Notes under the pieces: generated by a model
Database searches by the model: none
What the model saw: only the letters and a program-made list of their open reading frames with translations
Told to the model about the DNA's origin: nothing
Shown: one piece after another, positions 1 to 64,000 of the stretch
Layout: every line of letters begins with the position of its first letter
Numbering within the stretch: the first letter of the stretch is position 1
Translations under genes and position numbers: made by a program
Origin: Sphaerolaimus hirsutus
Taxonomy: Eukaryota > Nematoda > Chromadorea > Monhysterida > Sphaerolaimidae
NCBI GenBank assembly: GCA_964036195.1
Contig: OZ038460.1
Coordinates: 9,489,504 to 9,553,503 of the forward strand
Length of the DNA: 64,000 bases
Reading direction: 5' to 3'

Positions 1-153
1 ACCCCCCCCCCTAAAAAAATATCGCCCGGTTGTCTGGGTGATTTACGAGATAATTTGCCTCAATTTTTGCTTAAAATCACACATTTGATGACTTTCTGCC
101 CATTTTCACTTTACAAATAATTAGTTCATGTGTCTTATTGACAATTTCCAGCT

Positions 154-586
154 ACCGTATTTCCTCGAAATACCCCCCCTCGAAATACCCCCCCTCAAAA
201 TGGACACTATGAACTTATAAACCCCCCCTCGAAATACCCCCCCCCCCAAATTTAGTGTATAGAGAACGTAAATGACAAAGGCTGTGGTTTGTCATCCCGA
301 CAATGCAGAATACACGTTAAAAACGATGACTCTGTTATGTGAGAACAGTGTTTGTACGTCTACACACTTATAAATGTCTTTAGAGTCTTATAAATGGCGA
401 TTTTTGTTGCATTTTTCGACGTCTGCGTACGTTTCAGACTACATTTTAGTACTGGGATTTCAAAAATTTTCTGGCGAAATAATAAACCCCCCCCTCGAAA
501 TACCCCCCCCCCCTCGTTTAACCCCCCCTCAAAATTCTCACTCTGAAACAATAAACCCCCCGGGGGTATTTTGAGGAAATACGGTA
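154..586. repeat. Palindromic MITE, TACCGTATTTCC family
   Basis: The left end reads TACCGTATTTCCTCGAAAT and the right end is its inverse (ATTTTGAGGAAATACGGTA). The interior holds C-rich AATACCCCCC tracts. The same ends recur at 4,557-4,895, 6,528-6,668, 13,314-13,533, 45,286-46,121 and 47,147-47,297, so this is a dispersed non-coding element family present both inside and outside the Polinton. Short ORFs across it are low-complexity artefacts. Confidence 0.8.
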
Positions 587-589
587 TTT

Positions 590-3439
590 TGGTTGTACAT
601 GTGCTTGTATACCTATATTAAACTATATTTCCCATATTTTGAGCACTTTTGCCCCCTTTTTCTGCCTTCAAAAGCCTATATGTTAAACACCCGCGAACAC
701 CCCCCAACCCCCAAATATCTATCCCGCCAGAGGAGCGATTCGCTATCTATCGATCTCCCGGGAGGGTCAAAATCTTGGATACCCCATGGAACTCGGAAAA
801 TACAGGGAGCGATCTGGAACAGGCCCCGTATTTTTTCCCGGTCATGGAAGGGAGCAGAAATACTTTACCGGAACCGGGATAGGATGTCCGGTACCGTCCG
901 TAATCTAGACACTTGACGGGTAGATTGTCGTTTATGCCAGGGCAATGATGTAACGACGTTATCAGTCTGGGGCGGCGTGTCGCAGAAATGAATCTAACAG
1001 GTTACCGCAGCGGCGGTGGATTGTCGTTTGCATGCATAAGTAATGGTGAAGATAGAACTTCGAAAACACACGTTTCTGAAACAACGGACAAATGTAGACT
1101 CGCTAGAGGCGATATGGATCACTTGCTTGGAAAATCGGGTGATAACAACACCAATGAAATTATTATACTTCACTTGATATTTCCTGGGTATCTTTTTACA
1201 TCCCATTCTTAAGAACATTATTACCTGAAAAGTAAGACCTCACCGAAATAGGCGAAAACATCTAAATATTTATTTAAGCCAGGTGTAAATTCCAGAACGA
1301 GCAGTACCTTAATACAAGCACTTAGTAAATATTTATATATGGCACTGTAAAATTTTCATTGTATTCCATATAAATGAACACAAAATTGGCAAAAAGTAGA
1401 AGTGATGACCAAGAACAAGAGATGGGTAAGGTTTTAATTAACAGTTCACCGAAGGGATTGGTATTAAGCACACTGATCTAAAAAAATAACACAAAAATAA
1501 AAATCTTTTTTATTTGTTTGCGAGAAGTAGACTATACATTCTTGAATGATGTGGGTAATATGAACGATAGAAATCTAGAAGATATTGATCCCAAAGGAAA
1601 TCGGAGACGATGTTTTGTGGAAAATGATGGCATTCTAAAACGGTTCCGTCGGCCGTCGCAAGGAATAATCAGTTTTACTCTGGGAGGGTAAAAGCTTAGA
1701 GTTTGGACCCACGGGCGCTTGGCACCTTTTTTCCAGAGCTGTTAGAAGTACTGAATTTTTTCAAAGTATGTGTAAATTATTTTGTTTTTACTCACCTAAT
1801 GAATACAGAAAACATCAAGTTTTTTTAACTTTCACCCCCGGAGTAAATGAGATTAAAATACTTTTTTCCCAGAAAGCGTAAATGCGCGTATTTTTTTGTC
1901 GTCTCAGTAAAGCGTCTAGTGAGTAAAATGTCTTTTATTTTTGGAAAATGTTGAAGTTAGCATAATCTTTAGCCTGGACATTCTCGGGAGCCTGGAGTTC
2001 TTTCTATTAATAAGTTTTAATTATGAAAAGCAGAGGTACCGAATGGCAAAAATACACTTTCTGTACTCGTAAAAATAACTCTACTCGAGTGTTCTTAAAA
2101 AGTAAGCGTACAGGCGAGTACATATACGTTTTCGAAGTATGCGTATGCGTATTTACTCGGTACACAAGTATGCGTACGTTTTGAGTAAAAATAAATACAC
2201 ATTAACACCTGCGCCTTTTTCCCGGCGCTTTTCCATCACTATGCGCAAAAATGTATTATTGAGCAAAAAATATCACTGCAATGCGTATTAGAATCTGGCT
2301 GAGCACCAAAAAATAAATATTTCAAAAATAGTCCCAAATTTATAAACACGCAGTTGATCCGTGCCATGCCTTCTGTCTCGGCAAACAACAATGCATTAAT
2401 GCATCGAACAACCCTTAGGAATGGGACGAAAGCAAAACAGCTGGAAACAAAATGTAACAAAACATGTATCCATCTGAACAGCGCATGCAGAAGCACAGCG
2501 ACAGCCGGTCACTCCAGACTCAAGCAGTGCTCACACGGAAAACATGCACAACGTCGCATAAAAGTTATGACACGAGGGAGGGGCAAAAGCGAGAAATGCG
2601 TGTGCTTCCCACGTCCCCATGTGTCAAATTGGATTTAGCGGCTAGGGCTTAGGGAGGAGAACTGGTTAGCAGAGGGTGGGGATGGCACTTGATTTTTTTA
2701 AACTGATTTTTTTTAAATCTGATTTTTTTTAAGATCACAGGGTGGATGGGAACTATGTATGTATGTTATAGTAAAAAATTCAAAGGGCAAAATTTTTGGT
2801 AGACATGCACAGGTATTTTGAAATTTTTAGCGCACAAGTAAGCAATGTCACAAAGACATTAACATTGGTGGGTTTTTTCATTGTTTTTTGATGAATTTTT
2901 TGCATAAAAACTTTCATTTGTTACACTTTTTTTAGCTAACTTTTATTATTGTGTAATAATAAGCCAATTTTAGTATCGTAAATATGTAATATCCAGCTAA
3001 TGTTCTCCCACACACTTCTCTTGCAATCTTATTTCGGCACAATTCCATGCTGAACTTCACTTAAAATCATGAATGATCGACATACAAGTGGATATTTTTT
3101 CGAAAAAATCACTGCTATCCCATGACCCTACAGTAATAGTAAATACAACCACAATAGACAATCAATACATTGTCTGACACTTAACATACACATATTTTTC
3201 TCTATACCCTCATTTTGGACGATTTTTAAAAAAATCTGAATCTAAAAAATCAATTTAAAAAATTTATTTTAAAAATCAAGGCGTTTGAAAAAAATTGATT
3301 TTTTCCAACCATAGCAGAAGCGTACATAAGGTGTGGTGAAGTTTGGGAACATCCTATATAACGGTAATAATTACATAAATTTTTTGACCATGATGAATAA
3401 CGCTATTTTCACAACCGCGTTTTTAAAAGCTCCCAAATA
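590..3439. other. Left host flank, no gene recognised
   Basis: I see no convincing exon here. Repeat pieces are visible. Positions 685-880 carry the 'ggagcgatt-gctatctat' fragment shared with 41.3, 46.2-46.7, 52.0, 57.5-58.0, 60.0-60.4 and 61.4-61.9 kb. Positions 1,740-2,200 carry AT-rich DNA with repeated TACTCGAGT/GTAAATAC words, shared with 10.9-11.2, 21.6 and 61.9-62.5 kb. Positions 2,690-3,310 contain T- and A-runs around TGATTTTTTT that are partly inverted. Confidence 0.5.
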
Positions 3440-3445
3440 TGGTTA
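3440..3445. repeat. Left 6-bp target-site duplication (TGGTTA)
   Basis: TGGTTA directly precedes the left terminal repeat, and the identical hexamer directly follows the right terminal repeat at 34,956-34,961. Six base pairs is the duplication length known for Polinton integrases. The register could slip by one base, because TGGTTAA is shared on both sides. Confidence 0.9.
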
Positions 3446-3711
3446 AGTAGTAAGAGTAAGTATACATACATGGATAATATTTCCAACTCTATAGCACGTT
3501 TTTCTGTTTATCAAAAATTTTGGCGTAAAATCGCATTTTTATGTAAATATTTTTCTGTATGCACTTCGCTTTTTCAGCCGTCGTACCTCCGGCTGGCTTC
3601 GTGCATACAGAAAAATATTTACATAAAAATGCGATTTTACGCCAAAATTTTTGATAAACAGAAAAACGTGCTATAGAGTCGGAAATATTATCCATGTATG
3701 TATACTTACTA
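3446..3711 (+). repeat. Left terminal inverted repeat, itself a hairpin
   Basis: It begins AGTAGTAAGAGTAAGTATAC. Arms at about 3,455-3,558 and 3,604-3,711 are near-perfect inverse complements, separated by an asymmetric loop of roughly 40 bp that includes GTCGTACCTCCGGCTGG. The loop orientation here is opposite to that in the right copy, which makes the two copies true inverted termini and not two independent direct MITE insertions. The extra outer bases AGTAGTAAGAG occur only on the outward side of both copies. Confidence 0.9.
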
Positions 3712-4556
3712 CGCAACGCTCTACCTGTTTGTTTGCATTTGCTACGCGCGCTAAATTCTGAACAGAAAAGTTTTGTAGGGGGGCCCACTCTATCATTCGC
3801 GAACTTTTCCAAGTATTTATCAGTATCGTGTTTGCATAGACTACACGCGCAGTTTTGTGTTCACTGCATTATTCATTTCACCTGGTAAATTGCAAGAGAA
3901 ATGTTTTTATGTGGGGGTCGGCCTTTTCAATCCAGTGTTTGAGCGAGAAAATAGTTTTCACCTAGTTAGCATCGCTCAAATGTTTGTTTGCATTTACTGT
4001 GCATGTAATTTTTGCTGCTTATTTACAGTTTTCTACCAGCAAAATTTTGCAGAAAAATTTCAAAGTAGTGAATATTCCAACTTTTATCAAAAGTGCCGTT
4101 GAGTTTGGTTTGTTTTTACTGCGTGCGTAGTTCTTCCATTATTTAGCCTATTTTAAGTGAGCAGTGCCTTGAAAAATATCTGGGGGAGCAAGCATTCAAA
4201 ACCGCTTTTCGAACAGAGAATTTTGTGCTGCTTGTATAGCAAAAATGTTTTTTTTGATGCGGTGAAAAGTTTATCAGTTTTTCCAGGCAAAGCGAATGTT
4301 TGTATTCCTAAACACATTAGCTTCATTTCTGTCATTTAATTTCTCGTTTGCTCGCATGTTAGATAATTCTCGTTAGAAAATTGCTGCGTACTAGATGTAT
4401 ATGTTTTTTTGATTTCCTCTCGTTTCTAATAGAGTGACTATACATTCCATTTATCACATTGTTAAGCTCTCAAGATGTCATTTAAATTACAGTCAAAAAT
4501 CATTTAAATACAAGAATGCGTTTTATACAGACATGAAAGTGCTTATAAAAACAATT
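3712..4556. other. Subterminal Polinton DNA, no gene recognised
   Basis: This 0.85-kb stretch inside the left end has only short ORFs without recognisable domains or splice structure. A weak internal echo (GTTTGTTTGCATTT at about 3,727 and 3,980) is the only pattern I see. It may be subterminal regulatory or untranslated sequence. Confidence 0.4.
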
Positions 4557-4895
4557 ACCGTATTTTCCTCAAAATACCCCCTCGAACTGCTCCTCTAAAA
4601 TGAACTTTTATAAATGAACACACACTAGTTTTCATACGAAATTTCTAAGCTCATAAATCCGCTTAGAACTCATTTGAGTTTTTCCACAATGAGTCAATTT
4701 AAATCTCCGTCAATTCTAGTTGTCAACAAGCCCATTGTAGAGAACTCAAATGCGTTCGAAGCGGATTTATGAGCTTTCAAATTTTCATGTGAAAATTATT
4801 GTGAGTAGGCAGATTTTTCATTTTTCACTTTTTTTCTCAAAATTTCATTCTGAAAAGATAATTCCGCGCTCGGGTAATTCGAGGAAATACGCTAA
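4557..4895. repeat. Palindromic MITE, TACCGTATTTCC family (in Polinton)
   Basis: The left end is TACCGTATTTTCCTCAAAAT and the right end is GGTAATTCGAGGAAATACG. An internal inverted pair occurs around AAATCCGCTTAGAACTCAT / GCGTTCGAAGCGGATTTAT. It is inserted within the left subterminal region of the Polinton. Confidence 0.7.
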
Positions 4896-5214
4896 GTCCT
4901 AATTGTATTTGTCAAGAAAATCACAAAATCCCAAAAAATGCCAATTCCCATTGTATCATTGCTTTGTATACCACCAATAATCTCGCATTGTCAATGTGTA
5001 AAGTGCCAAAATCAGTATCCTGCCAAATAATGCCACAGAAAATCTCCCAGTGTCAAAAATCATAGTGCCAAAAGTATCGAGACGGTCAGTGAAAATCTAG
5101 TAAAATGGGGAATTTTTTACGTTTTGTTCTGAGATTGAAGTGACTTTCAAGTGAGAATAAGTCCAGGTTTTTTACCACATTAGTGAATCATTTGACTGCG
5201 ATTCAGGTGCATCT

Positions 5215-5402
5215 GAAGACAGTCCCAAGCCCTGTAAAGTGTAAAGTAAAGTGTTAAATGTAAAGACAAATGCAAAGACATTCATAACAAAAAAAGAAAA
5301 GATCTTATTATTGAACTTTTCATTTGAATCGATACTTTACTTTGCATTTGATTTTACATTTTACACTTTACTTTAGACTTTATAGGGCTTGGGATTGGCA
5401 CC
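5215..5402 (-). repeat. Introner-like MITE copy, family A (not in a known intron)
   Basis: On the minus strand it begins GTGCCAATCCCAAGCCC and ends GGGCTTGGGACTGTCTTCAG, so it has a GT start and an AG end. It is preceded by CAG, as in the copies that form real introns. It lies downstream of the minus-strand gene ending at 5,629, and I could not assign it to a coding intron. The interval 4,896-5,214 holds no recognised gene. Confidence 0.7.
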
Positions 5403-5628
5403 TGACGTATCGATGCAGGATTGATAAGTATGCAATTTTTCTTGTTCCACAGCAACATTCACATCAAATTTTTCCACAATCAGTTTTGTATGCTGCAGAT
5501 TAGCTCTGGGGACCCTCACACGGGATCCAAAATTACACTCAGCACAAATAAGAACCGGATAATCCAAAACCTTAGCAACATAAAATCAAATATCAAAATC
5601 GAAATAATTTATTTGTCATTATGTGTTG

Positions 5629-8590
5629 TCATTTAATTTGAGACTTGATGTATATTTTATAAAGCTTTTGGATTATCACCAGTTTGTGTTCGCGGATGCT
5701 TTCTTGGCAGACACCATGACACCTAAAAAATTGAGTAAAAATAAGTATTTTTTGATTTTTTTTACCTCAGAAAATTAATAAAAATGTATTTACCTCATGT
5801 TTATAGCTGTACCATCTGTGGATGGGTATTCTGTCATGAAAGCTTGCTGAAAAACTGTTGTGGTGCACTGTTCACCATTTTCCAGACAAGTTTCACGATT
5901 TGGTAAACACGCATGCATGTGTGATTTTCGTCCATTTGGCGCGTCATCTGAGTTGTGTGAAAAAAATCTTTTTTTCTAGTTCTATATTATGAAAACAAAA
6001 ATATTGCACAAAAAAATGAATTATCACACCATGCATGATGATTTCATCTTGAAATTTTTTGAATGTTTCTTTAACAGCGCATACATCCCCGACTACAAGT
6101 TCCCGGTTTCGGGTTTGCCCCAGCGCAGTTTCCGAATGTGACTAAAAAAATGTTTTAAAATTACACAACATAAATTGTTATAATTTTAAAACCATGAAAA
6201 AAATGTTTTTTACCACAACTCTTGCTTGCCAGCATTTTTCCGCATTTGCCTCCCCATGTAAATTGCAGTGGGAACAAAAGTGGTTCTTTGTAACGCCAGG
6301 TATGCCCAGCTCGCGGTGTAATGTTTGTTTCAGATGTTTGTGTGTTCTTGCAATATAGGGCTCCACTGTTTTTTGTATTGTTTTCGCATTCACTTTCTTT
6401 GAACGTTTCGTCAGATTTTCATCATTCCCATGTGTTTTCGCCAAAATAATTGGAGGGTTTACGAACTCCGCATCTACAAGGAATACAAAAAACATTTTGT
6501 TGGGAGTGAACTTAGAGGAAACTTTGATTACTGTATTCCCGCAAAATACACCTTGAATTATAACAGCCCCACAAAAAACTACAAAAACTTTTTCAAAAAA
6601 CACCCGCCCAAAAAAAGGAAGCTGTGTATTTCAAGGAAATACAGTAATTTCAAGGAAATACAGTAATTTCAAAAATTACGAGCTGTCATTTCCCTATCAT
6701 CTCGGCAGGCTGCATCGCTTTCACAAAATGCATTTTGCCCCAGATCCATTTCACCACGTGCAGTTTTATGAAAGCGACAATTTTTCACTTTGCAGCTTTT
6801 GTGCCCTTTCACTGTGAGCCCAGGGGCCGCTGTAAGTGCCGGCGTAATTTGCCTGAGGATTTTCATTCCATACTCTCCAGCCAGAGAATCTAGAAATTTG
6901 TGGAATTTTTTTGTTTTTTTATATCAGAAAAGTCTCAAATATTTTGATCTTACATGTTACATTTGGACTAAGTGACTCATTCAACAGTGGGTAAATTTCA
7001 GGCAAATTGCGTATAGCAGCAGCTGGGGGTCCAAATGGTTGTGATGAAGTTATTGGTGCTCCACACAAATCTGACCCCAAAGCTATGGTCTTTTTTGGGT
7101 CCATAGATTTGCTGGGAGTTTCAACAGATTTGTCAGAATTTCCAGGGTTGGTAGAGATGTCAGAGTTTTGGGGGGTATCAATATGGGGTGTGGGGTTGAC
7201 TGTTGTTGTTTTCGAGGGTGTTGGGTGTTCTCCAGTTGAAGATGCCACAGTGACCTGAAAAATGTTGCGGAAATATTTTTTTATTACTAATATCGTATAG
7301 TACAAAAAACATTCCTTTGCATTGCTTGATGATGCTGTACCCCCAGACTTGTCTTGTGCTAAAGACTTTAGATAAAGTGCGCGCGTTAAAGCAGGGGACA
7401 GTTCAGAACTTTCAATCTGAAAAAAATTATTTATGTGATTCTCGTATTTTGTATTCATTAAAAAGTGTAACACCTCATAATCCTCAGAAGTGTCCCCATT
7501 CTGAATGTTAAAATCAGCTAGAGTGAACCGCTGAACAGTCCCATCGTCATTTCGCTTACTGAAAAAATGATTTGTTTTGGAGTTAAGGTGATTATTTTAG
7601 GGTAAATTATATTAGATTACCGTAAATGGTAATCGGACCTCAGTGAAGGTGACCTTGAAGTGCCAGATTTTGTGCCAGAAGTGGTAGATTTCCGAGATTT
7701 TGAGCCAGAAGTGCTAGAGTTCTGAGATTTTTTGGATCCTGAGCGGCTTTTTCTTTGCCTTTTTTTGGCAGTTTTCAAAACTTTTGATGGTGGCAAAGAG
7801 GTCACAGTAACATTTTTATCAGTCTCAATGATGTGTCTGAACCCATGTCGCTCGGAAGAACTTGAACTTAACGCATTATTCTGTTCTTCCACCCATTCAG
7901 ACGTCCGTGATTGTATTTCAGTGGGGGTTGGTCCTGTTGAATGACTCCGTTTTTCAGCTTGCCCTACAGTCACAACGGTTTCATCTTGCCCTACAAATAT
8001 AAGATAGCACAAGGATACATTTTCTAATTAAAATTATTTTTTGCAGTACAGACCTGGCGTTTGCACAGATTTTCTCGCTTTATAAATTGGTGTTCCCCGT
8101 CCAACACCTCCAAGTAGATGGGGTAAAGTGCCCCGCCCTACATTTGTACGAAACGGGTAGCTCGAAACATTTATCCGTTGCCAAACTGTTGGGGAATCAG
8201 GCCGTGGTGCATTTGATTTTTGAACAGAGCGCACAGGTTGATTTGGAATTTTGAACACATTGAAGGGAGCTGTGTGAGAATATTTGAAAATTGCAGAGAA
8301 ATGCGAAATTGTTTGAATGTAAGCTCTCAGAGTGATGCAAAAGTCATCATGAACATATGGCCATCAGTATTAGTTTATCATCATTGAGCTTATATATTCT
8401 TACATATCCTAACTTATAATGTACGTACCCGCATCAGGTTTCTTTCCGGAATTGTTTGAATCACTTTCGAGAGTCAATTTTTCCTCCTTTATTTCTGTAT
8501 AAAGAGAATATACTTATCTTTGTGTTTAAACATTTTTCAAAAATGCCCCCCAAATTCACCTGTGTCAGTGTTGGTGACATTATCAGCCAT
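5629..8590 (-). CDS. Cys/His-rich nuclear-type protein of unknown function, Polinton cargo (11 exons)
   Basis: I do not recognise the family. The minus-strand model starts at ATG 8,590 and has exons 8560-8590, 8429-8494, 8054-8269, 7621-7990, 7474-7558, 6954-7416, 6680-6889, 6214-6473, 6030-6141, 5794-5947 and 5629-5722. All introns are GT-AG with consistent phases, and the total is 2,061 nt (686 aa). The N-terminal third is low complexity. The middle (exon 7621-7990) is Ser/Thr/Lys-rich with KKRQRKSRSGSKK, resembling a nuclear localisation signal. The C-terminal 250 residues are Cys/His-rich, with clusters such as HFCSHCNLHGEANAEKCW, suggesting zinc binding. The intron between 6,474 and 6,679 contains a MITE. 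There are no signal or membrane segments. It is probably an element-encoded DNA- or RNA-associated protein, but a captured host gene is possible. Confidence 0.65.
6528..6668. repeat. Palindromic MITE inside an intron of the 686-aa gene
   Basis: The left end TACTGTATTCCCGCAAAATA is inverse to the right end TATTTCAAGGAAATACAGTA, with the last unit duplicated (ATTTCAAGGAAATACAGTA twice). It lies wholly within intron 6,474-6,679 and belongs to the TACCGTATTTCC family. Confidence 0.7.
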
Positions 8591-8604
8591 TGTTACAAAC
8601 AGTC

Positions 8605-8895
8605 ATGTAGCGACCCAATTTCATTATTCATTATTTACCATGTAAAAAGAGAAAGGCCATGTACAATGTTGTTGATCACTTAATACGGAACAAATACCCC
8701 CAATAGTTGTGGGCTGCCAGTACACTCTGATATTCTGCTCTCCACCACCCACTAGCCAGAATTTTTTTACAGAGATGATACTGTAGGCACACAACAATTA
8801 GGAGTAATCTGATCCATATTAAGTAGTTCATACAACATTGTACATGACTTTTCCTTTCTACATGGTAAATAATGAAGAATGAAATTGGCCTGGGA
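8605..8895. repeat. Inverted-repeat MITE
   Basis: Arms at about 8,610-8,683 and 8,818-8,890 are inverse complements (CATTATTTACCATGTA with TACATGGTAAATAATG; GTACAATGTTG with CAACATTGTAC). It lies immediately upstream of the start codon of the minus-strand 686-aa gene, so it may overlap that gene's promoter. Confidence 0.75.
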
Positions 8896-8899
8896 GGCG

Positions 8900-11580
8900 C
8901 CCTGCATTTAAAAAATGCTCAATTATATTACATATAAATATTTAAGCTTCAGAATTTTTTATGCATGATTGCCTTCAGATCCCACCAATTATCTTCACAT
9001 TTGAAAAATCCTACCTACTTAATCAATCTTAACATCAGATTGAAGTAGTTGGACATAGGCATCTCATCATTAGGCAATGTTGAATTGAAACTACATACTC
9101 CTGTCTTCAGTGAATGCGTTCTAGTCACAACAATGCAACTAACCAAACACAGTTCAGACACAGGATCAGGATTTTTTAGTCATCATTAGACAGGAATATT
9201 TTTTTACTCAGTAAAAAATCCCCACCCTGGAAAAAACCGACCCGAAATAATTCACACTCTCACAGAGAAACCAGCGGGAGTCACCAATCTGTTCACCAAC
9301 GGCCAACGGGGGGGGGGGTCGGTGCTCTGTGGGGTGGGGAGAGTTTGTTAATTATATTGCTTTTGTAGCGTAGTTTATAATAGTCAATTTTAGCTCTACA
9401 TTTAGCCTTCAGAGGTACACCAGACCTTAATTTTATCACCACACGCAATGGTAAGACACCATTTGGGATTTAGACATCATTAGGCTAGGGAACTTAATGT
9501 TTTGATACAAAAACCCAAAACCAGAAAAAGTTGCCCACACTGTAAAATCTGACCTGAAAAAATCACACTCTGGTAGACAAGCTGGCGCCAGCTGGGCGAG
9601 TTTGTTTGCACAAGTTTCCGAAGGGTCGTCTGGCACCGCTGCCACAAAGCGAACAGGTCTTGGTGTGGGGGTGGGGGTACTTTGTAAATTATATTTAGTG
9701 AATTGTAAGAAAGGACAGGAAAAATTTATTTTTTTCTACATTTAGCCTTCAGAGGTACACCAGACCTTAATTTTGTCACCACACGCAATGGTAAGATTGC
9801 TGACATATTTTAGACATCATTAGGCTATGTTGAACTGAAAACTACATACTCCTATCTTCAGTGAATGTGTTTTCGTCACAACAATGCAACTAACCAAACA
9901 CAGTTCAAATATCTGAAACAACTTTTTAGCCATCATTAGACAGGAATAATTCTGTTTACCTAGTGAAATATGTATTCCCCACTCTGAAAAGTTCCCATAA
10001 AAACCAACCCAAAAAAAGTTGCCACACTGTAAAAAAACTGACCCGCAAGAAATTACACCCTGCTAGACAGAGCTGCGCCAGCTGGGCGGGTTTGTTTGCA
10101 AACTTCACAACGGGACTCGTTTGTTCTTCCGCGGACAATGCGTCCTGATTACAGCTACTGTCTTCGCGAAGTGCCTGGTGGAAATGGGGGGGGTAAAATT
10201 AAGATAAAACTTTATGTGTCTTACGTTATGAAATTTTCTTATTTTTTCCCGTCTTCAGGCGATTTTTTTAGTCACCACAGTCACCAACCAAAACATGTTA
10301 AGAGTCGCGAAATTTTAGGCATCATTAGACAGGAATAATTTTATTTTTTTACCTAGTGAAATGTATATTTTCAGCACAATTTTTCTAGGAAATATTTCCA
10401 TTTTGAAAAGTTCCCATAAAAAACCAAAACCCAGAAAAGTTGCCCACACTGTAAAAACTGACCCGTAAGATATCACACCCTGCCAGACAGAGCGGCGCCA
10501 CCTTTTCGGGTGTGTTTGCACACGTGCTGATGCTCCACCCGCCGTAGAACCAAGGGCAGCACGCCAAGTGTCTGGACGTTTCAGACCCACTGCCGTCTTT
10601 GCGTAGCGCCGCGTACGTCCACGTGCCCTGCCCGGTAACCAAACAAGCAGCTGCGCCAGAAATAGTGTGAGCGGTAGAAATATTGTTTCAGGGACCGTGT
10701 GGTCTTGGTTCCCAGCGTTTGACGGTGGAGCTTGTTTGCTCTTTGTGTTTATGGGCTCCACCGCCAGTTTGCAATAAAAATTGCATGAAAAAGTGAATGA
10801 AAAAGCTCAAATCACTGTTTTTATATGCTCCTCAAATCACAGTTTTGATAACAGGCTGTCACAAGCTGATACAATGGTGTTCTGAACTCTACAGTATTTT
10901 TTTTAGCCCGTGGGTGCTTATCTGAGATATTAATCAAATTGTATCAAGCATTTTTTGTTAAGATGTATTTACATTTAATCAAAAAGTACGTATACTCGAG
11001 TACTGAGTAAATACATTTACGTTTACTTTGAAAAAGTTCGGTACTTTTAACAGTTTTGGTACCACATGAGTTCTACCAAGCATTTTTCGCGAAGATGTAT
11101 TTACATTTAATCCAAAAGTACGTATACTCGAGTACTGAGTAAATACATTTAGCTATACTTTGGAAAAATTTTCAGTACTTCTAACTTTTTTTAGTACCAC
11201 AGACTAGTTGACACACATGTGAAGAAGAAATCCAACTTGAAAAAAAACTATTTAAGTGTTTTCTTCATAAATTTGGGGGTTCTATTTAAAGATGGGATAA
11301 AAGTACAGTAATTATACTATTCTGGGGGTGCAAATAAGCTTAAAAGTCCATTGATAACAGTTTTAGACTAAAGTTTTAGCGACAGAACACCCGGGAACAC
11401 CCCGCTAATCTGACGCCAGAAAGTCAATAGTTCTGATTACTGTTCAAATATAAAATTTTCTACAAAGTTAAGGTTCATTTTGATTAGAACACACCGCCAC
11501 TAAGTCAACAAATTGGAGTTCATGAAGGACAGTTTCACTTTAAAATACTGTCAAAATTTACCAAAATTTTATATTAGAGA
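8900..11580. repeat. Degenerate direct-repeat region, no gene recognised
   Basis: At least four diverged copies of a block carrying GCCCACACTGTAAAA-TGACCC are visible near 9,229, 9,534, 10,020 and 10,441. Each is preceded by a 'catcattag(ac/gc)' segment. Two copies of TTCAGAGGTACACCAGACC occur at about 9,408 and 9,748. Positions 10,920-11,210 hold two copies of a TACTCGAGTACTGAGTAAATAC block. The 148-codon minus ORF at 10,315-10,761 crosses these repeats, is GC-rich and has no recognisable domain, so I do not call it a gene. Confidence 0.6.
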
Positions 11581-11584
11581 GCTA

Positions 11585-11940
11585 GACATGGCTCCTATTC
11601 TGTCAATTTGCAATACTTGACACACTTCAACACTCACAAAGCTCACAATAAAACCAAAAAAATCATATTGAAAAAGATAAAACATTTTTTCAAGTTTTTT
11701 TTCACCTGTCGTTCTATTGGAGGTGTCGTTCAATTAGAAGCTGCCACTATATTATTTAGCATCAAAATCTGGTCTGCCCTTCTATTAAAAGTGTCATTCT
11801 ATTAGAGGGCATCATTCTATTTTTTGCGGCTGTTCAAATGCCCCTCCCCCCCAAAAAAACCTTTTTTTGGTTTTATTATGAACTTTGTGAGTGTTGAACT
11901 GTGTCAAGTATTGCAAGTTGACAGAATAGGAACTGTCTCC
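11585..11940. repeat. Inverted-repeat MITE
   Basis: Arms at about 11,592-11,657 and 11,868-11,934 are inverse complements: CTATTCTGTCAATTTGCAA pairs with TTGCAAGTTGACAGAATAG, and CTTGACACACTTCAACACTCA pairs with its inverse. The interior contains repeated TTCTATTA-GAG-TGTC motifs. It is inserted between the degenerate repeat region and the first glycoprotein-like gene. Confidence 0.75.
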
Positions 11941-12210
11941 AATTGTAAAGTTTACCGCGCATCCAGTGCTCCTGCTGACTATGCAAACAAAAAGTTTTCC
12001 GACGATCTATCAAGTTGATAAGGTATGAATTTGGTGTTTCCGTGCCCGTGTTTTGCTTGGTTCATTTGCCTTCTGAACCACCCTAGTAATATTTACTTAC
12101 TGTATTTTCTATTTTTAGGTGTGTTTAAGTGACTTTTTTGCGCATTTTTTATAGTGAAAGAAATTTTTTAGGCTGAATATTGTCTATCCCCCCTCCATCA
12201 AATTCCTACC

Positions 12211-13671
12211 ATGCTATTTATTATTCCATTTATTTTTGCCTGCCCGCAAATTGCAGAATCTTGCCAAAAGTTTGCGAAATATTGCTGTTTAGAGATGTCT
12301 ACAGGTAATTTGGGGGTAATAGACATCATTCCAGTTTTCATTTCTCTACGTTTACTTTTACGTGGAAAATTACCAAGGAATGTTCATAAAAACAAAAAAA
12401 ACCATCTCAGGGACCAATTTTTGATGTTGCTAGCCTGCTTAGTAGTTGATAATTGTGTGTCAACTGTTCTGTGTCAACTCAATTTTGCTTTCAAACAGTA
12501 AATGGATCTGCATCCATATTTTTACATAAAAATATTTCACGCAAGTACATACAGAATTAGAATATTTATGACTTGACTGAAAATTTACAAGTTGAGTTAA
12601 CTTTGTCAGCAACAAAGGCAAAATTGAGTTGACACACTGCAGATGATATACATGATTAAATACTTTTATCACTGACGTTGTTAACTTTTTCTAGTGGCTG
12701 AAGGCTGGTGCGACGAACGTCAAGTAACATTTCCGGATGGCTACACTCCAATTCCCTCACATTTGAAAATTGTGGATTTCCATGGGTGTATATCTCTCAA
12801 TTGCACCCAGATAAATCAGAGATATCCACAGCTTATGCACTTAAATTTTGTGAAAAGTGGCTGTGAGTGCGTTGCAAAGTGTAATGGGCACATTGATTTG
12901 ACCAATAATGTTTTTTGCGGTGTGTGGGGGAAATTCTTAATTTTTGTCAACTTAAGCTGTGAACTCAAAATATCACTTGAACAATATTTTAAGAATGTAT
13001 TTACCCTATACATTGCTATACGTATTTTCGAGTAAATGTAAATAGAACTATCACTGATTTAAGTATTGTAAAGTTTTTTACCACAAAATTCCTCATTTCC
13101 CTCACATAGAAAGTCCTCCGTCAACTCCGAGTCCAGAAATTAACGACAGCAATACCGGGTGGCTAATAATGTTTACTGCTATTGGCTTTGTGTGTAATTG
13201 TCTTGCTAATGGATTGCTGTTTTTGGGATACAAATGGTGGGTTAATTTGTGAAATTTCATGGCGGATGTGGTTTCTTTATGGAGTTATGCAGTGAAATTT
13301 AATAATTTTTGTAGCGTAGTTTCCTCGAAAAAAACCCCTCCCGCCCCTGAATTTTTTTGTAGTTCGGGAAATGCATAACAGACGTTTAAAACACTTACTG
13401 TGTTAGGTGAAAACATCGTTTTTACCATTTGCATCCTCATATACTGGAAATTGTTGCATTTTTTCACGTTTTTCTCTCAAAATTTCACTCTGAAAAAATA
13501 AACCCCAGAGGTAATTCGAGGAAATACGGTATATCATATTTATTTTTTTATAGCTGGAAAAAACGCGCTGCATCCCAACAATTTGCACCTGAGCAATTGC
13601 CACCAGATGCTGAAATGAATATAGTTGACAACCCTGAATTTCAACATGACTTGGAAGAAGTGAATTGTTAG
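12211..13671 (+). CDS. Small type I membrane glycoprotein-like protein, Polinton cargo (4 exons)
   Basis: Exons 12211-12304, 12695-12919, 13110-13236 and 13554-13671 total 564 nt (187 aa) with GT-AG introns in matching phases. The start ATG opens a hydrophobic stretch (MLFIIPFIFACPQIA) that looks like a signal peptide. The ectodomain is cysteine-rich (CISLNCTQINQR, then CECVAKC) and has at least one N-glycosylation sequon (NCT). Exon 3 encodes a single transmembrane helix (WLIMFTAIGFVCNCLANGLL) followed by WKKR and an acidic tail of about 40 residues. Introns 1 and 3 are filled by palindromic MITEs. I do not recognise the family. Its place beside the coiled-coil membrane protein, inside a virus-like element, suggests a virion-envelope or cell-surface role. 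That role is inference. Confidence 0.7.
12305..12694. repeat. Palindromic repeat filling intron 1 of the 187-aa gene
   Basis: Within the intron, GTGTCAACTCAATTTTGC (about 12,472) is matched inversely by GCAAAATTGAGTTGACAC (about 12,618). The outer arm TGTGTGTCAACTG and the flanking ACTTGTAAATTTTCAGTCA words are shared with the satellite array at 15.6-17.4 kb. Confidence 0.6.
13314..13533. repeat. TACCGTATTTCC-family MITE in intron 3 of the 187-aa gene
   Basis: The left end is GTAGTTTCCTCGAAAAAAAC and the right end is GGTAATTCGAGGAAATACGG. It lies inside intron 13,237-13,553, leaving the acceptor at 13,553 intact. Confidence 0.7.
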
Positions 13672-14467
13672 TTTATAATTTTGTGGTATAATAACACCCT
13701 CACTCCCTCTTGTAAATTACACCCTCTTAACTACATTTTTGTTTATTCCAAAAAATAAACCTCTAATTTTATTCGAGGAAATACGTTTTTTTCACATTTT
13801 TTGGGAGATACCGTATTTCTTCTAAAAGAAGGGGCAGTCCCTTCTATTGTTTCGTTAAAACGTTTTATCCTCCCTACTATTAGAGATGTCCTTCTATTGG
13901 AGACTGGGCTTCTATTTTTTCACCCGTTTTTTAGCAAAATTTTTCGGATTTTACCAAGATTATTTGTGAGTGCCCTTCTACTTATTTTGTGATCCTAATT
14001 AAGTTGAATTGTACCTTCTATTGGAGACGCCCTTATTTTTGAGACGGCCCCCCTTCTATTAGAAGAAATACGGTAAAAAAATTAGGTCAATAAATTCCTG
14101 AAAAAATAGAACTAAACTTTTCAGTGAACTTTTTACACAGTTCAGCTAGTAGCAGCTTTTCACATAAATGTAAAGTTATCTAATCTGTTCATAAAATGAC
14201 ATTTCAAATGTAGCCGATATTTCAGAATCTGCGGTACAATTATTATCCAGTTATTTCACTTAGCCGCAAGTTTTGGAAATCTAATGGGAATTCTCTGTGA
14301 TTTTTTTTGTGTTTTTAGAAGTCCACAGTAACATTCCTTCCCATAAGCAACTGTTATGACTTTTCCCTTTTTTTGTCTTTTTAGTTCCCCCCAGCGATAG
14401 AAAAACACATTACTTCTGTCACTCATAGAAAATTCACCACTCATAGGAAAGTTTGATTTCAGCAAAA
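13672..14467. repeat. Inter-gene spacer with two MITE pieces
   Basis: Positions 13,808-14,074 form a palindromic element with ends TACCGTATTTCTTCTAAAAG and CTTCTATTAGAAGAAATACGG, with interior TTCTATT-GGAGA words. A partial relative lies at 13,730-13,790. The remaining 0.4 kb before the next start codon (14,468) should hold that gene's promoter; I see no clear motif. Confidence 0.6.
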
Positions 14468-17400
14468 ATGTTCACGTTTTTTCTAATGATTTCGATATGT
14501 GCACATCAATCCGGTATTGCTAATGCATCTGTATGCCGATTTTATTATTCGCCGTCCCGACATGGCGTGTAAGTACTCTCATTTTTTAATGCGCCTCATA
14601 TTTTTTGTGTTTTTTTATGAGTTTTTTGAATTTTTGCTGAAAAGTGAAATACAATATTTACTCAAAACACTTATTTTATTTCAAAAAATAATCATGCAAA
14701 AAAAATTCTGAATATTTGGAAAGCGCAGTTGTAGGGAAATATTCATAGTACACACATGTTCAGTACGCACATATGCTCAGTACACACATATGCTCAGTAC
14801 ACACATATGCTCAGTACACACATATCCACAGTACACACATATGCATAGTATACAGAAAAAAACCAGTACGCATATACCCAGTGTTTTAACCTTTTTTGCA
14901 TCTTAAAATAAAGAATTTATGTTTTTTATTTTTTGTTTTTTTAGCATATGTAGTTACTGGGGCATATAGCGTGGGTGTTTGTGTATACTGAGTATATGTG
15001 TCTACTGAGCATATGTGCATACTGAGCATGTGTGTACTGGGAATATTTCCGTAGAACTGCGCTTTCCAAATATTCAGAATTTTTTTTGCGTTATTATTTT
15101 TTTGAAATAAAAAAGTGTTTTGAGTAAATATCGTATTTTGCTTTTTCAGAAAATAACAAAATAAAAATGAAAAAATTGCAGAAAAAAAAAACTCATTTGT
15201 AAATCATTTATGTTCTATTAACACAAAAAGTTTTTTATTTTGACTAATACTAATAATTTTAGGAATTAGCAGCAACATATAAAAAAACATAATCACTTTT
15301 CAGCACGGGGTACTGCACCGAGTTGCCAACTGCATTGGATGTGCTCAAACAGGATTTGGTTTTTCTTCGCGTGAGCAGTGACGAGTGCATTTTTAAATCG
15401 AAGGCTGACCAATTTGTAGCAGAGGTTATTGGAATGAACAGAAATTTGGAGGTGGAAAACATCAAAATGGGGAAAATCTGCCAAGAAGTTCAAGTGAGTT
15501 GATGTTTATAATGGGGTGGAATTTTTTGTGAGATTTTTTATGAGGGTTTTTTTTGTTTATGGGTTGAACATTTTTCGATGAAACGTTTTTTTCTCGTTTT
15601 TTTATATTTTATCTCAACTAGTAAATGTTTGGTTGGGTCGTAATTGTTCAGTCAACTGTAAATTTTTAGGCAACTCATAAATAGACTAAAATTTCGATCA
15701 TTAAATGGCGCTTGCTTTTTCCTGTCAACTCGTCATGGATCTCAATTAAAATGCTTTTTTTTATGAGACACTGCAAATTTACGACGAGTTGACAGGAAAA
15801 AGCAAGCGCCATTTAATGATCGAAATTCTAGTCTATTTATGAGTTGCCTGAAAATTTACAGTTGACTGAACAATTACGAGCCAAGCGAAGATTTACTAGT
15901 TGAGTGATCATCGAGCGGCGCTGTTTTTTTCATATTTAATTTTTTAAGTCAACTTGTAAATGTTTGGTTGGCTCGTAATTGGTCAGTAACTAGTAAATGT
16001 TTGGTTGGCTCGTAATTGGTCAGTCAACTGTAAATTTTCAGGCAACTCATAAATACGAGTAAATTTTTGACCATTAAATGACGCTTGCTTTTTCCTGTCA
16101 ACTCGTCATGGATTTCAATTAAATTTCTTTTTTTATGAGACGACTTCAAATTTACGACGAGTTGACAGGAAAAAGCAAGCGCCATTTAATGGTCAAAAAT
16201 TTACTCGTATTTATGAGTTGCCTGAAAATTTACAGTTGACTGACCAATTACGAGCCAACCGAACATTTACTAGTTGACTTAAAAAATTAAATATGAAAAA
16301 AACGGCGCCGCTCAATTATCGGTCAACTAGTAAATCTTCGCTTGGCTCCTAATTGTTCAGTCAACTTGTAAATTTTCAGGCAACTCATAAATAGACTAAA
16401 ATTTCGATCATTAAATAGTGCTTGCTTTTTTTCTGTCAACTCGTCGTAAATTTGCAGTCGTCTCATAAAAAAAGAAATTTAATTGAAATCCATGACGAGT
16501 TGACAGGAAAAAGCAAGCGTCATTTAATGATCGAAATTTTAGTCTATTTATGAGTTGCATGAAAATTTACAAGTTGACTGAACAATTACGAGCCAACCGA
16601 AGATTTACTAGTTGACCGATCATCGAGGGGCGCCGTTTTTTTCATATTTAATATTTTAAGTCAACTAGTAAATGTTCGGTTGGCTCGTAATTGGTCAGTC
16701 AACTGTAAATTTTCAGGCAACTCATAAATACGAGTAAAATTTCGATCATTAAATGGCGCTTGCTTTTTCCTGTCAACTCGTCATGGATTTCAATTAAATT
16801 TCTTTTTTATGAAACGACTGCAAATTTACGACGACTTGACAGGAAAAAGCAAGCACCATTTAATGATCAAAATTTTGGTCTATTTACGAGTTGCCTGAAA
16901 ATTTACAGTTGACTGAACAATTACGACCCAAGCGAACATTTACTAGTTGAGTAAAAATATTAAATACGAAAAAAAACGGCGCCCCTTGATGATTGAAGTG
17001 ACATTACCAAGTTCAGTCAACTTGTAAATTTTCAGTCAACTCGTAAATATTCAATGTCATTTCGATCATGGAGCAGCGCCGTTTTTTTCGTATTTAATGT
17101 TTTTACTCAACTAGTAAATGTTCGGTTGGGTCGTAATTGTTCAGTCAACTGTAAATTTTCAGGTAACTCATAAATAGACTAAAATTTCGATCATTAAATG
17201 GCTCTTCCTTTTTCCTGTCAACTAGTCATGGATTTCAATTAAAATTCTTTGCCGCTTGCTTTTTCCTGTCAACTCGTCATGGATCTCAATTAAAATGCTT
17301 TTTTTATGAGACAGTGCAAATTTATGACGACTTGATAGTTGACTGAACAATTACGACCCAACTGAACATTTACTAATTGAGTTGAAAAACATTTGCATGA

Positions 17401-20400
17401 CATTTGCCGCGTTTGCATGACATTTGACATTTTACAGGGGGTAAAAAACTTGTTTGGAGATATTTTTTTGGGTAGTCTACATGAGACAGAATAACCAGTA
17501 CAGTACAGTACATTTTCTGCATCTACATTTATCTGCAGGCTGATACTTTGACCAGTCAAGCTGTCAATTTCGAACCAGTTGCTTTCACGACCCCAGCCCC
17601 AGTCACGATGACAAAGCCCACCCAGAAATTTTACAGCGCTGGCACGGAACAAGCGCCAACTTCACCCATACCTGAAAAGAAAATCTACACAGTGGTCACT
17701 GATTTGCCATTAGAACTCTTGGAGGAGACTGAAAATGGCCTGGTTTGTTTTTAATTTCACTTTTGAGTGTCTATATGAGAGTTGTTAAAAATACGGAACT
17801 TTTTCTAAGTATACGTAAACAAAAAATGAATTCTTTATCTCGTGTGTTTTTTTTCTCAGACTTTACAGAGGTGACCCTTTTATCCATTGACATAATGTAA
17901 ATACAGTTTAACAACTGAACTGTGACTTGTATGCATCATTCTGTGTTATACAGATTATCCCCAGCATTCGGCATCTGGTAGCATGTGAGGATATACATTT
18001 CCAAAGTTATAATTGTCAGAAATATTATATGACTAATCAAATATATCAAAATTATATTTTTGCAAAGACTGATTTTTATGAGTATATTCTTTCATTCAGG
18101 CCAAAGCACAAATGAGTGCTGGTTGCGAGAGTTGTCAGAAAAACGTGACTGAGTGCAATAAAAAGTTGTTATTTGCTAATGAAAATATTTCTTCACTGGT
18201 GTATGCAAGGCAGCATGACCAGACAGGTGTGAAGAAATTGAATATGTATAATATATATTTATATTTCATAGATCCTTGAATAACTCCCCATTCCATCTGG
18301 TAAATTATTCATATATTCTAAGGAAAAAATAACTACACACGGGAGGTTATTCAAGGATTCATTGTAAAAAATAATATTTTATTTTATTCTATCAGCGCTG
18401 AAAAATTGTGTTGCAAATGTGATGAGATTGGAAAAATGTTGCGGCACTTTTGAAAATTTAAAGCAGCAGAATTTGGAATTAGAACAGCAAAATAACGAAC
18501 TCAAAGTGCAAATGTCAGAGTGCAGTGCAATTTACAGTCATTTAAATACGGACAAGCAATTTTTGGAACAGAAACTGGCAAATGCCACCATTTTGACTGC
18601 GAAATTGCAAAATGGTTAGAATTTTTTAGTGATATTTTTCCAATCTCTGAGCATTTTAGTATTCTTGTTATTGCAATTACAGTATCTGACAATTGCCACA
18701 CTACTGTAGCTATTTGTGAGGCACAGTTGGGGAAGTTACTAGAAAATGCCAGTTTTGTGTCCAAGAAAAATGCGAAGCTCCAAAATCATATAGAGAGTCT
18801 GCAAGTGAATCTGGGCAAATCTTCTGAAAGTGCACAGCGTCTGAATCATAGCAACCAGATTTTGGCTGGAAAATTGCAGAATGTAAAGCAGCGTCTTTTG
18901 ACTGTGACAAATTGTGAGAAAATTTTTTGGTTACTTTGTCAACTGTGCCTAGAATGAGTGAATATTATTTTTCAGTGTCTGACATCTGTGAAACCCAGCG
19001 CATGGGTTTAATTTCAAAATATAATGAGTTAAAAATGTCTACCACTGATTATGATGGCAAAATATCAGTCTTGGAAAATGCAAATAAACGGCTCCAAACC
19101 ATTGTCGATGTTTTGGAAAGTGAAAAAGTCACTCTATTGGCTACATCTACTAAGTTATCTAGTGCAAATTCAGAAATGGCTATGAATTTGTCCCAATTTT
19201 ACCCTCAATTCAAAAATTTGCTGGAAAATGTCACTAATATTGAGTTCGAGTTGAATGTGTGCACTAAAAATCTGAGAATGGCTAAAATTGAACTGACTTC
19301 TACTAAAACTAAACTGGGCATAATGCATGATCAAAATTTCAATTTGGCTAACTTGAATTCAGAAATAGAGTTCACATGTGAATTACAATTGCATGAGTGC
19401 ATTGCTAATTTAACACAGTGTGCACAAATCTATCAAAATGAATCTGATGGCAAATTTGAGCAGTCCAGGTTGTGATATAACCCATAGGATAACAATTAGC
19501 CATGTGTATATGTACAGCTACTTTCAAAAAGTACCCAAGTCATTGAGTAACTGTATTTTTTTCAAAATCTAAATATATTTACGCGGTTTACGTGAAAAAA
19601 ATACCGTTACTCAATGAGTTGGGTACTTTTTGAAAGTAGCTCTATATATACACATGGTTAATTGTTATCCTATGGGTTATATCACCACTAACAGGACAAC
19701 CATGTTGCAAATTCTGGTGCAAAATTTGACATTTTCAAATGAAATATTGGAGAAAAAATTGACTGGTGTCACAAACAGAATGCATTGCCTACTAGAGCTA
19801 AAAAATTATTATGTGAATGTGTCACAATATTGGGAGGCAATGTATCAGGAAAACCACAGTGTTTCCAAGGTAATTACTGTCCCAATATTGCTCAATTTTT
19901 GCTCAATTTTTGCATAATTTTTTGCCAATTTTAGCTCAATTTTTTATTAATTTTAGCTCAATTTTTTGCTAATTTTGCTGAATTTTTTTTTGCTATTTTT
20001 TGGAAGCTTATTATATTTTATTGCTGTTTACTGGTCTTTCTTGCTGTTATTAACACTTGTTTGCACACACTGTTCAAAAATATTAAAAAAATACAACTTT
20101 ACAGGTGGAGTGTCATCAATACAATGTGGGTCAAAGCATCAAATCCATTGAAATTTTGGAAATTGCAGGTGAATATTTTTATTCTTGGACCCCACCAAAA
20201 AATATGGCTAAATTACATAACTCAAAAAACCTTGTTCACAGAATTTGCCTGTGAAATCATTGGTGGACTGTGGCTACTTGGCACACTTGTTTTTGGCCCC
20301 ATGTGTGGTTTGGCCAGTAAACACATTTCACATACAAGTTTCAATGGCAGTGTGCTCCATTCTGTGGTGTCTTTTGGGGAGAAAAGTGTCAGCCAAATGA

Positions 20401-20905
20401 TTCAGAATACTTTGGTAAGTGATAGGACTTTACTGAGTTTTGACTAAATGCATTCAAACGTAAATTATCTTTAATAATGTTTATTAAGTCACATTTGATA
20501 CTCAGGTGAGTTTGCTATGCAGTATTGGACATTTTCTCTGCAAATGTTGCCAGAAAAAGCAACCAACTGTGGTTGAATTGGTTGATTTGGAAGCTGGCCA
20601 AATAAACCCTGGTGTCATTCACAGATCCTGTAAAGTGTAAAGTAAAGTGTGAAATGTTGTGGTAAAATGTCACATAATTTGAATATGAGTTGCATGAAAA
20701 TTTACAAGTTGACTGACCTTTCAAATAATGTGATATTCTACCATAATATTTCACAGGTTACTTTACACTTTACAGGGTTTGGGAATGCTCAGGTGGTCTA
20801 CTTATGGCTGACATTTCCCAGATAACACCAGTGAGGAATAATAATGTCTTTGGCCCCCTGAGCTCTACTCCCAGTCTGTTATATTTTTTTATGATAAATA
20901 TTTGA
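14468..20905 (+). CDS. Long coiled-coil membrane glycoprotein, spike-like, Polinton cargo (12 exons)
   Basis: Exons 14468-14568, 15304-15493, 17539-17742, 18100-18226, 18396-18614, 18683-18913, 18976-19468, 19695-19869, 20105-20168, 20242-20414, 20506-20611 and 20793-20905 total 2,196 nt (731 aa), all GT-AG and phase-consistent. It has an N-terminal signal-like stretch (MFTFFLMISICAHQSG), a short Cys-containing domain, then a Thr/Pro-rich linker (FTTPAPVTMTKPTQ). About 400 residues of heptad-type coiled coil follow, with regularly spaced cysteines and about ten N-glycosylation sequons (for example NVT, NAT, NLS, NES, NRT). Near the C-terminus are a hydrophobic segment (GGLWLLGTLVFGPMCG) and a second one ending in CKCCQKK, which looks like a palmitoylated membrane-proximal tail. 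The layout resembles rod-like viral attachment or fusion proteins, but I recognise no family. Intron 2 is a 2-kb palindromic array; introns 7 and 11 are MITEs. Confidence 0.7.
14697..15088. repeat. Palindromic element with short tandem repeats (in intron 1)
   Basis: The ends AAAAATTCTGAATATTTGG and CCAAATATTCAGAATTTTT are inverse. The left arm carries about six tandem copies of a CAGTACACACATATGCT unit (14,759-14,850). The right arm carries the inverse TACTGAGCATATGTGT copies (14,985-15,030). It is contained in intron 14,569-15,303 of the coiled-coil gene. Confidence 0.8.
15610..17400. repeat. Nested palindromic satellite array (in intron 2)
   Basis: A unit of roughly 0.6 kb is repeated about three times with local inversions. 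Hallmark words are CAACTAGTAAATGTTCGGTT, CTGTCAACTCGTCATGGAT and its inverse, GACAGGAAAAAGCAAGCGCC and its inverse, and GAGTTGCCTGAAAATTTAC. Each unit is a hairpin, so the block is a palindrome of palindromes. It occupies nearly all of intron 15,494-17,538 of the coiled-coil gene and does not disturb either splice site. Confidence 0.85.
19469..19694 (+). repeat. Intron formed by a palindromic MITE
   Basis: Intron 7 of the coiled-coil gene starts GTTGTGATATAACCC and ends in CCACTAACAG. Between them the arms GTGATATAACCCATAGGATA and TATCCTATGGGTTATATCAC (19,472-19,684) pair as a hairpin with only a short loop. The flanking reading frame is open on both sides and rejoins in phase, so the insertion behaves as a clean intron. 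Confidence 0.85.
20612..20792 (+). repeat. Introner-like MITE, family A: last intron of the coiled-coil gene
   Basis: The intron starts GTGTCATTCACAGATCCTGT and ends GGGTTTGGGAATGCTCAG. Internally GTAAAGTGTAAAGTAAAGTG is inverse to the 3-prime arm TTACTTTACACTTTAC. The whole intron is the element. Splicing is required to keep the frame open to the stop at 20,903-20,905. Related copies are at 5,215, 29,691, 30,696, 39,141, 40,274, 42,860, 44,347 and 50,579. Confidence 0.85.
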
Positions 20906-21740
20906 AAAAGCTCAAAAATTTCAAAAAAAGTGATTTATATAAAAAATTGCAGTGGTTCACTTCGCGCGCCAGGAAGCTATGGTGACATTTCACGCGTCCG
21001 AGGAATGATTTTGTTCGAGGGAATTCCTGAGGGATGTTATTTTTTGTATTTTTTATGATTTTCGATGTTTGGAGAGATGATAAAAATACTGAAGTTTTGA
21101 AAAGTATACTAAATTACTTTTTAGCCACAAAATACTTTTTTTCGAAAAAATATGTCGTATTTCCTCGAATTTATTTTTTATTCACTGAAATTTTTGCAAA
21201 AAAAATCCCAATATTCCAAAAAATATGTTGTATTTATAAATCCGTTAAATACTCCCAAATTTAATGAATTGAGAATGAGTCTCATTTTGCATAAATTACA
21301 GCCAATGATTTTGTATTGGGATTTTTTTTGCAAAAATTTCAGTGAATCAAAAATAAATTCGAGGAAATACAACATATTTTTGGAAAAAAAGTATTTTGTG
21401 GCTAAAAAGTAATTTAGTATACTTTTCAAAACTTCAGTATTTTTATTATCTCTGCTACTCACCAGGAAATATGCCAGATACATTTTTGATGATCATGAGT
21501 ATTTATGAGTATTTCGATATATATTCAAAATATTTCTTCTGAGTATTTATGAGTTGATGTTCAATTGTGGCATAATAAATATGTTATGATACATTTATGA
21601 GAAAAAAAGTTGTATGGATGAAAATGATTGACCAAAAGTCTTTACTTTTACTCAAAAATACGTAAAAAAACGTGGGACTAAAAAGTATTTACTTTTACTC
21701 GAGTATATATTTTTTTCAATTTGGTGGACTTTTTTCTGGA
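20906..21740. repeat. Intergenic palindrome and TACTCG-rich repeat
   Basis: Positions 21,075-21,455 form a long hairpin: AAATACTGAAGTTTTGAAAAGTATAC at the left is inverse to the right arm near 21,418-21,445, and GAATTTATTTTTTATTCACTG is inverse to the region at 21,340. Positions 21,640-21,715 carry the TTTACTTTTACTCGAGTA word shared with other dispersed repeats. I see no gene. Confidence 0.65.
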
Positions 21741-21874
21741 AAAACCCCAGAGTTATTACTAATAATGTTTACCCAGAGTAGTGATAAAATCATTGGCACC
21801 CTAGGTAGCACCAAACTTTGAACTGTAAACATGAAATTGTCACAAGGCAGCACTACAGTGTTCTGCAAACATTG

Positions 21875-22085
21875 CTTAATTAGAAATGTAAATATGATAA
21901 TGGTAGAAAATGTCACTGTGTGGTACAGATTTGAAAAAAGCATTGATAACTTAAACAAATGTCACTTCCCCACTGGTACAGTTACATTGCTTTATTAGAA
22001 ATGTAAATATGATTATGGTAGAGATTTGAAAAAAGCATTGATAACTTAAACAAATGTCATTTCCCCACTGGTACAGTTCCTTGTC
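21875..22085. repeat. Tandem duplication of about 100 bp upstream of the 218-aa gene
   Basis: Two head-to-tail copies (about 21,888-21,975 and 21,997-22,078) share TTAGAAATGTAAATATGAT, GGTAGA, AGATTTGAAAAAAGCATTG and CCCCACTGGTACAGTT. They sit directly upstream of a TATA-like box and may be duplicated promoter-proximal sequence. Confidence 0.8.
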
Positions 22086-22103
22086 CTTATCATAACTTTC
22101 AAG

Positions 22104-22246
22104 ATATATAAGTGCATGGTTTCTTTAGACTCCTCACTTCACTGCTCTGCTCACTTCACTGCCCTGCTCTCTTCATTGCTCTGCTCACTTGACCGCCCCT
22201 GGTCACTTCACTGCTCTGCTCACATCACTATTCTAGAAGTGTCAGA
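22104..22246 (+). promoter_or_regulatory. TATA-like box and CT-rich leader of the 218-aa gene
   Basis: ATATATAAG at about 22,105-22,113 has the form of a TATA box. It is followed by about five copies of a (T)CACTTCACTGCTCTGC-type repeat (22,127-22,230), a pyrimidine-rich leader ending just before ATG 22,247. Confidence 0.5.
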
Positions 22247-23757
22247 ATGGACAAAACTCCAAAGTTTCAAAAGAAAGTTAAACGCCCACTGTTCCCGCCG
22301 CATGAGGAGGACGAAACTGACCATTCCGATCAACCTGATGAAGAGGATGAGGTCGAACCACCACGCCTGCCCAAGAAACCTGTGAAACCTCTACGGGCCG
22401 TTCCGAAAGTCAAGCGGATGAATGCTGTTCAGTATGAAACTTCACCAGGTAGAGCTTTGAAAGGTTGCTTTTAGATACTGTTTGGGGTGAATGATGAACC
22501 TTTGCCAAAAAAACAGAACTTAAAATGTTCCTTGACCAATGGTCACTTTTTTCACCTATTGGTCACTTGTCCAGTGGTCAGTCTGTCTAATGATTACTCC
22601 CTATAAATAGCTAGAAATAGGATCCAGTATCTTTACAAAGCAGTATAAAGTGCAAGTGACCAGTGTAAAGTGCAAATGCAAGTGTTCACATAAATTTGAA
22701 GTTTTTTACATTCTCTGTGGGTTTTGAACTAGATCACTATAGGACTTAATTGTAACATAATCATTATTTGTCTATACATATTCTAAGTAGAATACTTTAA
22801 AATGTCTGTTGCTGATTGTAGTATGAGTGACCAATGGTCAAAGATAATAAATAAATAATTAATGCCCTTCCATCTAATCTTTGCAGAATCGGTGGATCAA
22901 GAGCTCGTTAAGCAGGAGACACAGTATGCAGCGGACTTTCAACAAAAGCAAGAACAGAAAAAACGGCAAGCTGTCGACAATGTCATCGGTTCAAAGATCC
23001 ATTGGATTTCGAAAAGTTGCCGTTCAGAAGGATTCAGGTATGTGAGGGTTATATTAAGCTTATGGGTAGGTAATTTCATTTCTCCTGTGTGTGTAGCTAT
23101 GAGTTTGCAAATTTAAAGAAATTTGCAAGACAATCTTCCTCAATAAATTTTTTATGGAACTTATGTATCCATAAAAAAGCACTGTAATTTTCACATTACA
23201 GAATTCTCTTCAAGGACTCAATGCCGTTTTTGCAGGTGACATTCCCAAACTCTGTAAACATGAACTGTTGAATATCATGTTTTTTTAAAAATTCAAGATT
23301 GTGAAATTTACAAAGTTCGATCCGAGGTATCTCGAATTTTTAGTCATTTGATATTTGATCTTTTCGTATTAACAGAGATGGGAATGTCTGTTTAGATCGG
23401 TTCATTTGAATTCTGTCGAATTTTTTCGATATATAAGCCTGTGAGGAATCAGGGTTGGCAAAATGGACCAAACATGCAATTCAAGTCGGTAGCAGAAATT
23501 CCACTTGGAGACAGCAAAATTTTTGACATTTTTGCTGGTAAATTTCGAGGTGTTTTTGAAGCTGCTATAGCTGAAGCAGAGGTAGGTTGACTTGTGACTT
23601 ACACTATCACAAAAAATTGTTTTTGTGAATGTAAGGCACTTGCCTCCTACAGGAAAAGTTTGCCAATCACACGGCGAGGCTCGTAGAACAACAGGAGAAA
23701 TATCAACAATCCCGTTTTGGAGGGAATTATGGTGGAAAGTTCAACAATTATGCTTAA
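22247..23757 (+). CDS. 218-aa charged protein next to the DNA polymerase, Polinton cargo (6 exons)
   Basis: Exons 22247-22448, 22887-23037, 23202-23235, 23298-23326, 23446-23581 and 23653-23757 total 657 nt (218 aa), with in-phase GT-AG introns. The first 65 residues are disordered and of mixed charge (Lys/Pro-rich with an acidic HEEDETDHSDQPDEEDE run). A folded core of about 130 residues follows, starting after a coiled stretch (QQKQEQKKRQAVD). The short tail is Gly/Asn-rich (FGGNYGGKFNNYA). Disordered arm, compact core and Gly-rich tail would suit a nucleic-acid-binding protein, for instance a single-strand-binding replication partner for the adjacent polymerase. I recognise no family signature, so that role is inference. 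Its gene is bracketed by repeated TGACC-N3-GGTCA palindromes. Confidence 0.7.
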
Positions 23758-24132
23758 ACACCTCACTCACATTAAAAGTGACCACTGGTCATTAATGTCT
23801 AAGATTCTCTTTATAAGTATTTATGGTAGTATATATGTATTTATGGGTAAACATTATGTGTTTTTTTAATAGGGGTATGCTTTATTTGTGATTTTCAAGT
23901 AACTATACATGATTACTATGTACTGAGCATTAGAGAATAAGTGAATAAGGGAGAAATCAAGGTGTAATTCTCAAGGGTTGATTCAATTGCAAAAAAATTT
24001 TCATGTGTAGTGACCGTCGGTCACTAGTGAATAAGGTAGCATTCATGGGTCCGTTACTTAATATATTCAAGTTGCATTCAAGGGGGGTCATTTATCAATT
24101 GTTCAGTAGTAAATAAAGGTGACCGTCGGTCA
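22533..24132. promoter_or_regulatory. Cluster of TGACC-NNN-GGTCA palindromes
   Basis: Five perfect 13-nt palindromes lie at 22,533-22,545, 22,828-22,840, 23,779-23,791, 24,011-24,023 and 24,120-24,132. The spacers are AAT, AAT, ACT, GTC and GTC. One imperfect copy is at 22,568-22,580. Two perfect copies are in intron 1 of the 218-aa gene and three lie between it and the polymerase gene. Spacing and dyad symmetry fit binding sites for a dimeric protein (operator, enhancer or replication site). Confidence 0.6.
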
Positions 24133-24235
24133 CTAGTGAATACGGCTGCATTCAAGAATCCATTAGTCAATATGATTAAGCGGCATTTTCATTCAAGGGG
24201 TTCATTTACCGATTGTTCAGTAGTAAATAAAGCTA
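24009..24235. repeat. Tandem duplication of about 110 bp before the polymerase gene
   Basis: Two direct copies (from 24,009 and from 24,119) both start GTGACCGTCGGTCACTAGTG and both end in a TTGTTCAGTAGTAAATAAAG segment. They show internal divergence of some 15-20 percent by eye. Each copy carries one of the perfect palindromes. Confidence 0.85.
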
Positions 24236-24473
24236 ATAAGTACTTTTCTGGAAGTGAGGATAATATTTTGTTGTTATACTTATCGCTTAGTAGTTGCAGC
24301 TGTTTATAATAATATATTTGGAATGATAAAATGATTTATAAATGAAATGATCCATTTTTTATGTCAAGTTGAATGAGTTGAGACTCTATCTCATTGCTAT
24401 TTGAGATATATCTTGAAATTATTAATAAATTTTTCAATCATTATTTAAAATGACACTTTCAGAATAAGGTAAT

Positions 24474-27400
24474 ATGGTGAATTATTCTTGCGAAATTTGC
24501 GGTGCATCCTTTCTTACAACATACATGATTGGACGTCATATGGAACAGTCACATCAATTGAAGAAAACCAATATCAGTGTTGATAAATCCGATACCAATA
24601 ATTGGATTTATAAAAGTGTTAGTGTGTTGATTTTTTATTGTAAATGTGCAAAAATTTTGTAAAAATTTTGCAAATTTTTTTTGCAGTGTGCAAAAAAATC
24701 ATATTCAAATGTTCCATATCTTGACTTCAACATTGTGTCACCCCTTCAGAAACTGAATGACACTATGAATGGGAATAAAGGAAAAGCCGATGTTGTAGCA
24801 ATGATAGATGAGGTAGTACAACGACAAGTGAATAGTGAAAATTTGAATGGAGAAATTTTAGAAAAACTCACTGAACTAAGCTTAAGGATGGAGAGAGTCA
24901 TTCATCAAGTATGTGAATTATTTTAAGGTTCATATAAGAGCTTTGTTATATATTGGATCATTTTTTAGGTTGATCAACTTTATTCTGCTAGCCCAAATAT
25001 GCCTGGACCATCTTCTGAAAATCAAACTGGACATCCGCCTGTTGAAAAACGCTCACGCGCACCAAAACGACCCAAGAAAGCACCTGAACCAGTACAGGAG
25101 TTGGATAGTGATGAAGAACGTATGTTTCCACAATTATCTTCTGAATTAGCCGATAAGTATGGTTTTGGTCACCTTCCACCTCCCATTTTTGCTAAACAGA
25201 ATGCCGTCATTAATTCTGACCCAGAATTAAGCTTTTTTCAACAAATGTATCAATATCAATATAAGCCAAGAATTGTAATATATCAAAAAGGGCGTAAAAT
25301 TGAATATCGTTTTCCTATTTTTGGTGTGTACAATGACAATCTCAGGCAATTGCTGATTCAACAGCTAAAGGCGTTTCTTGGTGCATACCCGAAAATATTC
25401 CGGCTCAAATGTCAAATTGGCTTTTTATTAGTCTCGCGTGAAAATCCAGAAATAAATACTCGTTTTTTCCGTCAATCATTCAATACTCAATGTTATGATG
25501 GTATAGTAAATGGCAGTTTATATCTCAAATTTAATAAAAGCATTTCTGAATTATGTAGCGGTAATTGTGAATCATACTGTACCTTTATTAATGATATGTT
25601 TTCATCCGGTGCTGCTTATAAATCACTTCCATTTTCTATTTCCTATATCGGAATTGTTATCTAAATGTTTATCAATACATGTTGATATACTTTTTTTCAG
25701 AATCAACATGCTTTGGTGGAACACGTTCTTATATGAGACGAATTAAAAAAATGAATATAAATACAAAATTTTTGGAATGCACTATTATTCTGGCACTTGC
25801 TGAGTTCACAAAGCAGAATATAAATAAAAATGAATTGTCAGAATTGGTGTCAGAAATTGAATCAGCTACTGCACATGAATCATTGTATAAAGCTACTATG
25901 TTATTTAATACACCCATAAAAGTCTATCATTCATGTTTGAATGAAAAAATCTTTTATGAATCAAATATGTTGCAATCAAAATGGCTAAACCAGACACAAG
26001 CACTATTGTTATATCAGAAAAACGGTCAAATTCGGCTCATTGTAAATTTGCATTTATTCCGGAAAACATTCCAATGTACTAATTGTAGCTTGATTATTTC
26101 TAACCGGCATTCATATTGGAGACATAAAAAATATAATTGTCTAGGAACCGCAATGCGTCAAAAACGGTTTGTCATTCTGAATCATATTTATATGAAATGA
26201 TTTTCTGATCTAATTTAAGTAGACCTTTTGAAAAACATCTCTCAATCTAATTTGTACAGATTGAAAGCAAATCAAAAGGTGATTTCAATGGATGACAATG
26301 GGCTCCCTAGGCTAGTAATTTTGGAATACGAATCTGGTCGCTGGAATGAACAGCCAACCCTAATTGATCGACTAGAGGCACTGTTAGATAAAAAACCACT
26401 TTACCATATAGAAAATGAACACATTGCTATAAATGATTTGCCAGCTGAATTGATTGGCTTGTTAAACTTAAACACCTTTCTAACATATGACTTAGAAACA
26501 ACAGCTGTCAAATCAAATCTTCCAGTTGACACCACAAACTATTCGTTTATTGGTCGCCATGTACCGTTAATTATTACTGTTACTCGCGCAGACACAAATG
26601 AAACTAGAATATGGGAAGCTTCTAGTTTTTCCAATACCCAAATTGTAGAGTCATTTGTGTTATACTGTTTAGAAGTAGCACTGGAATTTACACAGAAAAA
26701 GCATGCATATTTAGCTGAATTTTTCCATTTCATTACAAGTAAGAAGCAATTTACACAGAATGGTTTTGAAATGCAAAAATTGGTGATTTTAGAAAAGAAA
26801 TTATCTCAGCACATAAACACTACACCAATTTTTGGATACAATAGTGCTAGATTTGACCTACCTATATTGTTAAATTCAAAGCTTATTGAATATTTGTATT
26901 TGCACGATTTAGATAGTCATGGTAAGCAGAAAATGCCTACTGCTATTAAAAAGGGTGAAAAGTATATAGTCTTGAAGTCCCCTCATCTAAATTTTTTAGA
27001 CGCAATCGTGTTTGAGGGGGCTAGCCCATCATTAAGTGACTCTTTACAACAAACTTTTCCCAATGATACTTCATTGCATAAAAATTTTTTACCATATCAA
27101 GTTTTAAAAAAAGGTATTGCCTGTTTTTCTTACGGAATTCCGGAATATGAAAGTTTTTTTGATGAAATGGCTTATACGAACACGTTAGATATTGAATACA
27201 ATGATTATATGAAAGCGCGACATAAATACAAAATGTCAAAAAATGAAGCGCTAGAATACTTGAACTTGAAAAAAATTCCTCAAGTTGGCAGAGAAAAGCA
27301 TGCTAAAATAGTAGAAGCATGGAAAGAAAAAGGATTTACTTGCTTTAGAGACATATTAATTGATTACTGCATTAGTGATGTTAAGCCGCTGATTCGTTTT

Positions 27401-28215
27401 TTACAAACCCGCATACTTTCTTATTATATTATTGCACAACAGTATTTACATGGTTTTGTAACAATTTCTAGTTTTGCATTTCATATTACTTATAATAGTA
27501 TGCAAGAGAATCCAGCTCAATTATTTTATATTCCCGGTGAGCATTTGACAAACTTGATTCGTGCTAATTTGTTAGGTGGTATGACATTTATTTGTACCAA
27601 ATTTGTTGAATTAGGTGTAAGCAAAATTCGTCCATACGACTATGAAAACCCGAATGTAGCAAAGGCAATTTTGGGTTATGATGCTAATAGTCAGGTGCTT
27701 TTCTAAAGTTCTTTCTTATTATACAATTTTTTAAAAAACCTCTGTTAACTTATCTATTATTACTTTTTAGTATCCATCGGTGATGTGTCAGAAACAATTC
27801 ACTGGTCCGCCAATATATCGGTGTTCAGAGGATAACTTTAAAGCTGATTTCATTCAGAGGCATAAAATTTCACCACTTCAATATGTCGAATATGTGAATC
27901 GCACAGAAAATTGTGAATACATGCATTCACTATGTAATAAGGGAGAAGTTTCAGTATTTTTAGAGAGTATACAGGAAGTATATAGACTAGATGGGTTTGT
28001 TCATTAGCAAAATATACCTATTGAAAAATATGATACATTTTGGGAAAAATATTCATATTTTTCTTTACAGATATGGCGTCCGCCAGCAAAATGGTCGAAA
28101 TGTTCCTGTTGCTGTTGAATTTTTTGAATGTAATGGTTCCCATGGTCCTGTAAACAAAATGGAAATTGATCCATTATATTTAAATCTTCAAAAGAAAAAA
28201 AACTACCCTCTGTAG
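24474..28215 (+). CDS. polB: Protein-primed family B DNA polymerase, 3-prime truncated (polB)
   Basis: Probable exons are 24474-24617, 24687-24908, 24969-25560 (or 25608), 25701-26138 (tentative), about 26220-27694, 27771-27994 and 28071-28215. The start is a C2H2 finger (CEICGASFLTTYMIGRHMEQSH), then a coiled and Pro-rich linker and a second Cys/His cluster (FQCTNCSLI). The 3-5 exonuclease follows, with Exo I YDLET, Exo II GYNSARFD and Exo III YCISD. Motif A (GYDANSQ) is split by an intron from YPSVM. The post-motif-A insertion domain is recognisable (VAVEFFECNGSHG), then the frame runs about 20 residues into a stop. Motifs B and C (the second catalytic Asp) are missing. Known Polinton polymerases synthesise element DNA using a protein primer; this copy should lack polymerase activity. 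Whether 24,474-25,660 is the N-terminus of the same protein or a separate upstream gene is not certain. Confidence 0.88.
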
Positions 28216-28354
28216 AGACAGGTCCAGTCAATTTCTGATGTCGAATATTACGTTCATTTTGTTCCAATTTATGAATTTTAGTTTTCAATTTTTTGTATTC
28301 ATTAGCAGGTACCATAACAAATGGGTCAATTTCATAATTTGATTTTCCAGTCAT
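28150..28354 (-). CDS. Short coiled-coil ORF downstream of the ATPase, 3-prime end probably lost
   Basis: The ATG at 28,354 lies 3 nt after the ATPase stop. The first 60 or so residues look genuinely coding, with a heptad stretch (KKLKTKIHKLEQNERN). The open frame continues to 28,004, but from about 28,160 downward it is antisense to conserved polymerase coding sequence, so the original C-terminus has probably been replaced by the rearrangement that also cut the polymerase. I do not recognise the family. Position suggests a minor virion or assembly protein. Confidence 0.5.
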
Positions 28355-28357
28355 ATT

Positions 28358-29185
28358 TTATGAATTTTCACTCAACGCAAAGCAAATAGGCGGATAATCA
28401 GGTGTGTAAATCAAGCCGCTACGTAGTTTATATTTTATATTTGTGCTAGTGGTATTTCTCTCTATTAATAGATAATTATATCCGTATTCTGTGAAACAAA
28501 GCTGCGCAATTTTATGAATGAGGCCACCTTTTCCAGCAAAATATCGTTTTTGAATTTCAGTTAAAACATTAGTGCCTACAGTAGATCTTGAAAGAAAAAT
28601 GTAATTTGCATTATCCAAGAGTGGCGTGAGAGACATGTGTACATTACCACTACCAGAAATACTTTGTAATGTCAAAAAACATGATAAACTTTTGTGATGA
28701 CAAATCCGCTCAAAATAATTACGTATTTCTGCATAAATAGCCTTAGATGTACGTATAATCGATCCGAAATCTTCAAATACCAGTAATACATCTTCATGCT
28801 GATCACGAGTAGAAAACCATGTTAAATCTGTTACATCCCATGTGGGTTCAAAAACTTTGAAACTTTCAAAGAAATTCACAACATTTTCACATGCGCTTTT
28901 ATACTGCTTAATTGTAACATCATCTAAAGCAAACAAAATCACACCTAACAAAATACGACTTGGACGTACTTCTCTCCAATTTTGGATCAGCTGAATAATA
29001 GTTGTCGTTTTATAACTGGATGATCCACCAATGTAAATAGCAGTGAAGTAATCACGTCCATTATTGGATAATGTCATCTGGTCTCTCTGACGAGTTTTAT
29101 TTGCCTGATTTTCTTCATCTTTTTGAGCTTGCTCATCGAAATAAGCTTTCATTTTTGTTACAAATTGAGCTACTTTCGAATTCAT
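28358..29185 (-). CDS. Genome-packaging ATPase, FtsK/HerA (A32-like) type
   Basis: Single exon, 275 aa, the normal size for the Polinton packaging ATPase. The P-loop is IGGSSSYKTTT near residue 55, in the usual place after a short N-terminal arm. The Walker B strand is DVLLVFEDFG with the catalytic acidic pair. Downstream SCFLTLQSISG fits the sensor/arginine-finger region of this family. In related viruses this enzyme pumps DNA into the preformed capsid. Its ATG overlaps the protease stop by 4 nt. I see no frameshift and all motifs are present, so it is probably functional. Confidence 0.9.
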   Translation of the reverse strand: MNSKVAQFVTKMKAYFDEQAQKDEENQANKTRQRDQMTLSNNGRDYFTAIYIGGSSSYKTTTIIQLIQNWREVRPSRILLGVILFALDDVTIKQYKSACENVVNFFESFKVFEPTWDVTDLTWFSTRDQHEDVLLVFEDFGSIIRTSKAIYAEIRNYFERICHHKSLSCFLTLQSISGSGNVHMSLTPLLDNANYIFLSRSTVGTNVLTEIQKRYFAGKGGLIHKIAQLCFTEYGYNYLLIERNTTSTNIKYKLRSGLIYTPDYPPICFALSENS

Positions 29186-29619
29186 AGAAATTGTTTAGCA
29201 AACCATTCTGATACTAATTTATCATTATCTATACCTGTGAATTTTTGAATTATTGTATTCCATAACTTACCTTCTAATAAATGAAAAATAATATAAAGAC
29301 AATACTTTGCACATAAGTGTGATAAAGATGGTTGAATTGCGCGTTTTAAAAATAATGGTTTGCCATACATATATAAAAACTCAAAAAACTTAGTATATTG
29401 CTCTGGGTCTACCCCCTTTGGATCAATATAGCACACCATTTTTTGCGAATAATTTATATAGACAGATGTAAAATGGTTCTGATGAAGTATAAAACAAAAA
29501 TTTGGCTCATTTAAATTAAGCACTAAAGACTTACGTATATCAGTGAATGAAAAAATACCCCGATAAAACTTAGCATATCTAGAATTAATCACATAAGCAT
29601 GCAACTCCTTTGCCTGCAT
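29182..29619 (-). CDS. Adenain-like (Ulp1-fold) cysteine maturation protease
   Basis: Single exon, 145 aa, slightly short for the family (adenoviral proteases are about 200 aa). The catalytic layout is visible in order: His in QNHFTSVYI, Asp in CYIDPKG, and the nucleophile region SHLCAKYCLYI with a preceding Gln (IQPS) suited to the oxyanion hole. In Polintons and adenoviruses this enzyme cleaves capsid and core precursors. Start ATG 29,619 is chosen because the capsid gene stop lies only 3 nt upstream (29,623-29,625), so there is no room for a longer N-terminus. It overlaps the ATPase start by 4 nt (ATGA). Confidence 0.9.
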   Translation of the reverse strand: MQAKELHAYVINSRYAKFYRGIFSFTDIRKSLVLNLNEPNFCFILHQNHFTSVYINYSQKMVCYIDPKGVDPEQYTKFFEFLYMYGKPLFLKRAIQPSLSHLCAKYCLYIIFHLLEGKLWNTIIQKFTGIDNDKLVSEWFAKQFL

Positions 29620-29622
29620 GAG

Positions 29623-31976
29623 TTAAGCACTTCCAAGTGAGACAAGATTTGAAATCTGTATAGATCGATGCACGTCTACTGTTATTATTTCTACGGGACA
29701 GTCCCAAACCCTGTAAAATGTAAAGTAAATTGTCAAGTGTAAACATAAATGAAGTAAAGTGAGAAAAAATACAAAACATAATTTTTTAATACTGAAATTT
29801 GTGTTGCGAAAACAACAGTGTAGTTTACATGAGAGCTCAGAGTAACCTTTCGATTCGAGTTTACATTCAATACTTTGCTTTACAGTTTACAGACTTTGGG
29901 ACTGTCACCTGAAATAACGGCGACTGCAAACATATGATAGGTTTGTGTAGTTGGTGATGCCAATTCCGCGCGAAAACGTGTGATGCCTGCCAAAATTCAA
30001 AAATAAGCGTGACTAAGTTATGGCGCGAAAATATGGGATAGCTGCCAAAATTCAAAAAGCATCAAAAACATGTGTTGCAATTTCATACACATTAAACAAA
30101 CAAACCAGTGTCTGACGGTACATTAGATGCACTATTGGTTAAACCATGTTGCTGAAAGATGATAGGTACAACGAAATATCCACCCGCAAAGTCTTGAAAC
30201 TTAATTCCAGACTGACATCCAGGAATTCCATTTGCACCTAAAATTTCATAGAAAAAAATAAGTTTGAAGAAAGTTGTAGCAAAAGCAATAAAAAATCACC
30301 TTGAAATTCAAGAAACTTGTTATACATATATTTCAGTACAATGTTTTGTTTCCCACCGCCTTCCGGAAGCATTTTTGTTATATATGGATTTGTTGGGAAA
30401 CGATCCACAGATTCAAACGATGCCTGACAGGACACAATTCCCAAATTACTGTACAAATGTGGGTTCTTAGCATAGCTCCCTGTAAAAAAAAACTGTTATG
30501 AAAAAAATAATTTATGTATTAATAAAAAACGTATAAAAAACAACCTCTATCTCTATCTGCTTCAATAAAAAATATTGCTATCGCATCAGGTCTAGTTCCA
30601 TTAATAATTTGGCTGTCAATGTGACTGATGCCACTATTTACTGACATGGGTCCAAAGATCTTAAATCCTTTGTATGAATAATTGATTACGTTAGTCTGGT
30701 AGCAGTCCCGACCCCCATAAACTATAAAGTAAAGCAACAAATGCAAAACTGAAGTAACAATTGTCATTAAAAAAACTTACCATGTTAATAAGCATTTTTT
30801 GTTTTCAAATAAGATGTTGATTTCCATTTCTCTTTACATTTGTCGCTTTAGCTAACATATTATACAGGGATTGGGGCTCCTACCTGACTAAAGCGTCTAA
30901 AAATTTTGTCACACAGCTCCGGTTGGAGAGTATATCTTTCAATCAATAAGTCTGTGTCCAAAAATTCAATTTTTGGATCCAAATCTGCAACAGCAGTATT
31001 AAGTACCTTTGCCCATGGCGCCCAACGTATTTCAACTGTTACTTTCATTCCAGGAATTAAAAGCTTTCTGCGAATTAATGGAGTGGACATTGGTCAGTTG
31101 TTCTAAAAAATGGAGTGGAAATTGCTCACACCATCCAAAAAACAAGAAAAGTGAACCTCTGATACGCAAGCGGATAAAAAATCCGTGAAATTGTTTCAAT
31201 TTCCATTGAACCATTTGCATTAAAACAGCATTTCCTACGGTAAGCAAATCCTGGATTATCATCATCCATTGCCTGGAAAAAAGTGTCAGCTTAACAATCC
31301 TTACATTTCTTGAAAAGTATAGGAATCAACATACGTCAAAATTTCCCTCGTCTTTTGCATAAAACGCCACTTCTCGTTGGTAATTCTCTATAACATTTAA
31401 ATAGTTCTAGGTCAATTTTTTTCAAGTCGTACATAACCAATATAAGCTTACCAAGTGTATCTAAGGTACTCCCAAAAGTAACCAAAAAATAGTTAAGTTG
31501 ACTTTGATTAGCTCCATATCCTGAAATCACTTTATCACCAACTCTGACAATAAGGTCCGAAATCATTGAATGAGGAAATGCATTAGCCAATGCTACCTTT
31601 GTATCTAAATAAGAGAAAAAAAGTTTGATATGATTACACCAAGAATTTATCATGTTAACATACCGTTTGGTATTGTCTCTCCATTTTTGTTTACTATTTT
31701 GAAACGACAATGAAGAAAAAAATGGGGCGACGTGAAGAGAGTTGTAGATTTCGGTATTTCAAATTGCACAAAGTGTTCAGTGTGAACAGATGGTTTGATT
31801 ATCAAGTCAAGTTTATTAGTATAAATAAACTGGGTTGGAAGATCACCATACAAGTCAGACCTGAAAAAAAGAATTCGCAATGTACAAGCAAGCATAAAAA
31901 ACAAAAAAAATAATCACAAGTCGTACCGTGCATCAAGCAAATTAGAGGACTGTTTTGGTACAATCCTTGTGTCCAT
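29623..31976 (-). CDS. Major capsid protein, double jelly-roll (hexon-like), 11 exons
   Basis: Exons (minus) 31927-31976, 31664-31860, 31452-31604, 31335-31387, 31157-31272, 30884-31067, 30545-30695, 30300-30479, 30106-30237, 29909-29986 and 29623-29690 total 1,362 nt (453 aa), all in phase. The assignment rests on order and pattern typical of Polinton/NCLDV capsid proteins. An N-terminal strand block (HFVQFEIPKSTTLF) is followed by DLIVRVGDKVISGYG. Next come an EVAFYAKDEGNFD region, PGMKVTVEIRW, the second jelly roll beginning at AIAIFFIEADRDR, SYAKNPHLYSNLGI, and a C-terminal beta segment. The ATG is 2 nt after the upstream stop. Two introns (29,691-29,908 and 30,696-30,883) are introner-like MITEs. 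Ten introns in a capsid gene is unusual. No disabling mutation is visible. Confidence 0.9.
29691..29908 (-). repeat. Introner-like MITE, family A: last intron of the capsid gene
   Basis: On the minus strand it starts GTGACAGTCCCAAAGTCTGT and ends GGTTTGGGACTGTCCCGTAG. The subterminal arms (GTAAACTGTAAAGCAAAG and the inverse) pair. The 218-bp element coincides with the intron needed to join the two C-terminal capsid exons in phase. Confidence 0.85.
30696..30883 (-). repeat. Introner-like MITE, family A: central intron of the capsid gene
   Basis: On the minus strand it starts GTAGGAGCCCCAATCCCTGT and ends GGGGGTCGGGACTGCTACCAG (21 bases quoted as two parts: GGGGGTCGGGAC and TGCTACCAG). It is 188 bp and lies exactly between exons 30884-31067 and 30545-30695, which join in phase 0. 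The ends are more diverged than in other copies, suggesting an older insertion. Confidence 0.8.
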
Positions 31977-31978
31977 CT

Positions 31979-32507
31979 TCACTTTTTTACTTTTTTCTTT
32001 TTATCACTAGGATCAGTTTCAGACGCACTTGAAAAGCTATCAGTTACAGTCTTTGATGAATGTGCTGCACTTTCGTTTGATGCAATTGGCTTATATATCA
32101 CAGACTCAGTAGGCGGAGCCTTACGTTTTCTTATTGGTCGTGGTTTACTGTTTAAATATGAATCACCGCGAAATGTAACAACATCACGTGAAATTTTTTC
32201 TGGTGGACGCCGCTGACCACCCATCATGCCGCGAAGGGTATTTGCTGCCGTTATATTTTGTCCATAAACCTCAAAAAATGGTATCATTCAAAAAGTGTTC
32301 ATAATACACAGAAACACAACACAACTACATTACCTGATCTGCTTCGAAATTGCGTGCATGTATAGAACTGATCTCCATTTTACTGTGTGAATACCATGGT
32401 GCATAGTGAATGCCTAAACGTTCATCGGGTGGGCTCAATAGTCCAATAATTCCAGAACGACAGCTTTCTAAGTTTATAACAGCGGGGTTCACGACGTAAT
32501 CTTCCAT
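31979..32507 (-). CDS. 154-aa basic virion-type protein between penton and hexon genes (2 exons)
   Basis: Exons 32334-32507 and 31979-32269 (465 nt) with an in-phase GT-AG intron. The N-terminal half is neutral. After GMMGGQRRPPEKISR the chain becomes basic (PRPIRKRKAPP), followed by a Ser-rich stretch and a C-terminal KKKKVKK. No transmembrane segment is present. The start codon shares one base with the minor-capsid stop (TAATG). Position and composition recall adenovirus-type internal proteins that link capsid and DNA (pVI/core proteins) and are protease substrates, but I cannot demonstrate homology. Confidence 0.7.
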
Positions 32508-33457
32508 TAGATCTCAATAAACTCTAATTCAATATATCCAACAGGATGATAGAGGTGAAACTTTGTATCAACTGGAAATGGTTTGTTATACTCATTAACA
32601 AAATCAAAAGTAATACAATAAAATGCTGTAGATTTTGTCTCAGAATAACGAATAGAAGACGCATTTGTTACATAATCAAAACTCGGAAAATTAGAAATTT
32701 TACGTAAAGAAATTAAATCAACATTAGCCACCTTTCTAGACTGATCAGTTACTTCACCCTCTATATAATCAGAATAAATAGGTACTAGAGCATATGGTAA
32801 AATTGCTAACAAATTTTCATACTTATTACCAACTCTAACGTTAGCACAAATATTAGAATGAACTTTCAAAAAATGATTCCCATAACTCAAATCACTCTCT
32901 CCTATTCCATAAATTTCATTATGCCCAACTTTCCAATTCAAATAATCAAATGTAACTTCTTTAAAAATACCTAATTTTTTTCCAAGTACTGGGGAAAATT
33001 CAATGCCAAAGCTCAAATCTTTTTGTGTAGCAGCACGCTGTAGATCTGGGGCTCTCATATAAAAATGCATTACCTTATTCTTCCAAGTTACCTCAAAAAC
33101 ACAATGTTGCTTAGGAAGTTCAACATATGGACGTTGCCAAAAAAAAGTTTGAAACATTTTACTTTCAAACACTTTATTTATAGACATAGCGAAATCAACA
33201 GCTGAAAAAATTTTATGAGTATTAATTGGAAAATGTGCAGTATCAATCAACACACCATTTTTATACAAATTCCCAATAAAATAACCATCAAAACGAGATA
33301 AAAGAGAAGTAAAAGGTGCAAAGAAAAAATGTTTCATACCTACTTTATACTGCTTTGTTGGTTCAAGCGTAAACGGCGGGGAAAAATCTATTTTTGCAGA
33401 TGAAAGGTCTTCATTCCATTCACAATCTGATAAATCAATAGTAAGTGATTCAGGCAT
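32507..33457 (-). CDS. Minor capsid protein, penton-like
   Basis: Single exon, 316 aa, the size expected for the Polinton penton (single jelly-roll vertex protein). It begins MPESLTIDLSDCEWN and is dominated by alternating beta-strand-like segments (for example KMEIS-free, aromatic-rich TFFWQRPYVELP and CVFEVTWKNKVMHFYM). There is no signal or membrane segment. The ATG overlaps the integrase stop by 8 nt, and the gene lies two genes upstream of the major capsid protein, the usual neighbourhood. Assignment is by size, strand-rich composition and synteny more than by a diagnostic motif. It looks intact. Confidence 0.8.
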   Translation of the reverse strand: MPESLTIDLSDCEWNEDLSSAKIDFSPPFTLEPTKQYKVGMKHFFFAPFTSLLSRFDGYFIGNLYKNGVLIDTAHFPINTHKIFSAVDFAMSINKVFESKMFQTFFWQRPYVELPKQHCVFEVTWKNKVMHFYMRAPDLQRAATQKDLSFGIEFSPVLGKKLGIFKEVTFDYLNWKVGHNEIYGIGESDLSYGNHFLKVHSNICANVRVGNKYENLLAILPYALVPIYSDYIEGEVTDQSRKVANVDLISLRKISNFPSFDYVTNASSIRYSETKSTAFYCITFDFVNEYNKPFPVDTKFHLYHPVGYIELEFIEI

Positions 33458-34578
33458 TCTCGCTAGTAGCTAAGACCAACCTATTTTCAGGAAATGTACC
33501 AATTAATCGTAATTGCGTATGCAGTGATTTTAATACATAACTATGTAATGGTTCAGTAGAAATCACACTTTCAACGACACAGACTTCTGGGTTGTATCGA
33601 GGTTGCCCAATCTTGCGGAAAGGATTTGCAGCTAAATTTTCCCGAATAAACACTCTATCTCCAACTTTAAACTTTGCAGGATAATAACTTTTTGGTAGAT
33701 TAACTAAATCTCTCTCTGTCTTTGCCCGCGCGAAAATCTCTTCAACAGCAAGATAGTTGCCCTTGTTAACCTATAAAAAAACACAGTAATGAAATAGAAA
33801 TTTTTTATTGTACACAACTTTTTGATTAAAAAATACTTACTTGCGATGGTGAAATGTTGCCTAATGGGGTGCGTTTCTCATTATTGTATGATGACACCAC
33901 CGAATAAATTGCGTCATTGAGTAACAGGTCTGGACGTGTTTGCAGTAGCATTGAAACACGCTGACGAATTATCCTTATCATCTTCTCAGCCTAAAAAGCA
34001 CGGAGAGATTTTTTAAAGATAAGAAACGTGACTTATGAGATGTGCAAACAACTTACCTGTACTGTTTTATGCATTGCATAAACACTGGTGTACTTATGTG
34101 AATATCCCATTTCTGTCACTCCAGTGTGAAAATCCTTCAAAAATTCACTGCCGTTGTCCGTTAAAACATCATAAACAGGGGTTTTATAAAATTTAATCAC
34201 ATGTTTAAACGCATTAAGAACATTACTAGATGATAATATGTTTATTGGGGCTACAGTAGTAAATCCAGTTAAACATTCTACACAAATCAACATAAATTTA
34301 TTAGTACTTTTTTTAGCAAAACCGGTTAAGTACATAATATCACATGCCACCATTCCAACAAACGGAATAATATGTCGACTTGCAATTCCACGCTTAACAG
34401 GGTGTTCTGGAATCACTTTGTTCATGAGGTAGCCTTTCTGAGTGTCAAGCCATTTCTGAACCTCTGGTAATGTTACATGATATCCTTCTGCATTTGCTTC
34501 TTTCCATAGTTTTTTAGCACTACCAAATGCACCAGCAACACCAGGTGTTGTCCAAATATTTTTAAGCACTTCATCCAT
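33450..34578 (-). CDS. Polinton integrase, retroviral-type DD35E (3 exons)
   Basis: Exons 34057-34578, 33841-33990 and 33450-33770 total 993 nt (330 aa), all phase 0. The N-terminal helical domain (FGSAKKLWKEANAEG, EVQKWLDTQ) matches the pre-catalytic region of Polinton integrases. Catalytic residues are D80 (MVACDIMYL), D141 (LTDNGSEF) and E176 (AEKMIR, after the first splice), giving exactly 35 residues between the last two. The C-terminal SH3-like barrel begins near KFKVGDRVFIRE, and I see no chromodomain. The enzyme inserts the element and generates the 6-bp duplication seen here. It lies about 110 bp inside the right terminal repeat and heads the minus-strand gene cluster. It appears intact. 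Confidence 0.93.
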
Positions 34579-34688
34579 TTTATTGAATTTTCCTTGTACT
34601 TGAGATAGAGCAAAACATTTAAGTGAATCATTAAACTAACAAATATACAAAGTATATAAAGTATATGAAATAACATGGAGCGATAGAT
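34579..34688 (-). promoter_or_regulatory. Probable promoter/leader region of the virion gene cluster
   Basis: These 110 bp lie between the right terminal repeat and the integrase start, in the only non-coding space upstream of the seven-gene minus-strand cluster. On the minus strand they contain TATACTTTATATACTTTGTATA-like AT-rich sequence (34,644-34,667) that could serve as a TATA element. Confidence 0.4.
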
Positions 34689-34955
34689 AGTAAGTATACA
34701 TACATGGATAATATTTCCAACTCTATAGCACGTTTTTCTGTTTATCAAAAATTTTGGCGTAAAATCGCATTTTTATGTAAATATTTTTCTGTATGCACGA
34801 AGCCAGCCGGAGGTACGACGGCTGAAAAAGCGAAGTGCATACAGAAAAATATTTACATAAAAATGCGATTTTACGCCAAAATTTTTGATAAACAGAAAAA
34901 CGTGCTATAGAGTTGGAAATATTATCCATGTATGTATACTTACTCTTACTACTAC
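34689..34955 (-). repeat. Right terminal inverted repeat, itself a hairpin
   Basis: This is the inverse of 3,446-3,711. The outer end read inward is GTAGTAGTAAGAGTAAGTAT; the left end has one GT fewer at the AGT repeat. Arms pair around the same loop, present here in the opposite orientation. Only a few differences separate the two termini (for example GAGTTGG versus GAGTCGG near the inner arm). Confidence 0.9.
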
Positions 34956-34961
34956 TGGTTA
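34956..34961. repeat. Right 6-bp target-site duplication (TGGTTA)
   Basis: Exact copy of 3,440-3,445, immediately outside the right terminal repeat. Confidence 0.9.
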
Positions 34962-35066
34962 AAACGTGAATAATGTGAATTTGTATGTGAAATTGCGCGC
35001 TTGTGCACAAAACAATCGCAAAATACCTAGTGTATGAAAAATACTGAAACTTTTACATACTGAAAA

Positions 35067-35670
35067 TCAAAATATATATGTTTGTGAATGAATTGCGTGC
35101 AAAGTATGCCCAATGTAAAAGATAGGAGGCACAATCACAAGCCTCATTTTGCCCGATTCATGTGTGTTTTTGCACACAATGCAGTCACTATTTATTAGCA
35201 CAAATGTCCTTTACAGAAACGAACTTCATTGTCTGTGTGTCTCATTTGTGTGTTTTTTTTACAGTATGAAGTTACTTTTTATTTCCACAGAAATGTACTT
35301 AAAATGGGAGACAGACATTATGTGAACTTGGCATTGTTCCAAAATAAGTTTTACATACGCTCATTTGTATCAAAATATATATTGTGAATGAATTGCGTGC
35401 AAAGTTTGCCCAATGTAAAAGATAGGAGGCACAATCACACGCCTCATTTTGCCCGATTCGTGTGTGTTTTTGCACACAATGCAGTCACTATTTATTAGCA
35501 CAAATGTCCTTTACAGACACGAACTTCATTGTGTGTGTGTCTCATTTGTGTGTTTTTTACACAGTATGAAGTTACTTTTTATTTCCACAGAAACATACTT
35601 AAAATGGGAGACAGACATTATGTGAAGTTGGCATTGTTCCAAAATAAGTTTTACATACGCTCGTTTGTAT
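35067..35670. repeat. Tandem duplication of about 300 bp, right host flank
   Basis: Two direct copies, from about 35,067 and about 35,368, differ at only a handful of sites. Shared landmarks are GTGAATGAATTGCGTGC, AAAGATAGGAGGCACAATCA, TTTACAGA(A/C)ACGAACTTC and GGAGACAGACATTATGTGAA. No coding signal is visible. Confidence 0.9.
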
Positions 35671-36189
35671 ACCGACGTTGACAATATATGCTGTCTGATT
35701 GAAATGCCCAGAGCTGCGAAACTGTTAAATATAACAACAATAGAAAGTGAAGTAAAATATGATATTTTGAAATATAATTGTATTTAATATTATTGTAATT
35801 AAAATATATTTTTACAGTCAGTTACAGTTCAAAAATGTGCCTACACACACTAGTTTTCTACCGAAACTTCACAAAAATTAGAAAACCTTTACATAAGCTT
35901 TGAACACGTTTGTATTTATTGGAACGAGTCATTTTTAATCTCCATCAACAGTAATTGACTGACATCCCATTAGATGCGCACAAAGTTGATTGATGAGTTT
36001 TCCAATGTTTTTTGAAATTTCGGTAGAAAGCTAATGTGTGTAGGGCACGGTCAATGTCGACTTTTTTGTTCGTTACTAAACTCGATGAGTAGAAATACGG
36101 AGAAATTGAGTTAAAGCTGGAAAATCGATTCCACCCATTGTCCATAAATTTACTTGACTCCGCTTGTCCTGTTGCTCACGTGTCACATG

Positions 36190-37017
36190 TAGTGATGGAA
36201 AAGGCACCGGGAAAAATGGCACCGCACCGCACCGGCACCGGTGCCATTTTGAAAACATTAGCACCGGCACCTTGGGGCACCGGCTGGCTGCCGGTGCTAG
36301 CACCAAAAGGTACCGCACCGGGCTGGATGTTCCTGGAAATATTTATCGGGTATTTTCTTAGAGGCGGCACATTCTGAACTGCATATTTCCATGAATTCTC
36401 TACCGATTTTGATGGTTGAGCATTTTAAATGATCAGAATGATGTGCGATCACTTTTTGATGCAATTCAAATGATTAAAAATAACAGCTCAAATATTAATA
36501 TACCCCAATACACATAGTCACTTTTGTCTACTAACTGGGATGGATGCTGCTGTATTTTGTCATAAACTGTCAACAAATGATGAAACAAATGTAATATTAT
36601 GATAAGTGATGGAAAAGGATGGCGCCTAGCGCTAGCGCTAAAGCAAAAAGAGCCATGGCGCTTCTGGCGCTTGGCACTATTTTGCTGTGGCGCCATTGGT
36701 GCTTGGCGCTGGGGTTCAGAAAAGCACCATGGCGCTTTTGGCGCTTGGTGCCAAACTTCTGGCACTTTTCAATAACTATTTATGATTATGAAAAACAGCC
36801 AATTTTTGGTCCCTCTTCAGAAGGGTATGGCAGATTTCAAAATGTTTTTTTTCTTTCTAAAATAGACTAAAAACATTTGGGCTCTATATGAAAAAGCACA
36901 TGCTGTGTACGAAATTTTACACCCTATGAAGACTTGGCCTGTGCCTTTCCCGGTGCCTTTTACACCCTTCGGTGCCCAGCACCGGGGCACTGGTGCCCCG
37001 GTGCCTTTCCATCACTT
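36190..37017. mobile_element. hAT-like MITE, GGCACC-rich
   Basis: The left end is TAGTGATGGAAAAGGCACCG and the right end is the inverse GGTGCCTTTCCATCACTT. It is flanked by an 8-bp duplication, GTCACATG, at 36,182-36,189 and 37,018-37,025. Inside, a second AAGTGATGGAAAAGGATGGCG-type start (about 36,604) suggests a nested relative. A related element lies at 55,855-56,163. Confidence 0.8.
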
Positions 37018-37025
37018 GTCACATG

Positions 37026-39140
37026 TTGACACAGTTGGGTGACAATGTGCCTACACACACTAGTTTTCAACTAAAATGCATTAGAGCTTACGGGAAGAGT
37101 TGTTTTTAATAGCAGTTTATAAAAAAGTACATTTTTTACCCATCTGGACACCCCCTGAAAACATACTGAAAAATGAAAATATTGCACGGCAAGAAAAAGC
37201 TGGATAAACACAGGATATTTGATAAAATTATTCAAACAGCGAAAATATCTGCCAATGATGGCTACTTATTGTCCTGGTGGAAAATATGTACGGGATAAAT
37301 TAATATGTACCTATTTTTAGTTTGCGAGTGCAATAGACTATGCATGACAGCGAGAGTCAGCCCGAGGCATGACATTCCAAGAATGCGGTGTGTATTGGAA
37401 AACCAACAAAACAAATGGATATTTATTTTATTGCAATTTTATTGCATTGTCACTTGGCTTTTGCTCGAGTACGCAAGTATTTACATGAACATATTTATTA
37501 TTTATATTCCAGTGCCGTAATACTGAGCAAGCGCGGTTATTTATGCCTTACGTTATTGCGTAGTTACCTATGGCAGCGTGCCAACGATAACTCATGGACA
37601 TGGTTGGTTTTAGTAAAATTCTTTTTACTAAAATTGTATTTTATTTTTATTAAAATTGTATTTTATTTTTATTTTATTCATGTTTCAGTTTATTTTATTT
37701 TATTTTATTCTGAAATGTCATTAATAAAATAAAATGAAACCATTTTACAAAAATTTTACAAATATTTTACAAAATTTTTACAAAAAGTCGGAAATCTTGG
37801 ATGCAAGGACATAAAACAATGTGCATGCTGGAAGCATGCAGATGAATACAAAAAAAGTTTATGTAAACTTTTGACACGAGTTGTGAGGTAGGCATTTTGT
37901 ATTTTGACCCTCTGGAGGTCCTGGATATATGCATCTAATTGCTCCTCCCAAGGGAAGATACCTACAATTTGGTTGTTGTTTTTTGGGTGGGGGGAGGGTT
38001 TGCGTGGTTCTTTTTTTTGGCTTTTTCACGGTATGGAACGAAGAAAATCACATAAATCAGTGATCTTTAAGGTGAAAATATTTTTAAAAATGTGAAAATT
38101 TGCAATTTTGAGCAACGATATGTTTCAATCACAACAATGAAATATACAACAAGGCACTAGTTCTGCAAATTGGCAGCTCGGAACTTAAGCAACATGATAG
38201 AAAACTTTCTATAGAATTAACCAGACACTTGAGTTTTTGTAAAATTTTACAAAAATTGTAGGAAAATTCGAATTATTGTACAATTTTACTAAAATTTTAC
38301 AAAAATTCGAATTTTAGTAAAATTGTATTTTTATTTTATTAATTTTCCATTTTATTTTATTTTATTCTCTAATTTTCCATTTTATTTTTATTTTATTTTT
38401 ATTTTTTTTCTGAGATTTTGCCAACCCTGCTCATGGACACACAGACCAGAGTATTTATTTATGTTATTTCACATGTAAAAGCATCACATCGGTGGACGAC
38501 ATGATACCACTATTCAAACTTTTGTATCAAAAGGAAGGACAGAAACAACCATAATATGATACCTCGCGAGCGAGTTCCAGTTTAATAAAGAAGAAGCAGC
38601 CATTTAAATGTTCATACAAGTAATTTAGAAAAAGAAGAAATGAGGGAAACGTACAATACATCACAAAAATTACTTATTTATTGGTGTGAATTTATGATTG
38701 ATTGCTTTTTGAAAATAATTCAACTCGTAGTGTAATGTGGATTTGATGACTGCCGGTCTGAATCACAGTTGGAAGAATATTTACCATCTGAATCACGATG
38801 TGAATCATGCGAAAAACATTTGAAAAAAGAGAAAAATGCGGACTGTAATAAGGTCTTTTGATGACATACATATATGTAATCACACGATACGTATTGTTCG
38901 TGTATGTATTCAAATGTGCATTTATTTATGTGTTTTCTTTATATTATTGTGCAGGTTGAAAAGGAATACGCTCAGAAAATGATCAAGCGAACAATGCTGA
39001 TGCTGGCCAATAGCGTATAGAGGAATACGGGAAAGCAACAAGAAAGTATAGGGATGGGATGGCGCCATGCAACAATTTTTCTCTGGGGCACATTTTTAAT
39101 CATCTAACGAATATATTGAAAATAGCGCTGCGGTGCTTCA
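37026..39140. other. Non-coding host DNA, AT-rich blocks
   Basis: No exon is recognised. Positions 37,600-37,790 and 38,220-38,420 share inverted runs of TTTTACTAAAATTGTATTTTA and ACAAAAATTTTACAAA, two copies of an AT-rich hairpin repeat. The remaining sequence shows no clear pattern. Confidence 0.4.
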
Positions 39141-39302
39141 GGGGGCACTCCCAGACCCTGTAAAATGTCAAATGCCATGCAAAGTGCCAAAAGATATGTA
39201 AAATGCCCTGTAAAATGGAAAAGATTCGTTTGCCATTTTACATGGAATTTTGCATGACTTTCAGCACTTTACATGATATTTTACAGAGTCTAGCAGTGAC
39301 AC
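39141..39302. repeat. Introner-like MITE family A copy
   Basis: CCCAGACCCTGTAAAATGTC at the left and TTTTACAGAGTCTAGCAGTG at the right are inverted ends. The GT end is kept on the minus strand, but the other end reads CCCTG, not CAG, so this copy could not act as an intron unaided. Confidence 0.7.
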
Positions 39303-39811
39303 GAATGCACCACGCCACGTATCCTGGCGCTTTCCCAACCCTACCGTGCGCAACTACTTTATGTGCACATTTTACTCGCGCCGCGGTAACTAGCAGCCGA
39401 GCATGAGCCTTCAGTCGCACCAAACAGCTGAAGCATGCTCAAATTTCCATGCACTCGGTAATAATACTAAAGAGCGCCCACACCAGCTAGAAACCGCATA
39501 TTTATATAAACGCGCGCTCACTCCGAACGATTAACAAGAGGCCTTTCAATATGGCTATAAAACGGTCAATTCAAATGGCATAATAAAATTTTAGGATTGC
39601 TTGATGGCTGTTGCGACTGAGTCATGGGCTTAGGTGAAATAAGGGGTAGTAAATTTTGCTTGTGGTGGTGCTATAGGCGACACGCATTTATATTTAGATA
39701 CGAAAACGCTTAGCCAAATTTGTTGATTTGTATTTTGAATCGATTGTGATTTCATGAAAGTGGTGTCAATTTTTTAACGAACACAGTTAACGCTGTAAAA
39801 AATATGTAGGA

Positions 39812-40008
39812 GTATACTCGGCGGACATCAAACTTAGTATGGAAACCTACCAAAACCGATCTGAATAATGAACCAAAAATTATAGTTTTTTTGTCATAAT
39901 ATTTCGTTCCTACAATGGAATAATTAATTACGAAATTTATCACAAGATTTTTATCATTAAATTATGGTAGGATTCTGCGCATACTTTGCGGTCCGCTGAG
40001 TATACGTT
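39812..40008. repeat. MITE, TATACTCGGCGGAC family
   Basis: Ends GTATACTCGGCGGACATC and GCGGTCCGCTGAGTATAC are inverse. The interior word ATTTATCACAAGATTT-ATTATGGTAGGATTC is shared with the copy at 58,468-58,665. A solitary GCAGTCCGCCGAGTATAAC end occurs at about 50,137. Confidence 0.75.
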
Positions 40009-40273
40009 CAGTCGCTTTTTGGCAGAGAGGGTATACATTTCTACCATTTTATTTCATTTTTTTCAACTAATTGGCGCACCGCACACTCAAAATTGGCAAG
40101 GGCGGTTCGAACATTTTTTTGCAAGGTCGGAACTCAAAGTCGGAGTTAAAAAGAGGGGTGGAATTCAAAATCGTCCGACCCGACCCAAATTTCAGTAGGT
40201 TTTCAGTCTTGTCGTAAATAAAATCGCCCGAACCCAATTTTAGAATTCTGCCCAGGCGCAGATAAAAAACGTA

Positions 40274-40420
40274 CCAGGGCATACCCAAACCCTGTAAAAT
40301 GTCAAGTCATGTAAACTGCCTTGTAAAACGGCAAGCTGCCATTTTCCAGGGCATTTTACATGGTTTTGACAATTAGCATGACATTTTACATTTTACCAGG
40401 GTCCTGGAAGTGGGACCTGA
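40274..40420. repeat. Introner-like MITE family A copy
   Basis: Left end CATACCCAAACCCTGTAAAA; right end TTTTACCAGGGTCCTGGAAG. It lies in host non-coding DNA upstream of the first recognised trio exon. The stretches 40,010-40,270 and 40,425-41,600 show no recognised exon. Confidence 0.65.
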
Positions 40421-41618
40421 GCAGCTTTCATACGTTTCAGCAGCCAGCATCAACGTCAAATAACTTATGTATAACGCATTGTCTAGCTGATAAAAAGGAA
40501 CACAAAATCAGCATAGCCGCGCAGAACAGGAAGTGCCCCATTGGCTTCGTATTAATAATGGGCGCGCGCTGACAACAAAACGTACATGCCCATTGTATTC
40601 TGCTGAAAAGCTTGGTTCTATAATTGTCCATGCAAAAGTAAGTCCATACTTGGACAGGGAACCTACAAGGTCGTCAAAAACGTAATCGGAAATGGCGACA
40701 GGACACGAGGGCGATTTCGTTACGTAAATATATATGAAACGTAGCCTTGATTTTCAGGGTCGGCTTGTCGGACGTTTCAAGATGGTATCTCTACGTAGCA
40801 CAGAATTTTTCGTCGGTTCAGCGTAAATATATCAATTTTACTTGTTCAAGGAGAATAGCGCCGAAAAAAGCCAAAATTTGCTTCGAATTATTGCTTTGCA
40901 CCCTGTGCTGCTCGATTTATTACTGGCACAACGCCAGGAAAGCGTCCGCGGTGAAGAAATGATTTGGATACAAAGACAGTATGATTCATTTCTCAACGAA
41001 GCACCACTGAATCATTCTTCGTGTATCCAAAACTATCATTTTCTATAAAATACGAAAATTCCGTCCGAGCGTGGTGATTTTTGCAACCAGAAACGCGAAA
41101 AACGGTGCTAAAAATGACGTAAATTGCAAGATAGCCGCATTTCAGTTGCGGAAATGTCGCTTCAACACCCGAGTAGTGTGTCTGCTATGGCAGGTTAGCG
41201 GGTTGATTGAATCTGTTGCTCTTTGGAAAAGAGCCAAAATTTCTTGCAGCTAACCCTTCTCAACCAATGCCATGGGAGTTTTGTGGGGCGGAAATTGAGA
41301 GCGGGGGGTTTCCCCAAACGCTGCAGCTATCTATACAAGACGCCGCTGAGTCATGTATCTATCCCGAAGCACGATTTTTGACTACTATTCAAGCTTTTGA
41401 TACCCTTTTGCTCATTTTCACTATGAAAATCGCAAGTTCATGTTCTTGTTGACTATTTTTCGCGATATTTTCTCCCCTTTCTGCATTATACACCTTGAAA
41501 CACCTATATATTGATACCCTGCGAACCCACCCCCCTTTACCGCCCAACCCCCAGAAAATTTTCCAGTTATCTATCTGAACCCTCTTGAAGTTGAGTTGAA
41601 ACCTACAACACCCCTGCA

Positions 41619-44600
41619 ATGCCATACCCATCATTCTCAGGCAGTGGTCGGACGCTGGCCACCGGTACATCAGTAACACCTCAGCGGGGATGTGCCGTTG
41701 GAGGTGCCCATCAGACTGGCACCGAGCCAACTTCCAGCGCCAGTAACGGCGTCAAGGCCGCTGACATTGAACATCTCCTCAGGGCAAGGATTGCTATGTT
41801 ACCCGGTGGTAGGGACCCTCATGGAAGGCCCATTATTGTTTTCCCATCCAGAGACAATGCAGAAAGAACTAGCACGGATGAAATTCACATGGTGCTCATG
41901 TATTTGCACACGCTGCCCAGGTGGGTGGGGGTTACTTTTGTGTGCGTTTTTATTTAGTGCCAATCGAATCATACAAACTGCCCGTAAAAATTCAATATTC
42001 CGCATAGGGTGACGCTTGGTAAGTCTCTGTTTCCGAATATCAGTGCTTTTCATTTTTGAATTTGTGAATTTTTCGATCTCCCACGTTTCCTTCACGCTTT
42101 ATTATCCAATATTCTCTTGACTCATACGTGATAAAATTGAGAAAAAAATGTGCAGCGACGAGTCGCGCGACCGTGGTTTCGTCGTGGTTGTGGACATGCG
42201 GCGTGGCATGAGCCCGAATGCTGTGAAACCGATTTTGAAAACGCTTCAGGTAAATGTGCAATGGTTGTACTCGCCTAGCTAACACGAGGTTCTTTGTTGC
42301 TGTAGTTTTGAAACTTTTCACAATTTGTTGGCGTTATCTGTAACAGAGGATATTTGTATTTCGCAACCCAACATCGCCATTTCGCAGGAGCATTTCCCGG
42401 CGCCAATTCACTGCGTTTACCTAATCAAACCTGACCGCTTCTGGGACAAGCAGCGGGCGCAGATGACCGCCACCAAGTGCAGATTCGACGTGCAGCTCGT
42501 GTCCGTCGAGGCGTTGCACAGGCATTTGGATCGCGCGCAGTTGCCGGCTGAGATCGATGGCACTTTGCCATATGACCACGATGAGTGGCTCGAGTTGAGA
42601 GTGGTGGGTCTGGCGACTAGTACTTTTTTACGTTGAATTTTCTTGGGGTTACCGTACGTGGTTAACCAATACAATACCCATGATGGGTATTCACTTTGTT
42701 CCGTTACTGGGATTCGACAGATTTTCCCTTTTCAACATTTTCTGCCATAGATCCAGTAGAAAAAGCATTGGTTTTTCATTTGTTCTACGCTCTAATGCTC
42801 TATAGAATTTTCAGTATCGAGATGAAAAAGCGCTCGATAAAACTGGCATCAATACGCGATGTCCCAGTCCCTGTAAAATGTAAAATGTCATGCAAAGTGT
42901 CAAAAGTCATGTAAAATGCCCGGTAAAATGGCAAACGTACGTTTTCCATTTTACCGGGCATTTTACATGACTTTTGACACTTGACATTTGCGTGACATTT
43001 GACATTTTACAGGGCATTTTACAGTGTCTGGGACTGCCCCCATAACTCTGTCCGCCATCTATCCATCAACCCTCAACCCCCCCCCCCCCCACAGTCCCTA
43101 GAATCAGTGATCTGGCGGTGCGTGGACGTGCTGCGTCTGTGGGACTCTCTGCGCGCCGAGTTGTTGTCGTCGCGCGAGCCCATCGACGTGGACACGGCCA
43201 GGCAGGCGCTCGACCAGCACGCCGCCCTCAGGCAGAGGATACAGTCGGCGCCGGTGGAGCAGATCGAGGCTGATGCACAGGGGGTTAGTTGGGTTTTTTT
43301 GACTGTTTGAAGTGAAATGGCAAATGAATTGAGAAGGAAATTGGCAAAAGCGTAGGGAAATTACTTTTTATATTAATATTTTTACTTTGCTTGTGCCAAT
43401 TCACTTGCCATTGCACTTCGCCTTTGCACTTTCACTTCTCATTTTGCGGAACTGGCACCAGATCCACCAATCTGATTTGTTGTGATTTTAGATTATTGTG
43501 TAATTAGAATGTCCGCAATCAATATCACAATCCTGTGTAGTGTAGAGCCTATTGTATGTGCTTGCCGTTCAAAATAATTCCGCAACATCTTAAGCAGCTT
43601 TGCTCATGCGTTTATGTCGTACTTAGCCCGCGTCAGCTTATTTGAGCTTGACCGTTCAATATTGCTTTTTCGACTTTGCAACTTTTTGATTCGAGCTACC
43701 CCGCCGCACACAAAACAGGCCATTTTGATTGACCTGCTTTGAATGATAAAAAGCGAGTTGTTATCTAGGTATCTAGGTTATTCGAACTGCAAGTGAATTC
43801 TGCAGCTGCGAAAAATTGCCGTCACAACTCAAATGCAAGTTTTTATGGACTTCAAAGTGAGCCGCCGATTTCTTTGTCACTTTGAAAAGTGACTGCGTCT
43901 TTTTTATGACGTGACAAGTGTAATGATGATTCGCTCCAACGGTAGCGAGCACGTCTATATGATTTTCTCGCGTGTGAACCGTGAATTGCACATACAACGT
44001 GCATTTACGCATCTGTGAAGGGGCGTGACTCATTTTTCCGCCATCCGCACTCGAGATCGGAATTTATACTATGCGCGATCTATCCAGATTTACTGGACAT
44101 TTTTCCGTGGGGACTGTAGTTTTGTCAACGTATTTAGTTTGCATTTGAGTCACGCCATGAGGTGCAAATCATTCGGGTGAGCGCATATGCAATTTGATGC
44201 ACTTTTGTCGAATCGAATCATAACACAAAAGCATTACAATGTAGCGCAACAGTGCCTGTTTTATGCATTCCCTCAGGCCACAGAGCTCTGCTACACTTTC
44301 TAAACATGTGTTATATGTCTTCTTCAGAAGACCACAACAACACATCTGGGGGCACTACCAGACCTTGTAAAATGTCAAATGTCATGCAAAGTGTCAAAAG
44401 TCATGTAAAATGCCCTATAAAATGGCAAACTGTTTGCCATTTTATAGGGCATTTTACATGACTTTTGACACTTTGCATGACATTTGACATTTTACAGGGT
44501 CTGGGAGTGGCACCCGCTCGCCGCCGCCTCGGCTCTCGACCACGGGCCGCAGTGGTCACGCATTGACTTCCAACTTCCAAACAGTCACGCATAAAGCGCA

Positions 44601-47600
44601 GTCGGCTCTGCGGCCGCTCTCTACGCGGCTGCACGCGCAGTCGTGGAAGCTTATTGCATGACTTCTTTTTGCGTTGCTCGGATCGATTTAGCTGGAGATT
44701 TACGGCGCTATAGTGACCGCGGGAGGTGGTAAGTGTATTTGCGTGGGGATGGATGTGTTTGAGATGGCTGCGTCACTCTTTTATGTTCGCGCTGGGCGTG
44801 TTAGCTGAGATTGGTGCCACACACACTGGATGTCAACTGTTTCGGTGTCATTTCGATTTTAGTTCAATTTAGGTCGCGGGACAATTTTCAAGTGCACGTG
44901 CGGCAAGGTCGAAAAGTAATTTATATTGCCCTGTGTATTTGAACATGGTTTCGCTGCCCAGAAACTAAATTTTTTCCAAAAACCATTGGCTCAGTTGACA
45001 TCCGGACAACTGGTCTAAGTGGTCCAGTGTTCCAAAAATTTTGAGTTTCTGGGCTGCGAAACCATGTTCAAATGCACAGGGCACAATTAATTACTCTTCG
45101 ACCTTGCCGCACGTTCACTTGAAAATTGTCATGCGACCTAAATTGAACTAAAATCGAGTTGACACTGAAACAGTTGACATACAGTGTGTGTGGCGCCTTT
45201 GCAGCGTTTCATTTCATGCGGTCAGTTGCTTTTTTATCGGCTATCGCCCTAAATTGCACTGAGTTTAATGTCAATTATTTGATTACCGTATTACCTCGAA
45301 ATACCCCCATGGGGGTTCATTATTTCGCCAGCAAAATTTGAGGGGGGATTAATTCGAGGGGGGGTTTATTATTTCTTCAGAAATTTTCGTAAGGATCGTA
45401 GTAAATAGTAGGCATTTGCATACCCAAAACAGGTAATAAATGTGCCCAAACAGGATATATTTGGACATAAAACCGTAGATAGCTACACAAACTACTCTAT
45501 GTGTAGCTGCAATTAGGGTTCAAACGGGATCCCGATCCCGGATCCCATGAAATTCCGGGATTTAGCAGTCCCGATCCCGATCCCGAAACTTTTCAAATCC
45601 CGATCCCGATCCCGAGTAACTCCAAAGTCCGGGATCCCGATCCCGGAAAAATTAGTGGAAATTATCAAAAGTGAAAAAACACGTTTTTGCATGCAAAAAT
45701 GTGAACGCAAACCCCCAGCGTTCATTTTATGCCACGTTTCTGACATCCAACTGTGTTTTTAGACTTTTATGAACAACGGTGGATGCCTAAACATTGGCCC
45801 AAATCTCTATCCCAAGATTCCAATCCCGATCCCGAAAAAATGCCAATCCCGATCCCGATCCCGTGACCCCAATCCCGGCCAATTCCGATCCCGATCCCGA
45901 AATCTCAAAAAACCAATCCCGATCCCGATCCCGAAAAGTCAATCCCGTTTGAACCCTAGCTGCAATGCAAATTAACAGTAATATACATCATGTACATTGC
46001 ATACATGACGTACATCTTTCCGAATGGGGGGGTATTTCGAGGCGGTGTTTATTATTGCCCCAGCACATTTTGAGGGGGGGGGGTTAATTCAAGGGGGGGA
46101 TAATTCGAGGTAATACGGTATATCAATCAATTTTAGCTGTGTATGTGTCAGGGGTCTCCTAGGGGGGGGGCTGGGGGGGGGCTGCCCCCCCCCAAATCGG
46201 CCACCTATCTATCTATCCCGGAGGCCGCTCAGCTATCTATCTATCCCGAGGCAAAATTTTTGGCTACTACCCCAAAAGACCCCCCCCAAATCGCTCAGCT
46301 ATCTATCTATCTGGAGTGGTTTTTGAGAAATTTTGCCCCAATTTTCGTGCAAAATCACTAATGTTCGCACCTTTTTATAGTTTTTCACCTTCAAAATCGT
46401 GCTTTCCGGCTATATACATGGTTATATACCTATTTTTAGCCATTTTATACCTACTTTTGGCTACTTTTAACTGATTATTAGCGATTTTTTCCCCTTTCTG
46501 CCTTCTTAACCTTGAAAAAGCCTATATATTGTGCCCCCGCCAGCCCCCCCCAAGCCCCCCCCCAGCCCCCCCCAGAAAATTTTTCCAGCTATCTATCCCT
46601 CCGGAGGAGCGATTTGCTATCTATCCAGCCCCCGCGAGGGCCAAAATCCTGGAGACCCCTGGTATGTGTAGTATACTCAGGGATTTACAACATGCTCTTG
46701 TTCGCGCATAACATATCCCGTAAATCCTCGAATAAATCCACAGGGGAGTTTTTTTCTCGCAAGGCTTTAGTTTTTTCGTGGTGAAAATCTACTGCTTTCC
46801 GGTGTCCATTATGATTTTAGTGCACAAAAAGTTGAAATTTGACTTTTTGTGAGCTAAGTTATGCGACCTTCTCAGTTGCCATTTATCTTTCAATCGATAT
46901 GTCCGAACTCTCGCGCACAATACTAAAAGTAAATATGCCAGTTTATGAATTGTTAAAGTGACCATATCAATAAATGTGCTAGGCGCAGTGTGGGTCAAAT
47001 TGAGAGACAATTGAACCTATTGAGCGTAGGTTATATGATAAATGCACTGCTGGTGGCCATTGATTAATGCCGCCAGCATTCATAGTGTGACTTGGAGGGT
47101 GGCTTTTGTCACTACTCCTGATCTTCATGCTATTAAATTGTACATACCGTATTTCCTCGAAATACCCCCCCCCCCCCCCCGAAATACCCCCTCCCCGAAA
47201 TACCCACCTCAAAATGGGCACTATGAATAAATACCCCCCCGCTCAAAATACCCACTCTGAAAAAATAAACCCCCTGGGGGTATTTCGAGGAAATACGGTA
47301 TTTACGTCATGGTTCACCAGTGACTTCTTCCCTGCGAAAATGAATGTAGTGTATTTTGCAATTTAAATGCATATTTGTTTTTGTGTATAAAAAGTACATT
47401 ATGCTAAATGTGTTGCGTATGATGATAGTTTTGCCAAGCGCTGTTCATGCCCGCTTCAATTGATATTCAGGTGCGCATACCACTCGTGCCTCTTATCCCA
47501 TTTGAAAAATACCCTATTTTTGCCTATAAATTGAACGTTCAAGCGGGATACTGACCCGAAGTCCGGCAAAATGTCAAGATGGGAAACCCCATATGTAGGG

Positions 47601-50600
47601 TTGGGACGATATGACTTTTCGATATCGATATTCGATATTCGATATTTTTTTCTGAAACTCGATATTCGATATCGATACGATATGGACCCTCGATATCGAT
47701 ATTCGATATTAAAAAATGTACGATATTCGATATCGATATTTTCGATATTTCGATATTTTGCTTTTGGTATAGCAGGGTATATCTCATTTGGCATATTGCA
47801 TTTCCATTTGATCACAAATCCAACTGATCATCTCTACTGAAAAGTAGATGATACAAATTTAAATGGCACACAATGATCAAAATGAGAAAATGATTTTAAA
47901 ATGTGACAGATGTGGTAAGGAAAAGGTGCCAGCCCCATTTATAGGTGCCATGTCATGGTGCCATTGATGTTTCCATGGTGTAAGTAGCTATTAAACATAC
48001 ATATACTCTTATGTGAACATCTGAGAGAGCATTTGCACAAGATTTGATGCTGCCGCAAGTGCTGAAACAAAAATACCTGTCATGTGAGAACAATGTGCGC
48101 GCTTGCGCGCAAAATTTGTTAAAATTGCTTATGAAATTTACTTCTAATAGTGCCATTCCTGGCTTATTTGAAGTCAGGTCCAGGGAGTATAGAATATCGA
48201 AAATATCGTAAAAATGGTCGATATTCGATATCGATATTCGATATTTTTTCAAAATTTTCGATATCGATATTCGATATGAAAAAATAGTCGATATCCGATA
48301 TTCGATACGATATATCGTCCCAACCCTACCCATATGCCCGAGCGGTCCTCTAATTTCTGTCATATTTTAGGTTGACCAATTCAGAATTGATGAATTTATC
48401 ACAATTTCAAATTCACTACGAAAGCCGAAGTGCCTACGATTCATCACCGTGTATTTACATGTATCGTAGTACACGTAATGCGCTGCATAGATAATGCGGC
48501 GACTGCATGCCATGCCGCGCGGCAAAGAGCTCGCCGTATCTATTGGAGGCTTCTCAATTTCAATCCACATTGGCAGCGGCGCGGGCGGGCCCGGCTTGGC
48601 TAATAGCCAGTGAATCTTGTCGTGTTTGCCTCCGCTAATACACGGCGGCTCGTTTGCCAGCGCGCTTGCCGTGATGTCGGTTATTTCTGATTCAAAGCGA
48701 AGTTCGTGAGTATTTTTGTGCCGAGTTTGCATTTGAACACGTTCCCAAGACCCGGCCGTGTTCATATTTATCTCCAAATGGGCTACCCTGTACCCGTAAC
48801 CCATACCTGCGGCGTTCCTCCAGGAAATGCTGCGCGGCGCGCCGCCGCCCGGCAAACTCGAAAACTCGAAAACGCCGCGGCGAAAACTGGTGCAAACAAA
48901 ATGGAAAACGTGAAAGGGACACGTTTTGTTTCATAACGCCGCATTGGCATCGCGGCAGTTGCCGCGCTGAAACGCCCGCACAAATAGCCGGGGCCCGTTT
49001 TTATATTTGCACCCATCTGCCTCTGGTGTGCTTCGGCGGAACAGATGGTGCTATGGGGGCTTTCACTTGCGCTCGCCAGCCGTCGCTATCATTTTGAACC
49101 ACCGCTCATTGTTGTGACTGGGATAAGGTGTATACCAATTGGGTAATATTCAACTACTAAAATAGCGCTTTTCTCGTGAGAAGCTCTATTTAATAGTAGC
49201 CCAGCGCCATTACCAGTTGCCAGTCGGTTTTCCAAATCTATTAGCGCGAATAAATATCATCTCGAAATTTGCGTGATGGCATTAAAACGGGCGGCGCGCG
49301 GTTGGCACATGCATTTGTACATGCGCGTGCGCTTCCGGGCGCCGCGGCCATTACGCATTGTTGTGCGCGTGCGCTATTGCTGTTTGTCTTGAGGGTCGGA
49401 AAGCGTGTCTTTATCGAATGGCGAGCCTGTGCTGGTTTTAGTGAGCGGCTTGGGGGTGATATTATTGGATGAAAATGTACTGATTTTGATGTAGCTTGGA
49501 TTTGGAGCTACGCCCGAATTATGGGACCGAAAAATGATCCCTAAAATCATTCTTATCAAATCACTCACATGGCCACCCTAACGCAGCTTATCCACCGGCT
49601 GGCCGCTTCCACGTCGCACTACTGCGACGCGAGCGGCGCGAGCTTCCTGCCCAACGCGTGCACCGACTCCGACTACGGCTCGGGCTCGGTGACCACCAAC
49701 GGGACGAACGGGATCGGCAATGACTTGGCCCCGTCGGCGGCGCACCTGTCCGCCTTGTTGGACAGGATGAGGGCGACCAGAACGGAATTGTATGAGTTGT
49801 GGGGGCAGAGGAAGGGCAGGTTGGATCAGTGCTTCCAGTTGCGGCTGTTTGAGCAGGATGCTGATAAGGTGGGTGGGGCTGCGGTTGGACGGCTTTTTCT
49901 TTTTGCATTTTGGTGGTTTGAATGCTGGTGCCATGGGAGCAATGCGCTTTGCGTGGCTGTGGTCCGACGGGTTTAAAATAGTTGGTCCTCTTGGCCTTGG
50001 GTGATTATCGCCTACCGGAGTCGAGTACAACCAACCTATGTTTCGTGCCTGAAATATGTTTTTTTATGTTGGAAAAAATTTTATTTTATAAATGATGCCG
50101 TCGCGATATTTAGAGTGTAAAATTCAGAAAAATGCATGCAGTCCGCCGAGTATAACATTTATTCATAAATTATTCGTTTTGAACATTTTGAAAAAGCCAT
50201 CTTCTTAAAAAACGGCTGTTCAAAGAACGCATTTTTTCTAACGATATTTTTACCTGTGCATCGATATCAAATTTTTTGCCAAGTCGAAGCGGTCCAATTC
50301 TGCCAGCTAAATAAGTTCAGCATGCGCTTTTTCATTTGTTCATTAAAGGGTTCTTTGAATTCAAAATTCATCGAAATATTTATTGAAACTTCAGTAAATT
50401 GCCAAATAATATAGTTTTTCAAACCAACAGAGCACACATAAATGTAGACAGTATAGTTCACAATACGAGTGAAAATTGAAGTTCAGTCAAACACTAGAAG
50501 TGCTCATCGAGCATAAATACATCGACCGCACTGGTGACATGTCCATTCCCCTGCCCGCTGTCGCACTCGTGCACGTTCTGGGGGCAGTCCCAGACCCTGT

Positions 50601-53600
50601 AGAATGCCCTATAAAATGTCAAATGTCATGCAAAGTGTCAAAAGGCATAAAAAATTCCCTGCAAAATGGCAAACCGTTTGCCATTTTGGAGGGCCTTTTA
50701 CATGACTTTCGACATTTTTGCATGACATTTGACATTTTACAGGGCATTTTACAGGGTCTAGGATTGGCACCTGATCGTATCTGTCCTCCGACGACGAATT
50801 AAGGCTTGCGCTGACGCTCGACGCCGGTTCGACCGTGATTTTGACGCGGCACTTTCGTTTGAATATGCTGCCCGATCGCGAATTTGCCGCACTTCCCTGG
50901 CTGCCGCTTTGCTTGTAGCATAGTTGTGAGGCTGACTTTTGCGAGCCGCCCCGTCGCCACGCACGAGTTGTTGTAGGGGTGGTAAGTGTCATTCTGCGAG
51001 TGATGGGAGGTTTGTGTTGAGACTAAAATTGTACATTTTTTGCTCTTGAAACACTACTACCCTAATGGCGCCACACAGGCTGGATGTCAGCTGGATTTGT
51101 GTCAACTATATTTCAGTGAATTATGTGATTTCAAGTTTCCTATTTGATAGAGCATACTTTATTTTACATCATGAGACTTAAGTTTTATTGTTTCTGTTAA
51201 GTGTGATGCTTTTAAATTTAGTTAACATTGAGTTGACACGAATTTGCGATGTCAACTAGCGTGTGTGGGCCCAATGTGACCACACTGTCAGACCTTGTGT
51301 CAAATAATACAACAACTAGCTACCAAAAATGTTTTTTCTTGCTGTTGCACTTGTTTGGGGATCACTTTTCCCTCAAAACATGCGAAAAACTGTGGTGAAT
51401 GTTGTCTGACTGAGTCGGATAATTTAAAACACACGTTTCATCGCCGTGCTCCAGCCCTGCCGCGTTGTCGGCGACGGCATCGCAAACGAGTCTCTGCTCT
51501 TCATGCACGTCGTCGGCACTGGACACGAACAGGTCGGGCGGTGTGTAGAACTTGGGCTGGGCAGCCGCACTGGGCACGGCGGCGTATCGCGCGGCGCCGC
51601 CTGAACAACTCAATTCGTGCTTGCCCAAACTGAAGCCCCTGTTGCGCTGGTACTTTGGCGAGTTTGAGGGACTGCGGAACACCGAGTCGACGCTCAACCG
51701 CTGCCGGCTGTTTAATTGGCCAGGGGCGTCGTTTCCGCTGTGGCGGTGCCCGCTTAGATGGAGCACTGATGCTCGTCGCATAGTGCTAAGTGCCGTTCTT
51801 AGCGACCTGCGGCATTTTGCGATATTTACATATTTATGCACTGCCGTTAAATTGTTGAAAGTTTCACACTATAAGAAGTGAAGCTATTGATTGCAATATC
51901 AGCGTGGATTTCGACGACCCGCCATCGGTTTTAATCAGGAGTTTTGTAGATTTGGATCCTCGCGGGGGTTCACATAGATAGTAAACCGCCCCTCCGGATG
52001 GATAAATAGCTGAAATTTTGTTCGTTTTGGAGGGGGGGGGGTGGTTCTCGGGGATTCAATGTATAGGAATTTTCAAGGTGTCAATGGTAGAAAAATCGCT
52101 AAAAGTAGGTGGAAATTATTTAAAAGGGAGTATATGAGCATATATTACAAAAACCCCCACACTCAACCCCCCAACCCCCTCCACAAAACGCCGATTTGAT
52201 TTTTTTAAAGTTTGCGCTCGTCTCACCTCGAGAACCCGTCCGTGGTGATGGCGAACGAGGCGCTCATGCGCACTCTGCCCGCCCTCACGAAGCTGTTGCT
52301 GCTGGGAAACGGCTGCGACTGCGACGCGCGGTAGTTCAGCTGCCTGGCCGCTCGTCGCCGTGCCGCGCACTCATTCACGTGCGCGTACGCCCGTCTGCGT
52401 CGCGGCGGACATTTTTTGCATTTTTTCGCGCGCTATATAGAAGGTCAACGGTCCGCACCCACCTGAGCGACTCGTTGAGAAACGCGTAGAGTACGGGATT
52501 CACGGCCGCGTTCAAATACACCAGCGTGTACACGCCGAAGGACACGGCCACGTGCGCGTCGGGCCACACGGAGTCCAATTGGAACAGGAGCTCGGGGATG
52601 AAGACAATCACCGCCTGTAGAAGCCAGTAGGGGGCCCAACACACGAAGTAGAATATCACTACGAATGCGACCGAACGGGACACGCTGTGCGCCGTGCGGC
52701 GTCCGGATTTCGACTGCGGTTTGAGAGTTCGGTTGTGTGGGTGTGAAAGGGGAATGGAAAAATGTGTATCAAAAGGCCCACACACGCTAGTAAACGTCGC
52801 AAATTCGTGTCAACTAAATGCGTGCCAATGTGAACTAAATAACACAAACAAAAATTTTAAAGCGTCACATTTAACAGGAACAATGAAAATTAACTATGAT
52901 TCATCAGCTAGGAAATCACATAATTCACTAAAATTTAGTTGACAGTTGACAATTCAGTTGACATCCAGCGTGTGCCGCGCCATCGTAGTTAACTTAAAAT
53001 GGATGTCCAGCGGGGTTGGTTACCTGCATGAGCCGCTTGATTCGCAGCCGGCACAGGGCCATCGCGTAGAACAGCACGATGAGCGCCGACGGCAGAACGA
53101 AGAACATCAGCAGCAAGTAGATCATGTACATTTCGTGTACGTTGGGCCAACTCGGTTCTAACTGCCCGTACACGATGCTGATGGTGTTGTTGCCGGATAC
53201 GTTTATCGTCTCGTGGTAGTCGTAGTATTCCCGCAGCGACATGCGCGACAGCTCGAGCTTGCACTCGGTGGCGCCCGACTGCCGCTGAACCGCGGTCGAG
53301 TACATTGCTGCGCGACGGGTAAAATGGCGCCGTTCACGGAGAGATCCTATCTTCACATGAATGGCGGCCCACACACTATGTAGTTTACAGATGTGTGTCA
53401 ACTGGTCTGTGTCAACTCAGATTTAGACTTCACGTGTCGCGGAGAGATCTCCAAGTGCACATCCGTCAACGTTGAAAGATAAATATTACGGCAAGTGCAG
53501 TGGAAGGTCACTCCGCGACACGTGAAGCCGAAATCTGAGTTGACACAGACTAGTTGACACGCATGTTTCAACTAGTGTGTGGGCCGCCAATATTTCAAAG

Positions 53601-56600
53601 CATTTTGAAGTTAAAACTCGCCAATTGGTACGCACGTGACGGCGCACATGAGCGTCAGCACGGCGATCACCGCGACAGCGGCGCGCATGTTGCGAAAGCG
53701 GTCGCTGCTCGTCGGCCTGCAGTTCGCATTGTATTTGCGGCGCGAAATGATTAGATGAGCTATTTATTAGGTTACCTGCAAACGGCTAAGTAGCGGTCGG
53801 CGCTGAGCGCAACCAGCAGATAAACCGACAGGGTTTTGTTCAGCCCCTCCGATATGTAAGCCACCTTGCACATGAAATCACCTGAATGTGCACAAATTGT
53901 GTTCAACGATCCAATATCAGTCAGAATGATGCACCAAACCGACCATAAATCCAGTCTTTCAAGAACAAGTACGAAACTGTCATGCCCGCCGCGGCCGCCA
54001 GCAACAAATCGGCCACGCTAAGAGCCAGCACGTAGGCATACACGTGACTAACTGGGCCGAGTCGGCACTGGTTTGTGGCCGAACCAAAACGACCATTGTG
54101 TAGAATGTGGCACAGCGCGCCGATCACGAACAGGTTGCCCAGAAGTCCGGCTAGAGAGCACAAGGTGTAGAGTACGCCTGTAAATGCGGACTTGATTGGA
54201 TGCATTCATTCCGCTCCTCCCAAAGTAACGTGAATAAAGTTTCACCCTTACCTTTGTAAAAAACAGATTTCAAAGTTTTTAATGGTCTTTTTAAAAGCTC
54301 CCAAATTATATTATGAGTCAACGTATACAGGTATATCAGACAAGTTTCAGTGCTTATTTTGTGAACAAGCTTACATGGAGCCATGGAATGTCTATGGAGC
54401 CATGGAATAGCATTATAAATTACTTAAGTTGAAAAGAAGATGAAAAAGTACTAATTTTTTTGGCTGGTGTCTTTAAAACAATTGTCTTTATGCTTGTGTC
54501 TTAAAAAACAATGTCTTTTTAAAATGGTTGAAAAAAGGCTGGCCAACCCTGATTTGTACTAACACTAGAATTTTGATTTGGTGAGGCTTGTTATGCAATT
54601 TTTACTGTAGTTGTCATCACTTTGCTCACTTATCGACGCGGAATATTAATTCCGTATCATGCGACACTCACCGGCTACATTGCCCATCAGCACTACCAGC
54701 TGAAGCTGATCGGTGTTGTTGTCGAGCTCGTTGGACTCATTCAGGTGCATCGTGTTGTCCACAAGTGAATGATTCTGTATTCAACTGGTTGAAGCTGGAT
54801 TCTTGTAAATATTATAGTTAGGATTTAGGAGCACCTCAACTGGAAACTGGCTGTGGTGTGGTCAGTTTATTGAACCTCACCGCCTGCGTGTTTTACTTGA
54901 GAGCCAACCCGCCTGGTAGTTTTAAGAATCCTTTAAGCTTTCTAATTATTCTCTATTAAGCTGGCTGTGGAGTTAGGCTTCAAACGGAATTGACTTTTCG
55001 GGATCGGGATTGGTTTTTTGAGATTTCGGGATCGGGATCGGGATTGGCCGGGATTGGGGTCACGGGATCGGGATCGGGATCGGGATTGGGGTCTTGGGAT
55101 AGACATTTCGGCCAATGTTTTAGCATCCACAGTTGTTCATAAAGGTCTAAAAACACTGTTGGATGCCAGAAACGTGGCATAAAATGAACGCTGGGGGTTT
55201 GCGTTCACATTTTTGCATGCAAAAACGTCGTTTTTTCACTTTTGAAAATTTCCACTAATTTTTCCGGGATCGGGATCCGAGACTTTGGAGTTTCTCGGGA
55301 TCGGGATCGGGATTTGAAAAGTTTCGGGATCGGGATCGGGACTGCTAAATCCCGGAATTTCACGGGATCCGGGATCGGGATCCCGTTTGAACCCTATGTG
55401 GAGTTGAAGTCCACGTTTTCGATATAATTTGGATACTGCAAGTGTGTAAACATAACAGGATATTTAGCAGTTGTGCTCAGATAAGAAAAGCGATAAACTT
55501 CAATTTTATCACACAATAGTAGTACTCACATTTTTTCCAAAAATTTTCAAAACATAATTTCTATCTATTGTGATTAATGACTGATACGTAAGGTATCCAT
55601 AGTTGGAAATGTGAGTTCTACTTTCTACAATATATTTTATCTACGATTGCTGTTCTGTGTGAGCATATGGTGTAAATATTGTCACGTTTTGTTGCGTTCA
55701 CTCCGCAGACCAATTTCCGGTGTGCACAGTGCACTGTATCAATAATGCCGTTATTGGCTCAAGCTAATGAACCGGCAGATACAAAGGATATAAATATGTA
55801 AAAAACTTTGAAGCTCATTGCGTGATATTTGTGTGAAACGGTGTCTGTCGGAACTAGTGATGTAAATGCACCGAGGGCAGTGGTGCTCCGGTGCTGTGCA
55901 CTGTAGGGCACCAGCACCGGTACTTGCGCGGTGCCCTTGCTATTTTCAGAGATGCGACATGGCGCTAACACAGGCAACCCATCGGTGCCCTTTAGTGTCG
56001 TGGAAATTTTTTCAGAATGGCACCCATGCCGGTGCCGTAGGTGTCCTGCCATCTTATTTTGTTGGTGTCCCCGGGAGCCAGCCACCGGGTGCCCTTTTCA
56101 TGCCATTGGAAGAGGCGCCGGTGCGGTGTGGTGCCATTTTTCCCGTTGCCTTTAACATCACTAGTCGGAACACTAAATTGTTCCATTCGCATTTCAACGA
56201 ACAATAATTAGAATGCGCCAGCACATCAGTCTTCTATGTAGACATAAGCACAAGTCTCCTAAAACGTGATTTTCATCAAACAACCCCGTGTAAAAATGTT
56301 TTATACCACTCTTAAAAATTATTAAAATTATGTGGTGGATGGGTGTTAAACATGAAGAAGCATATATGAGCTGTCACATGTGCACTGCTATTCATTTCTA
56401 ATCTTTTCATATTTAGATTAGTTTTAGATCATGAAGTAACACGATATCTAAAGTATCTACTTTCGAGTTGACACATTATTTTTATTACTTTGCATAGAAC
56501 GAGTGTGACTTGTGTAGAAAAATAATACAAAATTGTTGAAGGTGTGGAACAGTTTAGAATCTCAGATTTCGAAAAAAAAACTTTGAATTGAGAGTTATCT

Positions 56601-59600
56601 TTTATACATTGGTAAAATGTCCAGTACCTTTGTCCAAAGATTTGTCTTTGTATAAAACTTCAAAGGCATGTAGGCATGTCCGAAATCACTATAATCTCGA
56701 TTCGAGAGCACTATAATCTCCATTCCAAATCACTATGATTTTCATTGTGAAAAGTAGTAAAGAAAGTGTTAACAGTTGCAGTGTGTCTTCTTGTAGACAA
56801 ATCTGGGCGGAAGATTTCAATATTCATGAATATTCATTTATTTTATTCACTGACTCTATACACTCTGAAAACAAATCAATGATATTTTATAATCCATTGC
56901 AAAATTACAAAACCTGGACATGCATCAAACATTTCACGATGTGTTCAAGCTTGTTTAATGTTGTTTTACTGGTTGAAATTAGGGTGGGGAGCCGTAGCAC
57001 CCCCCCCCCAAAAAAAAAAAGTATCCCAAAAAGTCATTTTGTTTATCTGGACGGAGTATCTAGCTGCTTGGCTCATCTACTATGTACTTAAGGTAAAAGA
57101 GTAAGACATAAATGACTACCAGTTTTTCCCTATTTTTTTAGCCAAATGCGAAATATTTGATCAATGTCTGTTAATGCAAAGGGAGCTGATATTTGTCATG
57201 AACTAGCCTGGAATGTCATGAGGCTTTCGAACATCAAGCGAATGAAACTTGTGATGACTATTATTAAGTAGACGTGTTGATAAAGTATTTATTTAAGCAT
57301 GAAGGCAACAGGACATGACGCATGAATAATCTAAATATTTTAAAATTATTTATTAATGCCAGGAAGGCACTTCCGTCCGTAAAGCGATTAGTTCGGAAAA
57401 AAAGTTGCGCGCAAACGCGCATTTAGACGCCGTACAGTATATTTCATTCATACCTATTTATATTTAGTTTGTGACAAAAAAGCACCGAAAATCTGTCCCT
57501 GTCGCTGTATATGTTATGTAAAATACATACATGTCAGGGGTATCTTGAATTTCGACCCTCTGAGTGGTTGGATAGATAGCAAATCGCTCCTCCGGAGGTA
57601 TAGATAGCTGAAAATTTTTCTGGGGGGGGGGTTGTGGTGGTTCGATATATAGGCTTTTTCGGGGCATAGAAGGAAGAAAAGGGAGAAAAATAGCTAAAAG
57701 TAGGTGTAAAATAGCTCAAAAATGGTATACAAGGGCATTTAGTACTAAAAATAGCTGAAAATAGGCAAATAGGAAACAGAACTATGATTTTGGAAGTGAA
57801 AATCTATAAAAAGGTATGAAAAATAGCGATTTTGAGCGAAAATTGGGGTATAGTTTCTCAAAAATCGCTCCAGATAGGTAGATAGCTAGGCGATTTGGGT
57901 GGGGGGTTTAGGAGGTAGTAGCCCAAAATTTTGCCTCTGGGATAGATAGATAGCTGAGCGGCCTCCGGGATAGATAGATAGCTGGGCGGTGTGGGGGGGT
58001 AACCCCCCCCCCTCCCAACCCCCCATTCGAGACCCCTGATACATGTACAGCAGTATTTAGCGAAAATGCCAACGCCAATGGCGCCATGGCGTGGCGCCTA
58101 CGATTGGCGCTGGCGCCAAGGCGCCATTCCTTGACCACAGGGGTCACATTTTAAGGGGGGGAAGGCGGCGCGCCCTCCGTTCGCCGGGCTCCGTATACAA
58201 TCCGCCCGTTCGCCGCAAAAAAATCCTGGCTACGTCCCTGATCCTGGGATAATCCCGATCCCGAAAAGTCAATCTCGTTTGAACCCTAGGTGAAACAGTA
58301 CAATTTTGTCGCTTTTTAGCTAGACTTGGCTTAGATCCTGGACTTATCCAGATGCAACCTATTAAACTTAATACCACACAAGGAATATTCATGATAGCTT
58401 TTTATTCAATTTACCCAACATACCCTGGTGATAGCCAACAAGTGCAAAATAAGATTTACATACGTATATCCGGCGGACATGACACTCAAATAGTATTGAA
58501 GCCTACCATAACACGTCTGCATAATAAACCAAAAATTACGCAATTTATCGTCGTAATCTTTCGTTTTTACCGTGGAATTTTTAAATATCAAATTTATCAC
58601 AAGATTTCATTCATAAAATTATGGTAGGATTCTGCACATACTTTGCGGTCCGCCGACTATAACTAATGATACAAATGGCGTTGTTTGTTTGCCATTTGAC
58701 TTCACTTTCATCTCTATTTCTGATTGATTTTCTGACGGTGCATGTGACTCGAGGACGTAGCCAGGGGGGGGGGTGGAGGGGGCGACGCAAGCGCGCATTT
58801 TTCCCTCGCCCAACATATGAAGGGTGTGCTTCTAAAAGTACCGATCTACAAAAAATCGATTTTGAGATAATCGCAATTGAAAGTTTGGAGTATGCAATAC
58901 CCATACATGGGTATTGGGTATGGGAATTTTGGGTATGGGTATTTCGGCCATATTGTTGGGTATCCACATGCATGGGTATAATCATTGATTATACACATAA
59001 CACTAGCTATATAAAATTTAGTGAATTATATTTTTGTGGTACAGTACCTTTTTAAGGAACAAATTGGTAATAGCATGTAGATCGGTATTTTTTAAGGCAC
59101 AAAATCAGACAGCTGTAGATCGGTACTTTTACCCATAATAAAAAAAGCACAAAATGAGTTTTTGCTGAATCGGACGCCGATCTGACATCGGTAATTTTAG
59201 AAGCACAAAAAATAATGTGCAGATCGGTACATTTAAAAGAACAATTTTGAAAAAAAGTGTGTAGATCGGTACTCTAAAGACACAAAAGCTGAAAAAGCTT
59301 GTAGATCGGTACTTTTAAAATTTCAAGAACCGTATTTTGCGATTTTTTTGCTTTTTTCGACCCCCCATATCTCAAAATTGAATTTCGCACCCCCCACATA
59401 TATATTTTTTTGAAGCTCATGTTTATGGGGACCCCAAAAATGGTCCTAACTCAAATTTGAAAAATTTGTAGATCGGCACTTAGCACACCCTACATATATT
59501 TTCGGCTGACCCGTCTCCGCAGCCGAAAAGCCAGTGAAAAACCTAAATTCTTGTCCATATCGCTGTATATACCTGTAAGATACAGACATATACAATGTTT

Positions 59601-62600
59601 TGGCGCCAAAACCAGTGGCGCAAGGGCGTCGCGCCTGTGAAAGCCGCCAGCGCCATGGCGCTATTCCCTTACTACAGAGGCAAAATCTTGGGGGGGGGGC
59701 GCCCCCCCCTTTGCCGGGCTCCGTATACAATCCGCCCCCCCCCCCGCTCAAAAATCCTGGCTACGTCCCTGATGTGACTCACTGTTTATCAGTGAAAAAA
59801 GTCTGCTGGATGGCCATTCTGAAGCTGCATGTGACGCCTGCAGTAAGTACTCAAGAAAGTTTGCGCTGTGAGGTGTAGGTAGGAAATACGAAATATGTTT
59901 GAACTAGAAGTGTGAAACTCGACTTACAACTTTAACAATTAGACAAAAACTATAGTAGTAGTGAACAGCAGGGGTCTCCAAGATTTTGGCCCTTGCGGGG
60001 GCTAGATAAATAGCAAATCGCTCCTCCGGAGGGATAGATAGCTGTAATTTTTTTGGGGGGGGGGCTGGCGGGGGCACAATATATAGGCTTTTCAAGGTTA
60101 AGAAGGCAGAAAGGGGAAAAAATCTCTAATAAATCGGTTAAAAGTAGCCAAAAGTAGCTTTAAAATGGCTAAAAATAGGTATAAACCATGTATATAGCCG
60201 GAAAGCACGATTTTAAAGGTGAAAAACTATAAAAGGTGCGAAAATTTGAGCGAAAATTGGGGCAAAATTTCTGAAAAACCACTCCAGATAGATAGATAGC
60301 TGAGCGGCCTCCGGGATAGATAGATAGCTGGCCGATTTGGGGGGGGGGGCAGCCCCCCCCCCAGCCCCCGCCCCTAGCAGGTGGTTTAATTGGGGGGCGA
60401 AAAAAAAACACATTAAAAATAGCGAAAAACAGTTAAAAATGATTATAGAACAGCTAAAAATAGGTATATAAATAGGTATGTATACTTCCAAAAATAGCTG
60501 GAAATAGTCAAAAAGGCACATGAACGGCACATGCAGGCAATAAGGCACATGAAGCTTTGAGGCTAAAATCAATAAGGCTTTGAGGGAGAAAATGGGCAAA
60601 AAGGTTAAAAATTAGTGATTCTGAAAGAAAATTTGGACAACATTTATCAAAAATCGTTTCAGATAGATGGCTGAATGATTGGGGGGGGATTCAAAGGATC
60701 CCAATTGGAGTCACCTGACTGATGAAACTTATTATACGTAAATATTGTGAATGCACTAGTTGTGTGGTTTTACGATAACTGGGCCTTCCTTGTTTCAGAA
60801 TTGAAATAAATATTCCTGATTAGCTACTTGCTATCGCACCTACGAAGCGTGAACATGAAACGTTTTTGCAGTTATCATTCATGGCTTCCGTTTTTTCGCG
60901 CATCTCATGCATTTTTTTGGCTGTCGGCCAGTGAATGCGGCGGTAATTATTGCCGCCGTACTGCTCCAAACTCTATATTCCAGCGGCTTCAAGTTTATGC
61001 GCAGAAAGTCTACCAGTCATTTGATGGGTAAATTTCACCGCAAGCGAGGCTGTCTGGGTGGACACCATTTTGATGATTGTCCACACGGCTTATATTTGAA
61101 CACACATCGATTTCCTTGATTGCCCACTGACCGTCGTGTTTGAGTAGGCAAATGGAGGTAGCCCTGCACATGGATTCATCCAATGATGGCAATGTTTCCT
61201 AATTCATTGTGTGGCTACACTTGATAGGTTTTGTTTGCACGTGCGCGCGGCCATCGCTGGGTGGAGCCGTGAATCTTATGCATATGCCAGCCCGCAGCGT
61301 TCAATTGGCGCAATGCACTCTGCTGCGAAGCATTTGCGTGCATGTGCTCAACCTGTGCTAATGCAGTACATGGTGCGGGCGTATTTTTCCCTATCAAATG
61401 AGCTTTCTTGATTACATTTAGTATGAGTAACCAGGGGCTCCAATTGGGGGCGGGGGTGCACCCCCACCCCCAACGCTCTAGCTAGCTAAATACCGAATAT
61501 CCTTTATAAGGCATTCCCCTTGTATAACACCACTCCCTTGAATAACTCCCCATTTTTGCCAGGTGAAGAAAAAATAACTCCTCCCCTTGAATATCCCCCC
61601 ATCCAAAACGTCTGACGAAATAATAAAACCCCTGAGGTCTTATTCGAGGATATAAGGTATCTATTTGGGGGATACCGGTGGCCGCTCAGCTATCTCTTTC
61701 TATCTCTGAGACAATTTTTTGGGCTACTGAGCCCCCCTGAGCCCACACTGAGCCCCCCTATATTTTGCCCTCGCGAGCCCCAGCCTCCCCCAGACAAATC
61801 TTCGCAATTTATCCCTCCAGAGAAGCAATTGACTATTTATCCAGCCCTCACGAGGGTAAAATCTTTGTGACTCCTGTATCTATGCATCTATTTATCAGAG
61901 TTGTTAGAATTACTGAACTTTTTAAAAAGTATATGTTAACGTAAAGTATTTTTTTACTCACCACAAAGTATAGAAAACGTAAAATACTTTTTTTTTACTC
62001 GTTCGTACGCGTAAATGTGGGTACTTTTTTGTGAGTGTAGAAGCGACTACTTTTCTTCATAGAATGTGTAAAAGTGGGCACTTTTTCATACGTGTACAGC
62101 ACAACGTATGGTTTTCTATAAGCAAATGACAGATTATATAGTTTTCAAGGTCTCTTTTTTCTAGGAGATAAAAATCATCGTTCTCCCGACTCGTTTACCA
62201 CATCCATTGTCTCCACAACCATTTCGATTTGGTTGCGAATTTTGAAATTTTTAAAGGCACTACCCCCGCATATCTAAAATTTCCCATGGAACCACTTCTG
62301 TAAATACATAGCAGTGTAGTTACTTTATAAATATGTCCCACATTGAATTTTCATAAATACATTTTCCGTACGCTTTGAAAGTGTACGCGTACAAGTGCGT
62401 ACTGTATTTTTTCGAAAAGTATATGTAAATGTATTTACCGCGTACTCGCGTACGCGTATTTTTCGAGTAAACGTACGTACCTTTTAACAACTCTGCTATT
62501 TATGTCAAGGCGCACATTTTTGTACCACATGTGTCCATTTTTTCTAGCAACTTTTCACCAACTTTTTCCCCTTTTCTTCCTTCTACACCTTGAAAAAGCC

Positions 62601-63664
62601 TATATATGCTGACCACCACGAACCCTCTCCACAAATGCATTAAAAATGGTTCAAATAGAAAATGGAGAATATTGTAGGGGAAAAACGAATATTCAAGTCA
62701 TTTTTGGACGGAATATCCTAATTAGAAAAGTTATTTTAGACGAAAATTGACACTTTCTTCCGACAGCGTTTGCCATCGTAAGCAGGCACAGGGCGCAGTG
62801 AAACAGGTGCAGGGGTCAGTTCCACACCTTGTTAGGGGACGGGCAACACAACTGTTATTGTAATTAAAACATGTCAACTAGCTTGCTAACTTGTTAGCTT
62901 GCGTTTTTTGTCACTTGTATTGTTACATATCGAGACTGGGCAACGCGCGGAGTCTGGCCGGTTTTTATAGCAATGCAGCACAAAAACTGATAAATCTCAT
63001 TTTGGCCCTTTATCTTCGCGTGCGGGCCGGCGAGCGCGCGCAAGATTGAGAACATTCATCCATCTCGATCGGATTCCCATTGGTGCTGTAAATATAAGGG
63101 CGGAATTAGCTAAAATACGCGCCGCCACACATTCACATGCAAGGGGAGAATGCAGAGCGGCGCAATGTGCGTTTCCTATTTCATCCGGTCACCTTTGGCT
63201 CGCACTCGTTTTGCTCGGCGGCTCGCATGGGCTATGTGTTCAAATCATGCATTGTGGCTCGGCTTTAAAAAATGGTTTAGTTTCTGATTAAGCTGAGTGA
63301 TTTTTCAGTCCCATGTAATAAGACACGATATTTTGTATGATGGATGTTGCCCGGAATTTGCAATTCGCAGATGAAATGAATGGTGCGGGAAGGATAACAC
63401 GAATGGTGTGGATTTATCAACGAAAATATAAAAATATTCAATTCGAAATGGGCTTTTTTCGCTTTTCTACCCAAAATACATGGCTTGCTTGCACTCGCAG
63501 ATGTTCCAGTGGATCCGCGAGCACGTGGAGCTGTTCCTGGCGTGCTACGCGGACATCGGCGACAGCGAGCCGGCGGCGAGGCGGGCGCACGAGCACCACG
63601 AGCAGTTCGCCCGCGCCGCCATGAACACCTACGTGAGCATCGAGCGCATCATGGCCGTCGCCAG
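41619..63664 (+). CDS. trio: Trio/Kalirin (UNC-73)-type RhoGEF, N-terminal exons, gene continues off the window
   Basis: Recognised exons are about 41,619 (start uncertain)-41920, 42156-42249, 42388-42600, 43095-43283, 49587-49868 and 63501-63664. All are GT-AG, phases agree, and the last ends in phase 2. They encode the N-terminal SEC14-like lipid-binding domain (GGRDPHGRPIIVFPS; FVVVVDMRRGMSPN; VYLIKPDRFWDKQR; YDHDEWLELR) and the first spectrin repeats (DVDTARQALDQHAALRQRI; KGRLDQCFQLRLFEQDADK; MFQWIREHVELFLACYADIG). Members activate Rac/Rho in axon guidance through two downstream GEF domains, which lie outside this window. ATG 41,619 may be internal or preceded by further exons. Introns of 6.3 and 13.6 kb are MITE-rich; the latter contains a GPCR gene on the other strand. 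Exons are much more GC-rich than their surroundings. Confidence 0.9.
42860..43040. repeat. Introner-like MITE family A copy within a trio intron
   Basis: Left CCCAGTCCCTGTAAAATGTA; right TTTTACAGTGTCTGGGACTG. Inner arms (CAAAAGTCATGTAAAATGCC and inverse) form an almost perfect hairpin. It lies wholly inside trio intron 42,601-43,094 and does not set its splice sites. Confidence 0.75.
43284..44344. other. Trio intron DNA, nothing recognised
   Basis: One kilobase without a recognised gene. A short inverted pair (ATTACTTTTTATATT region with GCAAAGGCGAAGTGCAATGG-type words at 43,320-43,440) is the only structure noticed. Confidence 0.35.
44347..44514 (-). repeat. Introner-like MITE family A copy with GT and AG ends
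   Basis: On the minus strand it reads GTGCCACTCCCAGACCCTGT at the start and GGTCTGGTAGTGCCCCCAG at the end, an almost perfect hairpin. It lies in a trio intron in antisense orientation, so it is not itself splicing trio. Confidence 0.8.
44815..45195. repeat. MITE, CACACACTGGATGTCAAC family
   Basis: Ends GGTGCCACACACACTGGATG and the inverse CATACAGTGTGTGTGGCGCC. Internal arms pair around AAATTTTTTCCAAAAACC. Other copies lie at about 51,066-51,273, 52,768-52,985 and 53,353-53,590, the last two in GPCR introns. Confidence 0.8.
45286..46121. repeat. TACCGTATTTCC-family MITE split by a hAT-like insertion
   Basis: Left end TACCGTATTACCTCGAAAT; right end ATTCGAGGTAATACGGTA. The interior GGGGGTTTATTATTTC-type sequence is interrupted by the element at 45,514-45,958, which gives a relative age: the hAT-like element is younger. 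Confidence 0.75.
45514..45958. mobile_element. hAT-like MITE, GATCCCG-rich
   Basis: Terminal inverted repeats TAGGGTTCAAACGGGATCCC and CCCGTTTGAACCCTA. The 8-bp target duplication is GCTGCAAT (45,506-45,513 and 45,959-45,966). The interior is mostly GATCCCGATCCCG repeats, which translate as Ile-Pro or Asp-Arg runs in spurious ORFs. Confidence 0.9.
46140..46690. repeat. CTATCTAT/GGAGGCCGCTCAG dispersed repeat
   Basis: It carries C- and G-runs, CTATCTATCTATCCCGGAGG, AAAAAGCCTATATATTGTG and GAGGAGCGATTTGCTATC. Near-identical inverse blocks are at 57,530-58,040 and 59,970-60,430, with weaker copies at 685-880, 41,300-41,600, 51,950-52,200 and 61,420-61,870. Confidence 0.75.
47147..47297. repeat. 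TACCGTATTTCC-family MITE, short copy
   Basis: Ends TACCGTATTTCCTCGAAATA and TATTTCGAGGAAATACGGTA are perfect inverses over 20 bp. This is the best-preserved copy of the family in the window. Confidence 0.85.
47596..48328. mobile_element. hAT-like MITE with CGATATTCGATATCGATA tracts
   Basis: Terminal inverted repeats TAGGGTTGGGACGATAT and ATATCGTCCCAACCCTA, with an 8-bp target duplication CCCATATG (47,588-47,595 and 48,329-48,336). Both subterminal regions are arrays of CGATATTCGATA words. The centre (47,770-48,180) is unrelated AT-rich sequence. Confidence 0.9.
48340..49586. other. Trio intron DNA with a GC-rich patch
   Basis: No exon is recognised upstream of the trio acceptor at 49,586. 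Positions 48,480-49,000 and 49,270-49,380 are clearly GC-richer than other intron sequence and carry open frames on both strands without domains or a fitting splice pattern. They could be a diverged exon, regulatory DNA or a CpG-rich patch. Confidence 0.35.
50579..50772 (-). repeat. Introner-like MITE family A copy with GT and AG ends
   Basis: On the minus strand it starts GTGCCAATCCTAGACCCTGT after CAG and ends GGTCTGGGACTGCCCCCAG. It lies in the trio intron between 49,868 and 63,500. The adjacent GC-rich minus-strand frame (50,773-50,992) has no recognisable domain. Confidence 0.8.
51066..51273. repeat. MITE, CACACACTGGATGTCAAC family
   Basis: Ends GGCGCCACACAGGCTGGATG and GATGTCAACTAGCGTGTGTG are inverse with small differences. 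It lies just 3-prime of the GPCR gene. Confidence 0.7.
51362..54750 (-). CDS. Class A peptide-type G-protein-coupled receptor, nested antisense in a trio intron (8 exons)
   Basis: Exons (minus) 54672-54750, 53935-54177, 53776-53881, 53632-53716, 53024-53278, 52459-52713, 52227-52369 and 51362-51707 total 1,512 nt (503 aa), phase-consistent. The N-terminus is extracellular with NES and NNT glycosylation sequons. TM1 has GLLGNLFVIG, TM2 has LALSVADLLLA, TM3 ends in ALSADRYLAVC (DRY motif), ECL2 has the conserved Cys, TM6 has FVCWAPYW, and TM7 has NAAVNPVLYAF (NPxxY). A Trp-Cys-basic helix 8 is followed by a Ser-rich tail of about 160 residues. The DRY, CWxPY and NPVLY motifs fit neuropeptide receptors, perhaps the somatostatin/allatostatin-C/opioid branch. 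I cannot name the ligand. Introns 52,714-53,023 and 53,279-53,631 carry CACACACT-family MITEs. Confidence 0.88.
52768..52985. repeat. CACACACTGGATGTCAAC-family MITE in a GPCR intron
   Basis: Ends GGCCCACACACGCTAGTAAA and TTGACATCCAGCGTGTGCCG. Wholly intronic. Confidence 0.7.
53353..53590. repeat. CACACACTGGATGTCAAC-family MITE in a GPCR intron
   Basis: Ends GGCGGCCCACACACTATGTA and CAACTAGTGTGTGGGCCGCC. The inner arms (CAACTCAGATTTAGACTTCACGTGTCGCGG region and its inverse) form a strong hairpin. Confidence 0.8.
54974..55396. mobile_element. hAT-like MITE, GATCCCG-rich, second copy
   Basis: Ends TAGGCTTCAAACGG and CCCGTTTGAACCCTA, with an 8-bp duplication TGTGGAGT (54,966-54,973 and 55,397-55,404). 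It is the inverse orientation of the copy at 45,514-45,958 and shares its central segment (GTTCATAAAGGTCTAAAAACA). Confidence 0.9.
55855..56163. mobile_element. hAT-like MITE, GGTGCC-rich
   Basis: Ends TAGTGATGTAAATGCACCG and TTTAACATCACTA, with an 8-bp duplication GTCGGAAC (55,847-55,854 and 56,164-56,171). Related to the element at 36,190-37,017. Confidence 0.85.
56172..57529. other. Trio intron DNA, nothing recognised
   Basis: AT-rich sequence without exon-like GC content or domains. The 118-codon ORF at 56,735-57,091 has no recognisable features. A (C)9(A)10 tract at about 57,001-57,019 is the only oddity. Confidence 0.4.
57530..58040. repeat. CTATCTAT dispersed repeat, inverse copy
   Basis: Contains GATAGATAGCTGAGCGGCCT, AGCTGAAAATTTTTC and TATATAGGCTTTTTCGGGG, inverse to 46,140-46,690. 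The following 58,060-58,290 carries GGCGCC words, GCCGGGCTCCGTATACAATC (shared with about 59,717) and a fragment of the GATCCCG hAT-like element at 58,250-58,289. Confidence 0.7.
58468..58665. repeat. MITE, TATACTCGGCGGAC family, second copy
   Basis: Ends CGTATATCCGGCGGACATGA and TTTGCGGTCCGCCGACTATA. Shares CACAAGATTT-ATTATGGTAGGATTCTGC with 39,812-40,008. Confidence 0.75.
58815..59492. repeat. Composite MITE with GTAGATCGGTACTTTT repeats
   Basis: The outer inverted ends are AAGGGTGTGCTTCTAAAAGT and GGCACTTAGCACACCCTACA. Between 59,078 and 59,475 about seven copies of TGTAGATCGGTAC-TTTA occur at intervals of 45-70 bp, each followed by an A/G-rich spacer ending in CACAAAA. Positions 58,890-58,975 hold a separate GGGTATGG-type short repeat. 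Confidence 0.75.
59970..60430. repeat. CTATCTAT dispersed repeat, inverse copy
   Basis: AGATAAATAGCAAATCGCTC, GGGGGCACAATATATAGGCT and GATAGATAGCTGAGCGGCCT are the inverse of 46,140-46,690. Shorter pieces continue to about 60,690. The ORFs here are G/C-tract artefacts. Confidence 0.75.
60700..61420. other. Trio intron DNA, nothing recognised
   Basis: Moderately GC-balanced sequence with short frames on both strands (for example 61,211-61,411) but no domain and no matching splice sites that would extend trio. Confidence 0.35.
61900..62480. repeat. TACTCG/TACGCGTA-rich dispersed repeat
   Basis: Words such as AAGTATATGTTAACGTAAAG, TACTCGTTCGTACGCGTAAA and TACGCGTATTTTTCGAGTAAACG are arranged partly as inverted pairs. 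It is related to 1,740-2,200, 10,920-11,210 and 21,640-21,715. Confidence 0.6.
62481..63500. other. Trio intron DNA before the last visible exon
   Basis: No gene is recognised. The sequence from 62,990 to 63,250 is GC-richer than its surroundings with no assignable exon. The acceptor CTCGCAG at 63,500 opens the last visible trio exon. The 63,665-64,000 stretch after it is AT-rich intron. Confidence 0.4.
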
Positions 63665-64000
63665 GTACGGCCGGACGATTAGATACATTTTGCCATCGCG
63701 GCAAGTCGTTTAGCTTGTGGTGATCGATTATACATTCCGTCGTGTTTGATATTTATGCCTCTAAAATGGTGAAGGTCGTACAAAGCTTGAAGACAGTGAG
63801 TTGTGAAGCTCACAGCACCAGCTATTTATGATAAATCTTTCGAAATATCTCGAAAAAGTTCTTACGATTTGAAGTTTTAATTGAGCTCTAAATTACGTTA
63901 CCTAAAAATGGAATCTAAATAATCATAAGTGCAGAAAATCAAAAGGTAAATAAATATGAGCACTTTTGATTGAGAGACGTACGACTTTCAATGCTTTCTT

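Follow-up and report, generated by a model that had tools for sequence, protein, structure and literature searches.

How does a virus-like element come by introns? The question is raised by a 64,000-nucleotide stretch of the genome of the nematode Sphaerolaimus hirsutus (hereafter the window), in which the initial annotation saw members of one foldback transposon family, family A, lying base for base as introns in the genes of a Polinton, and read them as a transposon creating introns in a virus-like element. This reading is supported here by empty and filled sites in sister Polintons, by a 3-bp target-site duplication (TSD) and by the presence of family members within coding exons of the host. 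Three findings are additional to that annotation: the CWG pattern of the duplication, the copies in host genes and those that end in TG.

Family-A elements in Polinton genes

Polintons (Mavericks) are elements of 15–40 kb with long terminal inverted repeats (TIRs) that encode PolB and an rve integrase together with capsid, ATPase and protease genes. The element in the window (3446–34953) is 31.5 kb long and is bounded by TIR arms of 276 bp (3446–3721 and 34678–34953) that are 98% complementary in inverted orientation, which places it within this definition in both termini and size. Pfam matches it to DNA_pol_B_2 at E 4.7e-5 and to rve at E 5.4e-5, neither of which reaches the curated cut-off, and the PolB frame returned 0 relatives at E 0.001 or better among 7,037 candidates. 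The gene names are ones that we assume from gene order and characteristic motifs. Open frames searched against Pfam, PHROG and PDB gave no convincing capsid, ATPase or protease match and, because Pfam, PHROGs and PDB lend the capsid name no support, we write capsid-like throughout; the coiled-coil gene, a region of open frames at 18918–20905 (plus strand), is named by appearance only. Separately, the mitochondrial COX1 gene holds 14 TGA codons and its AGR codons fit Ser by eye, for which reasons we take the mitochondrial code to be the invertebrate one.

Three family-A introners had been recognised in these genes. Copy 1 (20612–20792, plus strand) lies near the 3′ end of the coiled-coil gene (...GQINP/GGLLMADIS..., phase 1), copy 2 (29691–29908, minus strand) near the 3′ end of the capsid-like gene (...FAVAVIS/EIITVDVHR...SLGSA-stop, phase 1) and copy 3 (30696–30883, minus strand) within the capsid-like gene (...FRRFSQ/TNVINYSYKG..., phase 0). 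Both earlier statements about them hold: the GT start and AG end are exact in all three, and each is needed as an intron to keep its frame open, with an in-frame stop inside every copy and open frames joined upon removal (41 + 37 codons for copy 1, 70 + 58 for copy 3 and only 29 + 22 for copy 2, which we take as coding because sister Polintons read through the site). A fourth member, newly found in Polinton coding sequence, occupies 5213–5401 (minus strand) near the 3′ end of another gene (...CIDTS/DAPESQ...stop), in phase 1 by reading of the sequence. All four are predicted to fold back as RNA, with z-scores against 40 shuffles of −13.5, −6.4 and −5.3 for copies 1 to 3 and −15.5 for 5213–5401, and related copies recur across the genome. 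The flanking duplications are CAG/CAG at copy 3 and at 5213–5401, and are partly decayed at copy 1 (CTG/CAG in the window) and copy 2 (CAG/TAG).

The coiled-coil gene also holds a second foldback intron, unrelated to family A, at 19469–19694 (plus strand; GTTGTGATATAACCC..ACTAACAG, CAG/CAG), around which the exons run on in frame. No clean empty site for it was found among sister loci, including L120 and L121, which likewise have an interval there, and we therefore claim no gain at this position.

Empty and filled sites in sister Polintons

Within this genome there are sister Polintons in which the codons on either side of each of the four family-A insertions directly adjoin, and every site occurs in both filled and empty form. 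When the exon 5′ of copy 3 (30884–31093, minus strand) was used as a genome query it found 39 homologous places, and among the 30 inspected the site at 30696 was empty in 25 and filled in five. At 29691 four of 12 loci were empty (L044, L045, L046, L047), five filled and three uninformative; at 20612 two of eight were empty (L118, L119) and six filled; and at 5213, where eight of the 13 places found were examined, two were empty (L099, L100) and six filled. Insertion into an exon is thus seen at four Polinton sites through their empty copies. Ancient introns conserved at these sites in distant Polintons, the finding that the initial annotation had named as contrary to its claim, were looked for and not found, the four sites all having empty sisters.

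The capsid-like gene has also been hit independently in other Polintons. One such insertion, at L046, has CTG on either side and lies 13 bp from the site of copy 2, and another, in L015–L017, lies ~12 codons from the site of copy 3. In the filled sisters L012 and L013, exon DNA matches the window at 99% identity, whereas the intron alignment is 79–80% identical (~93% in ungapped columns, with 27–28 gap columns in addition), a comparison in which the exon is conserved and the insert is not. Among the five filled loci the exon 5′ of copy 3 encodes protein that is 98.6–100% identical.

Termini and target-site duplication

A 3-bp CWG duplication flanks the family-A element. Identical CAG or CTG triplets, with a shift of ≤2 bases allowed at the 3′ end, bound 23 of the 38 distinct copies (CAG/CAG in 13, CTG/CTG in 10); a further seven pair a CAG with a CTG, and eight have neither pattern. 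Over all three samples together, mismatched duplications with CTG 5′ and CAG 3′ were found in nine copies (L057, L065, L067, L085, L087, L094, L106, L123, L124), and those of opposite sense, CAG 5′ and CTG 3′, in three (L055, L127, L134); this excess is only a trend (~0.07 one-sided; 8 versus 3 gives 0.11). The 3′ terminus is GGG, with 35 of 38 copies agreeing at each base, and the 5′ terminus is GTG. At the 5′ GT, T is present in 38/38 copies and G in 37/38, a constancy that is no independent test because similarity guided the choice of copies and that end fixed their orientation. Every copy has a foldback longer than 61 bp, with energies far below those of shuffled sequences.

These features resemble those of the NuwaI group in the PHIS superfamily, for which Han et al. 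(2015, PMC4482050) describe a 5′-CWG-3′ TSD and 12–61-bp TIRs that usually begin with GGG, in animals only in that account. Family A shares the CWG TSD and has a GGG terminus at its 3′ end; it differs from the group as described there in that its other terminus is GTG, it is non-autonomous and it sits as introns. A DDE transposase and a Myb/SANT protein characterise the autonomous members of the NuwaI group.

Family-A copies in the host genome

Two further copies outside the Polinton, which the initial annotation placed from 44,347 and 50,579, are present and keep GT/AG ends; each start needed correction by one base. The first (44346–44513, minus strand) is a near-perfect foldback (z −29) with CGG at its 5′ and CAG at its 3′ side, and the second (50578–50770, minus strand; z −17) is flanked by CAG/CAG. 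Two decayed copies, both with approximate ends, lie at 39133–39299 (minus strand) and 42846–43037, the latter without the GT end. In blastn comparisons with the host copy at 50578, Polinton copies aligned over 46–60 terminal bases only, and copy 3 and the 5213 copy gave no alignment; the Polinton's own subfamily is also present in a host zinc-finger gene (L111).

Conserved domains encoded by host genes are interrupted as well. A protein domain crosses the junction in 15 of the 36 copies scanned (Pfam E 1e-4 or better, sense peptides), as in Ribosomal_L40e (E 1.5e-31) and CNOT1 (E 1.8e-18), and in all 15 the GT end comes first on the coding strand; among 10 antisense peptides none yielded a domain. 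Copies of the AG class include those in ubiquitin-L40 (L077) and CNOT1 (L061), and copies of the TG class those in a galactosyltransferase (L079), a laminin-N (L089) and a receptor (L083) gene. For these host insertions, insertion into an exon was judged by domain continuity only. Weaker junction-crossing matches at L081 (CHRD, E 0.0036) and L090 (MFS, E 0.0025), both ending in AG, were not counted, and at L062 (cadherin) and L092 (7tm) the domain lies beside the junction rather than across it. Identifications by eye of COP1 (L053) and LAMP (L052) were rejected, Pfam giving no match. In Polinton and host genes alike, family-A similarity runs up to the GT and CAG boundaries, as is characteristic of introners.

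Copies that end in TG

Of the 15 copies that a domain crosses, eight have TG in place of AG at the 3′ end, and a plain GT-AG model leaves these ends, about half of the domain-crossing set, unexplained. The flanking frames of TG-type coding copies stay open, and their divergence from the sample majority sequence is 6.5% (n = 8) against 6.4% for the AG type (n = 9), figures that subfamily structure may inflate. Such copies may be spliced as GT-TG introns, may use nearby cryptic AGs or may be handled otherwise. We give some credence, short of even, to the possibility that TG-ending copies are ordinary GT-AG introns spliced at nearby cryptic sites with codons added or removed, an account that concerns the TG class only. 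In seven of the eight TG copies, the GT of the element could serve as donor to an open in-frame AG located between −100 and +45 bases from the boundary, and other donors offer more alternatives (best four per copy, with stops unchecked). Against this, L079 has no open in-frame AG for its own GT in that interval; the smallest changes elsewhere are 3 codons (L136), 4 (L084), 5 (L075, L083, L089), 12 (L074) and 13 (L127), most of which would remove codons from conserved domains, whereas direct joining preserves the domain match over the junction. Slightly more tentatively, we suggest that the target strand may set two intron classes, GT-AG in CAG and functional GT-TG in CTG. In that case a canonical acceptor would not be needed at gain, which would depend on the hairpin together with relaxed recognition of the 3′ splice site, TG might become AG later through a T-to-A change, and the same family would supply host and Polinton capsid genes.

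Alternative explanations for the set as a whole

If the insertions merely broke the genes in which they lie, open flanks would reflect recent damage or pseudogenes; the CTG copies, with no canonical acceptor at the boundary, would be accommodated, and the L046 insertion is possibly a plain disruption. We regard this as improbable for the set, given that the exon 5′ of copy 3 has kept near-identical protein in five filled loci while the intron changed more, and that TG-type coding copies are as diverged as AG-type copies, yet lie between open frames. Removal from DNA rather than RNA, by a ciliate-like precise somatic excision of the element with one CWG copy, would treat CAG and CTG copies alike and restore the exon exactly in both; it is a still weaker candidate, as DNA excision has no need of the orientation seen in every domain-crossing copy and in the lack of domains from antisense peptides. 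With family members so common, some could have inserted into introns, and older, ordinary introns might have been colonised later by MITEs, with the coincidence of element and intron a secondary insertion. We find this the hardest to credit, because the limits of element and exon agree to the single base and the sites lack an intron in sister Polintons, in contradiction to it at all four.

Discussion

The introner reading is, by contrast, very probably correct: judged from sequence, family A would be a real introner family common to host and Polinton, in which removal of GT..AG restores the exon. Weighing against it are the TG ends, the partly decayed duplications at copies 1 and 2 and the short terminal alignments between Polinton copies and the host copy at 50578. 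Family A is a foldback MITE that enters CWG sites with a 3-bp duplication and has GTG in place of the usual GGG at one terminus; a transposase of NuwaI type (PHIS/Harbinger-like), which we infer, most likely moves it. In a sense insertion into an exonic CAG, the exon would keep its CAG, the element would provide the 5′ GT and the duplicated CAG the 3′ AG, the hairpin may help by bringing the two ends together, and splicing from GT to AG would then restore the exon exactly. The family has spread in the host genome and struck Polinton genes several times independently, and one Polinton lineage has thereby gained, in its capsid-like gene and its coiled-coil gene, probable introns that are absent in sister lineages.

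In the introners described by Gozashti et al. (2022, PMC9860276), insertion of DNA transposons into exons has given rise to families of similar introns that have TIRs and TSDs and take their splice sites in part from the element, in part from the TSD. Family A, with its predicted splice sites, resembles them in each of these respects; it differs in occurring in a Polinton and in host genes of one genome and in having a 3-bp CWG TSD that also yields TG ends. Two animal groups are reported there, copepods being named, and in the main text of that paper 'virus' occurs once, in a reference. Mirusviruses, which are DNA viruses, have candidate introners as well (PMC12768974): 69 repeated introns, of which 21 lie in capsid and 15 in terminase genes, the main locations. 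They are like family A in being repeated introns in capsid or capsid-like genes of virus-like DNA, but are defined in that report by similarity within the viral genome and with no host genomes, whereas host copies, TSDs and empty sites are available here. The non-canonical introner elements of Amoebophrya (PMC7789003) are hairpin introns with 3–5-nt direct repeats at their boundaries and non-GT-AG ends; in that dinoflagellate the ends are described as variable, whereas the family-A copies seen here vary hardly at all in their GT and have a 3′ end set by the target. The tunicate Fritillaria borealis is described as an animal that has a duplicated U2AF and introns that mostly escape the GT/AG rule (PMC13326754), whereas here non-AG ends were seen only in family A, ordinary introns having been viewed in one Polinton gene only. 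A literature search pairing introner with Polinton found nothing.

The origin of spliceosomal introns is an old open question, and an element, its duplication, an empty site and host copies are rarely found together in one animal genome. By gaining introns from a host transposon, a virus-like element becomes dependent on transcription in the nucleus and could take introners from one genome to another; a 2025 paper reportedly deals with horizontal transfer of introners. If the GT-TG ends are real, they would bear on how strictly the spliceosome requires AG, on the birth of a non-canonical intron and on its later conversion to a canonical one. These MITE insertions, in a virus-like element and in host genes, catch the birth of introns almost in the act.

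Foldback inserts in the genes of a Polinton

The element at 3446-34953, 31.5 kb long with 276-bp inverted terminal repeats, is taken from its sequence as a Polinton; its PolB and integrase matches both lie below Pfam cut-offs, and the names capsid, ATPase and protease are our presumption from gene order and motifs, with no database match behind them. Repeats, both direct and inverted, are densely packed at 15588-17338 within it. Elsewhere in the window, inverted-repeat pairs at 45507-45835 and 55074-55403 (one with arms of 174 nt, 95% complementary, the other with arms of 162 nt, 93% complementary; spacing 9.2-9.5 kb) are perhaps another mobile element. The surrounding genome comprises 348 Mb in 762 contigs, and its COX1 is readable under the invertebrate mitochondrial code; this and its gene content (receptor and laminin domains, L40e, cadherin) point to an animal. 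One mitochondrial stretch (L095, 19% GC) carries ND1-like and ND2-like frames opposite in strand to COX1 and an ATP6-like frame, all names except COX1 being assigned by eye.

The initial annotation had placed three family-A copies, each starting with GT and ending with AG, in the Polinton genes as introns needed for open reading frames. Direct inspection bore out these positions and ends at 20612-20792 (copy 1, forward strand, coiled-coil gene), 29691-29908 (copy 2, reverse, capsid-like gene) and 30696-30883 (copy 3, reverse, same gene), and each copy contains an in-frame stop, removal of which with the insert joins open frames, in phase 1 for copy 1 and phase 0 for copy 3. Removal of copy 2 leaves a short joined frame of 29 + 22 codons, which we accept as coding because sister Polintons carry the gene uninterrupted there, ending in CVALTSEIITIDLHRSVHMSNLVSLGSA and a stop, where the window reads FAVAVIS, the insert, then EIITVDVHRSIQISNLVSLGSA and a stop. 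A fourth member lies at 5213-5401 (reverse strand). The coiled-coil gene also holds a second foldback family at 19469-19694, beginning GTTGTGATATAACCC, with CAG on both sides and arms 97% alike, so this Polinton has received foldback introns from at least two families.

Empty and filled sites in sister Polintons

The exon 5' of copy 3 matched 39 places in the genome, 30 of which were retrieved and inspected. The intron is present in five (L009-L013), and the site is uninterrupted in 25, two of them (L018 and L020) two codons shorter; at the empty site of L019, protein identity is 70 and 84% on either side. Three empty loci (L015-L017) carry a different foldback insert about 12 codons upstream, flanked by CAG on both sides; this insert, in the same capsid-like gene, has different arms (TCTCACACACCCTATA). 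Among 12 places for the copy-2 site, five are filled, three are empty (L044, L045, L047), three are uninformative, and L046, empty here, has its own family-A copy 13 bp away in the capsid-like gene with CTG on both sides. This insert of the C13 Polinton (L046 1310-1487 and L015 2661-2838, both reverse strand) ends in TG, and the TG class therefore occurs in a Polinton too. The copy-1 site is filled in six of eight places and contiguous in two. For the 5213 site, eight of 13 places were examined including the window: six are filled and two lack the insert, the latter with loosely aligning tails. Insertion and coding continuity across it are shown. Compared with the window, L012 and L013 have exon DNA 99% identical and an intron alignment of 79-80%; by arithmetic, identity is about 93% once gaps are set aside, and 27-28 alignment columns are gaps. 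In the Polinton copy L025, unrelated sequence breaks the capsid-like gene directly after the intron at SYKG.

Termini, host genes and orientation

Three genome searches gave 215, 2,391 and 1,735 first-look candidates, which are not copy numbers, and 40 from each were scored. From the second search, 39 copies with distinct centres were kept and L063 duplicated L057, leaving 38. Oriented by their 5' end, these begin with GTG (G 37/38, T 38/38, G 35/38), and the reverse-complemented 3' terminus reads GGG (each base 35/38). The flanks are CAG/CAG in 13, CTG/CTG in 10, CTG/CAG in six, CAG/CTG in one and other in eight. From sequence, the putative splice donor is created by the T as second base of one terminus. 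Copies 1-3 fold as RNA more strongly than shuffled controls, and the folding energy of the 50578 copy is -118.6 kcal/mol, where its shuffles average -45.0.

Flanks were joined for the 39 copies of the second search, nine of 15 places from the first search and 17 of the 20 retrieved out of 39 in the third; of the three excluded, one was a duplicate, one had GGG as both termini and one had no clear 3' end. Peptides picked by eye from open joined frames, 40 sense (36 copies) and 10 antisense, were submitted to Pfam. Of the 36 sense-tested copies, 15 have a domain that spans the junction (E 1e-4 or better), L094 and L127 falling below Pfam's own cut-off and the junction-spanning finger of L074 being deduced from three fingers in the peptide; none of the 10 antisense peptides gave a domain. 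The orientation bias is nominally 6e-5, a figure that ignores the smaller number of antisense peptides tested. Animal-type genes are among the flanks (receptor and laminin domains, L40e, cadherin; Pfam), and the Polinton's own subfamily also sits in a host zinc-finger gene (L111), so that host and Polinton share the family.

Copies ending in TG

Seven of the 15 domain-crossing copies end in AG (L061, L068, L070, L077, L086, L094, L111; the weaker AG cases L081 and L090 are excluded) and eight in TG (L074, L075, L079, L083, L084, L089, L127, L136). The targets of the latter are CTG, on both sides in six of the eight. Mean divergence from the sample majority is 6.5% in the TG-like group (n=8: six early TG copies, L069 and L092), 6.4% in the AG group (n=9) and 6.0% in the rest (n=22). 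Seven of the eight TG copies, all but L079, contain an in-frame AG with open sequence that could pair with the GT of the element itself, which argues against a clean GT-TG reading, although its use would alter 3 to 13 codons, mostly through loss from the domain. At another intron site of the capsid-like gene, all seven complete sister introns compared end in AG, the normal intron end there. Functional GT-TG introns in this animal seem to us possible but less likely than not.

Proposed mechanism and relation to known systems

Sense insertion into CAG gives CAG/GT....CAG/, and splicing out the insert would restore the exon. Family-A inserts are presumably removed from RNA in this way; a transposase would mobilise them, their hairpin may play a role, and selection may act on them. 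Family A duplicates CWG, as is reported for the NuwaI group of PHIS transposons, whose TIRs usually start with GGG (Han et al. 2015, PMC4482050).

Introners are described from 175 genomes, two animal groups among them (Gozashti et al. 2022, PMC9860276). Other work describes candidate introners in mirusvirus genes, identified there without host genomes (PMC12768974), introns of Amoebophrya that form hairpins, carry direct repeats and have unusual splice sites (PMC7789003), and non-GT-AG introns in Fritillaria (PMC13326754). One paper in the literature searched has both introners and Harbinger elements; no report joining introners and Polintons was found in that literature, with most subscription papers outside it. 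Confirmation of the 3' splice site at the TG-ending copies would raise the standing of the finding.
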